Shown here one piece after another: positions 1 through 43,663 of a DNA stretch of 43,663 nucleotides. The notes under the pieces are model-generated. The model made no database searches. It was not told the origin of the DNA and saw only the letters and a list, made by a program, of their open reading frames with translations. The stretch is from a bacterium (GTDB lineage: Bacteria; Cyanobacteriota; Vampirovibrionia; Gastranaerophilales; Gastranaerophilaceae): positions 1 to 43,663 of the forward strand of contig JAFUUC010000021.1 of the NCBI GenBank assembly GCA_017471365.1, given 5' to 3'. Positions within the stretch are counted from its first letter, which is position 1; each line of letters opens with the position of its first letter. The translations under genes were made by a program, and so were the position numbers.

Positions 1-448
1 AATAATTAGCCAGGCAAAAGTTCCAACACCGGTAAGTTGTAGTGATTATATAGGTAAATCCGGCTACGAAGCAATCAAAAGCTGCTACTACAATAACAAT
101 AATGACTACTGGGTAGGAGCCATGGTAGAGTGTAAAAATCAGGGTGGCAGATTACCAAACGCCTCTGAACTGGCTAAAATTGCTCAGGCAATATACAATG
201 ACAACTCAATCAGCGAATCGGAAGATTACAACGAAACAGACCCAACAACAAACGAATGGGATAAATCTATCACAGCCAAACTGGGCATAGAAGACTCCGC
301 TTCGTGGTTCGGCCTTTGGGGTGTCCTCGAGGACGACTCGGGCAGTGCGTGGTACCACAACTTCGGCAGTTCGAGTACGGCTTGGTACCACGGCTACGGT
401 CGCGGCAGCGTTCGCACCACTATCCGTGTTGTTTGCGTAGCGGATTAA
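1..448 (+). CDS. Pilin-like protein with hypervariable C-terminus, 5' partial
   Basis: The reading frame is open from base 2, so this is the last 148 codons of a gene that begins outside the window. It matches the C-terminal part of the complete prepilin-like protein at 6427-7563 (shared DYWVGA, GG.LP.A.EL, LW motifs) and is very close to the right-end copy at 43089-43663. The fold is probably C-type-lectin-like, as judged from the Gly-Gly-x-Leu-Pro, Trp and terminal Val-Cys-Val pattern; that is inference. The last 41 codons before the conserved Cys (311-433) are GC-rich and differ strongly from the right-end copy, while the sequences on both sides are almost identical. The gene's stop codon overlaps the stop of the convergent aminotransferase gene by 3 nt. 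The likely role is a surface-exposed, possibly diversified pseudopilin or pilus-tip protein. Confidence 0.8.
   Translation, partial: IISQAKVPTPVSCSDYIGKSGYEAIKSCYYNNNNDYWVGAMVECKNQGGRLPNASELAKIAQAIYNDNSISESEDYNETDPTTNEWDKSITAKLGIEDSASWFGLWGVLEDDSGSAWYHNFGSSSTAWYHGYGRGSVRTTIRVVCVAD
311..433 (+). other. Candidate diversity-generating-retroelement variable region
   Basis: Forty-one codons between a conserved Ser-Trp-Phe and the terminal Cys-Val-Ala-Asp. Aligned with 43104-43223, about 23 of 40 residues differ (for example Gly/Tyr, Val/Asp, His/Arg, Tyr/Arg, His/Cys). Fixed Leu-Trp, Trp, Asn-Phe, Ser-Ser and Trp positions remain between them. Most variable codons end in C or T, and replacements are at first and second positions, as expected when AAC/AAT codons of a template are adenine-mutagenised. 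Several C/T third-base differences show that the two copies are not from one identical template. No reverse transcriptase or template repeat was found in the window. Confidence 0.55.
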
Positions 449-1692
449 AAATTAAATCCGTCGGATTTCATACGGTCGATCACTTCTTGAAGTTGTTCAT
501 CAGAACAGACGTATGATATTCTGAAGTATCCTTCACCGTTATTACCAAATGCGGAACCAGGAACAATCACTATACCTGATTTTTCAAGCATTTCTTCACA
601 AAATTTTACGGAAGATTTGTATCGTGGCGGGATTGGGAGCCACAAATAAAATGTTGTATGCGGAATTTGGTTGTCATTTATTTGCCAACCAAGTTCTCGC
701 AAACCTTTTATAATAATTGATTGTTTGCGTTTATATGCAGCGTTTGCTTCGGCAATAAATTCTTCTCCTTCGTTAGAAGTCATAATATAGGCACAAGCTT
801 TTTGCAAGGCTTTAAATGCACCATTATCAATTGTCGATTTACCTTTTGCAAATCTCATAACAACATCACTGTTACCACATAGCCAGCCCAAACGCCAGCC
901 TGTGATTGCATAAGGTTTTGAAAGCGTATAAAATTCTACACAAATATCCTTTGCACCGGCAAATTCCAATGCACTGAAAGGTTTGCTTTTTTCGTCATAA
1001 TACAAATCGCAATATGCAGCATCTGAAATTAGCAGAATATCGTGTTTTTTACAAAAATCTATAACTTTTTTCACATAATCTCTTGAAGCTTCGACTCCCA
1101 AAGGATTATTTGGATAATTTATAATCAAAGCTTTAATCTTATTTTCGTTATAGCCTTCATTTTTAAGTTTTTCTAGCACTTCTTCTAAGTCAGGCTGATA
1201 ATTATTTTCTGGAATCAAATCCATTGCAAAAGCTTTTCCACCGGAGGATTTTATCATTTGAGAATAAGAAGCATAACCTGGGTCAGGAATAAGAATAATG
1301 TCTTTTTCCTTATCTTCACTTTTGGGTGTTATTATAAACCGGATCAAATTTGCAAGTCCGTCTTTAGAACCAAGAACGGAACAAACTTCTCTGTCAGGGT
1401 CAATTTCGACTCCAAAACGTTCTTTCATTCTTTGTGAAACTGCTTGTCTAAAATATGGTTCACCTTTTGTTACCGAATAAGTATGAATACTACTTTCTGT
1501 TAAAAATTCTTTCAATTTTTCAATAAGAATTTCTGGAGGATTGCAGGTAGGAGCACCCATAGAAAGTGCAATTGGTGATCTATTTTTCTGGGTAAGTTTA
1601 TCTTTCAATAGTGCTGTTTTTTCCTTTAACTTAACCATTATGTAAGTGTCAAGCGACATTATATCTTCATTAAATAATTTTTCAGGTCTCAT
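445..1692 (-). CDS. Class I/II PLP-dependent aminotransferase
   Basis: A 415-residue fold-type I aminotransferase, probably cytosolic. The visible PLP-site pattern is complete: NYPNNP around residue 195, Asp224 in LLISDAAY, the Schiff-base lysine Lys259 in TLSKP, and Arg267 in GWRLGW. The substrate is not certain. The N-terminal LGSKDGLANL resembles LL-diaminopimelate aminotransferases of the DapL type, but aspartate or alanine aminotransferases are possible. The ATG at 1692 is preceded by AAAGGAAGA at good distance, which supports it over the internal Met12. It lies 18 nt downstream of the mlaF-like gene on the same strand, so it may be transcribed with the Mla genes. Its 3' end overlaps the left pilin-like gene's stop by 3 nt. 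Confidence 0.9.
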   Translation of the reverse strand: MRPEKLFNEDIMSLDTYIMVKLKEKTALLKDKLTQKNRSPIALSMGAPTCNPPEILIEKLKEFLTESSIHTYSVTKGEPYFRQAVSQRMKERFGVEIDPDREVCSVLGSKDGLANLIRFIITPKSEDKEKDIILIPDPGYASYSQMIKSSGGKAFAMDLIPENNYQPDLEEVLEKLKNEGYNENKIKALIINYPNNPLGVEASRDYVKKVIDFCKKHDILLISDAAYCDLYYDEKSKPFSALEFAGAKDICVEFYTLSKPYAITGWRLGWLCGNSDVVMRFAKGKSTIDNGAFKALQKACAYIMTSNEGEEFIAEANAAYKRKQSIIIKGLRELGWQINDNQIPHTTFYLWLPIPPRYKSSVKFCEEMLEKSGIVIVPGSAFGNNGEGYFRISYVCSDEQLQEVIDRMKSDGFNF

Positions 1693-1710
1693 AATCTTCC
1701 TTTCTATATT

Positions 1711-2430
1711 CTAAGCTTTCATTGTCATTGGACCTTCCAATGATGCTGTTACAAATTGTTTTGTGTAAGGGTTGTCTTGTTTGAGCATTTCAGACGGTGT
1801 ACCTTCAAAAACGATTTTACCATCATAAAGCATAATTACCCTATCTGCGGTTCTTGTAATTGTAGACATTTGGTGTGTTACAACTATTGAAGCTGCATCG
1901 AGTTCATTTCTTAACCTTACTATATAATCTTCAATTAATGTTGATGACATTGGATCAAGTCCTGCCGTTGGTTCATCATATAAAATTGAGTTAGGTTTTG
2001 TAACAATTGCTCGGGCAAAACTTACACGCTTTTGCATACCACCGGAAAGTTCTGAAGGAAATTTATTTTCAATTCCCTTCAATCCAACAAGTTCAAGTTT
2101 TTGTGAAACGATGTTTTGCAAATCATTTTTTGAATATTTTTTTCTTAAATCTTTTCTTTCCCTGAGTGCGAATGAAATATTATCAAATACATTCAAAGAA
2201 TCAAACAAAGCAGAGTATTGAAAAACCATAGCAATATCACCTTCTGAGGTTATAATTTCTCCGCTGTCATAAGGAATAAGTCCGCTTATAAGTTTTAATA
2301 CAGTACTTTTTCCGGATCCGGAAAAACCGACAATGGCGAGTACTTCACCATCTTCAACCTTAAACGAAATGTCATTAATAACGACTTTATCATCAAATTT
2401 TTTTATCAAATTTTTAACTTCAATACTCAT
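1711..2430 (-). CDS. mlaF: MlaF-like ABC transporter ATP-binding protein
   Basis: A 239-residue ABC ATPase of the Mla/MCE phospholipid transport type. It shows Walker A GFSGSGKST (35-43), Q-loop Gln71, the signature LSGGMQKR (128-135), Walker B with Asp152-Glu153 in DEPTAGLDP, and H-loop His186. It would energise lipid movement by the adjacent permease at the inner membrane. I start it at the ATG at 2430 (MSIEV), which has GAGG about 8 nt upstream and lies 11 nt after the permease stop. A longer frame running into the permease gene has no support. No MCE-domain MlaD, MlaB or MlaC gene is adjacent; the next gene is an aminotransferase. Confidence 0.9.
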   Translation of the reverse strand: MSIEVKNLIKKFDDKVVINDISFKVEDGEVLAIVGFSGSGKSTVLKLISGLIPYDSGEIITSEGDIAMVFQYSALFDSLNVFDNISFALRERKDLRKKYSKNDLQNIVSQKLELVGLKGIENKFPSELSGGMQKRVSFARAIVTKPNSILYDEPTAGLDPMSSTLIEDYIVRLRNELDAASIVVTHQMSTITRTADRVIMLYDGKIVFEGTPSEMLKQDNPYTKQFVTASLEGPMTMKA

Positions 2431-2441
2431 AACAAACCTCA

Positions 2442-3251
2442 TTAAAAGAAAAACAAAATTGCAAATACCATATCCCAAATAACTATTGCTATAAACGACC
2501 ATACAACTGCTTTTGTTGTTGCGAGTCCAACTCCTTTAGCTCCACCGGAAGCGAAAAATCCGCATGTGCAGCTAATTAATGCAATAGTACCGCCAAACAC
2601 AGCTGATTTTAAAATACTTACCCACAAATCTTTCATATATAAACCAAGCCATGCCGAGTCAAAATATGCTCTATAACTTAGATTGGCAAATAGATTCGAT
2701 GTAAAAGCACCCAGAAGTACTCCGACAACCGAAGCCAAAATTACAACAAAAGGCATCATGATTATTCCTGATAAGACCCTTGGAACGAACAAATATCTAA
2801 CTGAATCAACTCCTAAAACATCAATAGCATCAACCTGTTCGGTTACCCGCATTGTTGCCAGTTCAGATGCAAGAGAAGATCCAATCATAGAAGTAATCGC
2901 AAAACCTGACATAATTACACCTACTTCTCTGACTATTAAAATAGTCATTAACATTCCAACAAAATTCCCACCACCCTGTTTTACCATTTCATGGGCAACT
3001 TGAGATGCTACAATTATTGATGTCATTCCGACAATGGAAAGTGTTATTGGTAATGAACTGACACCAAAACGATCACACTGAAGTAAAAGTTCTTTAAAAT
3101 TAATTTCACATTTTAAAATACATTTTAGAATATGAATACTCAATTGTACAATATTCCCCGTTGTCGAAAGAATATCTTTAAAATAAGATTCAAAATGCAA
3201 ATACAATTTGTATGTAGCAGATTGTTTTAAATATTTTTTTAGAGTACTCAC
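2442..3251 (-). CDS. mlaE: MlaE-family ABC transporter permease
   Basis: A 269-residue permease of the MlaE (DUF140) family, full length for the family. The conserved core is visible: the GMTSIIVASQ helix, the IVREVGVIMSGF segment, the ATMRVTEQVDAIDVLGVD motif and RYLFVPRVLSG. Five or six membrane segments are predictable by eye. It pairs with the ATPase immediately downstream to move phospholipids between the inner membrane and the envelope. The start is GTG at 3251. There is no Shine-Dalgarno sequence. Instead a perfect TATAAT lies 6 nt upstream, which would put transcription start at or next to the GTG. A later start would cut the family's N-terminal amphipathic helix. Confidence 0.9.
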   Translation of the reverse strand: MSTLKKYLKQSATYKLYLHFESYFKDILSTTGNIVQLSIHILKCILKCEINFKELLLQCDRFGVSSLPITLSIVGMTSIIVASQVAHEMVKQGGGNFVGMLMTILIVREVGVIMSGFAITSMIGSSLASELATMRVTEQVDAIDVLGVDSVRYLFVPRVLSGIIMMPFVVILASVVGVLLGAFTSNLFANLSYRAYFDSAWLGLYMKDLWVSILKSAVFGGTIALISCTCGFFASGGAKGVGLATTKAVVWSFIAIVIWDMVFAILFFF

Positions 3252-3257
3252 AAAAAA

Positions 3258-3263
3258 ATTATA
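3258..3263 (-). promoter_or_regulatory. TATAAT -10 element for mlaE, leaderless arrangement
   Basis: A perfect TATAAT on the minus strand with 6 nt to the GTG start of mlaE. With the usual 6-7 nt from -10 to +1, the transcript would start at the start codon. No clear -35 is visible; an A/T-rich tract lies upstream. Confidence 0.5.
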
Positions 3264-3348
3264 CCAAAAAAATAAAAAGCGGTGACCGAAACAGCCCCCG
3301 CATTTTTCATTTCTGAAACAAAAAAGGATTCACATTAACATAAGCTTT

Positions 3349-3882
3349 TTAATACTCAATACCTTGTCTGGCCATAACACCAATGTCAAAGTAGTGTTTA
3401 ATCGGTTTCATTTCCGTAACCAAATGAGCTAGAGCAACAAGTTCCGGATGAGCATATCTTCCCGTTAACACAACCTCAAGATTTTCAGGTTTATGTAACA
3501 ACACATCTTTAATTTCGCTAACTTTGATCATATTCATAGCCGTGCAAATGTTGATTTCGTCAAGAATAATCAATTGATATTCTCCGGAATTAATTGCATT
3601 TTTGGCAAACTCCCAACCCCTTTTAGCTTCTTTATAATCATCAAGGCAAACATTACTAGAATAACATACTCTATCCAAACCAAACTGAACAACTTTTAAA
3701 TTTGGCAAAAATTGAGATGAAGATAACTTTTCACCATATGTAGTAGCCCCATCACCTTTAGTAAATTGAATAACAAGGACTTTCCAACCATGCCCCAAAG
3801 CTCTTAATGCTAACCCCAAAGATGCTGTTGTTTTTCCCTTCCCGTCGCCGGTATAAATTTGAATATAACCATGTTCCAGCAC
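3349..3882 (-). CDS. cobO: Cob(I)yrinic acid a,c-diamide adenosyltransferase (CobO/BtuR type)
   Basis: A 177-residue P-loop protein that transfers adenosyl from ATP to cob(I)alamin or its precursors, giving coenzyme B12 forms. The N-terminal P-loop GDGKGKTT (12-19) and the following ASLGLALRALGHGWKV are diagnostic, as are ILDEINIC near residue 107 and VLTGRYAHPEL near 140. Length matches the family. The start is GTG at 3882 with GGAGGT 8 nt upstream. No other cobalamin gene is nearby, which suggests salvage and activation of corrinoids rather than local synthesis. No cobalamin riboswitch is seen upstream, but a perfect inverted repeat overlaps a -10-like element there. Confidence 0.93.
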   Translation of the reverse strand: MLEHGYIQIYTGDGKGKTTASLGLALRALGHGWKVLVIQFTKGDGATTYGEKLSSSQFLPNLKVVQFGLDRVCYSSNVCLDDYKEAKRGWEFAKNAINSGEYQLIILDEINICTAMNMIKVSEIKDVLLHKPENLEVVLTGRYAHPELVALAHLVTEMKPIKHYFDIGVMARQGIEY

Positions 3883-3930
3883 TTTACACTACCTCCAAAA
3901 TACACTCTTCTATATATGATGATAAATTAT

Positions 3931-3955
3931 TTGAACGATAATTATAATCGTTCAA
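3931..3955 (-). promoter_or_regulatory. Inverted repeat overlapping a -10 element upstream of cobO
   Basis: TTGAACGAT, 7 nt, then ATCGTTCAA: a perfect 9-bp inverted repeat. Its centre contains TATAAT on the minus strand, pointing to cobO, whose GTG lies about 50 nt downstream. There is no U-tract, so it reads better as an operator over a promoter than as a terminator. The regulator is unknown. Confidence 0.4.
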
Positions 3956-4204
3956 TGGATGGATAAATGAACTAAAAAGAAATTGCAGGCTTCTTCTTAT
4001 TTCTAATCTCATCCCGATTAGTATATTTATAATAGAATAAAATTTTTTTTTTGGTTCAATATAATTCTTTTACATGCCTTTTTTTTTACAATTATCTTTT
4101 AATATATTGTGTAAAGTAGCAATCTTACGGGATTTTAAACTCTAATTAAATTAGATAAAAAATTTACAATTATTTTGTTAAAAATGATTAAAAAACTCTT
4201 GCAA

Positions 4205-4239
4205 AAATCTCAAAAGGTCACCGGATCTAAGTTTTGACC
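4205..4239 (-). terminator. Weak terminator-like hairpin after the TPR gene
   Basis: On the minus strand GGTCA and TGACC pair around a 14-nt loop, followed by TTTTTGAGATTTTT. It lies about 35 nt after the TPR gene's stop codon. The stem is only 5 bp. Confidence 0.25.
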
Positions 4240-4272
4240 ATATTATAAATTGTGAAGATTGTTAAGAGAAAT

Positions 4273-6042
4273 TTATGATAATCTTCTTACTATTTCTTGT
4301 GCTTCTTCACAATCTTCAAAAGCTTCCAAAATTGATTCAGCACAATTTATTGCTTCATCTGTTTTGCCATTTTTTTCATAACATTTTGCAAGATTTAGTA
4401 ATACATTTATATTTAACGGTGCTTTCTGCGACAAATTTTTCAAAATAATTTCAGCTTGAGTATAATCTCCAAGTTCAAAATAACAAAGAGCCAAAAGATT
4501 TTGAATATCAGGAGATTTCCCGTGTTCATACGCATTTATCAAAAATTCTTTCGCACGTTGAAATTCTTTTGCAAGATAATAAATTCGACCAGCAATGAAG
4601 AATAAAAAGCTTGAATGAACATGCTGTTCCATAACTTGATCAATTAGATCTTTGGCTTCATTAATTTGTCCAAGGTGCGTTTTATTCAACGCACAAAATG
4701 CTAATGCATTTGGATTGTTCGGTTCCAAATCTATCGACTTTTTATAAAATTCATCAGCTTTTACAAAATCAGAAACAGAATGATAATAATTAGCACATTC
4801 CAAAACTATGGAAAAGTTCTCAGGATCATTATTATAAGCTTGTTCAAATTCTTCTTTTGCATAGTCAAACAGTCTTTTATTTAAATAAATTACTCCCAAA
4901 TCCTTATGTGCAGGTGCAAAATTAGGTTGCAACTTACAAACTTTTTTGAATGTTTGTTCCGCAGTATCAATATCACCTGTCTTTACACACAAAACAGCAT
5001 ATTCATAATAAGTCTGAAAAGATGTAGTACCCTGTTTTATAAGGCTTTCGTAAATATCTTTTGCCTTTGCATAATCTCCAATAATCATGTAAATTGCAGA
5101 AAGTTTTTTCAAAATGTGCTGTGCTTTAGGATTCAATAATGATAACTGTTTTAACAAAGTTAACGCAATTTCGTATTCACCAATTGCTTGATAACATGTT
5201 GCAAGATTATATTTATAACTCGATTTTTGCGGATAAGTCGAAGCTAAATGTTTGTAATGCTCAATAGCTTCTTTCATTTTTCCTGCTTTTACCTCTGAAA
5301 TAGCCCATGCCGAAATGTAGCTATCATCATTAGGTTCGTATTCATGTGCTTTTGCAAAATATTCACATGCTTTTTCATGATCCCCTTGAATTTGCAAAAT
5401 CGAACCCATATTAAAATACGCAAGAGCATCCTCAGGACTCAGTTCAACAGCTTTTTGATAAACTTCAAGAGCTTTATCAAATTCACCTATTGTCAGATAT
5501 GAAGTTCCTAAATTATTGTATAACTGTGCATTTTCAGGGTTAAGTTCTATCGCCCTGCTAAGGTACTTTACACTGCCCTCAAAATTTTTTGCAGCCATAC
5601 AAGCTGTTCCCATAATGAATATTAAAGAATAATCATCCGGAGCTAATTCAAGACCTTTTGCAGCAACTTCACTTGCTTTTTCCGGATTAGATCCTTTTAT
5701 GTAAATAACAGCCAAACTTTTATACGCATCAAGATATTCTGGACGCAGTTTAATAACTTCTTCATACGCGTGTTTTGCTTCGGTTAACATCCCAAGGTTA
5801 TCGTAACAACAACCAAGATAATACCAACATAAAGCATCTTGATTACAATATTTAATAACATCTTCAAGAATTTTTCTGGCTGAATTATAGTCTTCCTTAT
5901 TAATTTTGCAAAGCGAAAGTAACTTTTGTGCCTCAACATCTCTTGGATTTACCTCTAAAATACCTGAGATTATTTCTTCAGCACTGTCAAATTCTGATTT
6001 GTTTATAAGATCATAAATTTTATCAACTTCTGTATTATTCAT
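4273..6042 (-). CDS. Tetratricopeptide-repeat protein
   Basis: A 589-residue protein made almost entirely of about 15 TPR units of 34 residues, with typical pattern such as ALCWYYLGCCYDNLG, NAQLYNNLGTSYLTIG and APAHKDLGVIYLN. No signal peptide, membrane helix or enzymatic domain is visible, so it is probably a cytoplasmic scaffold; its partner is unknown. The ATG at 6042 has no Shine-Dalgarno sequence. An extended -10 (TGTTATAAT) ends 9 nt before it, suggesting a leaderless or 2-nt-leader mRNA. The small HTH gene lies 33 nt upstream on the same strand, but this gene has its own promoter. Confidence 0.85.
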   Translation of the reverse strand: MNNTEVDKIYDLINKSEFDSAEEIISGILEVNPRDVEAQKLLSLCKINKEDYNSARKILEDVIKYCNQDALCWYYLGCCYDNLGMLTEAKHAYEEVIKLRPEYLDAYKSLAVIYIKGSNPEKASEVAAKGLELAPDDYSLIFIMGTACMAAKNFEGSVKYLSRAIELNPENAQLYNNLGTSYLTIGEFDKALEVYQKAVELSPEDALAYFNMGSILQIQGDHEKACEYFAKAHEYEPNDDSYISAWAISEVKAGKMKEAIEHYKHLASTYPQKSSYKYNLATCYQAIGEYEIALTLLKQLSLLNPKAQHILKKLSAIYMIIGDYAKAKDIYESLIKQGTTSFQTYYEYAVLCVKTGDIDTAEQTFKKVCKLQPNFAPAHKDLGVIYLNKRLFDYAKEEFEQAYNNDPENFSIVLECANYYHSVSDFVKADEFYKKSIDLEPNNPNALAFCALNKTHLGQINEAKDLIDQVMEQHVHSSFLFFIAGRIYYLAKEFQRAKEFLINAYEHGKSPDIQNLLALCYFELGDYTQAEIILKNLSQKAPLNINVLLNLAKCYEKNGKTDEAINCAESILEAFEDCEEAQEIVRRLS

Positions 6043-6051
6043 AACGACAAT

Positions 6052-6057
6052 ATTATA
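6052..6057 (-). promoter_or_regulatory. Extended -10 promoter of the TPR gene
   Basis: TATAAT preceded by TGT on the minus strand (extended -10), 9 nt before the ATG at 6042. It predicts transcription starting about 2 nt before the start codon. Confidence 0.5.
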
Positions 6058-6075
6058 ACACGAAAAGCAGAAAAC

Positions 6076-6291
6076 CTAAATTCCATCAAATTTTTCAAAT
6101 TTAATTTTGTATCCCAAAACCTCAACTAAAAATTTTAATTCATCATATTTCATTGAATTTCTTATAAGTTTTTGTGAAATTCCGTAAACAGTATATTTTT
6201 TACCTGATTTTTTAGATGCGAGTGCAGCTAGTTCAGTAATAGTGGTTTTTTCTTTCAATAAAAGTATCTTTAAATCTTCGCTAACGCTCAT
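6076..6291 (-). CDS. Small HTH (XRE/Cro-like) DNA-binding protein
   Basis: A 71-residue protein with a helix-turn-helix-like pattern: TTITELAALASKK, a short turn, then YGISQKLIRNSMKYDELKFLVEVLGYKIKFE. This matches small XRE-type repressors in which a C-terminal strand follows the last helix. Probable DNA-binding regulator, target unknown. A TATAAT lies 6 nt before the ATG at 6291 and there is no Shine-Dalgarno site. It is divergent from the pilin-like gene at 6427, so it could regulate that gene; this is inference from position only. Confidence 0.65.
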   Translation of the reverse strand: MSVSEDLKILLLKEKTTITELAALASKKSGKKYTVYGISQKLIRNSMKYDELKFLVEVLGYKIKFEKFDGI

Positions 6292-6297
6292 ACTAAA

Positions 6298-6303
6298 ATT
6301 ATA
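6298..6303 (-). promoter_or_regulatory. TATAAT -10 of the small HTH gene
   Basis: A perfect TATAAT on the minus strand with 6 nt to the ATG at 6291, again predicting a leaderless transcript. Confidence 0.5.
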
Positions 6304-6319
6304 GCTTTTTGGTCTTCTA

Positions 6320-6348
6320 TTGACAGATTTAAAATAATGTGCTAATTA
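6320..6348 (+). promoter_or_regulatory. Sigma-70-like promoter for the pilin-like gene
   Basis: A perfect -35 TTGACA, a 17-nt spacer and TAATTA (4 of 6 to TATAAT). It would give a 5' leader of about 70 nt before the ATG at 6427. Confidence 0.45.
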
Positions 6349-6426
6349 ATTACATGTTTTTAATTAAAATTTATCTTTTTTAATTAAAAATTAATAATAT
6401 TACTTAATAAATTTATAGGAGAAACT

Positions 6427-7563
6427 ATGAAAAAATCACACATGCCACCACTTGCCTCTAAAGCAGGTTTTACTCTCGCAGAGGTCCTGATCACCCTTGC
6501 AATCATCGGCGTAGTCACAGCGTTGACTCTGCCAACATTGATCGCAAAAGTGAATGAAAAAGTCGACGGTAATCAGAAAAAAGTCACTGAAGCTAAATTA
6601 ATTCAAGGACTTAACATGCTCGACTTACATGGAGGGATTAACAACACCTATAGTAGTACTGCTGAATTTGTTGAAGAACTATCTAAATACATGAAGATCA
6701 CAAAAATATGTGACGGTACTAATTCAACGTTTAGTGAATGTATTCCATATAGTGAAATAACATACAACAACGGTGCGGAAGATAAAACTGTTGAAATTAC
6801 TAAACTAAACACAGCAGATGCATTAGGACTCGGAACAGTAACTGATGAAGAAGAATTTATGGCACCAGTAGCAATGGTATTAGGTGACGGTACTCCTATG
6901 TTTCTTACTTATAATAAGAAATGTATTTCAGATCCTGATAGTATAAAATCTGATAACAAAAAGATACATAGTTGTGTGGACGGACTGTATGACTTAAATG
7001 GTAGCCGCATGCCAAATAAAATAGGTAAAGATTTGACTGCTATGAATAAAGCTTCAATTACTATCGCCGAAGGACCTGCGGTATTAGCGACTGTTGGTGA
7101 TTATAAAATAATTAAACAGTTAGACACACCACCGGCAATGGATTGTTCTAAGTACTTAGGAAACTCCAAGTATCCGGAGATCGAACACTGCCCATATGAA
7201 GGAGAAACCGATTACTGGGTAGGAGCGTTGGTAACGTGTAAAGAAATGGGTGGTCACTTACCAAGTACAGCCGAGCTGACAAATATTGCGGTGGAAGTAT
7301 TTCCTAAAATTAATGTTAAAGGCGGTGATACTTACACATCTGGAAGTGTGACATGGGATGAAGAAATGGCGAATAAAATTAGTCCAGATGCTCCTTTAGA
7401 TATCCATTTATGGAGTTCTAGTGAATATTCTAGCGATAGTACAAGAAGTTTGACTAGATGTTTTCTCGCAAGTTCAACTATGTTTTCTGGTACTATGGAA
7501 AGTCATGTAACAAGAAATATTAGTGATTCAACACTTGGGTATATTTGTCTGAGTGATAATTAA
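6427..7563 (+). CDS. Prepilin-like protein with C-terminal lectin-like domain
   Basis: A 378-residue type IV pilin-like or pseudopilin protein. Residues 1-14 form a prepilin leader, cleavage is expected at Gly14-Phe15 of AGFTLAE, Glu19 is the conserved Glu5 of the mature protein, and a hydrophobic helix runs to about residue 35. The prepilin peptidase and assembly machinery are not in the window. The C-terminal 140 residues match the partial genes at both window ends (DYWVGALV, GGHLPSTAEL, LWSSSEY). Here the C-terminus is AT-rich and ordinary in codon use, so it shows no sign of the hypervariable segment of its paralogs. AGGAGA lies 6 nt before the ATG. Confidence 0.88.
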   Translation: MKKSHMPPLASKAGFTLAEVLITLAIIGVVTALTLPTLIAKVNEKVDGNQKKVTEAKLIQGLNMLDLHGGINNTYSSTAEFVEELSKYMKITKICDGTNSTFSECIPYSEITYNNGAEDKTVEITKLNTADALGLGTVTDEEEFMAPVAMVLGDGTPMFLTYNKKCISDPDSIKSDNKKIHSCVDGLYDLNGSRMPNKIGKDLTAMNKASITIAEGPAVLATVGDYKIIKQLDTPPAMDCSKYLGNSKYPEIEHCPYEGETDYWVGALVTCKEMGGHLPSTAELTNIAVEVFPKINVKGGDTYTSGSVTWDEEMANKISPDAPLDIHLWSSSEYSSDSTRSLTRCFLASSTMFSGTMESHVTRNISDSTLGYICLSDN

Positions 7564-7579
7564 ACCAACACAAAACGAG

Positions 7580-7597
7580 CATTTAACGAATTAAATG
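7580..7597. terminator. Short AT-rich hairpin after the pilin-like gene
   Basis: CATTTAA and TTAAATG pair around a CGAA tetraloop. No T-run follows on +; a short TTTT lies on the minus side, after the 30-residue peptide gene. It may be a weak terminator for either gene. Confidence 0.25.
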
Positions 7598-7663
7598 TAC
7601 TACTCACACTAAAAAACAATCAATCTCTCCTGACTGTGGATGCTGAAATTTTAAGTTTTTAGC

Positions 7664-7756
7664 TTATCCTTCTGCTGTTAGTTCTTCCCAGATACTTGGT
7701 ACTACAATCAATGCAGTGTAAACGATAAAACCGAACAGAATTAAATTGATAGCCAT
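7664..7756 (-). CDS. 30-residue single-helix membrane peptide
   Basis: A complete small open reading frame that ordinary length cut-offs miss. The ATG at 7756 is preceded by AAAGGAGGTCATC, a near-perfect Shine-Dalgarno sequence at ideal spacing and the strongest in the window. The product starts MAINLILFGFIVYTALIVV, a single membrane helix, and ends with an acidic tail (IWEELTAEG). I do not recognise the family. Such peptides are often subunits of larger membrane complexes. It lies between the pilin-like gene and the calpain-like gene and may be transcribed alone. The strong ribosome-binding site is the main support; conservation would decide. Confidence 0.65.
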   Translation of the reverse strand: MAINLILFGFIVYTALIVVPSIWEELTAEG

Positions 7757-7842
7757 GATGACCTCCTTTGATTTCATCATGTATATTAATCCCATTTTTT
7801 TGAGCAAAAAAACATGCTATCTAATACAAATGAATGATAAAA

Positions 7843-10089
7843 TTATAAAATCTCAAACTTTCTTTTGCAAAGGTGGTGACATAGATCGAAATGAAGCATT
7901 TCTTCCGATGTATACTTTAGTTCTATGGAAGTATCTATTGGGCTTGTAAGTACAAAAACAATTTGTCCTAGAGCATTTGTTTCTACTCGTTTTACACTAT
8001 AGTATTCACCGTTATATTCTACTGTATAAACCTCGCTGTTAATATAATCTAAATTTAGACCTTTTATAACATCTGGTATAGAATGCCAAGTTTCATATTC
8101 TTCTCCAGATAAAAGTGACAAGATTTCATCTGCGGACATTTGTGTATAATCTGTGTAATTAACACTTTCAGGCGTATTGTTGTTATCTTTATTTGCATAC
8201 CGCTCGAGGGCAATTTCCAATGCTGTAACGTCATCATCTCCGGTTGAATACATTCCGCTAAATTGTGCTCGTGCTATGTCGTATTTTGAGATTACCATTG
8301 GGTAATTTGTATTTGGAAATTCAATTATTATGTTACCTTTTGAATCGTGTTTAATTATTTGTTTTATAAGTTTTTCACCTTCAGGTTTGCTGTATAATGA
8401 ACATAAAATAGATAAGAATTTTTGATTGCTAGATTTTGTCCCCATTTTGAATGTTCCGATTTTAGAATCAGAATTTATATCTTCAACTTTAGTATTTTTA
8501 TATTTATCAGGTCTTTTGGTTACTTCAATATATCCTACCTTATTTAAAAATTCTGTTTTGGTCATTCTTATTTCTGCTCTGTTATCATAAGGATTTGATA
8601 GGATAACATAAGTTTTGCCATCAACACCGGTTTCAACTCTTTTAACACATATTGAATGCCAGCCTTCTTCAAGCTCAAATCCTGTATCAATTACATATTC
8701 ATCGGGGTTATTTTTCAATAATTCAATGTAATGTGAAATTTCACTTTTTTCGTTTAACTTAACATAATATCTATTCTTGCCTAGAATAAGTCTGCTGATT
8801 TCTTCAAATTTACCGCCATCATCGTTTCTTTCACCGAATTGGCGGCGATATTTTTCCAGTGCAATTTCAAAAATAACAGAATCTCTATCTCCAAATGACC
8901 ATTCATCATTTTCATCGGCTTGTTCGATTTCTTCCGGTGTTACAATAAAATCTTTCTTTTTCCCATACGCACCTTCTAGATGAACAACAATATTCCCATT
9001 TTCATCTCTACTGATACAATCTTTTATAGCTTGTCTACCCCAGCTTACGGTAGATAGAGCATCCAACCCGTCCAGAAGCCAACAATCACCTGTATCACCC
9101 TGCTCATGATGATCTATAACTCCATCTTCTTTTTTTGATATAAGTATATTTGCATAAGACGGTGCAAAGCTCGTTTCAACCTTTACTCCGTTCATATACT
9201 TAACATGACTTGTTATATGTTGAGAGTTGTCATAATGATATTCATTTACAACTTCGTTATTTTCATACTCGATTTTTGTCTGTGGATAATTGGAATTTTC
9301 GCCATAAATAACTTCATATTCCGGGTATTTTGCACACTCCCCGTTTGTTACACAATAAAAAGCTTCCCTGTTGCCATTCTTAATTGTTCTGTATGCAACT
9401 TTATTATTGCTATAAAAATCGGTGTAACTTCGGATTTCGTTTTCATAGTATTCTTTTTTTATAAGCAAGTAAGGGCTGTCATTGTCGTCCTGTTTATAAT
9501 AATCTATGCGAGATATTTTACCGTTTTCATAGATTTCTTCTTTCTTATCATAAAATTCTCTGGTTATAATTTTGATAATATTACCATTTGCATCTTTTAC
9601 GGTTGTTTTGTTGTAATAATTTTCTTCAATAGATATTATGTGATTATCTTTATCAAAATTTGTTATTCGTTTTTTGTTATTTGGACCGGTTGATATAGAA
9701 TAACTTCCATCATCATTATCAGTTCTTGTATTATTATCGCTGCTTTTATCAGAATAATTGATAAAGATCTCGAGGAATTCTCTTACTGTTTGAGCTTTAA
9801 TATCATTTACAGGTGTATATATATCATCTTTTTTACGAAGATCTTTAAGATATTTGTTTATTTCTTTATTGCTTAAAATACCGTCATTATTACCATTTTT
9901 ATCATATTCCATAAGATTGTTAATAAAAGAGGTAATTTCTTCGATATCAATTTCGCTGTCATAATTTTTATTTACGAGCTGCCAAACACTATTCATTCCG
10001 GAATCGTTTAGATTAACTCTATTTCTATCCAAATTACCTGTAAGTTGTCTTATAAAATTAATATCAATTTTGCGAAAACCTTTTTTCAT
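7843..10089 (-). CDS. Calpain-like cysteine protease with EF-hand-like loops and a second, inactive-looking domain
   Basis: A 748-residue protein. Residues 40-76 carry two EF-hand-like loops (around Asn40-Glu51 and Asn65-Glu76). Residues 125-300 are YD/MORN-like repeats rich in Tyr, Asn and Lys. Residues 320-530 match family C2: Cys336 in QGDTGDCWLL, His478 in GWHSICVKRV and Asn499 in LSNPYDN, so the catalytic triad is intact. The rest repeats the same domain (ALEIALERYA, YSVKRVETNALG), but the three catalytic positions align with Gln, Tyr and Ser, so that half is probably a pseudoprotease. No signal peptide is seen, so location is open. Bacterial calpains are uncommon and substrates are unknown. 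AAAGG lies upstream of the ATG at 10089. Confidence 0.82.
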   Translation of the reverse strand: MKKGFRKIDINFIRQLTGNLDRNRVNLNDSGMNSVWQLVNKNYDSEIDIEEITSFINNLMEYDKNGNNDGILSNKEINKYLKDLRKKDDIYTPVNDIKAQTVREFLEIFINYSDKSSDNNTRTDNDDGSYSISTGPNNKKRITNFDKDNHIISIEENYYNKTTVKDANGNIIKIITREFYDKKEEIYENGKISRIDYYKQDDNDSPYLLIKKEYYENEIRSYTDFYSNNKVAYRTIKNGNREAFYCVTNGECAKYPEYEVIYGENSNYPQTKIEYENNEVVNEYHYDNSQHITSHVKYMNGVKVETSFAPSYANILISKKEDGVIDHHEQGDTGDCWLLDGLDALSTVSWGRQAIKDCISRDENGNIVVHLEGAYGKKKDFIVTPEEIEQADENDEWSFGDRDSVIFEIALEKYRRQFGERNDDGGKFEEISRLILGKNRYYVKLNEKSEISHYIELLKNNPDEYVIDTGFELEEGWHSICVKRVETGVDGKTYVILSNPYDNRAEIRMTKTEFLNKVGYIEVTKRPDKYKNTKVEDINSDSKIGTFKMGTKSSNQKFLSILCSLYSKPEGEKLIKQIIKHDSKGNIIIEFPNTNYPMVISKYDIARAQFSGMYSTGDDDVTALEIALERYANKDNNNTPESVNYTDYTQMSADEILSLLSGEEYETWHSIPDVIKGLNLDYINSEVYTVEYNGEYYSVKRVETNALGQIVFVLTSPIDTSIELKYTSEEMLHFDLCHHLCKRKFEIL

Positions 10090-10162
10090 ACAGTAATACC
10101 TTTACTTGTTTTATAACGGTATTTTCTTAAATAAACTTTAATTTCAATTATTAAAACTTTAC

Positions 10163-10195
10163 AAATAAAAAGACGACCAAAATAAAGGTCGTCAT
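10163..10195 (-). terminator. Intrinsic terminator of aspS
   Basis: GACGACC and GGTCGTC form a perfect 7-bp stem with an 8-nt loop. On the minus strand it is followed by TTTTTATTT, about 25 nt after the aspS stop codon. Confidence 0.85.
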
Positions 10196-10217
10196 TTGGA
10201 AGTTAGATTACAAGAAT

Positions 10218-11993
10218 TTATTTATTAACTGTACTTTTAATGTGCAGTTCTCTAAGTTGTTGAATTGAAGCTTCTCCCGGAGCTCCACTCATCAGACATT
10301 TTGCTCCAGCGTTTTTCGGGAATGCAATAACATCACGAATAGAATCTGTTCTGGCAAGTAGTGCAACCAATCTATCCAAACCAATTGCTAAACCGGCATG
10401 AGGTGGAGTACCGTACTGCAAAGCATTTACCATGAATCCGAATTTTTCTTCAGCTTCTTCTTGGGTTAAACCTAAAGCTTTGAATATTTCGGATTGAATT
10501 TCGGATGAATGAATCCTAACACTGCCACCGCCGAGTTCTGTTCCGTTATAAACGATATCGTAAGCAATTGATTTTACATTGCCAAGGTCACCGGATTTTA
10601 GTTTGTCGATGTCTTCAAGGTTTGGAGATGTGAATGGGTGGTGCATTGCCATAAATCTGCCTTCTTCATCACTCCATTCAAACATCGGGAAGTCTACAAC
10701 CCACAAAAGACTGTGTTTATTTTCGTCTATAAGGTTGAGCATTTTACCAAAGTGAAGTCTTAATCTTCCCATAATGTCGTAAACAAGTTTTGGTTTATCA
10801 GCAAGGAAGAATATTATATCACCTGCTTGAGCATTTGCTCGTTGTTGAATTTGTTTAGCTTGTTCTTCTGTTACAAATTTTAGTACAGGGGATTTTGCAG
10901 TTCCGTCTTCTTGATAAATAATATTTGCAAGAGCTTTAGCACCGAAGGAAACAGCTATTTTTGTAATATCGTCAATTTCTTTTCTTGAGAATTTAGCTCC
11001 GCCCGGAATTCTTATGCCGCGAACAATTCCACCTTGTTCGAGAGTATTTTTAACAATTTGAAATTCGGATTGCATAATAATGTCGCCGATATCAAAGAGT
11101 TCTAAATCAAACCTTGTATCAGGTTTATCCGAACCAAATCTATCCATTGCTTCCTGCCAAGAAATTTGAGTGAACGGAGGTTTTACGTCTACTCCTGCGG
11201 CTTTAAACGCGTCTACAATTAAACCTTCAACAACTCTTATTACATCTTCTTGTTTAACAAATGACATTTCCAAATCAACCTGAGTAAATTCAGGTTGCCT
11301 GTCTGCTCGCAAATCTTCATCTCTAAAGCATTTTGCTATTTGATAATATCTTTCTATTCCGCCAACCATAAGAAGTTGTTTAAAAATTTGTGGTGACTGA
11401 GGGAGTGCGAAAAACTTACCCTCTTGTACACGTGACGGTACCAAGTAATCTCTCGCACCTTCCGGAGTAGTTTTGATCAAAATTGGAGTTTCTACTTCCA
11501 AAAAGTCCAATCCATTCAAATAGTTTCTTATAGCTTGAACAATATTGTGACGAAGGACAAGTTTTGAAAGCATTGGTTCACGTCTTAAATCTAAATATCT
11601 GTATTTTAATCTTATGTCCTCAGATACATTTTCATCATCAAGGACAAATGGCAAAACCTTTGCTGCCGATAAAATTTCCACGCTATCAGGATACATTTCA
11701 ACCTGACCTGTAGGATATTTTTCGTTATATGTTTCTGGCGGACGTTTTGTAACTTTACCGCTCACTTTGATAACATATTCGCTCTTTACCTGTCCAAAAA
11801 CTTTGTGAACCTCAGGGTTAATTTGTGGATTTGCAACTAATTGAAAAAATCCGCTTCTGTCTCTGAGTTCAATAAATAAAATTCCGCCAAGGTCTCTTAT
11901 TGTTGAAACCCAGCCGGATAAAGTAACATTTTGTTCTACATTATCAAGGTTCAATTTACCACATTCGTGATCTTTAAATTCTGTTTTAATCAT
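10218..11993 (-). CDS. aspS: Aspartyl-tRNA synthetase
   Basis: A 591-residue class II aminoacyl-tRNA synthetase, the usual bacterial length with the GAD insertion. It charges tRNA-Asp (and possibly tRNA-Asn if non-discriminating, which cannot be told here). Visible parts are the N-terminal OB-fold (VTLSGWVSTIRDLGGILFIELRDR), motif 2 (FRDEDLRADRQPEFTQ), the HHPFTSP segment, and motif 3 (GLAIGLDRLVAL). The ATG at 11993 has AAAGGA upstream. It is transcribed alone, divergent from rqcH, and ends at a strong terminator. Confidence 0.98.
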   Translation of the reverse strand: MIKTEFKDHECGKLNLDNVEQNVTLSGWVSTIRDLGGILFIELRDRSGFFQLVANPQINPEVHKVFGQVKSEYVIKVSGKVTKRPPETYNEKYPTGQVEMYPDSVEILSAAKVLPFVLDDENVSEDIRLKYRYLDLRREPMLSKLVLRHNIVQAIRNYLNGLDFLEVETPILIKTTPEGARDYLVPSRVQEGKFFALPQSPQIFKQLLMVGGIERYYQIAKCFRDEDLRADRQPEFTQVDLEMSFVKQEDVIRVVEGLIVDAFKAAGVDVKPPFTQISWQEAMDRFGSDKPDTRFDLELFDIGDIIMQSEFQIVKNTLEQGGIVRGIRIPGGAKFSRKEIDDITKIAVSFGAKALANIIYQEDGTAKSPVLKFVTEEQAKQIQQRANAQAGDIIFFLADKPKLVYDIMGRLRLHFGKMLNLIDENKHSLLWVVDFPMFEWSDEEGRFMAMHHPFTSPNLEDIDKLKSGDLGNVKSIAYDIVYNGTELGGGSVRIHSSEIQSEIFKALGLTQEEAEEKFGFMVNALQYGTPPHAGLAIGLDRLVALLARTDSIRDVIAFPKNAGAKCLMSGAPGEASIQQLRELHIKSTVNK

Positions 11994-12085
11994 TCTCTTA
12001 ATCTTCCTTTATAACTTTTCAAACATATCCTATCACAAAAATAAATTTATTAGACAAAAATATTCATTTTTGCTAAGTTTTTTAT

Positions 12086-13531
12086 ATGAAAAGTTTTGAT
12101 GCGTTAACCTTAAAAGCTTTTATACAGGAACAAAACAGCTTTTTTGCAGGTTCAAAAATTAATAAAATTCAGCAACCTACAAGACGTGAAATTATATTTT
12201 CATTAAGAAATCAGGGAAAAACTCGACAATTATACGTTAATATTGACCCTCAATTTTATCATGTTTGTTTTATGTCAGAGGAGAATCAAAAAAAACGTCA
12301 TATTGAAATTCCTCAAAAGCCACCAATGTTCTGTATGCTGTTAAGAAAATATCTGAATAACGCGAGAATTGCAAAAATTTTTCAACCGGATTATGAGCGA
12401 ATTTTAGAAATATATGTTGAATCTTACAATGAAATCGGGGATAAAATTTATTTATGTCTAGCTATCGAACTTATGGGAAAATATTCAAACATCATTTTGT
12501 ACAACTGCGACACAAATATTATTTTAGGTTGTGCTCATAATGTTGGAGCTGATAAAAGCCAGGTAAGAGAAGTTTACGGTACTATTCCTTATACTTATCC
12601 GCCAAAACAGGATTCTGAAGGCTATTTAAGAACAAAATATGCATCCTTGCTTTCGAATTCTTCGTTAGATCAAATCGTAGATAAAATTTATCCGCAGGGA
12701 GTAAATTCAGCTGTAGACAATTATTACGCCGAAAAAATAGAACAAAATAAAATTAAATCTTTGCAAAATACTTATTTGCACGAAATTAATAATAATCTTA
12801 AAAAGGTCGAAAAGTCTTTAAATGAAATGCAACAGCAACTGCAAAAATACAAAAGTTCTGATAGATACAGACTCTACGGTGATTTGATTATGGCTAATTT
12901 GTATAATCTTAAAGACTATTCAGCTACTGTAAATGTTTATGATTATGAAAATGATAAACAAATTTCCATTAATTTGAATCCTCTGAAATCTCTAAAGGAT
13001 AATGCAAATTTGTTTTACAAAAAATATAACAAATCCAAAACAGCAAATATAAAGCTTGCAGAACTTATCGAACAAGCACTTCAGAAAAAGTCTTATTTTG
13101 AACATCTTTTGTATTCAATTAGCATTGCCTCTAATTTGGATGAGCTTTTAGATATAAAATATGAAATGAAAAATGAAAAATCTGCTGAAAAACCTGAAAA
13201 TAATATTATAAAAATTGAGCTTGAAAACGAAACCAGAATTTACATTGGGAAAAATAACAGACAAAATGATTATATAGTTTCAAAACTCGCAAAGGATGAG
13301 GATTTATGGTTTCATACAAAAGATTGTCCGGGTTCGCACGTTCTTTTAAAAACACAAAATCTTACAGATGAATTGATATTGAAGTGTGCCAATTTAGCAA
13401 AAAACTATTCTGTGGCAAATTCATCTAAAGTTGGAGTTATATACACAAAAAGTAAATATGTTAAAAAACCTCCTAAAGCAAATTTAGGATATGTAACTTA
13501 CCGCAATGAAAAAGAAATTATTATTGATTAA
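12086..13531 (+). CDS. rqcH: NFACT-family protein RqcH (ribosome quality control)
   Basis: A 481-residue NFACT protein. In bacteria RqcH binds stalled 50S-peptidyl-tRNA and recruits tRNA-Ala to add C-terminal alanine tails. Visible are the NFACT-N domain (MKSFDALTLKAFIQE, FCMLLRKYLNNARI, ELMGKYSNIILYN), a coiled-coil middle (about 235-345), and the NFACT-R domain with WFHTKDCPGSHV (His410) and KYVKKPPKANLGYV near the end. It is shorter than typical RqcH (about 570 residues), the loss being mainly in the middle. It is divergent from aspS and its stop is 8 nt from the convergent rex stop. Confidence 0.92.
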   Translation: MKSFDALTLKAFIQEQNSFFAGSKINKIQQPTRREIIFSLRNQGKTRQLYVNIDPQFYHVCFMSEENQKKRHIEIPQKPPMFCMLLRKYLNNARIAKIFQPDYERILEIYVESYNEIGDKIYLCLAIELMGKYSNIILYNCDTNIILGCAHNVGADKSQVREVYGTIPYTYPPKQDSEGYLRTKYASLLSNSSLDQIVDKIYPQGVNSAVDNYYAEKIEQNKIKSLQNTYLHEINNNLKKVEKSLNEMQQQLQKYKSSDRYRLYGDLIMANLYNLKDYSATVNVYDYENDKQISINLNPLKSLKDNANLFYKKYNKSKTANIKLAELIEQALQKKSYFEHLLYSISIASNLDELLDIKYEMKNEKSAEKPENNIIKIELENETRIYIGKNNRQNDYIVSKLAKDEDLWFHTKDCPGSHVLLKTQNLTDELILKCANLAKNYSVANSSKVGVIYTKSKYVKKPPKANLGYVTYRNEKEIIID

Positions 13532-13539
13532 TTTTCTTG

Positions 13540-14157
13540 CTAATTAATATTGTAGGTAAATTGTAAAAAATTCCCCATCAAATTTTCATTCCATACTTGA
13601 ACATCTTCCGGAACATCAAGTACTACCGGAGTAAAGTTCCAAATGTATTTTATGCCGGTGTTGACCAAAAATTTTGCCGTATCTTGTGCAAACTGTGCTG
13701 GAACCGTCAAAATTGCTATATCGATGTAATGCTGCCAAACATAAACAGGAAGCTCTTTTATATCAAGTATTTTTTTATTATTAACTTCTTTTCCTATTTT
13801 ATTTTGGTCATTATCAAAAAGACAAACAATGTTTAAACCGTAATTTGAAAAATTATCATATTTTGCCAAAGCCATCCCCAAATTTCCCGCTCCAATTATG
13901 TATGCTCTTTTGGATTTTGAAAAACCAAGTGTGGTCTCTATAGATTTTTTAAGATCTTTGACGATGTATCCCACACGAGATTTTCCGGATTTGTTCAACA
14001 GATTTACGTCTTTACGAACTTGTGAATCATCAATTTTCAATAAATTAGCAATTTGCTTACTTGATATAAATTCCTTTTTTTTATTTATGTAATCCTGCAA
14101 AATACAATGGTAAAGGGTTAAACGATTTATTACTTTGTCTGAAATTTTTTCAATCAT
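13540..14157 (-). CDS. rex: Redox-sensing transcriptional repressor Rex
   Basis: A 205-residue repressor that senses the NADH/NAD+ ratio. The N-terminal winged helix holds SSKQIANLLKIDDSQVRKDV (32-51), the recognition region of the family. The Rossmann NAD(H)-binding motif is GAGNLG (89-94), and the C-terminal dimerisation helix is present (NENLMGNFLQF). The usual SYFGEFG after the QVRKD motif is replaced by NLLNKSG. The ATG at 14157 has no Shine-Dalgarno site; TATAAT lies 6 nt upstream. It shares a 45-nt region with the divergent thioesterase gene, where an AT-rich palindrome may be an autoregulatory operator. Confidence 0.95.
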   Translation of the reverse strand: MIEKISDKVINRLTLYHCILQDYINKKKEFISSKQIANLLKIDDSQVRKDVNLLNKSGKSRVGYIVKDLKKSIETTLGFSKSKRAYIIGAGNLGMALAKYDNFSNYGLNIVCLFDNDQNKIGKEVNNKKILDIKELPVYVWQHYIDIAILTVPAQFAQDTAKFLVNTGIKYIWNFTPVVLDVPEDVQVWNENLMGNFLQFTYNIN

Positions 14158-14163
14158 AGCTTA

Positions 14164-14193
14164 ATTATACATAAAATATTTTAATGCTATAAT
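14164..14193. promoter_or_regulatory. Divergent rex/thioesterase promoters with central palindrome
   Basis: Minus-strand TATAAT at 14164-14169 lies 6 nt from rex; plus-strand TATAAT at 14188-14193 lies 9 nt from the thioesterase ATG. Between them, 14172-14183 reads TAAAATATTTTA, a perfect palindrome. It shares the AAATATTT core of known Rex operators (TTGTGAAATATTTCACAA) but not the outer TTGTG/CACAA. Both promoters predict leaderless or near-leaderless mRNAs. Confidence 0.45.
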
Positions 14194-14202
14194 GGCTTTA
14201 TT

Positions 14203-14625
14203 ATGAAACACATATTTGAACAAAAAGTATATTTTTCAGATACTGATAATTATGGTGTAGTGTGGCACGGAGCTTATCTAAGATGGATGGAAATGGGAAG
14301 GGTTGAATTTTGTAATTCGCTCGGTTATACCCTAAAAGAGCTTGAAAATATGGATATATTACTTCCGGTTTCAAGTATAAATATTAAATATAAAGCTTCT
14401 GCAAAATTAGAAGATACTGTCGTAATAGAAACAGAAGTCTCGGATTTTAAGGGTTTGAGTGCTACGTTTAAACAGATAATAAGGTCTAAGCAAACCGGTA
14501 AGATATTCGTTCAAGCTGATGTTGTAATTGTTGCAGTTCATTCCAATGCAAAATTGTATAGGCATATCCCGGAGCCGCTTGGAACATTATTTGAAAGGGA
14601 AGTGAAATGTCCAATCAACGTTTAA
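14203..14625 (+). CDS. YbgC-like hotdog-fold acyl-CoA thioesterase
   Basis: A 140-residue 4-hydroxybenzoyl-CoA thioesterase-type hotdog enzyme that hydrolyses acyl-CoA. The family active-site motif is present near the N-terminus: FSDTDNYGVVWHGAYLRWME, with Asp15, the Gly-Val-Val turn and His22. Natural substrate unknown. The 3' end overlaps the pseudouridine synthase gene by 19 nt, so the two are probably translated from one mRNA. TATAAT ends 9 nt before the ATG, with no Shine-Dalgarno sequence. Confidence 0.9.
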   Translation: MKHIFEQKVYFSDTDNYGVVWHGAYLRWMEMGRVEFCNSLGYTLKELENMDILLPVSSINIKYKASAKLEDTVVIETEVSDFKGLSATFKQIIRSKQTGKIFVQADVVIVAVHSNAKLYRHIPEPLGTLFEREVKCPINV

Positions 14626-15338
14626 ATAAATATATTGCCTCATCCGGTTTGTGTTCCCGCCGCAAAGCAGATGAATTAATCGCATCAGGAAAAGTTTTTA
14701 TTAACGGTAAAAAAGTTACAGAACTTGGATTTAGTGTGTCAGAAAAAGATAAGGTCTTTGTCGAAGGTAAGTTTATTCATCCTGTAAAACACGAATACTA
14801 CAGATTTTATAAACCGGCAGGATATATTACATCGTCCGAAGATGAAAAAGGTAGAAAAACAATATATGATATTTTACCTGAAAATCTACATCATCTGAAA
14901 CCGGTTGGCAGGCTTGATAGAGAATCAACAGGACTATTGCTTTTGACAAATGATGGTGATCTTGCAAATGAATTAACTCATCCCTCTGTAAAAGTTCCAA
15001 AACTCTATAGAGTTGTTATTAAAGGTAAAATTACTCAAAATGACATTGATAAAATGTATAAAGGGATTGAAATCGAGCCACAAAAAATAGCTTATGCTCA
15101 AGTTGATGTTCTTGAAATTGACAAAGATAAAACTGTTTTGGGAATCCTTTTATATCAGGGACTAAATAGGCAAATACGTAAAATGCTGGCATATCTTGGG
15201 TTTGAGGTAATTTCTCTTAAGCGTATTCAGCATGCTATCTTTAATTTGGACGGTCTTAAACGTGGAGAATTTAAACCTATTAAACCAAAGCAAATCAAAG
15301 AGTTACGTAATTTTTTAAATAATTTGGCTGAAAAATAA
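14607..15338 (+). CDS. rluB: RsuA/RluB-family rRNA pseudouridine synthase
   Basis: A 243-residue enzyme that isomerises a uridine in ribosomal RNA to pseudouridine. The S4 RNA-binding domain fills residues 4-60 (RLNKYIASSGLCSRRKADEL). The catalytic motif is GRLDRESTGLLLLTNDG, with the active Asp in GRLD near residue 99, and GLNRQIRKML is also present. Length and pattern fit RluB best, but RluE/RluF or RsuA targets cannot be excluded. It overlaps the preceding thioesterase gene and is followed 19 nt later by coaE; all three form an operon. GGGAAG lies before the ATG inside the upstream gene. Confidence 0.92.
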   Translation: MSNQRLNKYIASSGLCSRRKADELIASGKVFINGKKVTELGFSVSEKDKVFVEGKFIHPVKHEYYRFYKPAGYITSSEDEKGRKTIYDILPENLHHLKPVGRLDRESTGLLLLTNDGDLANELTHPSVKVPKLYRVVIKGKITQNDIDKMYKGIEIEPQKIAYAQVDVLEIDKDKTVLGILLYQGLNRQIRKMLAYLGFEVISLKRIQHAIFNLDGLKRGEFKPIKPKQIKELRNFLNNLAEK

Positions 15339-15357
15339 TAAAGAGGTTTTATTAACT

Positions 15358-15948
15358 ATGAGAATTGCTATTGTCGGAAATATAGCAAGTGGAAAATCGG
15401 AAGTTGAAAAAATTATTTCTTCTTTAAATTTCCCTGTATTAGATACAGATAAGGTTGCTCATAAATTACTTGATAATTCAATTGAAATTCAAGATGAATT
15501 CCAAAATTTCGATGTTTTTGAACGTAATAAAGTCTCTCGTGAAAAACTTGGCAAAATAGTTTTTTCAGATAAAAAAATGAAGAAAAAACTTGAAAATATT
15601 TTACATCCTAAAATTAGGGTCGAAATAAATAATTTTTTAAATAAAAATTACAATAAAATGGCATTTGTTTCTGTTCCGCTTTTGTTTGAAGCCGGAATGG
15701 AAGATCTGTTTGATACTATTATTTTTGTGTATGCAGATGACACAATACGCTTGCAACGATTGATTACCCGCAATGGTTATACCCGTGATTACGCAATCCA
15801 AAGAATAAATTCACAGCAAAATCAGGAAGAAAAAATACGCAAATCCGATTTTGTTATTTATAATGATTCAACACTTGAAGAATTGAATAAGAATGTTGCT
15901 AAAATTCTTAAACAGCTTCAAGAGAATCATTTTCCATCTGATTTTTGA
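15358..15948 (+). CDS. coaE: Dephospho-CoA kinase
   Basis: A 196-residue kinase for the last step of coenzyme A synthesis (dephospho-CoA + ATP). The P-loop is GNIASGKS (7-14), a variant of the usual GxxGSGKS. The DTD motif (LDTDKVAHKLL), HPKIR and the FVSVPLLFEAG lid segment are all there. AGAGG precedes the ATG at 15358. Its last 41 nt overlap the 3' end of the convergent ABC transporter gene. Confidence 0.93.
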   Translation: MRIAIVGNIASGKSEVEKIISSLNFPVLDTDKVAHKLLDNSIEIQDEFQNFDVFERNKVSREKLGKIVFSDKKMKKKLENILHPKIRVEINNFLNKNYNKMAFVSVPLLFEAGMEDLFDTIIFVYADDTIRLQRLITRNGYTRDYAIQRINSQQNQEEKIRKSDFVIYNDSTLEELNKNVAKILKQLQENHFPSDF

Positions 15949-17740
15949 ATTGCATTTCATAAAGGTGTTTATAAGCACCTTCTGGAATTTGGATTAATTG
16001 TTCATGAGTTCCGAGTTCAACCAGATTTCCGTCATTAATAACAGCAATTCTATTTGCGTTATTAATAGTTGAAAGTCTATGTGCAATTACAAAAACCGTT
16101 TTATTTTGCATAAGGTTGTTTAATGCCTTTTGAACAATAGCTTCGGATTCATTATCGAGTGCTGAGGTAGCTTCATCTAAAATTACAATAGGAGCATCTT
16201 TAATCATTGCTCTTGCAATTGCAACTCTTTGTCTTTGCCCTCCTGATAAAGAAGCACCTCTTTCTCCAACGTAGGTGTTTATTCCGTTTTCAAGATGATT
16301 TATAAATTCATCAAGATGTGCCAGTTTTATTACTCGTTCTAAGTCAGCATCATTCGCATTCTGATTGCCCATAAGAATATTTTCTTTAATAGTACCTGAG
16401 AATAGGTAATTATCCTGAAAAACAAACGAAATGTTGCTCCTCAATGAATTTATATCGAATTCTCTTATATCAATTCCATCAATTTTTATCGCACCATATT
16501 GAACATCGTAAAAACGAGGCAGCAAGTTTACTATAGTACTTTTACCGCCTCCAGAGTTTCCAACAAGAGCAATAGTTTCACCTTTATCAATATGCAGATT
16601 AAAATTATTTAACACAGGAGTATTTTGTTCATATTCAAAAGTAACACCCTCATAATCAATACCGGAATTTAATCTATCAAGTTTTATTGCATTATTTTTA
16701 TTTATAATTTGCGGTTCAAGATCGAAAAGTTCAAATACTCTGCTCATTGCAACAAAAGTCGTTTGCAAATCAGTCAAAGTTCGTCCAAGATCTTTTACAG
16801 GCTTATATAAAAGTAATAATGATGTTATAAATGAAGCAAAACTCCCAGCAGTCATTTGCTCGCTTATAATTAAGTGGTTCCCGTAAAACATTACAATAGC
16901 GATACCTATTGAACAAATAAAATACATTATTGGCGACATCCAACCAACTCTTTTTGTTAATGAAATTGTTAAATCAAATTGCGTTTTAATTTGATTTTCA
17001 AATTTTTCATTTTGAAGTTGCTGCAAATTATATGCATTAACAATTTTGTTACCGGCAAAGGTCTCGTTAAAATTAGTGGTCATATCACCGCCAACAATCA
17101 TATTAGCGTTAGATACTTTTTTAATTTTTTTTCTAATAAAAACAACCGGTGTAATAGCAATTGCCATAATTGTAATGCCTATAAATGCAAGTTTCCACGA
17201 GTTATAAAGTAGTACTGTTACCAGTCCTAATATTCCACATCCTGTCATTACTATTGTTTTAAATGTGTTTATTATATTTTTGGAGGCTGTTTCAGGGTCG
17301 GTAAAGAATCTTGTAAGCACTATTCCTGAAGAATTTACATCGTAAAATTTAGGATCAAGTGATGTTAGCTTTTTAAATAATTCAACTTTTAGTGAATTTG
17401 CAATTTTGTTTCCTGTCCAATCAGTCAAATAATTATTCAAATATTTTAAAATCCCTTGTGTAACTGCAAAAAGGACTATACCAAAAGGGATTACAAGAGC
17501 CAAAGTATTTTGTTCCACTGACAACCCGAAGAAATTAAATGTTCTTCCATTGATTACGCAATCCATATACGGTTTCAGGGCATAAGCTACGACACCATCT
17601 AAAAGTCCCAGTGGTACTGCTATAATTAGATTTAAAATAATTCTACCAATATGTGGCTTTATAAATGGAAAAATTTTACTAACCAAATATTTGTACTCAA
17701 AAGCATTTTTTGATGATGTTTTAGTTAACTTGTAATCCAT
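15908..17740 (-). CDS. MsbA-like ABC exporter (fused membrane and ATPase domains)
   Basis: A 610-residue half-transporter working as a homodimer in the inner membrane. Six helices occupy the N-terminal 330 residues. The ATPase has Walker A GNSGGGKST, Q-loop FVFQDNYLF, signature LSGGQRQRVAIARA, Walker B IVILDEATSALD and His in VIAHRLST. MsbA-like lipid A or lipid export is the closest guess; a peptide or drug exporter is possible. I choose the ATG at 17740 because GGAGA lies 9 nt before it; an in-frame GTG 9 nt upstream would leave no room for that site. Confidence 0.88.
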   Translation of the reverse strand: MDYKLTKTSSKNAFEYKYLVSKIFPFIKPHIGRIILNLIIAVPLGLLDGVVAYALKPYMDCVINGRTFNFFGLSVEQNTLALVIPFGIVLFAVTQGILKYLNNYLTDWTGNKIANSLKVELFKKLTSLDPKFYDVNSSGIVLTRFFTDPETASKNIINTFKTIVMTGCGILGLVTVLLYNSWKLAFIGITIMAIAITPVVFIRKKIKKVSNANMIVGGDMTTNFNETFAGNKIVNAYNLQQLQNEKFENQIKTQFDLTISLTKRVGWMSPIMYFICSIGIAIVMFYGNHLIISEQMTAGSFASFITSLLLLYKPVKDLGRTLTDLQTTFVAMSRVFELFDLEPQIINKNNAIKLDRLNSGIDYEGVTFEYEQNTPVLNNFNLHIDKGETIALVGNSGGGKSTIVNLLPRFYDVQYGAIKIDGIDIREFDINSLRSNISFVFQDNYLFSGTIKENILMGNQNANDADLERVIKLAHLDEFINHLENGINTYVGERGASLSGGQRQRVAIARAMIKDAPIVILDEATSALDNESEAIVQKALNNLMQNKTVFVIAHRLSTINNANRIAVINDGNLVELGTHEQLIQIPEGAYKHLYEMQFKNQMENDSLEAV

Positions 17741-17853
17741 AATGTACACTCTCCAGTCTATGGCACTGATTATTGCACAAATTAAGATATTTTACAAATA
17801 AAAAACTGTTATTTTAATATTATCGTGTTACAATATTAAGAAAGCGGAGTCAT

Positions 17854-18768
17854 ATGATGAAAAAATACTTTATTTTACTAATAACTATCGCATTTATATC
17901 CTCTTGTTGTGCTTTTGCTGCAACGAAGTATAAAGTTAATACTTCGGGAGTTGTAAAAACAGGTGGAAATGTAATTTCATCCCCTTCAAATGCAGTGAAT
18001 CAAAATTTTTATAATAATTATTCAGCACAAAGTTATGTATCTTCAAATATTGTTAATGCAAACCCTGTTGGAACAGTGGAAATTGTTATGGATTTTTCCG
18101 GCAGTATGGCAAATTGGATAGGGGTAGCAAAACGCAGTATGTTATCAATTGTTGCACAAATTTCACCTTCTACCAACTTAGGTTTTAGGGTTTTCGGGCA
18201 TGACAATTATGGTCACAATCCGTCGAATGTAGCTAATGTAGGAGAAGTTCAACAGATTGTTAAAAACGGTAAAAAACTTAAAGTTATAACTCAGGCAAGT
18301 CCTATAGGTTCAACGACAGGAGTCTGTGCTGCGACTCAGCAAGTAGCACCGATTGCACCGGCGAATGCTGCTTCTATAATTTCAGGTATGAACACCGTAA
18401 ATTTAGGCGGAGCGACTCCTTTGGTTTATGCACTTGAAAGAACTGTAAATAGCGATTTTGCGGGACTTGATAATGTTTCCCCTAAAAAAATTGTTTTGAT
18501 AACAGATGGGGGAGAAAATTGTGGGGGAGATCCTTGTGAATTTGCAAAACGGCTTATGCAAAAAAGATCAGATGTCCATATAGACGTAGTATTGGTATCT
18601 TCATCTTCAAAAGCCTTGAGTTGTCTTGCTTCAACAACTGGTGGACACTTTTATAATATAAATAATCTTGCCGATTTCTCAAATACAATGACACAGTCTA
18701 TTCAGTCTCAACCTACGGTTGCACCTATTCAAGTGCCAGAACAAAATTATGAATTTATAAAGGACTAG
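17854..18768 (+). CDS. Secreted von Willebrand factor A (VWA) domain protein
   Basis: A 304-residue exported protein. Residues 1-23 form a signal peptide; either cleavage after AFA or a lipobox-like ISSC would fit, so it may be a lipoprotein. The VWA domain has the metal-ion site DFSGSM (near residue 77), a central Thr in GGATPL, and ITDGGENCGGDPCEF. Such domains bind proteins in a Mg-dependent way. It is convergent with the TonB-like gene, sharing a 4-nt CTAG in which both stop codons lie. Position suggests a role with the neighbouring envelope operon. GGAG precedes the tandem ATGATG; either ATG may be used. Confidence 0.85.
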   Translation: MMKKYFILLITIAFISSCCAFAATKYKVNTSGVVKTGGNVISSPSNAVNQNFYNNYSAQSYVSSNIVNANPVGTVEIVMDFSGSMANWIGVAKRSMLSIVAQISPSTNLGFRVFGHDNYGHNPSNVANVGEVQQIVKNGKKLKVITQASPIGSTTGVCAATQQVAPIAPANAASIISGMNTVNLGGATPLVYALERTVNSDFAGLDNVSPKKIVLITDGGENCGGDPCEFAKRLMQKRSDVHIDVVLVSSSSKALSCLASTTGGHFYNINNLADFSNTMTQSIQSQPTVAPIQVPEQNYEFIKD

Positions 18769-19910
18769 TTTAATTTTATTTCAAAATTCCCATTATAAAA
18801 TCTTACATTTAAACGTAGGGTTTCGTTGTTGTATGCTTTAGGTGGCGGGTTGTAACTTGGGGTGGACATCATTGCCTTGTATACGGCATCATTGAGAGTT
18901 ATATTAGAAGATTGTTTCGCAAATGTTCGATTTGTTAATTGACCATTATTGTTAACTTTAAACGTGATTGCACAATCCCCGTCACCTACCACGCTTGCAA
19001 AATCGATTTTCTTACCAATAACATTCCTTAATGAAACTTTGTAGTTTGCAAGTTCTTGCTTTGCAGCGGCAGCATTTAAAGCATTCGTTGCTTGAGAAGT
19101 TGTTGCAGGTTGAGGAGCAGAAGGTAAAACAGAAGTATTTGAAGATATTGGTTTCGTTGTTATATTGGTTGTTATTTGCGTTGTTTGTTTAGGAATTATT
19201 GTTGGACTTGCTGTTTGAACAGGATTTTTTGTAATATTTGAAATAGTATTTGTATTTTGTTTTGGTGTTACAAGTTGTGGAGTATTAACTTTGACAGGCT
19301 GGTTACTTTTTGCATTCTCAGGTGTTGTGGTATTTACGGATGTTGTTTTGACTTGTACTTGTTTTGCCTGAGTTTGTTGTGGTTTTGAGGTTATAGTTTT
19401 GCTTTGATTCGCTGCGGGAGCATCGTGTACATAAACGATTTGAGGTTGAATAATGACCTTTGGTTCAGAGGGCTGTATCTGGGCTTGCGTTTTATTCTGA
19501 ATCTGAGATTCTTCCTGTAAAACAGGGGCTGGGTGATTGTCAAGTTCAATTCCTATTGTCGTGTTATCCCAAAAACTATCTATAGGTGGAATATTTTTAT
19601 TTATTTTTTCAGGTTTTGAACCATCTTTAGCAACTTCTGTTTTAGGGTTTCCGATAAAAAATATTATAACAAAAGATAAAATCAGACAAAAAATAAATAT
19701 ACAAAAGGATAATGGGTTAATACCTTCGGTCTTTTTCTTTTTCGGCGGTTGTAATTTCGGAATATTATGAGTTTGCTTAATTTCTTGTTGTGTTTTTGTT
19801 TTTTGTTCAGGTTCTTCTTTTTTTATGACAATTTGAAAAATATCATTTCCGCAATCACAATAGTCAGGTTTTATCTCATATTCAGTTCCACATTCGCTGC
19901 ATTTATACAT
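18765..19910 (-). CDS. Zinc-ribbon, membrane-anchored protein with TonB-like C-terminus
   Basis: A 381-residue protein with an unusual order of parts. A cytoplasmic zinc ribbon comes first (Cys4, Cys7, Cys18, Cys20), then one membrane helix (about 66-87), then a long Gln/Thr/Pro/Lys-rich linker (90-280). The last 90 residues are a TonB-C-like domain (YKVSLRNVIG, GDCAITFKVNNNGQL). It would reach from the cytoplasm across the periplasm. It is the last gene of the operon, its ATG overlapping the previous stop as TAATG, which indicates translational coupling. I cannot name a specific partner receptor, and the assignment of the last domain is by pattern only. Confidence 0.72.
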   Translation of the reverse strand: MYKCSECGTEYEIKPDYCDCGNDIFQIVIKKEEPEQKTKTQQEIKQTHNIPKLQPPKKKKTEGINPLSFCIFIFCLILSFVIIFFIGNPKTEVAKDGSKPEKINKNIPPIDSFWDNTTIGIELDNHPAPVLQEESQIQNKTQAQIQPSEPKVIIQPQIVYVHDAPAANQSKTITSKPQQTQAKQVQVKTTSVNTTTPENAKSNQPVKVNTPQLVTPKQNTNTISNITKNPVQTASPTIIPKQTTQITTNITTKPISSNTSVLPSAPQPATTSQATNALNAAAAKQELANYKVSLRNVIGKKIDFASVVGDGDCAITFKVNNNGQLTNRTFAKQSSNITLNDAVYKAMMSTPSYNPPPKAYNNETLRLNVRFYNGNFEIKLN

Positions 19911-20821
19911 TATTTTTTAATCCTTTCAGTATCATTAAAATCTTGGGGGGTACTAAGTTTTGTATTTGCTGCAATTTTCCATCCACCAACAACAATAGTT
20001 GAAGTTCGGTTTGAGCCAGATGGAAAATTCAGAATGGAGCGTCCTTGGTAACTTCTGATTACCGGAGCCATATATTGAATTGCATAAGGTGTATATTTCG
20101 ATGTGTCAGACCAAGTTTGAACATTGGTAATTTTCCCGAATTTGTCCACGTTAAAGGTGAAACGGAAAATAGTCCCCGATGGTACTGCCGGAAGTTTTAC
20201 ATCCTGCATAATTTTATTTTGTAAATCAGAACGCCATTTGTTCCAGGCAATTTCTTCCTCTTGTGCAGTTAAAATTTTTACTGGTTGAGTCTTGGTTGTT
20301 TGAAAAGTTCCCGAATTGATTATCTTTTGAGTTGTTGTTTGTGGTGCAACTTTTGTTTGCTGCTGAATTGGTTTATCCTGTATGGTGGTTTGTGAAACAT
20401 TATTTTGAACAGTCCGTTTAGCAATTTCTTTAACATCAATTCCGTAATCTGTCTGCGTTGTTTTTGGTACAGAAGTTGTTTTTGTCGTTTTAACCTGTTG
20501 TTGTGGTTGAACTTTAGTTGATTGAGTTTCTACTTTTACTGTTGGTGTCGATTCTTTATAAACGTGTATAATTTTCGGAGCGAGTTCAGTTGTTTGAGTC
20601 TGCACCTGTGTAACACTGGTTTCAAGCGGCTGAGGCTGAATTTGAACCGGTCTTGACGGTAAAGTTTTTTGTTCGACAGTAACTTCTTTTTGCGGAGTAA
20701 TTTGATAATCGGAATTGTAAACCAATACTGACTTATGCATTTGAGGTTTCATCACACAAATGCACGAAGTCACTATAATCGTTATTAAAATTAATATTGG
20801 TAAAAATATCTTGTATATCAT
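19910..20821 (-). CDS. TonB-like envelope-spanning protein
   Basis: A 303-residue protein with an N-terminal membrane helix (about 5-25, KIFLPILILITIIV), a Gln/Thr/Lys-rich linker and a C-terminal TonB-C-like domain (WNKWRSDLQNKIM, FRFTFNVDKFGKI). It resembles the next gene's product, without the zinc ribbon. Just after the helix it has ICVMKPQMHK, also found in the small membrane protein at 24112-24378 (ICVTKPVMHK). I start it at the ATG at 20821, which overlaps the upstream stop as TAATG. The longer frame to 20857 would run into the upstream gene. Confidence 0.7.
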   Translation of the reverse strand: MIYKIFLPILILITIIVTSCICVMKPQMHKSVLVYNSDYQITPQKEVTVEQKTLPSRPVQIQPQPLETSVTQVQTQTTELAPKIIHVYKESTPTVKVETQSTKVQPQQQVKTTKTTSVPKTTQTDYGIDVKEIAKRTVQNNVSQTTIQDKPIQQQTKVAPQTTTQKIINSGTFQTTKTQPVKILTAQEEEIAWNKWRSDLQNKIMQDVKLPAVPSGTIFRFTFNVDKFGKITNVQTWSDTSKYTPYAIQYMAPVIRSYQGRSILNFPSGSNRTSTIVVGGWKIAANTKLSTPQDFNDTERIKK

Positions 20822-22419
20822 TAGTCTCTGTCTATTTTGGAAATTAATTCTTCGCAAGCAAAAGATTCAAATCGGGTTTGACTGAGCATGTAAGTTTCGG
20901 CAATAAGTAATGCTGTCGGTACCAAAGCCGCAACCGCACTCAAAAGCATACCACTTAAATCCTGACCGATTTCTTGCATAAAATACGAAACGTTCATCGA
21001 AAATTCAATAATAACGATTGCGACAGCAATTATAAAAGATCGCCTCATCTCAGAATCAATTTTTTTGACACCTTCAAGTCCGTAAATTTCTACACCGTGT
21101 TGAATGTAATTGCTAAATCCATCTTGTTTTAAAACATTTGAAGCTTGTATTTTTTTGTTAGATAAAAAGCCGTTTACAAATGAGAAAAATGCAAAAATAA
21201 TCAAAAATGTCGCTAAAACAAGAAAAATAGGACTAAATCTTAAACCGGAAATCCTTATCCAACCAGCGGCTTCCGGAAAACAAGAAGCCAAAGTGTTTGA
21301 AACACCATAAGCCAAAAATGGTGCCGTTAATATCCCAAGAAGAATTTCACCTACAGATTTTATTTGTAATGTAAATAATTTATCTTTAATATTATTTATT
21401 TTAGTTGTACTTAAAGTATTCACAAATCTTTCGATCCATAATTGGTATTCTTTTATAACGTGTTCAAAATCTTTGCGATATTCATATACATCAAGCTCTT
21501 TACGAGTTTCAAGGTTTGTATTTTTGAAATATCCGCAAGCAAGTGCAAGTGTCAAAGCTGTACCCACAAAAAATAGCGAAACAAACACCGCAAATAAAGG
21601 AAACGCCTTTGGTGTTAAATAATAAAGAACATTGATAATATAAATTGCAATATAGAAAAGGAAAGAAAGCATTATCATGAATTTTTCAGCTATTCGTGTC
21701 GTTGTTGTATCTTCTCCAATTTTATTTTGCAAATAAAGAAACACACCTTGTTTTAAAACAAGACCTACACCAAATATAACTGCCGCATAAACAAATATAA
21801 GTTTCATATTTGTAGGCATTTGAATTACGCTGCCAGCATCACTTAGAGGCAAGCCGGTAAGATAATTAGATACACCGAAAGCACAAACCAATGAAGCTAA
21901 AAACATTGCTATATGCAAAAATATCCCTGCTTTTGAGTTCATCGAAATTTTATGTTTCAGCAAATTAATTTGAGCGGCAATTTCATTTATAGTTGCGACA
22001 CGTGCTTCTTCGATTTCGTTTTTCCTTTTTTCAATTTTTATTCTTGCCGCAGCATTAACATCATTCCCATATATTGCACGTATATCTTCTTCTGTCATGT
22101 TTTCTTCAAACAGGGTTGCATTTGATGCATTACCAAGAACTTTTATTGTAATAAATTCATCCGAACCTTCTATCATAATTTTGCAAACTTTATCAATTTC
22201 AAGACTTGCTGGTAGTGGTTTTCCCTTAAATAGAAAACGTTTATTACCAAATTGATTCAATAAAACACAACGATTAGTTTTGCTGTCATATTGAACAGCA
22301 AGCATAAAATTGAAATCTACGTTAACTTTAAAATCGAATCCGTCTTTTGAACTGATATTAATCAATTCTTTGTCTGCAAATGTTTTTTCGTTATTTTTTG
22401 AACTAATAGTAAAAGCCAT
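20821..22419 (-). CDS. Eight-helix membrane protein of unknown family
   Basis: A 532-residue protein I cannot assign. Residues 1-105 are soluble and beta-rich (NRCVLLNQFGNKRF, KVCKIMIEGSDEFITIKVLG), possibly an FHA-like domain. Residues 110-160 are a charged helix. Eight membrane helices follow, four at about 165-300 and four at about 355-510, separated by a cytoplasm-like helical segment (KELDVYEYRKDFEHVI). This 4+4 pattern could be an internal duplication. Position beside VirB10-like and TonB-like proteins suggests the inner-membrane core of an envelope complex, possibly an energising channel; that is inference. AAAGGAG precedes the ATG. Confidence 0.75.
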   Translation of the reverse strand: MAFTISSKNNEKTFADKELINISSKDGFDFKVNVDFNFMLAVQYDSKTNRCVLLNQFGNKRFLFKGKPLPASLEIDKVCKIMIEGSDEFITIKVLGNASNATLFEENMTEEDIRAIYGNDVNAAARIKIEKRKNEIEEARVATINEIAAQINLLKHKISMNSKAGIFLHIAMFLASLVCAFGVSNYLTGLPLSDAGSVIQMPTNMKLIFVYAAVIFGVGLVLKQGVFLYLQNKIGEDTTTTRIAEKFMIMLSFLFYIAIYIINVLYYLTPKAFPLFAVFVSLFFVGTALTLALACGYFKNTNLETRKELDVYEYRKDFEHVIKEYQLWIERFVNTLSTTKINNIKDKLFTLQIKSVGEILLGILTAPFLAYGVSNTLASCFPEAAGWIRISGLRFSPIFLVLATFLIIFAFFSFVNGFLSNKKIQASNVLKQDGFSNYIQHGVEIYGLEGVKKIDSEMRRSFIIAVAIVIIEFSMNVSYFMQEIGQDLSGMLLSAVAALVPTALLIAETYMLSQTRFESFACEELISKIDRD

Positions 22420-22431
22420 TATTTTCTCCTT

Positions 22432-23076
22432 TTATCGTCCTATTGCCTTTAAAAATCTTCGGTTAGCCTTATCCGCACCAACTTTATTTGCTATTATAAG
22501 TTTTGTTTCTCCTAAAACCGGATTTAATTTAGTTTTAACAATATCCAATTTTTCCGGTGATGCATAAATAAACATCATAGCAAGCTCCGGAATGTATTGT
22601 TTTACTTTTTCAATATTTTTAGGTAATGTTTGCCAGTTAATTTGTTTTGAGATGTCTCCCTCATTAACCAAATCGCCAACAACTACAACCGAAGGAACAT
22701 AACCCTCTTTCTTCATTGTCAAAGCATGGTCTAAAGCTTTTTTTATCCCCTCACCATACGAACTTGCTTCCGTGTCTTTGGAAAATTCTTCAAAAACTTT
22801 TGAAATATTTGAACTATCTGCCGCAGAACCCTCGTAAATTAAATAAGAACTTGAAGATGATTTAATTATTTTTACCTCATCTTCTGGATCCAAGACAGCA
22901 CATAAAGATTTAATGTACTTTACTTCTTGTAAGTTTTCCGATGGTTTTATAACAAATATTACCGCGGACTTATGAAAATCATCAAGTTTAATATTTTTGC
23001 CAAAAACGAACAATAACTTGCCTACAAGAGCAGTAACTAAAATTAATAATCCAATAATAACAAGTCTTTTGTTCAT
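22432..23076 (-). CDS. Membrane-anchored VWA-like protein
   Basis: A 214-residue protein with one N-terminal membrane helix (RLVIIGLLILVTALVGKLLF) followed by a soluble domain with alternating strands and helices. FVIKPSEN, SYGEGIKKALDHALTMKK and VVVVGDLVNEGD sit where a VWA domain has its metal-site loops, but the DxSxS motif is incomplete, so metal binding is doubtful. I start it at ATG 23076, which has AAGGTGAAA just upstream and lies 7 nt after the VirB10-like stop; the longer frame overlaps that gene. It is the second VWA-like protein of the locus. Confidence 0.65.
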   Translation of the reverse strand: MNKRLVIIGLLILVTALVGKLLFVFGKNIKLDDFHKSAVIFVIKPSENLQEVKYIKSLCAVLDPEDEVKIIKSSSSSYLIYEGSAADSSNISKVFEEFSKDTEASSYGEGIKKALDHALTMKKEGYVPSVVVVGDLVNEGDISKQINWQTLPKNIEKVKQYIPELAMMFIYASPEKLDIVKTKLNPVLGETKLIIANKVGADKANRRFLKAIGR

Positions 23077-23083
23077 TTTCACC

Positions 23084-24115
23084 TTAATAACTAATTGTAA
23101 CATTCAACGGCTGAGTTAATGTCAACTCTAATTCCGTAAAAGAAGGGATTTCCGCATCGATTCCTCTTTCGGCGGTTGTACCGATCAAAGCACTACCTGC
23201 ACCAATTCCTGCTCCAATTGCGGCAGTTGAACCTACATTCCCAGATCCAATTGCTCCAATTAACAGTCCTGCCAAAGCTCCAATTGCCGCCCCGGCAACT
23301 ACACTGCCGGCTGATCTTGCGATTTTACCTTCATTCGTTACCGTAAAATCAATTTCTTCGGTTGAAATATTATAAACTTTATTTTCCGGTGTAACGAGCT
23401 GGTTAAAGTCTATTACAACCCTTCCGTTTCTTGAACCGTAGCTTGCAGGACGAGCCTTAATCAAAGTCCCATATACAACACTTCCTTGTGGTGCAATAAC
23501 ATGACCATTATAAGTCCAATTTTTTGTCAAAACAGCAGTAATACGATCACCTTTTGCTGCTGTTGCGGTATTTATAGGATTTTGTAAGTATGTTGCAATT
23601 TTTGAACCTTCAGAAACTTGTGCAACATAACCTTGTAATGAATTACCCTGATTGTAGATATTTGTTGTTGTTTGATTATACACTACAGGTTTTGGATCCT
23701 CAAAAGTATAACGATTTGTGTTCGCAACAGGGTTAAGAGTGTTTTGAGCCAAATTGTCATATACTCCTATAATATTTTGATTTAAAGATTGTTCGGTAAC
23801 AATTCCCGCTTTTTTTATACTTTTTAGTATTTTTTTGTTTAACTTTTTATTCGTGTTTGAACTGTAGTAATAAAATAGGTTACTACCGCTTTGTTGTAAA
23901 ATTACAATGGCATATTCCGAACTGTCATTTGAATTTATTCCGTAATAAGGGTTTTGTTTTTGAATTTTAAAATTCTGGTCGGAATATGATGAAACTATAA
24001 GAGGTTGAATTGCTGTAGTTGTTGTATTTTTCAAGTAGTACAATTCACTAAAAGCAAAACAAGCATTTGTTGATATATAAAACAGTGTAATTATTAAAGA
24101 TATTATCTTTTTCAT
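23084..24115 (-). CDS. VirB10/TrbI-like exported protein with glycine zipper
   Basis: A 343-residue protein. A signal peptide covers residues 1-21 (ISTNACFA). The central part (about 165-260) resembles the TrbI/VirB10 beta-barrel domain of type IV secretion: KGDRITAVLTKNW, GSVVYGTL, NGRVVIDFNQLVTPENKV. A glycine-zipper membrane segment follows (270-315, AGAAIGALAGLLIGAIG). VirB10 links inner and outer membranes, but no VirB4, VirB8, VirB9 or coupling ATPase is present, so this is not a standard type IV system. Its ATG overlaps the preceding gene's stop as ATGA. Confidence 0.75.
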   Translation of the reverse strand: MKKIISLIITLFYISTNACFAFSELYYLKNTTTTAIQPLIVSSYSDQNFKIQKQNPYYGINSNDSSEYAIVILQQSGSNLFYYYSSNTNKKLNKKILKSIKKAGIVTEQSLNQNIIGVYDNLAQNTLNPVANTNRYTFEDPKPVVYNQTTTNIYNQGNSLQGYVAQVSEGSKIATYLQNPINTATAAKGDRITAVLTKNWTYNGHVIAPQGSVVYGTLIKARPASYGSRNGRVVIDFNQLVTPENKVYNISTEEIDFTVTNEGKIARSAGSVVAGAAIGALAGLLIGAIGSGNVGSTAAIGAGIGAGSALIGTTAERGIDAEIPSFTELELTLTQPLNVTISY

Positions 24116-24378
24116 TTTTGAACTTTGTCCTCCAAGACCGTTGTTGTAGTTTGTTTTGTTGTAGTCACTGATCCATCAGTATTAATTTTTATAAGATATT
24201 CAATAATATTTATAGAAAAAGGCTTGTGCATAACCGGCTTTGTAACACAAATACCAATTGTTGAACAAACAAAAATTATCGCAAAAACAAATCCGACAAT
24301 TTTGAGGTCAAATTTTGTAAATTTAAGTACTAATAAAACTGCCAAAATTACTATTAATACAACAATTGCAAAAACCAT
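24112..24378 (-). CDS. Small two-helix membrane protein, first gene of the envelope operon
   Basis: An 88-residue protein with two hydrophobic segments (about 2-20 and 27-47) and a Thr-rich polar tail. After the second segment it has ICVTKPVMHK, nearly the same as in the TonB-like protein at 19910-20821, so the two may share an ancestor or an assembly contact. AAAGGA lies 9 nt before the ATG. It is the first of six genes that are overlapping or nearly so. The family is not recognised. Confidence 0.65.
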   Translation of the reverse strand: MVFAIVVLIVILAVLLVLKFTKFDLKIVGFVFAIIFVCSTIGICVTKPVMHKPFSINIIEYLIKINTDGSVTTTKQTTTTVLEDKVQK

Positions 24379-24524
24379 ATTAGAGATCCTTTCCCCTAAA
24401 AAAAATTATACATATAAAAGGTTTGAAAATAAAATAATTGTAACAATTGTTAAAATCTAAAATATATGAAAGGATTATATGTGCTGGTTTCAATTGTTAC
24501 CATTGAAGTAATTAATTAGAAATA

Positions 24525-24553
24525 TTGATATTTTTATAAAAAGGTTGTATAAT
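24525..24553 (+). promoter_or_regulatory. Sigma-70 promoter of the dicarboxylate symporter gene
   Basis: TTGATA, exactly 17 nt, then a perfect TATAAT. The predicted start site near 24560 gives a leader of about 35 nt containing AGAGGA before the ATG at 24594. It is the best classical promoter in the window. Confidence 0.75.
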
Positions 24554-24593
24554 AAACGAGTTATATAACAGGTAGTTTAGAGGAAAAATAAAT

Positions 24594-25913
24594 ATGAAGC
24601 TTCACATGCAGATTTTGATAGCATTGGGTTTGGGAATTAAGAGAAACTGGCATATTTTCTTTGGTATTATTGCCGGAGTCCTTATAGGTATTTTCTTACA
24701 TTCTCATCCGAATGTTCTTATTGATAATCTTTTAACGTTTTTTGGACAGGTCTTTATAAGGTTAATTCAAATGGTTGTTATACCGCTTGTTGTATCGGCG
24801 ATAATCATTGGTATTACAAGTATTGGTGATAACAAACAACTTGGTAAATTCGGGTCTAAAATGATCATTTACTATGGAATTTTAACTACAATTGCTGTTA
24901 TTATCGGTGGGGCATTGGCGTTACTTATACAGCCGGGTATTGGAGCATCTCAGTATATTTCCTCTAACATTGCAAACGAGGTTCAGTCATCTGTTTCTAT
25001 TGCAATGCAGCAACAGGGTAATATATTGAATTTGATTTTAGGCTTTATTCCTAACAATCCTGTTGAAGCTTTTGCTTCAGGCAATATGGTTCCTATTATT
25101 TTGTTTGTTGTTTTGTTTGCTCTTGCTCTTGCGAAAGTTGGAGATGTAAACAGACCAATTGTTTCATTTTTTGAATCTGTTTTTGCTGCAACCATGAAAA
25201 TTACAGATTGGATAATGTTATTTGCTGCTCCAGGTATTTTTGCTTTGACAGCCAGTGCAATTGCAAGTTTTGGTGTTTTGATTTTCGCACCGATTGCAAA
25301 GTACTTAATGGTATTATTACTGGGTTTTGCAATTCAAATGTTTATGATTTATCCGATTTTCTTAAGGTGTTTTTCAAAAGTTTCATTTCCAATGTTATTT
25401 TCTGCTATTGCGGAAGCTGTTATGGTTGCTTTCGGAACGGCAAGTTCTGCTGCAACATTGCCTTTAACTATTGCTTGTTGTGAAAAACGCGGCATTTCCC
25501 ACAAAATTTCTAGCTTTGTGTTACCTCTTGGTGCTACATTGAATTTTGACGGAACGGCTTTATTGCAAACTGTTGCGGTAATTTTCTTAGCACAAGCGTA
25601 TCAGGTTCCTTTAGACTTATTCCTTGTTATTCAGATCGCTTTATTGGCTATCATTGCATCAAGCACTTGTGCAGGAATCCCTGGCGGTGGTTTAATCACA
25701 ATCGCACTAATTTTGAATGGTATGGGGTTAAGTCCGGAACAACTTGTTGCAGGTTTTGCGTTCTTGTTCACAATTGAAAGAATTACGGATATGTTAAGAA
25801 CGGTACTTAATGTAACTTCTGATGCAGTTGTTGCTGCGGCTATTGCTGACAATGAAAATGAAATAAATTATGATTTGTTAAATAATCCGCAAGCTTACGA
25901 AGAAATTGCATAG
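24594..25913 (+). CDS. Dicarboxylate/amino acid:cation symporter (DAACS family)
   Basis: A 439-residue secondary transporter of the GltP/DctA type that imports glutamate, aspartate or C4-dicarboxylates with Na+ or H+. Conserved parts are RLIQMVVIPLVVSAI (helix 2-3), the serine-rich reentrant loop FGTASSAATLPLT, GATLNFDGTALLQ, and the second reentrant loop SSTCAGIPGGGL. Substrate within the family cannot be fixed by eye. It has its own promoter and is followed by a strong hairpin, so it is probably monocistronic. Confidence 0.93.
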   Translation: MKLHMQILIALGLGIKRNWHIFFGIIAGVLIGIFLHSHPNVLIDNLLTFFGQVFIRLIQMVVIPLVVSAIIIGITSIGDNKQLGKFGSKMIIYYGILTTIAVIIGGALALLIQPGIGASQYISSNIANEVQSSVSIAMQQQGNILNLILGFIPNNPVEAFASGNMVPIILFVVLFALALAKVGDVNRPIVSFFESVFAATMKITDWIMLFAAPGIFALTASAIASFGVLIFAPIAKYLMVLLLGFAIQMFMIYPIFLRCFSKVSFPMLFSAIAEAVMVAFGTASSAATLPLTIACCEKRGISHKISSFVLPLGATLNFDGTALLQTVAVIFLAQAYQVPLDLFLVIQIALLAIIASSTCAGIPGGGLITIALILNGMGLSPEQLVAGFAFLFTIERITDMLRTVLNVTSDAVVAAAIADNENEINYDLLNNPQAYEEIA

Positions 25914-25937
25914 TGTAAATTTTTATTAATCGTACTG

Positions 25938-25973
25938 AGAAACACTGACAACTTTTATTTTGTCAGCGTTTCT
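25938..25973 (+). terminator. Hairpin after the symporter gene
   Basis: AGAAACACTGACAA pairs with TTGTCAGCGTTTCT (one A-C mismatch) around an 8-nt loop, 25 nt after the stop. No strong T-run follows, so it may be a terminator or an mRNA-stabilising stem. Confidence 0.5.
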
Positions 25974-26005
25974 ATATTGTTGCAGGTATAAATAAGGAGG
26001 TTTTT

Positions 26006-26404
26006 ATGTCAAGTTTAAGTGTTAGCCCGATAACTTTCAAGCAAAGTTATGTTCAGCAACCCACATTAGCAAATAAGGCGTCCTCGACAGCAGCAGCTTC
26101 GACGGGACCAAGGTTTAAAGATTGCACAGATTTGTATACAGAAAAAGAAATTCGAGATATATTAAAACAAATTGGTACTGACAATGATTTTACTAATCGT
26201 TCAAGATATCAAGTTTTTTACTATCCAAATAAAGAAGCATTGGTTATTCACAATACATCATTAACAAATGATACTACTGAAATTTATAAAGATGGTAGTG
26301 TAAAACATGTTGGAAGTTGGCACAACAAAGATGTTGCTCCGGCAGGAACATTTAATGACATAATAGAAGATGCTAAAAAAAGATACGAAGCATCGACTAA
26401 TTAA
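26006..26404 (+). CDS. Small lineage-specific protein
   Basis: A 132-residue protein not recognised. The first 35 residues are Ser/Ala-rich and contain PITFKQ (Phe11), the short N-terminal motif also seen in other unknown proteins of this window. The remaining part looks like one compact alpha/beta domain (YTEKEIRDILKQIG, YQVFYYPNKEALVIHN, TTEIYKDGSVKHVG). No signal peptide or membrane helix. AAGGAGG lies 7 nt before the ATG, so translation is likely strong. It converges on the PfkB-type kinase gene. Confidence 0.75.
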   Translation: MSSLSVSPITFKQSYVQQPTLANKASSTAAASTGPRFKDCTDLYTEKEIRDILKQIGTDNDFTNRSRYQVFYYPNKEALVIHNTSLTNDTTEIYKDGSVKHVGSWHNKDVAPAGTFNDIIEDAKKRYEASTN

Positions 26405-26425
26405 AAACTTTGAAAAATATAATTA

Positions 26426-27469
26426 TTATATAACAACACTCTGATATTCAGGGTGTTGTTCCATTGTTTTGACAATTTCTTCAAAAGTTAGAAGTCCTTG
26501 TGTTGCACCGAATTTAGATACAACCGCTGAAGAATTAATAGAACCCGCAACAAGAGATTTTGATATATCCCTACCAAATCTGCTCATTGCAGCACAAAAA
26601 GTTGAAGCAAAAGCATCTCCAGCTCCTAAAGTTGATGTTACAGGTCCGTCAAACGGTTTGCAATAGTAGTACTTTTTACCATCAAAAGCGTATGCTCCGT
26701 GTTTCCCATCAGTAATAACTATTACTTGATAGTCAGAAATTTTTAGTTTATTAAACATTTCTTTTAAATCAGGATGTACAATTTCTTGAGAATATTTTAC
26801 ATCCTTAGTGTCAGGTCTTAAATAAATCCCTGTAGCCATTGATGCTTCTTCTTTATTCATAACAACAATATCTGCAAGACTCAAAATTTTACTTAAATAC
26901 CCAAAACCTTTCTTAATCCCAGTTGTTCCGGCATTGAAACAAACATAGGTATTATTTTCTTTAGCATATTTGACAATATCATCAAGAACTTTGTTGCTAT
27001 CACCATTTAGTGGTGCAATATAAAGAAGTTTGGCATTTTTTATAGCTTCAAAATCAATTTCAGATTTTTTAATATGAGCATTGGCACCTCTGTGTGCAAG
27101 AACAGTTCTATCGCCTTCAAAACTTGTTAATATAATCGAAAAACCCGTTGAATCTTTTTTATCTTGAATTATAGATGACAAATTTATATTTTTATCTTCA
27201 AAAAAAGTAAATAAACCTTTTGAATAAATGTCATAGCCTACTTTAAAAATTACGCTTGTAGAAAAGCCTAAATTTGCAAAGTTTACTGCTGTATTGACTC
27301 CACCTCCGCCAACTTGAGTATCAAAATCCGCAATTTCTAATTTCGCTCCATAAGGGTAACTCATGAAGTCTGTAGAATGATCTTTTTTTCGGACAGAAAC
27401 AATATTTGCATCATCACATTCTACAAAAACATCCATTGTTGCACTTCCGATTGTCACTATATCACTCAT
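26426..27469 (-). CDS. PfkB-family carbohydrate kinase
   Basis: A 347-residue ribokinase-like sugar or nucleoside kinase. The N-terminal motif QVGGGGVNTAVNFANLGF binds the substrate, and the C-terminal signature TLGAGDAFASTFCAAM holds the catalytic Asp. Ribose, fructose, adenosine and other substrates are all possible; neighbours do not help. GGGAGA lies 8 nt before the ATG. The last codons are part of a strong hairpin. Confidence 0.9.
   Translation of the reverse strand: MSDIVTIGSATMDVFVECDDANIVSVRKKDHSTDFMSYPYGAKLEIADFDTQVGGGGVNTAVNFANLGFSTSVIFKVGYDIYSKGLFTFFEDKNINLSSIIQDKKDSTGFSIILTSFEGDRTVLAHRGANAHIKKSEIDFEAIKNAKLLYIAPLNGDSNKVLDDIVKYAKENNTYVCFNAGTTGIKKGFGYLSKILSLADIVVMNKEEASMATGIYLRPDTKDVKYSQEIVHPDLKEMFNKLKISDYQVIVITDGKHGAYAFDGKKYYYCKPFDGPVTSTLGAGDAFASTFCAAMSRFGRDISKSLVAGSINSSAVVSKFGATQGLLTFEEIVKTMEQHPEYQSVVI
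26432..26460 (-). terminator. Hairpin embedded in the end of the PfkB kinase gene
   Basis: A 13-bp stem with a 3-nt loop, one position being G-U on the plus strand, within the last codons of the kinase gene. On the minus strand it is followed by an AT-rich stretch and TTTTTC about 18 nt later. It could end transcripts from both convergent genes. Confidence 0.45.
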
Positions 27470-27575
27470 ACTTTTCTCCCACTTTCAAGAGATATTTTAA
27501 CATAAATATATATTTTAACGATAATTTAGCAAAAAAAATATTTAGTGTATTTAAAATTACAAAACGGAGAATAAA

Positions 27576-29789
27576 ATGATAGTACAAAAAATTAATTTTT
27601 TACCCCTAAGAAATGTATCAGCGAAACATTCCAGCAACAAAGATTCTGTAACAAATCCAGTACAAATACCCGGTTATCAACCTTTTGCTTATCAGGATTA
27701 CAATATAAATTTTACGCAAAGACTTTTCCGTACTCCGGCAAATTTTTATGAACAACCGTTTAATAAAAGCGGTATGCCGGAAAGTATGAAAGCCTACTTG
27801 AACGCGGATTATTCGGATAGACAAAATATCCCACCAGCTCAAATGATGAAAATAGTTTTTGGTGATATTGCACATGCTAAAAACCTGGAAGAAGTAAAAG
27901 AAATGTATCCGGATGAGCCTCTATTCACTAATTTGCGTTCTATGCCGAATAAAAAATACAGAGAAGGTATTCTAGCTGAAATATCTGTTATGAGAGAAGA
28001 AGGAAATCCAATTTTTAAAGACGGATCAGATGATCTTGGATTATACATTCTCAAAAAAATTTATATTGAAGGAAAAACACTAAAAGAGATCAATAAAGAC
28101 TTTAGACTTGATATTTCTAAAGATTTTGAAGCTCTTTCTGACATAAATTATCAAACACTTTCTTATTTTGGAATAAAGTATCCAAATAGAAGTTTTTGGC
28201 ATTCATTTTATGTGACCAGAGAAGATTTTCCATATACATATACTCCGCGAAAAGAAATAGAATCACGCGTAACAACTCAATCCGGCAGAAAAAATGAACG
28301 TTCATATTCAGATATTAATGAAGAACTTAAAAAGCCTACTCAACCACCGAAATTTCAACCAAAAGATCATGAAATTAAAAAATTAACAGATGCTTTTGTT
28401 AAAGGTAAAGGAAGTAGAAAAGCTACTGCAAAAGAACTAAAGAATAGTTTTAAGAAAACAGATGAAAAATCTCAATTCGTTAACAAATATTTTAGTGAAA
28501 TAATGTCTGTTGCATTGGAAAAAATTCACGCATCAGATGAGATGAAAGACTTTTTTGAAAATTATGACGAACTTGATAAAACTCAAAAACAAAAAATGGA
28601 AGCGTACTGGCAACAAAATCCATTGATGAAAGAATTACAATCAATTGCAATTTCGGATACAATAAAATTGTTCTTTATAACCTACGGAGCTGACGGGAAC
28701 AATGAAGAATTCAGTGATTTGATTGATTACGCACATTCAATTAAGCCTGCAAGAGAAGAACGACAAATTCAACATGACATGCTTCAGGATGAATATGAAA
28801 TGGCTCTAGGTATACATGATGAACCTAAAATTGATGTGCCGGAACAACCTTTAGAATCTCCAAAAGATCCTATGGATCCGGAAAATTTAGATAAATTGAT
28901 TGAAGAAGTTGAAAAACAAAATGGTTTGTACGAATATCATACCAAAGTTCATGTAGATGGTGATGACGTAACTATTCTAGGAGATATGAAAGGTGAAACA
29001 AAAGCACTAACTAAACGAATTTATGGTATATATTTCCCTGAAAAATTTGTAAATAAATTCGCGAATTTTATTGTTGAGCAGCCGGAAGTTGATGATAAGT
29101 ATATATTAACCTATCATCTTTTAGGACAAAATTTGAATATAAATACCAATGAAGATATTATTGAAAAAATTATATTACCGGATCTAGAATTCCGAATTAG
29201 AACGAGCAAAATACACAAACGATTTTATGCAAAATATCCAAATGAGGAAAAAGCAGCCCAACAAGCAATAATTGACGGTTTTTACAACAAAACAAAAGAC
29301 CCGATAAATTCTTCTGGTTTTTATAAATACTATCCAATTGCAGCTGTACAATATGATGATTTTCCGTCATTGGAAGATAGTCAAAAATTTATTTCTGAAA
29401 AGTATGATCTATATTTAAAACCACTATCTTTAGGTGAAGCGAATAAAATAAATATAATTCTTAATTCGCTATTAAAAAAATATGACCGTGAAAATACTAC
29501 CATAATTTATAATGGTAACGAATCAGACGATAAAAGGATTACAGCTCTTAAAGTATTATCATTAATACTAAAATCAAAATCACAATCAGCAGAGAATTTA
29601 AAAATATCATTATTTAATTACATTAAGAATGATTTTGGAGGTAGTTCACGTTTATTACTTGACAAAAATACTCCAGAATATATGAAAATCGCAAAGATGG
29701 AACAAATAGTATTGGAATTTATACAGAAAAACAATCCTATTTATAAACAAATAGTAATTAAATATCAGCAAGAAATGAATAAATTATAA
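27576..29789 (+). CDS. Large lineage-specific protein of unknown function
   Basis: A 737-residue protein that I do not recognise. There is no signal peptide or membrane helix. The N-terminus has the short motif INF twice (KINFLP at Phe8 and NINFTQ at Phe46). Most of the rest is charged and helical with many Lys, Glu and Asp, including a Pro/Glu-rich linker near 415-440. CGGAGA lies 6 nt before the ATG. It is monocistronic and ends at a bidirectional terminator shared with pnp. Possibly an effector or structural protein, but nothing in the sequence proves that. Confidence 0.8.
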   Translation: MIVQKINFLPLRNVSAKHSSNKDSVTNPVQIPGYQPFAYQDYNINFTQRLFRTPANFYEQPFNKSGMPESMKAYLNADYSDRQNIPPAQMMKIVFGDIAHAKNLEEVKEMYPDEPLFTNLRSMPNKKYREGILAEISVMREEGNPIFKDGSDDLGLYILKKIYIEGKTLKEINKDFRLDISKDFEALSDINYQTLSYFGIKYPNRSFWHSFYVTREDFPYTYTPRKEIESRVTTQSGRKNERSYSDINEELKKPTQPPKFQPKDHEIKKLTDAFVKGKGSRKATAKELKNSFKKTDEKSQFVNKYFSEIMSVALEKIHASDEMKDFFENYDELDKTQKQKMEAYWQQNPLMKELQSIAISDTIKLFFITYGADGNNEEFSDLIDYAHSIKPAREERQIQHDMLQDEYEMALGIHDEPKIDVPEQPLESPKDPMDPENLDKLIEEVEKQNGLYEYHTKVHVDGDDVTILGDMKGETKALTKRIYGIYFPEKFVNKFANFIVEQPEVDDKYILTYHLLGQNLNINTNEDIIEKIILPDLEFRIRTSKIHKRFYAKYPNEEKAAQQAIIDGFYNKTKDPINSSGFYKYYPIAAVQYDDFPSLEDSQKFISEKYDLYLKPLSLGEANKINIILNSLLKKYDRENTTIIYNGNESDDKRITALKVLSLILKSKSQSAENLKISLFNYIKNDFGGSSRLLLDKNTPEYMKIAKMEQIVLEFIQKNNPIYKQIVIKYQQEMNKL

Positions 29790-29800
29790 GATAAAATAAA

Positions 29801-29826
29801 GAAGCGATATCGTTAGATATCGCTTC
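29801..29826. terminator. Bidirectional intrinsic terminator
   Basis: GAAGCGATATC, loop GTTA, GATATCGCTTC: a perfect 11-bp stem. TTATTTCTT follows on +, TTTATTTTAT on -. It sits between the convergent 737-residue gene and pnp. Confidence 0.9.
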
Positions 29827-29848
29827 TTATTTCTTATGCATTTTGTTG

Positions 29849-31993
29849 CTAATTTATACAATTAGCTTTATCTTCATCAGTAACCCCTTTTAATGTAAGG
29901 TTTATTCTGCCTTTTTCGTCAATTTTAACGACTTTTACGATAACTTCATCGCCGATATTTAAATGTGGCTCAATAGTTTCGATTCTTTCCTGACAAACTT
30001 GTGAAATATGAATCATACCATCTTTTCCACCACCAAGTTCAACAAAGGCACCAATCGGAATGATTCTAACCACTTTACCTTTTATAACCATTCCTACTTC
30101 AGGTTTAAAAGTTAAGTCTTTAATCATTTTTATAGCGATTTTAGCACCTTCTTGATCATTAGATGTAATTGTTACAACACCTGAATCTTGAATATCAATT
30201 TCAGCACCAGATGCATCGATAATTTCTCGGATTTGTTTTCCTCCAGGTCCGATTACAGTACCAATATCTTCTGTTGGAATTGTTATTGTTGTAATACTTG
30301 GAGCAAATGGTGATAATTCTTTAGCCGGTTCGGTAATAACTTCTCTCATTTTACCTAAGATGTGTAATCTTCCTTCTTTAGCCTGGAATAAAGCACGTCT
30401 TAATGTTTCATTCGGAATACCTTTAGCTTTCATATCCATTTGGAGAGCAGTAATTCCAGTATCGTTACCAGTCACTTTAAAGTCCATATCTCCCAAAAAG
30501 TCTTCGATACCCTGAATATCTGTTAATACAACAGGTTCATAACCTTCTTCTTTGATCATACCCATTGCAACTCCACCAATCATACATTTAACCGGCACAC
30601 CAGCATTCATTAAAGCCATTGATGAGCCGCAGGTTGAACCCATTGACGTTGAACCGTTTGATTCAAGGACATCTGAAGTTACTCTGATTGTATAACCAAA
30701 CTCCTCTTGGCTTGGAAGTGCAGGAATATTTGCACGTTCTGCTAAATTACCGTGTCCAACTTCACGTCTTCCAGGGCCTCTTAGTGGTTTTACTTCACCT
30801 ACAGAAAAACCAGGGAATATATATTTATGCATGTAAGTTTTTTCTGTTTGAGGATCAACACCATCAAGTTCCTGTTTCATTGCAGGACCTGCCAGAGTAG
30901 CAACCGAAAGAATTTGAGTCTGACCTCTTGTAAATACCGCAGAACCGTGTGCTCTTGGAATTACTCCAACTTCACACCAGATAGGACGAACTTCGGTTGG
31001 TTTTCTGCCATCAGCCCTGACGCCTTCATCTAAAATCATGGCTCTCATTACATGCTTTTCAGCAGCTTTAAATTCTTCAGCCACAAAATCTATACCTGTT
31101 TCCGCAATGATTTGTTTAATATAATCATCTTCCGGCAAAGCATCGATTTTTTCTTTTACAAGTTTTTTTGCTTCATCTAATTTTTCTTGTCTATAAGTTC
31201 TGTCAAAATTATGGTATGCATCATGAATCATTGCACCGGCTGTTTCTTCGATAATTTGGGCAATTCTAGATGTGTCATAAGGATTTGTAAATATTTCTTT
31301 TTCAACTCCGCACAGTTTTGCAAATTCTACCTGTGCATCACACTGTTTTCTTATTTCACCTTGAGCAAATTCAACAGCATTCATAATATCATCTTCTGTT
31401 ACAAATTTACAGCCAGCTTCGACCATAATTACAGAATCGTGGGTTCCGGCAACAACAATATCTAAATCAGAATCTTTTGCTTGTTTATGTGTAGGGTTAG
31501 CAATAAAATTGCCGTTTTCATCACGGGAAACTCTAACAGCACCAATAGGTCCTTCAAAAGGGGCTCCTGAAAGCATTAATGCACAAGATGCACCTAACAT
31601 AGCTAAAGTATCCGGCTGATTTTCTTGGTCATAGCTGAATAACTGTGCAACTATTTGAATATCGTTCCTATATCCTTTAGGGAAAAGTGGTCTGATTGGT
31701 CTGTCTATCAAGCGAGAAACCAAAATAGCTTTGTCGCTTGCTTTTCCTTCAGATCTGTTGTATCCGCCCGGAATTCTACCTATAGCAGACATCCTTTCTT
31801 CGTAATCAATTAATAATGGGAAAAAATCTATTCCAACTCTAGGTTCTTTTGATACAACACAATGAACAAATAACATTGTATCACCACATCTTACCGTAAC
31901 TGAACCATTTGTTGACTGTGCATATTTCCCAGTTTCAATAGTAACTGTTTTGCCACCTATTTCCAATTGGAAACTTTTTGTTTCAGGTTTCAT
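29849..31993 (-). CDS. pnp: Polyribonucleotide nucleotidyltransferase (PNPase)
   Basis: A 714-residue 3'-5' phosphorolytic exoribonuclease and part of the RNA degradosome. Two RNase PH domains are visible (for example GGYNRSEGKASDKAILVSRL and GRREVGHGNLAERA), then a KH domain with IGPGGKQIREI near residue 555 and a C-terminal S1 domain (GKVVRIIPIGAFVEL). Full length. AAAGG lies 7 nt before the ATG. A small GC-rich hairpin lies in the 5' leader at 32011-32024. No rpsO gene is adjacent, unlike in many bacteria. Confidence 0.97.
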   Translation of the reverse strand: MKPETKSFQLEIGGKTVTIETGKYAQSTNGSVTVRCGDTMLFVHCVVSKEPRVGIDFFPLLIDYEERMSAIGRIPGGYNRSEGKASDKAILVSRLIDRPIRPLFPKGYRNDIQIVAQLFSYDQENQPDTLAMLGASCALMLSGAPFEGPIGAVRVSRDENGNFIANPTHKQAKDSDLDIVVAGTHDSVIMVEAGCKFVTEDDIMNAVEFAQGEIRKQCDAQVEFAKLCGVEKEIFTNPYDTSRIAQIIEETAGAMIHDAYHNFDRTYRQEKLDEAKKLVKEKIDALPEDDYIKQIIAETGIDFVAEEFKAAEKHVMRAMILDEGVRADGRKPTEVRPIWCEVGVIPRAHGSAVFTRGQTQILSVATLAGPAMKQELDGVDPQTEKTYMHKYIFPGFSVGEVKPLRGPGRREVGHGNLAERANIPALPSQEEFGYTIRVTSDVLESNGSTSMGSTCGSSMALMNAGVPVKCMIGGVAMGMIKEEGYEPVVLTDIQGIEDFLGDMDFKVTGNDTGITALQMDMKAKGIPNETLRRALFQAKEGRLHILGKMREVITEPAKELSPFAPSITTITIPTEDIGTVIGPGGKQIREIIDASGAEIDIQDSGVVTITSNDQEGAKIAIKMIKDLTFKPEVGMVIKGKVVRIIPIGAFVELGGGKDGMIHISQVCQERIETIEPHLNIGDEVIVKVVKIDEKGRINLTLKGVTDEDKANCIN

Positions 31994-32010
31994 TCAATAC
32001 CTTTCTTTCT

Positions 32011-32024
32011 GCGTCGCCTGACGC
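32011..32024 (-). promoter_or_regulatory. Hairpin in the pnp leader
   Basis: GCGTC and GACGC pair around a 4-nt loop, 17 nt upstream of the pnp start. It is GC-rich in an AT-rich background. In Escherichia coli pnp is autoregulated through leader stems; a similar role here is a guess. Confidence 0.3.
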
Positions 32025-32119
32025 GTTTTAAATTCTATTCACTTCCATTTAGTTTACTATTACATTGTACATCAAACAGAAATAATTGAAATTAATTAAA
32101 AATAAAAAATTTACATTTT

Positions 32120-32738
32120 ATGCAAAATTTAAAATTCACGCGTTTTTACAATTTTGCAATGAAAACTGATAAAATTGATTCATCATTATACTTTCAGGCA
32201 AGACTTATAAACAAAGTCAGAATAGGAAAATTGAATCCTACGAAAAAATACATTTATTATAATGCTCATTTTGTTGAACTAAAACCTGATATACTTGAGG
32301 ATTTTGAAGCAATTAATGAAATTCCTAAGATATGGAAAGATAATCATTTTGCCGATAATATAGCAGTGCTTGCTGAAGCTAAAAGAAATAAACCACAAAG
32401 TTATCAAGATTTAAGATTATTTGCATTGACTAGCCAGGAGGATCATTTTGAAAAAATGGATCCTGAATCAGTTCTTGGAATAGCTCAAATTTGTGAGATA
32501 GGTGGTTCCCAAAAAGCACAAATAGAGTATATTGAAACAAAGCCAAGTATTGTAAATCATGAATCGAAGGAATTTAAAGGCATTGGTCATGGAATGATCA
32601 AATCGATAAAACAACTTTATAACAGGATAGTGCTTATACCTGAAAATACAAAAATCTGTTTATGATTTTTACAAAAGAAATGGTTTTATAGATTACCAAG
32701 GATTTTTTGTTTGGTATAAAGATTTTGTCAAAAAGTGA
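32120..32738 (+). pseudogene. Frameshifted GNAT-like acetyltransferase
   Basis: The open frame ends with TGA after 181 residues (at 32665). Moving by one base at the A5 run near 32648 gives a continuation to 32738 reading VYDFYKRNGFIDYQG and ending in FVWYKDFVKK. The Tyr-x-x-Asn-Gly-Phe segment is the typical end of a GNAT N-acetyltransferase, and the upstream part (KGIGHGMIKSIKQL) resembles the acetyl-CoA-binding motif. So one base has been added relative to an intact gene. It may be a true pseudogene, a programmed slip at A5 or a sequence error. The N-terminus has LYFQAR, the family-like motif of other unknown proteins here. Start uncertain (32120 or the ATG at 32159). Confidence 0.65.
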
Positions 32739-32767
32739 TAAATTTGTAATAGTTTTTATTTGTTAAC

Positions 32768-33757
32768 TTAGTGGATTTCTAAAAATTTATACCCATTAAA
32801 ATGAATCATATGTTCTGGTGTTTCCGCTATCCAAACTTCTGTTTCCCAAGCGATATCTAATGCCCATTTCCGAAAATCTTTTTTAGTCAAAAATGTAGTT
32901 AGGAATATAATTTCAGCAGAGCAATTTTTCAATAATTCTTTTAATTTGCGTACTCTTAATTCACTCATTGGGCCTGCACTATGAACGGCTTCACATAAGA
33001 ATAATAAATTTTTATCTTTGCTATAAGCAATTACATCCGGAAGTTCATCATGCTTTAATTCAAAACAATTTAATGTTGATAGCCCTTTTTCGTCCTTATA
33101 TAAAAATTTATCAGAAGTATCTCCCACATATAAAACTTGAGAATTAAAACCAAATTTTGCAAGAAAAGTCTCTATTATTTCTTTTTGCAACATATTATGT
33201 TCACCATAAGATAATTCTATATTTTCACCAGAAGGTAATGAGACCGGTATTTTTTGTAAATTTCTTTTGTGTTCCATTTCTTCTTTAAGAGATTTATTTT
33301 TTAGCAAAAAAATTGCTAATTCTTCATCCCAAATCTGTGTATTATATGTTTTTAATAAGTTTGCAAATAAAGGATTTAAGCCATAACCTCTAGTAGGATT
33401 ATTTGTTGCTTTTGCTTCTATTAATGAAGAATTATGAACAAGACCAGCAGCAACTAATCTAATTAAATCTTTTCTTCTTATATCATCATAAGAACCAGAA
33501 GAAATTCTTTCTGAATAATTTGCATTTTCGTACTCAATAATATCTCTTGTTTTTAAAAAATGGTTATCATTCGTTGATAAAGCTTCATTAAATGATGTCT
33601 TTATATTTCCAACAGCTAATAATGCTAATACCATTCTTTCCTTTCTCCTATCAGATAAATCATCAAGGGGAATTCCAACAGCATTTAGTATATCTAAAGT
33701 ATTAAATATTAAAGTTTGAAGTTTTGCTCTTTTATTACCAGTCAAATTTATTTTCAC
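32768..33757 (-). CDS. BsuBI/PstI-type restriction endonuclease
   Basis: A 329-residue type II restriction enzyme. The N-terminal half is the helical BsuBI/PstI N-terminal domain. The C-terminal half holds the nuclease: GDTSDKFLY (212-220), LPDVIAY with Asp241 and CEAVHSAGP with Glu256, a PD-(D/E)xK-like arrangement. Classical members cut CTGCAG. The start is GTG at 33757, overlapping the methyltransferase stop, with GGAGGC 5 nt upstream, so the enzymes are made in a coupled way with the methyltransferase first. The partner here is a cytosine-5 enzyme, unlike the adenine methyltransferases of PstI and BsuBI, so the recognition site is not predictable. Confidence 0.85.
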   Translation of the reverse strand: MKINLTGNKRAKLQTLIFNTLDILNAVGIPLDDLSDRRKERMVLALLAVGNIKTSFNEALSTNDNHFLKTRDIIEYENANYSERISSGSYDDIRRKDLIRLVAAGLVHNSSLIEAKATNNPTRGYGLNPLFANLLKTYNTQIWDEELAIFLLKNKSLKEEMEHKRNLQKIPVSLPSGENIELSYGEHNMLQKEIIETFLAKFGFNSQVLYVGDTSDKFLYKDEKGLSTLNCFELKHDELPDVIAYSKDKNLLFLCEAVHSAGPMSELRVRKLKELLKNCSAEIIFLTTFLTKKDFRKWALDIAWETEVWIAETPEHMIHFNGYKFLEIH

Positions 33758-34770
33758 ATTGCCTCCAAAAGTGTTAATTCTTCAGAATAATAATTATTTT
33801 TACTTTGTTCACACAAACCATAATAAGCTTCTTTTATCGCGAGGGCTATTTTGTATGCTAAAAGGGGAGGAACAGCATTTCCTATTTGGTTAAATCTTTC
33901 TGTTTCATTTCCACAAAATTCAAACCAATCCGGGAAACTTTGTAACCTTGCAGCTTCCTTATGTAATAATCGTCTTCTGCGACCATCTTTTAATTTAATT
34001 CTTTGCATATCGCTGGTAGCCCCGGCTAAATTTCGGCAAGTTAACGTTCTTGCCGGTTTATCAGGGTGCAAGTCCCTGGGAACTTTACAACAAGAAGCTT
34101 TTTCATATTTAGCGATATATTCATCTTGTGATTTTGTTAAAAATTTACTACCTTCAGGTGTCGTATACATTAAATCTCCAATTGCATCCTCAACACAAAC
34201 TCGTCTCATTTCTTTTTTAGGGAGGGAAAAACTGTTTTTATGACCTACAACAATAAGCCTTTCTCTATTTTGAGGAACACCGTAATTAACCGCATTTAAA
34301 CACTCAAATGTTATATTGTAACCAAGTTTTTTTAAGTCTTTCAATATCAATTCAAAATACCACCTATGCGAATACATTAAATTCCTCACATTTTCAAACA
34401 TAAAAAATTTAGGTTTTACAGTTTTTATAGCATCAATAAAGATAGGAAAGCCATCTCTAGCATCCCCCATTCCTTTTTGGACTCCCCTTATGCTAAAAGG
34501 CTGACAAGGTGGCCCTCCAATTATAATATCTGCATTAGGATATTTATAACCTACAGTTAATTTTTCATTATAACAAGTTCCGGATAAGTTTTTATTATAG
34601 GTATCAGAAGCCGCTTTATTCATCTCATAACCAACTGTCTTAAAACCAGCAGCTTCAAAACCAAGTGACAAGCCGCCACAACCTGCGAATAAATCTAACA
34701 CAAGTAGTTCACTATTGCTATTATCAGGCTTTAATAATTCGTTTATATTTGATAAAAAACTCATTTCCAT
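33754..34770 (-). CDS. DNA (cytosine-5) methyltransferase of the restriction-modification pair
   Basis: A 338-residue C5-cytosine methyltransferase. Motif I is DLFAGCGGLSLGF (26-38), motif IV GGPPCQPFS with catalytic Cys89, motif VI ENV (126-128), motif VIII QNRER (167-171), and motif X GNAVPP near 310. The target-recognition region lies between motifs VIII and X (TLTCRNLAGATSDM). It protects the host from the endonuclease whose gene overlaps it by 4 nt. The promoter is TATAAT 15 nt before the ATG, giving a leader of about 8 nt. The pair lies next to a tRNA-Arg gene and a frameshifted gene, consistent with acquisition by transfer. Confidence 0.93.
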   Translation of the reverse strand: MEMSFLSNINELLKPDNSNSELLVLDLFAGCGGLSLGFEAAGFKTVGYEMNKAASDTYNKNLSGTCYNEKLTVGYKYPNADIIIGGPPCQPFSIRGVQKGMGDARDGFPIFIDAIKTVKPKFFMFENVRNLMYSHRWYFELILKDLKKLGYNITFECLNAVNYGVPQNRERLIVVGHKNSFSLPKKEMRRVCVEDAIGDLMYTTPEGSKFLTKSQDEYIAKYEKASCCKVPRDLHPDKPARTLTCRNLAGATSDMQRIKLKDGRRRRLLHKEAARLQSFPDWFEFCGNETERFNQIGNAVPPLLAYKIALAIKEAYYGLCEQSKNNYYSEELTLLEAM

Positions 34771-34785
34771 ATCCCACTATCCTTG

Positions 34786-34791
34786 ATTATA
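34786..34791 (-). promoter_or_regulatory. TATAAT -10 of the methyltransferase gene
   Basis: A perfect TATAAT on the minus strand, 15 nt from the ATG at 34770, predicting a leader of about 8 nt. Confidence 0.45.
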
Positions 34792-34919
34792 TAATAAAAT
34801 TACAAATAATGGATATTTATTAATATAATTAACTAAACGACGTAGAACTAATGCCCTTTTGCAAAACTTACCTCTCTACAAACAATCCATTGGATTGTTT
34901 TGCTCGGCGGAGTGCTACC

Positions 34920-34940
34920 TGCCCGCGTTCTCATCTCGGC
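34920..34940 (+). repeat. Inverted partial copy of the tRNA-Arg T-arm
   Basis: This 21-nt stretch reads TGCCCGCGTTCTCATCTCGG then C. It matches the minus strand of the adjacent tRNA-Arg gene (T-arm, 34976-34996) at 18 of 21 positions, the first 11 being identical. It lies in a short GC-rich patch (about 34895-34940) inside AT-rich intergenic DNA. It may be a remnant of a second tRNA or of a recombination event beside the restriction-modification genes. Confidence 0.45.
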
Positions 34941-34968
34941 AAAAATTACATACTTACTACAAAAAAAA

Positions 34969-35044
34969 TGGCCCCGCCGCGATTCGAACGCGGGCAAGAC
35001 GCGGTTTAGGAAACCGCCGCTCTATCCTACTGAGCTACGAAGCC
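34969..35044 (-). tRNA. tRNA-Arg (CCT anticodon)
   Basis: A 76-nt cloverleaf on the minus strand. The acceptor stem is GGCTTCG/CGGGGCC with G-U pairs, the anticodon stem GCGGT/ACCGC encloses TTCCTAA (anticodon CCT, reading AGG), and the T-stem CCGCG/CGCGG encloses TTCGAAT. The discriminator is A. CCA is not encoded. A T8 run follows directly and probably ends transcription. Confidence 0.93.
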
Positions 35045-35177
35045 ATACACCAATACTAACACAAAAAAAATAAAATTATTAATATTTTTTACATTTATTT
35101 TTTTTGAAGCAATTTCAATGAATAAAAATACTTTATATATAAGTAAGGGGAAAATAAAGGTAAAAGGTTAAAAGGTT

Positions 35178-36050
35178 ATGGCATTAGATGCAGTAGATAG
35201 CCGTAATGTGTATGTATATCAACCACTGTCGGAACTAAGTCTCAATAATTCCTTTTCTTCAGGAATTGATTTTGAAAACTCCGGCAGCAGCAAGACCTAT
35301 ACCCCTTTGTTTAATTTTAGTAATTCGTTCAGTTATAATTTTAGTGATTTTTACGGCAGCAGTTATGACTTCGATGACAGCGGATATGAATATTTTAGTT
35401 TAGGATCATCTCCAACAACAAGTTATACCCCTGATTTCAGTGATAATTCTACCTTTACTTATAATCCAAATATTGGTTCTGGTTTAAGTCCTCTTCCCCT
35501 GAATTTTGGACTATTAACTTTACCTAGATTACAAAACACAAATGTAAGCACTGGTAGCAATAATATGCCAACAGCTTCTGCTGCATCTTCTTCACAATCA
35601 TCATCTTCCCCTTCAAATGTGACAGCAAGTAAGAAAACTCGTGGTGTTCGCACTACCGGATATTGGGCTTCACTAGGTTATAATCCTCAAAAAGGACAGC
35701 GACTTGCACGTGAAGCAAGAAGAGGAATTGCGACGAGTTTTACAGGTTACTGTGCAAGGTATACAAAAAATGCAATAGCAAGAGCCGGTTTAGGAAGCTA
35801 TCAGTATAATGTTAATGGCTGTGATATGGCGAGAGCTTACGGAAACAATGGTAATTTTAAAGTTATTTCCGGTGCCGGTGTTGACCTGAAAACAGTTCCT
35901 GCCGGTTGTGTATTGGTTTATGAAGCTGGTAAATCAGATCACCATCCGATATACGGACACACCGGTGTTGCTCAGGGCGATGGAACTGAATGTTCCGATT
36001 ATATTACACGCTATCCTAAAGAATGTTCATATATTCTTGTACCGGTGTAG
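35178..36050 (+). CDS. Protein with Ser-rich N-terminus and CHAP/NlpC-like hydrolase domain
   Basis: A 290-residue protein. Residues 1-150 are low-complexity, rich in Ser, Asn, Phe and Tyr. The C-terminal 130 residues look like a cysteine peptidase/amidase of the CHAP or NlpC/P60 type: Cys192 in TGYCARYTKNAI, and His261 in IYGHTGVAQG, with a Gly-Cys-Val strand between. It would cleave peptidoglycan peptides or amides, but no signal peptide is visible, so export by a special route or an intracellular role is open. It stands between two tRNA-Arg genes that are on the other strand. Three AAAGGT-like words precede the ATG. Confidence 0.72.
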   Translation: MALDAVDSRNVYVYQPLSELSLNNSFSSGIDFENSGSSKTYTPLFNFSNSFSYNFSDFYGSSYDFDDSGYEYFSLGSSPTTSYTPDFSDNSTFTYNPNIGSGLSPLPLNFGLLTLPRLQNTNVSTGSNNMPTASAASSSQSSSSPSNVTASKKTRGVRTTGYWASLGYNPQKGQRLAREARRGIATSFTGYCARYTKNAIARAGLGSYQYNVNGCDMARAYGNNGNFKVISGAGVDLKTVPAGCVLVYEAGKSDHHPIYGHTGVAQGDGTECSDYITRYPKECSYILVPV

Positions 36051-36080
36051 TTTAATTAAATAAAATTTAAACAAAAAAAT

Positions 36081-36154
36081 CGTGCCCGGGGGGATTCAAA
36101 CCCCCGACCTTCGCCTTCGGAGGGCGACACTCTATTCGGCTGAGCTACGGACAC
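36081..36154 (-). tRNA. tRNA-Arg (CCG anticodon)
   Basis: A 74-nt cloverleaf on the minus strand. Acceptor stem GTGTCCG/CGGGCAC, anticodon stem TCGCC/GGCGA around CTCCGAA (anticodon CCG, reading CGG), T-stem GGGGG/CCCCC around TTTGAAT, discriminator G. CCA is not encoded. A T7 run follows. Confidence 0.93.
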
Positions 36155-36180
36155 AAAAACGTGGAGTATAACTCCACGTT
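36155..36180 (-). terminator. Intrinsic terminator after the LemA gene
   Basis: AACGTGGAGT, loop of 3, ACTCCACGTT: a perfect 10-bp stem with TTTTTG following on the minus strand, 10 nt after the LemA-type gene. It separates that operon from the tRNA. Confidence 0.85.
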
Positions 36181-36190
36181 CTAAAGTATT

Positions 36191-36778
36191 TTATTTTAAA
36201 TAATCTGCTGCACTAATAGGAGCTTTAACCGTTTCTTCTGTTTCAAAAAATGGACAAGTTTTTATTCCTAAAAGAGCTGCAAAAATCGAACTTGGGAATA
36301 TTTCTACAGCATTATTTAAATCATTCACTGCACTGTTATAAAATCTTCTAGCTGCTGCTATATGTTCTTCAACTTCAGCGTACGTTTGCATAGCTTGAAT
36401 CATAGTTTGATCGGATTTTAACTGTGGATAATTTTCTACACTAACAAGTAGCTGTGACATTTTTGAAGTAATTTGATTATCTAATTCGATTTTTTTAGAA
36501 ATTGTTTCTGCATCAGAACGAATTGCACTTGCGGCTGTTCTTAATTTTGTAATATCTTCCATTAGACCACGTTCGTGTTCCATAAATTTTTTTGCAATCG
36601 TCAGAATGTTTGGAATCAAATCATATCTTTTTCTTAGTTGAACGTCAATTCCGCTCATAGCTTCACGCATTTTGTTCTTTTTCTTAATTACGCCGGCATA
36701 GAGGTTGTAAAGTATTATCAAAACAACAATGCCAACAATAACCATTAAAATAGGTGTGAATAATAGTAATAGATCCAT
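36191..36778 (-). CDS. lemA: LemA family protein
   Basis: A 195-residue membrane-anchored protein of the LemA family. One N-terminal helix (residues 8-30) is followed by the conserved YAGVIKKKNKMREAMSGIDVQLRKRYDLIPN and a long helical bundle. Function is not settled. LemA genes often lie next to DUF3137 genes, as here (49 nt downstream of one). AAAGGA lies 8 nt before the ATG. It is the last gene of the operon that starts with the LCP gene. Confidence 0.92.
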   Translation of the reverse strand: MDLLLLFTPILMVIVGIVVLIILYNLYAGVIKKKNKMREAMSGIDVQLRKRYDLIPNILTIAKKFMEHERGLMEDITKLRTAASAIRSDAETISKKIELDNQITSKMSQLLVSVENYPQLKSDQTMIQAMQTYAEVEEHIAAARRFYNSAVNDLNNAVEIFPSSIFAALLGIKTCPFFETEETVKAPISAADYLK

Positions 36779-36827
36779 TTCTTAAGTCCTTTCTTTTCCT
36801 TGTAATTATAACATTTTCCGGTGAAAA

Positions 36828-37961
36828 TTACAATCCTAGCTTTTTATCTAGTTTAAAGTAATCAACCATTTCTAAAACTGAAACAATTTGATCAAACATT
36901 TCTTGGAATTGTTTTGTATCCGTAACAGGCTTTCTTAAACTAAACAAATTAAACAAATCACCTTTTACATGCGGTGCTATATAAATATATTTGTTAAAGA
37001 AAGCACAATATGTTCCTTTAGAGTGGAATGCAAAACTGAGTTTGTTAAATCTTTCCATAAATCCGGTTGTAATTAAATATCTTGATTCTATTTGGTCTGT
37101 AGAAAATACATTATATTTTTTATTGAATTCAATGTCTTCTAATTCTACTTTTTCTAATGTTATAGGAGGAGTTTTTGCCTTTTTATCTTTCTTTGGCTTT
37201 AATAAATCTTTGCTACTAATTTTTTGAGGTCTTATTATAGTTAAACCTTCAAAATTTTTATTCATTTTTATTCTGATAATTGCACCATTGAATATTTCTT
37301 TTTTATTATTTCCGGCACCGAGATTATATTCACATTCGGCAATATTAATTTCTACATCTCGATATTTCCCTATAAACGCGTCGTCGAAACGTTTTGAACA
37401 TCTTTTTGATTCCGGAATAAATTTAACATTATCAATTTCTTCGTTTGTAACAGTTTGACTCTGTTGCCAGTAGAATCCGGGAAAAGCACGCATTAGCTTT
37501 GGCATAATTTTGCGTTTAACTTTTTTTTCAAAAGATTTTTTAATTGCAAACCAGATAAAACCTGCAAGAGCAATGCTTCCCCAAGTCAAATCTCCGTTGC
37601 GGTCTACTTCTGCCGGAACCCAAAAATAAGTCACAAAAGCAACGATACCTAAAATAATTGCACAGGTCAAAACTCCGGCAAATCGAAGCTTGCGTTCCTT
37701 TTCATACGGTTCTAATTCTGGTAAAACTTTATCATATAATATTTTTTCATAGTCTTTTTTGAATTGTTCAACGCTATTTTCTTCAGTTTCAGGATGTTTT
37801 TGAGTTTCGAGATTTACATTTTTATCTTCCACTGAAACCAGCGTTGAATCGCTGCCTTTGATATCAATAGCTTCTTTTACCTGTTCCGGAATTTGGTTAG
37901 TACCTGATTGAATAATTTTGATGCTATTTAATCCATTACCACCAATACTGGGTATTGTCAT
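36828..37961 (-). CDS. DUF3137 family membrane protein
   Basis: A 377-residue protein. About 65 N-terminal residues are disordered. Two membrane helices follow at about 94-113 (FAGVLTCAIILGIVAFVTYF) and about 128-142. A soluble domain of the DUF3137 type makes up the rest (FPGFYWQQSQTV, FIGKYRDVEINIAECEY, NGAIIRIKMNKNFEGLTIIR). The role is unknown; the family recurs beside LemA. GGAGG lies 8 nt before the ATG, 15 nt after the LCP gene. Confidence 0.8.
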   Translation of the reverse strand: MTIPSIGGNGLNSIKIIQSGTNQIPEQVKEAIDIKGSDSTLVSVEDKNVNLETQKHPETEENSVEQFKKDYEKILYDKVLPELEPYEKERKLRFAGVLTCAIILGIVAFVTYFWVPAEVDRNGDLTWGSIALAGFIWFAIKKSFEKKVKRKIMPKLMRAFPGFYWQQSQTVTNEEIDNVKFIPESKRCSKRFDDAFIGKYRDVEINIAECEYNLGAGNNKKEIFNGAIIRIKMNKNFEGLTIIRPQKISSKDLLKPKKDKKAKTPPITLEKVELEDIEFNKKYNVFSTDQIESRYLITTGFMERFNKLSFAFHSKGTYCAFFNKYIYIAPHVKGDLFNLFSLRKPVTDTKQFQEMFDQIVSVLEMVDYFKLDKKLGL

Positions 37962-37976
37962 AATTTTATCCTCCTA

Positions 37977-39350
37977 TTATTCGCTTTCACCGGCTAAAAC
38001 TACCGTAAAATCAGTGTCCGCACACATAAATGTTGACGGATCATAAACAAACTGACGAGCTTTTACTTCCGGAACTCGTTTTTTAAGATCTGCATAATAG
38101 TCAACTGTAACATATTTTGAGTGTGCAATGAATTGAGAATGCAATGAATTTAACGTTCCGGAACATATAACCTGAATACCGGCTTTTTCCAAGGCTTTTT
38201 TTAATTCAGCAGCATCTTGCTTATAATCAGATGAACTCATAATACTTGCAGTATAACTTTCTTTTACACCTTGTGGTTTTTGCCTGTATATGAGACGGTC
38301 TACAACATCTTGTGTTTTGTCAGGATCTAAAATCCAATAACTTACGTACCCATTCTTATTTGGAGCACCCGGAAGCATTGCTATTTCAATATTGTCCATA
38401 TCAAAACCTTTTGCAAGACCTGCATATTGAGTCATTTCATATGGTGATAAATTTGTCTTGACATATTTATTAGTAATAGATACTAATTGTGGAATTTTTA
38501 CAATAGCTTCAGGTTTTTGTAAATCTGCCAGCAAACCTCTCAAAAACCATTGTTGCCTTTTTGTTCTTCCGATGTCCCCAGTAGCGTCGTGCCTAAATCT
38601 TAAATATTCAACAGCATCTTTTTCGGTTAAGTGATGTTTACCCTTTGTGAAATTGATATGAAGTTTACCTGCATAATCATCATAGTGCATATTTTTTTCA
38701 ACATAAATATCCACCCCTCCAAGAACTTTAACAATCTCACGAACACCTTCATCATGAAGCATTAAATACTTATCAATTTTCACGCCCAAAGTATCTTCGA
38801 CTGTTTTTATAGTCATATTAATCCCACCGATTGCGTGAGCTGCATTAATTTTTTGTGTTCCCATATGATTAGGAAGGTATACTTTGCTGTCTCTAGGAAT
38901 CGAAATAGCATTCACTGTTTTTGTACGCGGATCAATATTTAGTAAAATCATTGTATCAGTACGTGTCCCAACCCATAAATCAGAATCCGCACCATTTGAA
39001 TCAACCCCTAAAAGCAGAATATTCTGTCTCTTAGGTCCAAAAGGCAAACCAAATTCAGGTTTTAATTTTGAACCATTACCGAGAGATAGTTTGGCAAGTA
39101 AGCCTGATACAAAAGAATTTTTACCCAATTTTTGATCGAGAAATTCTTGATTATTCGCAAATAATAATATTGCAAATATCGCAGTAAAAAATATGATAAT
39201 CATTATGGTTAAAACTTTTCTAAATGATGATTGTTTAGATTTTAATCTATTGCTAGACCTGTAATCTACAAAAGGATTATCTCCTGCTCCTTGAAAATAT
39301 CTTCTTTTACTGTAATTATTTCTACCGGTATATCTTCTTCTATTCGTCAT
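37977..39350 (-). CDS. LytR-CpsA-Psr (LCP) family cell-wall glycopolymer ligase
   Basis: A 457-residue LCP protein that attaches polyprenyl-linked glycopolymers to peptidoglycan. A basic N-terminal tail and one membrane helix (about 45-65) are followed by the LCP domain: ILLLGVDSNGAD, TRTDTMILLNIDP with the conserved Arg and Asp residues, ISIPRDSKV, and YLRFRHDATGDIGRTKRQQ. The last 100 residues are a LytR C-terminal domain (ALEKAGIQVICSG). First gene of the LCP-DUF3137-LemA operon. AGAGAAGA lies before the ATG. Confidence 0.93.
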   Translation of the reverse strand: MTNRRRYTGRNNYSKRRYFQGAGDNPFVDYRSSNRLKSKQSSFRKVLTIMIIIFFTAIFAILLFANNQEFLDQKLGKNSFVSGLLAKLSLGNGSKLKPEFGLPFGPKRQNILLLGVDSNGADSDLWVGTRTDTMILLNIDPRTKTVNAISIPRDSKVYLPNHMGTQKINAAHAIGGINMTIKTVEDTLGVKIDKYLMLHDEGVREIVKVLGGVDIYVEKNMHYDDYAGKLHINFTKGKHHLTEKDAVEYLRFRHDATGDIGRTKRQQWFLRGLLADLQKPEAIVKIPQLVSITNKYVKTNLSPYEMTQYAGLAKGFDMDNIEIAMLPGAPNKNGYVSYWILDPDKTQDVVDRLIYRQKPQGVKESYTASIMSSSDYKQDAAELKKALEKAGIQVICSGTLNSLHSQFIAHSKYVTVDYYADLKKRVPEVKARQFVYDPSTFMCADTDFTVVLAGESE

Positions 39351-39725
39351 AATATCTTCTCTTATTCACGCGTATAAAAATAGTAATATTAACCTGAGCA
39401 AATGTATATCCAATGAAAAATGTATATTTTATCTATTCTCAGCTAAATTATGAATAAAATAAGGCTTTAATACCACTTCTTAACAAAATTTTACAAAAAT
39501 ATTTTTATTTTTTTTGCAGTAAAAATTAGATTTTTATATAAATTTAGATTATTTTTTTACTTTTTTGATAATTATTCCTTTTAAAAACTTCTATTTTTAG
39601 AAAATTACGCAAAAAATCATCTTTACATAAATTTTACATTTAATGATTTTTAGGCAATTTTTGAAATTTACTGCTTTTCAATATCATGTGCTTTGGTTAT
39701 AATGTAGAAGCTGAAATAATACAAT
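39351..39725. other. AT-rich intergenic region between LCP and the paralog pair
   Basis: A 375-nt divergent region, very AT-rich, with no supportable gene. It contains a 10-nt direct repeat (39400-39409 and 39418-39427) near the LCP gene and TATAAT at 39698-39703, 22 nt before the plus-strand ATG. Confidence 0.6.
39698..39703 (+). promoter_or_regulatory. TATAAT -10 of the paralog operon
   Basis: A perfect TATAAT, predicting a leader of about 15 nt before the ATG at 39726. No clear -35 or Shine-Dalgarno sequence is seen. Confidence 0.4.
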
Positions 39726-41447
39726 ATGTTAAATAAAGTTGAATTAGGTAGTGTAAATATTAAAAACAAGCCCCAATCAGTTGTAACATCAGCAGAAAAT
39801 GTTAGTTTTACTGGTATGGGTAGAGTTGCACGTGATTTGGGTAACTTGGCATTAAAGGGTATTCAAAAGTGTGAAGAACACCCTATGATTAACGTTGCTG
39901 TTTTAGATTTATCTACTGCTATTTTACCTAGAACTTTTTTTGAAACATTTATCGGATCAAAGCAAAAAGATGAAAATGGTGAAGAACAAAAACGCAGATT
40001 AAATGTTTTGGGTGGCTTTGAAGCTTTTAGGAGAGAATCTTCCGGATTGTTAATAAACTGTATAATTCCAAGTTTTATAGTAATAGGTGCCGCAAAGCTT
40101 TTAAATAGACCGGTTATGGGTATGTTTAACAAGTCTAATTTGACAAGAAGCTGGGCAAATAGTGATACTATCCAGCAAATAGAAAAATATTACACTAAAG
40201 CTGAAGGTGTAACAAAAGAAGATCAGATTTACAACGCCTTAAAAGCAATGTTTAACGATATTGAAGGCGTTGATGGTGACATTGATAACGGCGGCTTGAA
40301 ACAGTTTAGAGAAATTTTTGCAAATGATACAACTTATGATGAAACTTTAAAAAATCTTGCCCAAAATATTACTTCAGATAAGCCTGATAAAAATGCTGCT
40401 TCAAAACTTTATAAATATATGGTTGAAAAGAGCGGTATTTCTGAAAACATAAGATTTAACGGTGAAAAAGGATTTTTCTCGAGCAATTTAAAACATCTTT
40501 GCGAAAGCGTTGAGGAAATTCTACACGGTTCTATTCAGGAAGGCTTAGAAGTTAAATCTACTAATTTAACCAAATACCTATCAAAAGCAAAAACTTTGGT
40601 TAATGCCAAGAGTTTGGCGGGACTAGGTATAATTATACCTCTTGCAATTTCTGCACAACCTATTAACCGTTGGATTACCCATAAGATGGCTGGTAAGAAG
40701 GGTGCTCCTATTTATAATGATGATGAAGAAAGAATTTTGAATCATCTGGAAAAGAAAAAACTCACTGCGGAAAAATTCTTCGCTGTACCTTTGATGTGGG
40801 GCGTAGCGGGACTTTCAATGTTAATGGACAGACCGTCACTAAGGATGTTCCAGTTCAAGAATATTTTCCCTACTATGGATCAGGCAAGAATAATTTCAGC
40901 AGCGACTTTTTCTAGTCGTATTGCAGCATCGGAAGATTCAAATGAACTTCAAGAAAATACAATTCGCGATATTGCTACGTTTTCAAGCTTTTATTTCCTT
41001 GGAGACTATGCAGCAAAAGGAATTGCTACTTGGCTTGAAAAATTCAATAAAGACGGTATCAAGCTTATAAACAGACTAAAATCTCCAAAAGAAGATGCAA
41101 ATGTATTTGAAAGATTTTGGATATGGGCAAAACACACTAAAATGAAATCAACAGATGAACTTAAAGCTATAAAGGCTGCTGACGGACTTTCAGAAGCAGC
41201 TAATATTGCCATCAGACAAAAAGCCCGAAATTTACGAGCTGCTTGCCAGCTTGGAAATATCGCATTTTCACTGCTTTCTCTTGGTGTATTTATACCGCTT
41301 TATACTAGAACTCAAACAAATAAGAAAAAACAAATGGAACTTGAAAAAAATGTTTTAAAACAGATGCAATATAACGAAACATTTACTCATATGCAAAATA
41401 ACTCCCCTACATTCAAATCATTTTTTGATAACAATAAGGTACGATAG
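39726..41447 (+). CDS. Lineage-specific membrane protein, first of an adjacent paralog pair
   Basis: A 573-residue protein I cannot assign. The N-terminus has NVSFTG (Phe28). Hydrophobic stretches lie near residues 100-122, 295-312, 350-365 and 517-540, so it is probably membrane-associated. Shared with the next gene: LPRT near 60, RRESSG, SAQPIN near 315, PTMDQARIISAATFSSRIAA and NELQENTIRDI. The pair thus arose by duplication. Its TAG stop abuts the next ATG without a gap, so both are translated from one mRNA. Confidence 0.8.
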   Translation: MLNKVELGSVNIKNKPQSVVTSAENVSFTGMGRVARDLGNLALKGIQKCEEHPMINVAVLDLSTAILPRTFFETFIGSKQKDENGEEQKRRLNVLGGFEAFRRESSGLLINCIIPSFIVIGAAKLLNRPVMGMFNKSNLTRSWANSDTIQQIEKYYTKAEGVTKEDQIYNALKAMFNDIEGVDGDIDNGGLKQFREIFANDTTYDETLKNLAQNITSDKPDKNAASKLYKYMVEKSGISENIRFNGEKGFFSSNLKHLCESVEEILHGSIQEGLEVKSTNLTKYLSKAKTLVNAKSLAGLGIIIPLAISAQPINRWITHKMAGKKGAPIYNDDEERILNHLEKKKLTAEKFFAVPLMWGVAGLSMLMDRPSLRMFQFKNIFPTMDQARIISAATFSSRIAASEDSNELQENTIRDIATFSSFYFLGDYAAKGIATWLEKFNKDGIKLINRLKSPKEDANVFERFWIWAKHTKMKSTDELKAIKAADGLSEAANIAIRQKARNLRAACQLGNIAFSLLSLGVFIPLYTRTQTNKKKQMELEKNVLKQMQYNETFTHMQNNSPTFKSFFDNNKVR

Positions 41448-43085
41448 ATGAAAATAGACAATAGTGTGCAATTAAATACCCCTCTCAAATACAAAAAAAC
41501 TCCAAATTTTACCGGAGCTGAAGCTGTTTTGCGGTTTTTAGACACAAATCAAGCTTGGGGAGCGAACGCTGTTGACTTTTTCTGTATGGTATTACCTAGA
41601 ACTCTTACCGATTTTTCCAGAGGTTCAGATGCAGGATGGGAAACAGCACGTCGTGAAAGCATGGGAACCATTAATGATTCTTCTGTTGGTCTATATGGTA
41701 CTGCTGCCGGACTTGCTCTTGCCATGGGTATTAACAAGGCATTTGCTCTTGGTAATAATGACATAAAAGCCGCATCTATTTTTGCAGACGCCGAAACACT
41801 TGATATGATGGGTAAAATTTGGGCTGAAAAAGTTCATTCCAACTCTGCAAATCCTCTTAGAGAACACCTTATAGAAGTACTGAGCAGATATGAAGCACTT
41901 AGTCCAAATACTAACGGTCAGTGGGTAAAATTTGCTCAAGCTGATATTGAAAAAGCCGTGGATATTCTCGAACGAGAAATTCGTGCTAATGGAAATAAAA
42001 TTAGCAAAGAAGCACTTAACAATGCTAAGAACATTTTGTTATCATCTAATAATGTCGAAAATAACTTTAGAATTGTTGCAGAAGCGGGAAAACCACTTCA
42101 TTCTTCTCGTTACACGCTCGATTCTATATTAGAAAATACATACAAATTAACTAAGACATTTACAAAAGAAAAAGTTCTCGAAGCATTCCGGAATGCCGTT
42201 GATTTTGAAAGCAATACGTTCTTGAAATTAATGAAAAGGATGAATCTCCAGCGTTCACTGATTGGGGTTGGCATTGCTACTGCTGTTGGAATGTCGACTC
42301 AGCCTATAAATATGTACCTTACAAAAAGAAAAACCGGTTCAGAAGGTTTTGTCGGCGGGGGCGAAAAAGATAAATCCGTAAAATTTAAATTTGAGAAATT
42401 CTTGACATCAGTATTATTTGGTGCCGGTGTTCTTGCAACAATCGGTCATCCGAAAAACTTGATCAAAAATCTTCAATTCAAAGGGTTCACTCCTACAATT
42501 AATCAGCTTAAATTCATATACGGTTTGACAATTATATCGAGATTTTTAGCGGCTCGAAACGAAAATGAACTTCGAGAATCTACTATTAAAGATGTATTAG
42601 GATTTGCCAACTGGTTAATATTAGGCAACTTTGTACAAAAACTTGTTGCTCAAGCCTTCGATAAAACTCTTATCAAACGCGATGGCGAAGGCATGCTAAA
42701 ATGGATACAAAACTCCGTACTCAAAACGAGGGATGAAGTATTACACGCTCATCTTGGCGAAAAAGCATTCAAAGATGGCAAAGCATTGAGTTTCAATGAA
42801 ATGATGAGAGCCGTAAAACACAACAAAGCAGCTAAAAAACAATTAGGAATCCTTACTCTGGCTCAAGTTGCCGGCTACGTATATTCAGGTCTTGTACTTG
42901 GCAGAGGAATTCCAAAACTAAATATTTATATGACTAAAAAACGTCTGGCTAAAGAAGAAGAAGCTAAAAAAGCGGCTGCGAAAGTAAAAAACCAAGTTGA
43001 TAGCAACATGTTAACTCCGCAAAACCGCGAATTTTTAGCCCAAAAGAGTTTTACCAGCAATACCCTAACCTCTATGGTCAGGTAA
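41448..43085 (+). CDS. Lineage-specific membrane protein, second of the paralog pair
   Basis: A 545-residue paralog of the preceding gene. PNFTGAEAV (Phe21) near the start, VLPRTL near 50, ARRESMG, STQPINMYLT near 285, PTINQLKFIYGLTIISRFLA and NELRESTIKDV match its neighbour in order. Hydrophobic parts lie near 80-95, 273-287 and 318-330. The C-terminus is basic and Ala/Lys-rich. AAGGTA precedes the ATG inside the previous gene. Function unknown; it ends 3 nt before the convergent pilin-like gene. Confidence 0.8.
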   Translation: MKIDNSVQLNTPLKYKKTPNFTGAEAVLRFLDTNQAWGANAVDFFCMVLPRTLTDFSRGSDAGWETARRESMGTINDSSVGLYGTAAGLALAMGINKAFALGNNDIKAASIFADAETLDMMGKIWAEKVHSNSANPLREHLIEVLSRYEALSPNTNGQWVKFAQADIEKAVDILEREIRANGNKISKEALNNAKNILLSSNNVENNFRIVAEAGKPLHSSRYTLDSILENTYKLTKTFTKEKVLEAFRNAVDFESNTFLKLMKRMNLQRSLIGVGIATAVGMSTQPINMYLTKRKTGSEGFVGGGEKDKSVKFKFEKFLTSVLFGAGVLATIGHPKNLIKNLQFKGFTPTINQLKFIYGLTIISRFLAARNENELRESTIKDVLGFANWLILGNFVQKLVAQAFDKTLIKRDGEGMLKWIQNSVLKTRDEVLHAHLGEKAFKDGKALSFNEMMRAVKHNKAAKKQLGILTLAQVAGYVYSGLVLGRGIPKLNIYMTKKRLAKEEEAKKAAAKVKNQVDSNMLTPQNREFLAQKSFTSNTLTSMVR

Positions 43086-43088
43086 TGC

Positions 43089-43663
43089 TTAATCCGCTAC
43101 ACAAATAACGTGAATAACGCTATCACTGCGGCTACCAAGATTGCAACGCCACTCCGTGTAAGAACTACTGAAATTGCGGTCCCACGAACCGTTCGAGTCG
43201 TTTTCGAGGTCACTCCAAAGGTAGAACCACGAAGCGGAGTCCTCTATGCCCAGTTTTGCAGTAATGGATTTGTCCCAGGTTAATCCGTTTTTGTAATTGT
43301 ATTCTTCCGATTCGCTGATTGAATTGTCGTTGTATATTGCCTGAGCTATATTTGCAAGTTCACTTGCATTTGGTAATCTGCCGCCTTGATTCTTACACTC
43401 AACCATAGCTCCTACCCAGTAGTCATTGTTGTTGTTGAATTCGCATGATTTGATTGCTTCGTAGCCGGATTTTCCAATGTAGTCACTACAACTTACCGGC
43501 GTTGGAACTTTAGCCTGGCTAATTATCTTAACTCCACCTATCTCTATATAAGAATCTTCAAGTTTTGCTCCATTGAAAGAAATAAGGTCGTTTCTTGTGT
43601 GTTCATCGCCACCATACAAGTTTGGTTTTCTGGAGCCATTAAAGTCATAAATACCCGCTACAC
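43089..43663 (-). CDS. Pilin-like protein with hypervariable C-terminus, 5' partial
   Basis: The frame is open to the window edge, so the N-terminus is missing; the upstream codons read AGIYDFNGSRKPNLYGG, which matches the YDLNGSRMPN of the complete paralog at 6427-7563. A TTG at 43619 is internal and not a start. It carries the shared CSDYIGKSGYEAIKSC, NDYWVGAMVECKNQGGRLP and LGIEDSASWF. From there its last 40 codons before the conserved Cys differ sharply from the left-end copy, then both end in CVAD. The protein is probably an exported pseudopilin with a lectin-like head. Confidence 0.8.
   Translation of the reverse strand, partial: VAGIYDFNGSRKPNLYGGDEHTRNDLISFNGAKLEDSYIEIGGVKIISQAKVPTPVSCSDYIGKSGYEAIKSCEFNNNNDYWVGAMVECKNQGGRLPNASELANIAQAIYNDNSISESEEYNYKNGLTWDKSITAKLGIEDSASWFYLWSDLENDSNGSWDRNFSSSYTEWRCNLGSRSDSVIHVICVAD
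43104..43223 (-). other. Candidate variable region of the right-end pilin-like gene
   Basis: Forty codons that align to 311-433 with one codon less. Residues replaced are mostly encoded by NNC or NNT codons. Scaffold residues Leu-Trp, Trp, Asn-Phe, Ser-Ser, Trp, Gly and Val are kept. The bases just before it (conserved 31-nt block with one mismatch) and after it (last 12 coding bases identical) frame the variation sharply. Confidence 0.55.

Follow-up and report, generated by a model that had tools for sequence, protein, structure and literature searches.

One of the closest known diversity-generating retroelements (DGRs) to the locus described here is that of Bordetella phage BPP-1 (mtd, avd, a template repeat (TR) and brt). 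Its cassette is compact, the target lies in cis, and the reverse transcriptase (RT) is recruited by a structured spacer on the 3′ side. The BPP-1 DGR shares with our locus adenine-specific changes from TR to variable repeat (VR), a 3′ VR in the gene of a C-type-lectin-type protein, and bAvd (PMC12875486). Most descriptions of DGRs involve a single target or a handful, and work on cellular genomes has reported 121 diversified genes across 52 cyanobacterial genomes (PMC7517822), 15 targets at nine loci in Thiohalocapsa PB-PSB1 (PMC10907252) and six targets in a Treponema denticola isolate (PMC4891356). According to PMC12632263, which cites Macadangdang et al., DGRs also diversify type V tip pilins in Bacteroides. 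A literature search found no paper that joins Gastranaerophilales with retroelements, and a search on DGRs and pilins found no system of many prepilin-like targets.

We analyzed one whole contig (G000:C18; 43,663 bases, hereafter the window) of a 1.81-Mb assembly of 109 contigs. Its genes resemble those of Gastranaerophilales, and records of this species or its genus derive from assemblies of ruminant forestomach samples. The window starts and ends within two inverted copies of the same pilin-like gene, and we are highly confident that positions 311-433, near its left end, lie in the VR of a DGR target gene, and that the DGR acts in trans with two templates (TR1 and TR2), bAvd and prepilin-like targets. 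The features of the window are as follows.

2..448, + strand: left family member, 148 aa, constant and variable domain; 5′ end lost at the contig end
300..445, + strand: left-copy VR; aligned to TR1, 24 of 42 template adenines and 6 of 95 other bases changed, 9-nt insertion (Fisher p=2e-10)
6427..7563, + strand: complete paralogue, 378 aa, with a prepilin N-terminus; C-terminus a poor match to both templates
43089..43661, − strand: right family member, 190 aa; 5′ end lost at the contig end
43092..43234, − strand: right-copy VR; aligned to TR1, 17 of 42 template adenines and 15 of 95 other bases changed, 6-nt insertion (Fisher p=0.002, one-sided)

Elsewhere in the window, at 32768-34770, a DNA cytosine methyltransferase-like ORF (33754-34770) overlaps a 329-aa ORF that resembles a restriction partner; both were named by eye.

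Variable repeats, templates and mutation spectrum

The first-pass annotation had picked out 311-433 as a sharply variable segment at a pilin-like C-terminus. Alignment of the two copies confirmed this, with 23 of 40 aligned residues differing, one gap, and changes that are mostly non-synonymous. The 103 codons preceding position 311 show 9 residue differences plus an indel of two codons, concentrated in a single loop (window 233-256), in line with the ten or so differences counted before. The reported return to near identity on both sides held for the left flank, SITAKLGIEDSASWF, and for the short right flank (CVAD, stop), which are identical in the two copies, but did not extend beyond the stop codon, downstream of which no homology between the copies was visible. 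Aligned to TR1, the full VR extends past this segment on both sides.

The earlier proposal of adenine-specific mutagenesis predicted a template of 100-130 nt that matches at C, G and T and has A at the variable sites. TR1 answers that description, and the left copy, in which over half of the TR1 adenines are changed, carries the expected pattern. The C-terminal tip of a second group of copies (family 2) differs from that of the TR1 group. Its consensus, with A at the variable columns, was written and searched against the genome; TR2 was thus predicted before it was located.

G000:C36:505-648: template TR1, non-coding, intergenic and rich in asparagine codons; reads SWFNLWGDLENDSNNAWNRNFNSSNTEWNNNNRNNNNIRVVCVGD
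G000:C101:30217-30373: template TR2, asparagine-rich; 93% identical to the predicted consensus, clearly above every VR

Downstream of TR1 come a long hairpin rich in G+C, with a T run, and then rpoB. Neither template contains a codon that changes at A could turn into a stop, and the VRs end at the stop codon of the target gene. Many VRs differ from TR1 at 40-60% of adenines and at only 0-6 of 90 other bases. When a VR was assigned to a template at a non-A mismatch of no more than 20%, the 23 TR1-type VRs had changes at 483 of 966 adenines (50%) versus 157 of 2176 other bases (7%), and the 35 TR2-type VRs at 825 of 1705 adenines (48%) versus 308 of 3620 other bases (8.5%). Adenine-specific changes are therefore observed in at least 58 VRs, including those of both contig-end copies. 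Some VRs carry many non-A changes. The left and right VRs differ from each other at 28 of 42 template-adenine columns and 17 of 95 other columns. The C/T third-base differences between them, previously ascribed to distinct templates or ordinary divergence, represent non-template changes that lie mainly in the right copy; judged from its sequence, the right-copy VR is older or more decayed than the left. The complete paralogue at 6427-7563 (23 of 42 adenines and 32 of 78 other bases changed relative to TR2; p=0.11) is probably an old or non-targeted member, as far as its sequence can tell.

Median differences between paralogues in the TR1 and TR2 groups were 16% and 21% in the constant region just upstream of the VR, 9.5% and 5.8% at non-A sites of the VR, and 60% and 51% at its adenine sites. 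This comparison used VRs selected for few non-A changes and so does no more than illustrate the expected pattern. With a covariance model of the template leader (see below), just TR1 and TR2 were found in this genome, and hence no third template. Roughly 1.6 kb of non-coding DNA between a pilin gene and TR2 (L105 17600-18800, on G000:C101) contains repeated GGGAGGGTTAGGGTGGGTGG-type units, and related intergenic repeats also occur at the start of contig C36, ahead of TR1.

A further signature comes from the sequence context of the changed adenines. In the reconstituted BPP-1 DGR, cDNA synthesis opposite the first A of AAC most often inserts A, read as T in the gene, whereas opposite the first A of AAU it inserts C, read as G (PMC12875486). 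The same first-adenine bias is seen here: in 39 well-matched VRs, AAC gave T and G at 196:174 and AAT at 14:54 (p=6e-7). The cells of this test are not strictly independent, although the bias has the same direction in six of the seven AAT columns. BPP-1 also shows an excess of C at the second A of AAC, which was not seen here (0.18 for AAC versus 0.20 for AAT). Since AAC and AAT code for the same residue, selection on the protein is a poor explanation of these spectra. Ordinary divergence of paralogues with positive selection on a binding loop could account for mostly non-synonymous changes clustered in one lectin-fold segment, but it leaves unexplained both the context-dependent outcomes and the existence of matching intergenic templates, one of which was predicted before it was found; we give this explanation practically no credence.

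The prepilin-like family and its variable domain

A protein search of the assembly gave 99 matches, and 94 open frames were extracted from the fetched loci. Excluding the template itself and two fragments leaves 91 copies with the C-terminal domain, or about 95 if three more TR2-like places and the complete paralogue at 6427-7563 are added. A genome of 1.8 Mb thus holds about 90 prepilin-like family members, among them both contig-end copies. By our own count, approximately one third of all contig ends in the assembly lie within 1 kb of a member. The two contig-end copies lack their 5′ ends and with them the prepilin N-terminus, but complete copies are open frames with prepilin N-termini: an FTLAE-type motif is present in 19 long in-contig copies, and Pfam N_methyl scored above its cut-off in all three complete copies tested (window 6427-7563, L010 and L052). 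The prepilin-type carrier that had been proposed is thus supported by signals on complete targets, whereas the display of a variable head on a pilus-like fibre is an inference. No family members were found in a search of viral contigs.

A family of this size, with a pilin-like product and many potential donors, invites comparison with the antigenic variation of Neisseria pilE/pilS, in which gene conversion among paralogues acts without reverse transcription. Conversion may add to the diversity. As the main mechanism it is already contradicted by TR1 and TR2, and we consider it very improbable: it gives no reason to expect a non-coding consensus template rich in adenine, changes limited to the adenines of that template, or a mutation outcome that depends on whether the codon is AAC or AAT, and the complete copies are genes with prepilin signals rather than silent cassettes.

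The lectin-fold C-terminus suggested by the first-pass annotation is supported by modelling. A model of the last 190 residues of the right copy, built from ten sequences, was of medium confidence (pLDDT 61, pTM 0.65) and gave the variable domain a C-type lectin fold. Foldseek returned no match at E 0.001, and its top hit was Mtd of BPP-1 (E 0.06). A second structural alignment retrieved mostly C-type lectin-type folds, namely Bdellovibrio Bd2740 (8oks, Z 8.5), Legionella Lcl (8q4e, Z 6.6), intimin (Z 6.6-6.7) and Mtd variants (Z 5.8-6.0). Most of these values are middling, and the argument rests on their agreement on fold type. The Lcl_C/DUF1566 domains, including the C-terminal domain of Bd2740, are structural matches; the Lcl_C profile match is weak (13.7 bits, far under the Pfam cut-off of 34.9).

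Accessory gene, template leader and reverse transcriptase

TR2 adjoins a bAvd gene, which is in turn followed by secA, and both templates are preceded, by about 90-160 nt, by a hairpin of 60-66 nt.

C101:29837-30175: bAvd gene, 113 aa (PF22296, 48.3 bits; cut-off 40)
G000:C36:285-347, + strand: leader hairpin at TR1, one of the 60-66 nt hairpins, pairing assigned by hand
G000:C101:30494-30556, − strand: leader hairpin at TR2, one of the 60-66 nt hairpins, pairing assigned by hand

The hairpin is common to the template loci of G004, G051, G008 and G032, and in the manually assigned pairing the outer helix covaries, keeping seven of seven pairs in all six hairpins despite differing sequence, with five to seven of seven in the inner helix (shuffle z-scores −2.1 to −6.1). 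Beyond the two in our genome, it was recorded at loci L166, L167, L127 and L104, and it is present upstream of every DGR template found. In 46 genomes of the genus, a model built from the six hairpins gave strong matches at the template loci only; the leader pattern had no match in collections of genome and viral contigs, and a comparison of the template loci with Rfam gave no hit at the gathering score of any family. The hairpin may form a structured leader on the template RNA. Its copy in G008 overlaps with the 3′ end of avd, the place at which a motif in BPP-1 halts reverse transcription (PMC12875486); by analogy, one might guess that the hairpin serves to terminate the cDNA.

The proposed search for a DGR-type RT alongside the template succeeded only for the latter. 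No such RT was found in the assembly (96.9% complete, 109 contigs) with the Pfam profile or with the RT of a congener. Among the 46 genus genomes, strong matches to the RT of locus L102 occur in G004, G051 and G008, with a truncated RT in G052; bAvd matches occur in G004, G051, G008 and our genome, with only a remnant in G052. Related species of the genus share this bAvd, the hairpin at the leader, a template rich in asparagine codons and pilin targets, and possess a DGR-type RT that carries an IGNLTSQ motif and adjoins a pilin. Pilin, bAvd, TR and RT lie within a single cassette in G008. In G051, the contig with the RT and the start of a pilin ends in the 22 nt that open a contig with the continuation of the pilin, in frame, followed by TR and bAvd, which suggests the order RT, pilin, TR, bAvd. 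Our contig C101 ends within the pilin that precedes TR2 and bAvd, that is, where synteny with G051 places the RT, and the missing RT would accordingly be expected just beyond the contig end, in an assembly gap. This is an inference. One of the refuting conditions set in the first-pass annotation, the lack of an RT, is formally fulfilled by this assembly. As the assembly is broken at pilin copies and congeners do have the RT, we regard its absence as not decisive in either direction.

The alternative is a relic, in which a DGR once expanded and diversified the family, the RT has since been lost and the copies are drifting. The absence of an RT from the assembly is consistent with this, as is the state of other genomes of the genus, G044, G021 and G052, which have 27, 10 and 20 family members and no intact DGR RT that we could find. 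Neither RT nor bAvd was found in G044 or G021, and G052 retains the truncated RT and the bAvd remnant. Repeated loss of the machinery in the genus is therefore possible, and G044 indicates that such loss can happen; Treponema denticola isolates likewise include cases of core loss with leftover targets (PMC4891356). On the other hand, several VRs have only 1-3 mismatches to their template in about 95-104 non-A positions, both templates and the bAvd gene remain intact, and the break in C101 falls just where the RT is expected. A relic is thus unlikely but cannot be dismissed. Under the preferred reading, a DGR with its RT in the gap, recent activity is inferred for the least decayed copies; in the absence of read or strain data, present-day activity is not shown.

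The RT in bin RGIG4780 (G061; roe deer reticulum, labelled Alphaproteobacteria) was considered as ours and rejected, because its contig (C67) has a GC content of 42% versus 33-37% for ours and its own TR and VR. This bin holds two same-species contigs identical or nearly identical to ours (L177 and L178, 99.9-100%; the L177 contig is 100% identical over 1986 nt), which are apparently misbinned, and we judge it to be a different organism carrying misbinned contigs of our genome. Its own DGR has a target with a 1659-aa frame (L189) and a duplicated, phage-like RT region (L190 and L191).

Proposed mechanism and comparison with known systems

The DGR interpretation of 311-433 in the first-pass annotation is supported. 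A mechanism is proposed in which an error-prone RT and bAvd would copy the stand-alone template RNAs TR1 and TR2, and the adenine-mutated cDNA would replace the 3′ ends of many unlinked prepilin-like genes. Residues predicted to contact a ligand would thereby change in a head of C-type lectin type, which would be presented on a pilus-like fibre; ligand binding itself is inferred. It is probable, in our view, that some 60-90 unlinked prepilin genes are kept as a repertoire that is rewritten in trans by two stand-alone, leader-bearing templates, and that the cell carries scores of independently randomised heads.

If this is correct, surveys of repeats around RT genes would miss most such targets. 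Targets, and perhaps the RT as well, can be lost from view where contigs break at such families, and counts from metagenome-assembled genomes are likely to be low. With at least 58 targets, the set would parallel in a bacterium the large families of variable surface antigens in parasites, but would be generated by reverse transcription and not by recombination. Two questions become testable: by what means a single RT with its templates locates so many sites in trans, and what advantage scores of variable fibre heads confer on a gut bacterium.

The locus represents a known mechanism, a DGR acting in trans, at an unusually large scale of at least 58 unlinked prepilin-like genes, although the RT and present activity are not shown. 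The largest target counts met in the literature consulted are those for Thiohalocapsa and the cyanobacteria given above. One survey lists a Pseudomonas record with 91 TR–VR pairs, in which a single gene holds 21 VRs; our claim is therefore of an unusually large set of separate target genes and not of a proven record. Unlike BPP-1, the present system has two templates at separate sites, scores of unlinked targets, scant room 3′ of the templates and a structured 5′ leader, and its RT is missing from the assembly. With the cellular DGRs that have remote targets (PMC7517822, PMC10907252, PMC4891356) it shares trans targets far from the core and VRs at the 3′ ends of lectin-fold genes, but here at least 58 targets, all prepilin-like, occur in one 1.8-Mb genome. 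The Bacteroides pilin DGR, insofar as the citing paper describes it, likewise diversifies a fibre component in a gut bacterium, but the pilus type is another one (proteins with prepilin signals in our case) and the target set described here is far larger.

Follow-up and report, generated by a model that had tools for sequence, protein, structure and literature searches.

We have found a conserved operon of six genes in a genome of the family Gastranaerophilaceae, a group of gut bacteria related to the cyanobacteria. It codes for an eight-helix membrane protein with an FHA domain (FHA-8TM), two TonB-like proteins, a VirB10-like protein, a VWA protein with one transmembrane (TM) helix and a small two-helix protein. 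The set occurs almost only in this family, and a convergent gene for a secreted VWA protein belongs to it. We give an even chance to the view that these proteins form a trans-envelope coupling apparatus, similar in its working to Ton/Tol or Agl-Glt, but built on a different inner-membrane core. Our literature searches gave no description of this gene set and no envelope study of gut Gastranaerophilaceae. If the proposal is true, the set would offer a starting point for studying the outer surface of these bacteria, and it may reveal a new means by which bacteria act on their own surface. If the polytopic partner in this TonB/vWA system differs from MotA/TolQ/ExbB, the coupling of inner and outer membranes has more than one solution. 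The set comprises few enough genes to be expressed heterologously and studied structurally.

Organization and conservation of the gene set

The genes are found in the window, which is the whole stretch of 43,663 nucleotides that was analysed, at the following positions:

24112..24378, minus strand: small two-helix protein, 88 aa; its gene precedes the VirB10-like gene, as detected in 45 of 80 loci
23084..24115, minus strand: protein with a VirB10-like C-terminal domain (CTD), 343 aa; from hhalign, Gly-zipper and hydropathy
22432..23076, minus strand: one-TM VWA protein, 214 aa; 30 of its 37 family members match Pfam VWA
20821..22419, minus strand: FHA-8TM protein, 532 aa; from AF2 and FHA fold match
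19910..20821, minus strand: TonB-like protein, 303 aa; TM, linker and weakly TonB-like CTD
18765..19910, minus strand: zinc-ribbon TonB protein, 381 aa; from Pfam TonB_2, hhalign and invariant Cys
17854..18768, plus strand: convergent secreted VWA protein, 304 aa; Pfam VWA 8.5e-7

The sequence-only reading had proposed an operon of six genes at 18765–24378, joined by ATGA and TAATG overlaps, and this description holds: the six tightly coupled ORFs are all found there on the minus strand. One ATGA overlap of 4 bases joins the genes of the small protein and the VirB10-like protein; two TAATG overlaps join the 8TM gene to the TonB-like gene and the latter to the zinc-ribbon TonB gene. The helix counts are also as given before: the small protein has two, the VWA protein one and the polytopic protein eight. 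For the VWA gene the most likely start is 23076 (MNKRLV..., matching its relatives) and not 23103; it lies 7 nt past the stop of the preceding gene.

The order of the genes is maintained in other genomes. The VWA, 8TM and TonB-like genes stand side by side in 74–79 of 80 loci, the VirB10-like gene adjoins the set in 70 of them and the zinc-ribbon TonB gene in 67. Since the order is kept in about 70–79 of these 80 loci despite varying flanks, the operon is far beyond chance. The conservation of the neighbourhood in relatives, on which the sequence-only reading had made its proposal depend, is thus observed, and HMM searches do not place all the genes in one known system. Among 30 Gastranaerophilaceae genomes, the ten which have the 8TM gene all have the VWA and zinc-ribbon TonB genes as well; none of the other 20 has them. 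Elsewhere in the genus the three-gene core VWA-8TM-TonB forms an operon of its own, and the most divergent genera carry VWA-8TM-zinc-ribbon TonB. A scan of viral contigs gave a single relative, so phages do not as a rule carry the set. A role in anti-phage defence was rejected: the sole match was a TerY-like VWA at 0.01.

Three features did not appear in the sequence-only reading: the FHA domain of the 8TM protein, the convergent VWA gene at 17854–18768 and a second, shorter VWA-8TM-TonB operon in the same genome (G000:C109).

The FHA-8TM protein

The AF2 model of this protein (pLDDT 84.6, pTM 0.68) has eight helices and three parts:

22132..22419, minus strand: FHA-fold domain, residues 1–96; from AF2 and fold match, predicted to be cytoplasmic
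21481..22053, minus strand: first four-helix unit, residues 123–313; long helix/TM1, beta-hairpin, TM2–TM4
20839..21408, minus strand: second four-helix unit, residues 338–527; TM5, beta-hairpin, TM6–TM8

The N-terminal domain superposes on FHA-1 of Rv1747 (Z 12.7, rmsd 2.2, 93 residues), and stand-alone relatives of about 100 aa are found in genus g22. As judged from the sequence alignment, the canonical phosphothreonine-binding Arg and Ser/His of FHA domains are not apparent. The membrane part is probably a duplicated four-helix unit, because the order of elements in the AF2 model matches and the motifs repeat: GVSN and N263 in the first unit, GVSN and N-V-x-Y in the second one. The internal repeat is weak in a pairwise test and suggestive in a profile test (E 0.0025). 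The first unit contains an invariant K223, the second one invariant E358, E472, N476 and E508; the four charged residues are in membrane helices and are found in all 86 sequences.

No model in Pfam, NCBIfam or PADLOC matches the 8TM protein, and a PDB sequence search gave nothing. We find no sequence similarity to MotA/TolQ/ExbB (hhalign P 0.3–0.6 to ExbB). With the second four-helix unit Foldseek/VIA found nothing but designed bundles and helical chains of unrelated proteins (Z up to 9), so that no fold is assigned; there are no MotA/ExbB chains in the lists for the four-helix unit, which does not by itself exclude a MotA/TolQ/ExbB fold.

In the proposed apparatus FHA-8TM would be the inner-membrane platform or motor, possibly driven by ions through the invariant intramembrane charges E472, E508 and K223. 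Both TonB-like proteins would pack against it and cross the peptidoglycan by their long disordered linkers; the small protein, with a TM motif common to one of them, may also pack there. The TM-anchored VWA protein would serve as an adaptor in the periplasm, the VirB10-like protein, once exported, as a docking ring or insert in the outer membrane, and the secreted VWA protein as a periplasmic or surface client, or an adhesin. The apparatus would probably exert force, or do conformational work, on the outer membrane or the surface, of the adhesion/motility type or in surface-protein display; receptor-mediated nutrient import appears unlikely. The proposal builds on the conserved gene order, the all-or-none presence of three of the genes and the domain content, which are shown. 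Against it stand the lack of sequence similarity between 8TM and MotA/TolQ/ExbB, the absence of the TolR/ExbD Asp and of the SHLS His from the TM helices of the VWA and TonB-like proteins, the absence of an outer-membrane receptor from the cluster and the lost MIDAS of the window's one-TM VWA. The boldest version of the proposal, that FHA-8TM is an ion-driven motor of a new class, unrelated to MotA/TolQ/ExbB, which powers transducers of the TonB and vWA types through the Gastranaerophilaceae periplasm, we hold to be rather doubtful.

A passive role is also unlikely: FHA-8TM would then be a non-energised platform in an envelope scaffold, with TonB-like and VWA tethers holding a VirB10-like ring or a VWA adhesin. 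FHA-like domains are non-catalytic scaffolds in other envelope machines, such as YscD/PrgH of the T3SS, and one member of the 8TM family weakly matches Yop-YscD_cpl. The absence of a motor family from the operon and the small number of conserved 8TM residues, mostly structural (G, P, N, W), point in the same direction. However, the invariance of E472, E508, E358 and K223 exceeds what a scaffold needs, and the other known systems with TonB-type CTDs are energised.

TonB-like and VirB10-like proteins

The TonB label, which the sequence-only reading had given to two proteins, is justified for the zinc-ribbon protein, which matches Pfam TonB_2 above the cut-off (6.8e-5) and the exb-operon TonB of the same lineage (hhalign E 1.3e-8). 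It consists of a C4-C7-C18-C20 ribbon, a TM helix (69–87), a low-complexity linker and a TonB CTD (289–371). The four Cys are invariant in its alignment and the ribbon is placed in the cytoplasm. For the other protein the label is only suggestive: it has an N-terminal TM, a linker rich in Pro/Thr/Gln and a CTD weakly similar to that of TonB. TonB is its top match in a PDB sequence search (E 0.43), and a profile comparison of its CTD with canonical TonB gives a weak link (P 5e-4). Neither this protein nor the small one has a model in Pfam, NCBIfam or PADLOC. The second helix of the small protein and its ICxxKPxMHKPF motif are similar to the segment in which the TM of the TonB-like protein starts; its tail is short and Thr-rich.

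Known TonB/TolA-type transducers are tied to the MotA/TolQ/ExbB motor family and a TolR/ExbD partner (PMC12204202, PMC5349195). Our operon shares with Ton/Tol the TM-linker-TonB-CTD transducers and the arrangement of the genes in an operon, but it has no ExbB/ExbD/TolQ/TolR: the 8TM-FHA protein is found instead of the motor. PF01618/PF02472 matches in the window genome are found only at G000:C66 and none in the operon. Neither the proton-binding Asp known from TolR/ExbD nor the SHLS His known from TonB/TolA is present in the TM helix of the VWA protein or of the two TonB-like proteins; in the alignments of the two TonB-like families an SHLS-type His is also missing. The exb-operon TonB has retained the motif LHP (ISAILHP).

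One ExbB and two ExbD are present in all 12 genomes tested, and in the window genome the trio adjoins tonB elsewhere, in an operon which, like ours, has a VirB10-type protein. These facts would fit a system in which that ExbB-ExbD-ExbD set energises the TonB-like proteins, with 8TM as a transporter or regulator alongside. We consider it improbable: the His which canonical TonB uses to bind ExbB is lacking, and the core tracks 8TM, whereas ExbB/ExbD are found in every genome tested. A receptor-coupled Ton system was rejected: the window genome has no TonB-receptor plug (PF07715), nor have 10 of the 12 genomes tested, and the cluster holds no outer-membrane receptor.

The VirB10-like protein has a Sec signal peptide and a VirB10/TrbI-type domain at about residues 155–340, which includes a glycine-zipper hairpin. 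Its VirB10/TrbI label is confirmed by comparison with eight conjugative VirB10/TrbI proteins (hhalign P 95.6%, E 1.1e-8); a PDB search gave only low-complexity or chance matches. It shares with the VirB10/TrbI of T4SS the C-terminal domain with a hydrophobic insert. It differs because it is exported and has no inner-membrane anchor: hydropathy and sequence inspection place a Sec-type signal peptide where true VirB10 has its cytoplasmic and inner-membrane part. There are six copies of the domain in the window genome; it is also found alone, fused to SLH and inside the tonB-exbB-exbD-exbD operon, whose paralogue is very similar (hhalign E 2.9e-32). The domain is not specific for T4SS here, because a close relative sits in this ordinary operon. 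The previous attribution to type IV secretion is not borne out in that form: the domain is common among envelope proteins of this lineage.

The least probable of the readings is a reduced T4SS-like exporter, with the VirB10-like protein as outer-membrane channel and 8TM as inner-membrane translocase. The VirB10 CTD profile match is significant and covers 160 columns, including the domain core. Against it we find the missing inner-membrane part, the wide use of the domain and the absence of the VirB4 ATPase (PF03135) in 12 of 12 genomes; a control search detects VirB4 in Caulobacter. No VirB9/VirB7 are seen beside the VirB10-like gene. Membership in T4SS was rejected by the absence of VirB4; together with the absence of the plug, it agrees with the statement of the sequence-only reading that ATPases and receptors are lacking.

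VWA proteins and comparison with gliding systems

In the Agl-Glt gliding/focal-adhesion system of Myxococcus (GltG, GltJ, AglRQS, CglB), one envelope-spanning set also brings together an inner-membrane protein with FHA, transducers that carry a TonB CTD and a secreted protein of the VWA type. GltJ carries a zinc ribbon, and the zinc-ribbon-TM-TonB layout of one of our transducers is like it by architecture only. A counterpart of the secreted VWA adhesin CglB may be the convergent VWA protein with MIDAS, whose gene adjoins the set in 35 of 80 loci. In GltG a single chain has FHA, TM and TonB CTD, whereas in the window FHA is on 8TM and the TonB CTDs are on other chains. The operon also differs by having no AglR/Q/S-type motor, TPR proteins or beta-barrels; it has a VirB10-like protein instead. 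AglRQS consists of one ExbB-type and two ExbD-type proteins, and a trio of this make-up is encoded elsewhere in the window genome beside tonB. Thus the statement that no named system has this composition is correct insofar as no searched model covers the operon, but it has a partial precedent in the Agl-Glt gliding apparatus, where FHA and TonB parts, a motor of the ExbB/ExbD type and a VWA adhesin occur together (PMC3169522, PMC5349195, PMC12288465). A force-transducing role has been suggested for vWA proteins that are anchored by a TM helix (PMC12204202). These proteins resemble our one-TM VWA: a vWA on a single TM helix, a gene beside a polytopic inner-membrane protein and no TolR. They differ in that the 8TM neighbour is not TolQ-like and our system is confined almost entirely to one family; of the two residues that mark those transducers, TPH Asp and SHLS His, none occurs in the TM segment of our VWA.

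The VWA-like character of the one-helix protein is borne out by the Pfam match in most of its family. The MIDAS DxSxS is lost in the window protein (KPSEN) and kept in 23 of 23 short-form relatives. The convergent VWA has a signal peptide and an intact MIDAS (DFSGS). Its gene and the zinc-ribbon TonB gene overlap at their stops, by 4 bases. Its family (c6) is present in 38 of 80 loci, directly downstream and convergent in 35; in 20 of these 35 the same 4-base stop overlap is found.

Composition and conservation of the cluster

The genome of this Gastranaerophilaceae bacterium has a size of 1.8 Mb. The six tightly coupled genes described in the sequence-only reading are borne out, in coordinates and coupling, by our reading of the ORFs; the sole correction to the gene description is the start of the VWA gene, placed at 23076 by alignment with its relatives. 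A seventh gene lies immediately downstream:

18765–24378, minus strand: six translationally coupled genes (small two-helix protein, VirB10-like, VWA, eight-helix FHA-8TM, TonB-like, zinc-ribbon TonB)
17854–18768, plus strand: secreted VWA protein, convergent with the cluster

We have compared 80 loci, all from other genomes, taking positions relative to the 8TM gene. It is preceded by the VWA gene in 74 of them (−1), by the VirB10-like gene in 70 (−2) and by the small two-helix gene in 42 (−3). It is followed by the TonB-like gene in 79 (+1), the zinc-ribbon TonB gene in 67 (+2) and the convergent secreted VWA gene in 34 (+3); contig ends explain some of the misses. Farther away the genes are mostly unrelated. 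The symporter-like and ABC exporter genes which flank the cluster in the window (24594–25913, plus strand, a multi-helix ORF resembling a dicarboxylate/glutamate symporter by eye; 15908–17749, minus strand) are not kept beside it elsewhere.

The stop codons of the secreted VWA and zinc-ribbon TonB genes share four bases, CTAG in the window, and 20 of the 35 directly downstream, convergent pairs have the same overlap. Conservation of this tail-to-tail overlap (17854–18768/18765–19910) is unusual for a non-operonic pair. The metal site (MIDAS, D[FY]SxS) is intact in all 38 secreted-VWA relatives.

Among 30 near-complete genomes of the family, the VWA and zinc-ribbon TonB genes are found in 10/10 genomes with 8TM and in 0/20 without it, a contrast inflated by shared ancestry. 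The losses fall here and there in several genera which contain positives as well (g29, g30, g33 and g36, for example), so the three genes are retained or lost jointly.

A short operon, VWA-8TM-TonB-like, is present in the window genome (contig C109) and throughout the genus; its 8TM protein is 39% identical to that of the window. Long and short forms are adjacent in one genome, and in the most divergent genera the operon is VWA-8TM-zinc-ribbon TonB. At the level of the order the 8TM profile matches 260 of 383 genomes, at that of the phylum 101 of 292. Among the matches listed all belong to one family, except an incomplete genome of another family, which may be a binning error. A single viral contig has a relative. 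Stand-alone copies of the 8TM FHA domain, of about 100 aa, are also found (L184:1501–1800 and similar ones in genus g22); most genomes with them have no full-length 8TM match.

The conserved neighbourhood agrees with the earlier proposal of an undescribed envelope machine, and we found no previous description of the set in the literature searched. The system is real, lineage-restricted and, as far as that literature shows, previously undescribed.

Features of the proteins

The AlphaFold2 model of FHA-8TM (86 sequences) has pLDDT 84.6 and pTM 0.68. In this predicted model residues 1–96 form an FHA fold, similar to Rv1747 FHA-1 (Z 12.7, rmsd 2.2, 93 residues). In the modelled membrane part a long helix, a beta-hairpin and three helices occur twice in this order. 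Both halves contain at matching places the motifs GVSN (N185, N375) and N-V-x-Y (N263, N476); their profile comparison is suggestive (E 0.0025). K223, E358, E472, N476 and E508 are invariant in the 86 sequences, and from its helix position E472 should lie mid-membrane. The protein matched no Pfam family, a search for ExbB similarity gave none, and the second four-helix unit alone (model pLDDT 87.4) had no clear PDB match.

The VWA identity is Pfam-supported in 30 of 37 members. Its metal site is preserved in 23/23 proteins of the short form; in the long form it varies, and the window copy has lost it. The zinc-ribbon TonB protein has TonB_2 above cut-off, four invariant Cys and one TM. The TonB-like protein has an architecture which fits TonB, with suggestive domain homology. 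The small protein matches the TM region of the latter in its second helix and an ICxxKPxMHKPF motif, which suggests a common docking site.

Comparison with known systems

We assign the cluster to none of Ton/Tol, T4SS, Agl-Glt and the published vWA-TolQ family, because each has a defining feature that was looked for here and not found. The set is a variant of TonB-type trans-envelope machines with a membrane core of no assigned family.

A simple Ton system is rejected: neither ExbB/ExbD nor a receptor is encoded in the cluster, and the SHLS His kept by the canonical TonB is missing from its transducer TM helices. No TonB-receptor plug was detected in the window genome or most relatives. A canonical TonB-ExbBDD operon is present elsewhere in the window genome (L204, G000:C66:838–5026). 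In this locus, as in L205, L206 and L208, two exported proteins, VirB10-type or related, are encoded ahead of tonB-exbB-exbD-exbD; the genomes concerned mostly have no detectable TonB-receptor plug.

As for type IV secretion, the VirB10 homology noted earlier stands, with a significant profile match to conjugative VirB10, but an assignment to type IV secretion does not: VirB4 is absent in all 12 genomes searched and VirB10-type domains are widespread in envelope contexts. The cluster protein has a signal peptide, is exported and lacks the inner-membrane part of VirB10. The window genome has at least six copies of the domain: one is encoded within the tonB-exbB-exbD-exbD operon, some are fused to SLH domains. 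Proteins combining SLH with a C-terminal VirB10/TrbI-like domain (L210:4254–5528, L213:3142–4311) suggest an envelope role. We infer that the domain marks envelope partners in this lineage, probably outer-membrane ones, rather than secretion.

The closest working parallel is Agl-Glt, in which FHA, TonB-CTD and motor components are combined with a VWA adhesin at the surface (PMC3169522, PMC5349195, PMC12288465). A role as force transducers has also been proposed for vWA proteins with a TM anchor (PMC12204202). In the trans-envelope coupler that we propose, and which the parts would fit, FHA-8TM would be the inner-membrane core, energising or organising it, and possibly a new motor class. The TonB-type proteins would be arms crossing the peptidoglycan, the membrane VWA an adaptor, the VirB10-like protein the outer-membrane element and the secreted VWA a client; we infer both the topology of the outer-membrane parts and the output of the apparatus.

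Other features of the window

Three paralogous genes are found at 2–448 (plus), 6427–7563 (plus) and 43089–43661 (minus), and each contig end falls inside one of them. The N-terminus of the full-length copy is prepilin-like (GFTLAEVLITLAIIGVV). In their lectin-like C-terminal tails the three differ from one another at scattered positions, and in this they resemble the target proteins of diversity-generating retroelements. Two adjacent large ORFs at 39726–43085 (plus), of 573 and 545 aa, are alike by eye; they have no Pfam match and are possibly lineage-specific.

Follow-up and report, generated by a model that had tools for sequence, protein, structure and literature searches.

Variable cassettes at both ends of a Gastranaerophilales contig are probably VRs of a dispersed, multi-target DGR with templates elsewhere in the genome

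The window, by which we mean the whole 43,663-nt stretch of DNA analysed, spans contig C18 in full; this contig belongs to a draft MAG of 1.8 Mb in 109 contigs, estimated to be 97% complete and 0.08% contaminated. Both of its ends lie within fragments of one prepilin-like family (Table 1), the proteins of which are 76–78% identical to each other. The sequence-only reading had placed a variable cassette at each end; both are real, and the last ~48 codons of each fragment are variable regions (VRs) of a diversity-generating retroelement (DGR), with the stretch 43104–43223 falling within the one on the right. Compared with the sequence described below as template A, the right-end VR is changed at 22 of 50 template adenines and at 15 of 102 other bases, and the left-end VR at 27 of 51 and 11 of 105, respectively. 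The two cassettes are typical rather than the cleanest examples, and several of the 15 non-adenine differences on the right lie near the 3' end. Neither fragment retains its own 5' part; the prepilin motif is seen in full-length copies elsewhere in the genome. The interior family member, 38% identical to the right-end protein, differs from the template at 47% of non-adenine bases and so has no DGR signature left. It may be an old, frozen copy or one that was never targeted.

Table 1. Prepilin-family genes and VRs in the window
Feature	Position	Strand	Remarks
3' part of prepilin-family DGR target gene	43089..43661	-	open 190-aa frame; 5' part removed by contig end
VR of right-end target, template A type	43094..43238 (about)	-	aligned to template A; 6-nt (2-codon) insertion in AAC run
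3' part of second target gene	2..448	+	148-aa frame, cut by other contig end
VR of left-end target, template A type	296..443 (about)	+	aligned to template A; 9-nt (3-codon) insertion
Interior full-length prepilin-family member, 378 aa	6427..7563	+	end matches neither template; N_methyl PF07963 above cut-off

The right-end protein finds 99 matching places in its own genome, very many of them at contig ends. The near-identical 5' parts of the family break short-read assembly, which explains why so many contigs end inside these target genes. Full-length copies (for example L015, L020 and L029) consist of a prepilin leader with the motif FTLAEVLITLAVIGVVAAMTLPTLI, a conserved body and a variable end of ~48 codons, and match the N-terminal cleavage/methylation motif models PF07963 and TIGR02532 above their cut-offs. 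The VR occupies the last ~50 codons of the target frames and is thus 3'-terminal in the gene; fixed and variable codons alternate there, the latter being mainly NNC or NNT. The family comprises subfamilies A and B, which are about 40–47% identical and differ in their fixed frames, although these are alike in style. Within subfamily A, VR lengths differ by whole codons at a run of AAC codons, as seen at both window ends and in L006, L009, L011, L028 and others: the run has four codons in template A and in most VRs, five in six VRs, and six, eight and nine in single VRs. The extra codons are variable too, as if they arose by template slippage or from a longer template. A broken member interrupted by stops was also observed (L097, G000:C105:6168-6571), as was a target 3' end without a body (L203, G000:C57:27751-27903); the latter was considered as a third template and rejected, since its sequence is that of a target end in decay. 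Strong hairpins downstream of targets are likewise not taken as a DGR feature, as they also occur behind members without a DGR signature and look like ordinary terminators.

The binding domain of the target probably adopts the C-type lectin fold that is usual, though not universal, among DGR targets, but this assignment rests on a poor model and the fold is not established. The predicted structure is of low confidence (pLDDT 53.6), and a fold search with it gave nothing significant; on a second look, nearly all matches were C-type lectin domains, but only at Z 2–3. Matches of the target to Lcl_C and Lectin_C fall below cut-off, and a profile search against the PDB returned only a weak match to intimin (E 0.087). 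A 'Poly_A_pol_cat' match of the protein P0001 lies far below cut-off and is taken as chance.

The strongest single evidence for a DGR is that a template predicted from target columns alone was then met at an independent locus. A hypothetical 141-nt sequence was built from 25 relatives with A written at every variable site and was searched against the genome. Its best match, C36:509-647, is identical at 139 of 139 aligned bases and lies upstream of rpoB, at a locus with no long frame on that strand. The same approach applied to subfamily B led to template B at C101:30231-30373 with a 95% match, the leftover mismatches being a stretch that reads AAC-AAC-CCG. Upstream of each template lies a leader RNA, closely similar between the two (GATTGAGTCAGAGCTTGTCAGGCTACGGTTTG-CAGGGTGTACTTTTTCATCTCGTCAT...), a covariance model of which matches only these two in this genome and, across 46 genomes of the genus, one each in G004, G037 and G008. 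A search of Rfam with the leader returned nothing relevant, and with only 13 pairs and seven sequences we make no claim of covariation. About 50 bp downstream of template B lies an intact Avd gene of 113 aa, followed by secA; no Avd is found behind template A. The Avd protein matches bAvd (PF22296) above cut-off and the PHROG family 'Avd protein of DGR' at 3e-22, and its score is under the strict Avd cut-off of NCBIfam (54.7 versus 80 bits). Among its named relatives are those from Candidatus Gastranaerophilales and Scatousia MAGs, 'Fusobacterium sp. CAG:439', rumen-type RUG MAGs and a roe deer reticulum MAG, from which we infer that the source is most likely a host-associated member of the Gastranaerophilales; the bacterium is small and probably animal-associated. 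The template loci, and some of the targets, are flanked by dispersed repeats that contain CCCTCCCTAGTCAGGGAGGG palindromes (L096, about 4700–5750; L094, 1–130) and are possibly involved in the spread of copies.

When the family was listed genome-wide and its ends were aligned with the templates, 58 VRs with fewer than 20% non-adenine mismatches were retained (22 for template A and 36 for template B), and the change observed in them is adenine-specific. Template adenines are changed at 50% (A) and 49% (B) of positions, compared with 7 and 10% for C, 7 and 8% for G, and 3 and 2% for T, respectively. Pooled over the 58 copies, the adenine excess corresponds to odds ratios of 15 and 13 (Fisher p 2e-162 and 7e-257), where the p-values assume independence of sites and should be read as 'very large' effects rather than literally. 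Within AAY codons (AAC/AAT), the first two bases are changed in 311 of 352 and 592 of 676 cases (88%), and the third base is kept in 295 of 311 (95%) and 530 of 592 (90%) of these changed codons, none of which has become a stop. A smooth gradient of divergence along the length of the family members, which would have refuted the cassettes, was looked for and not seen; rather, the codon-position pattern flips at the cassette. Upstream, third positions mostly vary more than positions 1–2, that is, mostly synonymously, whereas inside the cassette positions 1–2 vary most. Adenines in frame codons (TCA, GAG, ACG) are hardly changed, which indicates that selection also acts, and the pattern fits mutagenesis filtered by protein tolerance.

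These observations lead us to a main reading, to which we assign a probability of roughly 85%, that the window-end cassettes are VRs of a dispersed multi-target DGR that diversifies about 58 prepilin-like genes from templates elsewhere. The suggestion that one DGR serves at least two distant targets is thereby supported: the genome has two templates (C36 and C101) and one Avd, and its target loci number at least 58. In the mechanism we propose, the template RNAs A and B would be copied by an error-prone reverse transcriptase (RT) together with Avd, adenines would be misread during copying, and the mutant cDNA would replace the last ~140 bp of any of the roughly 58 scattered genes, so that AAC/AAT-rich templates would turn fixed codons into NNC/NNT and many residues could vary without stops. 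That all copies are reached in trans is an inference, and in the absence of read data present activity has not been shown for this DGR. The most likely output of the system is a pilin-type protein in many versions, with randomised C-terminal residues; the pilin function is untested, and display on type IV pilus-like structures and binding of ligands by the variable end are likewise inferred.

Besides the lack of read data, two points count against the main reading, namely that the assembly contains no RT and that some targets are not accounted for by the known templates. Regarding the second, 15 clear B targets (L123, L127, L132 and L148 among them) carry TCC-GGT-NNC where template B has AAC-AAC-CCG, as opposed to nine with the NNC-NNC-CCG expected from it. 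At least these 15 targets need a third template, predicted to read ...CGCAATAACTCCGGTAACAGGTTCGTTTGC..., which is absent from the assembly, perhaps falling into the same gap as the RT.

Regarding the first point, neither Pfam RVT_1 nor two profiles of related DGR RTs (E<=1, E<=10) detected an RT in this assembly, the genome being an estimated 97% complete. The expectation that RT and template would both lie outside the window has therefore been met for the template, together with Avd, but so far not for the RT. DGR-type RTs, recognised by the motif [IVL]GxxxSQ, are however present in three relatives of the same genus, G004, G037 and G008, all of which have the same template leader. In G004 (RUG12020) and G037 (RUG13924) the RT adjoins a prepilin target, with leader, template and Avd on another contig, whereas in G008 the RT, template and Avd occur together; in Ca. 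Scatousia excrementigallinarum (L212) the RT, a prepilin target, the leader with its template and Avd are all found in one place. Since assembly breaks occur at most target genes, an RT missing from the assembly cannot be equated with one missing from the organism. Indeed, the smallest contig among those examined is 3.2 kb, and an RT situated beside a near-identical repeat, as in G004 and G037, could form a shorter contig below the apparent length cut. We infer that the RT of this organism was probably lost to assembly breaks.

The absence of a detectable RT would also be expected if the cassettes were fossils, written by a DGR whose RT has since been lost from the lineage, such that their differences now reflect only drift. 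Some relatives do look like cases of loss: in G034 (98% complete), 27 family members are present without an RT or a leader, and G045 has about 20 family members and an RT with four stop codons, so that the two genomes are possible stages of DGR loss. Nevertheless, we consider this explanation unlikely, because both templates and an intact Avd remain, because an RT between two near-identical repeats could have escaped assembly as outlined above, and because several targets are nearly free of non-adenine differences (1/102, 2/105 and 3/105), which indicates that writing has been recent relative to ordinary substitution.

A large paralogous pilin family might instead vary without any retroelement, through silent-cassette recombination among paralogues, as in the pilE/pilS system of Neisseria, with surface residues under positive selection. 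At about codons 386–403 of the family A alignment, immediately before the VR, there is indeed a milder second variable patch with a few recurrent alleles (for example YNETDPTANEWDK / NNSYSDRTWDK), the mosaic appearance of which looks like reassortment between paralogues and not like DGR change. Such recombination does not predict, however, that the variable sites coincide with the adenines of a non-coding template locus, that rewritten codons keep a constant third base although synonymous sites nearby drift, or that Avd lies beside a template. It may operate in addition, upstream of the cassette, but is very improbable as the principal origin of the differences within the cassettes.

Least credible of all is an assembly artefact, in which a mixture of strains contributed many alleles of just a few hypervariable loci and these were assembled as separate contig ends: most copies do sit at contig ends in a fragmented, probably metagenomic draft, but several are interior to contigs, contamination is estimated at only 0.08%, and the downstream flank of each copy differs beyond ~200 bp. 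When these flanks (up to 1.1 kb, 93 members) were compared all against all, similarity between any two ended within about 200 bp, except for one split pseudogene; the copies are therefore different genes at separate loci in one genome rather than strain alleles. The short downstream pieces that are shared, of 150–197 bp, hint at how the copies spread.

The dispersed multi-target DGR favoured here is not categorically new, but is an extreme form of a known kind, with far more targets than the best-known DGR systems. Cyanobacterial DGRs with remote variable proteins, comprising 76 remote targets over a set of genomes (PMC7517822), similarly combine one DGR with dispersed paralogous targets that have 3'-terminal VRs, but there C-type-lectin domains are fused to other domains, whereas here a single prepilin-like family provides at least 58 targets in one 1.8-Mb genome. 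The DGRs of Thiohalocapsa PB-PSB1, linked to conflict systems, have 15 target genes over nine loci (PMC10907252) and also include several targets best explained by a template or RT acting in trans; here two found templates account for tens of targets. Should two or three templates serve to write the copies in trans, the number of targets would be several times that of this 15-target genome, which has itself been called exceptional (PMC10907252). Pilins are DGR targets in gut bacteria according to Macadangdang et al. 2024, as far as that work is represented where it is cited (PMC12632263), although the tip pilins of Bacteroides described there belong to Type V pili, in contrast to the type IV-like prepilin proteins of the present system. 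A similar leader, template style, Avd and prepilin target characterise the compact DGR of Ca. Scatousia excrementigallinarum, but its RT, target, template and Avd lie within about 3.4 kb, whereas here the template with Avd, the second template and the targets are scattered. As far as the literature we found allows us to say, the new aspects are how many targets a single genome holds, the separation of the two templates from one another as well as from nearly all targets, and the lineage; our search found no paper joining DGRs with Gastranaerophilales or Melainabacteria, which does not prove that none exists.

We lean modestly towards a more specific form of this reading, in which one dispersed DGR, with its RT, Avd and two or three templates at separate loci, diversifies about 60 pilin-type genes at once in a 1.8-Mb genome. 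The result would be a repertoire spread over the genome instead of one switchable gene, and changes in the length of the AAC run would be a second way of generating variety. Surveys that seek a VR beside an RT would miss a dispersed system such as this one, and a large DGR survey itself states that remote targets are undetectable by it (PMC8144416). The findings raise the testable questions of how far in trans a DGR acts and what singles out a gene for targeting, as well as why a host-associated, non-photosynthetic relative of the cyanobacteria needs a variable pilin repertoire.
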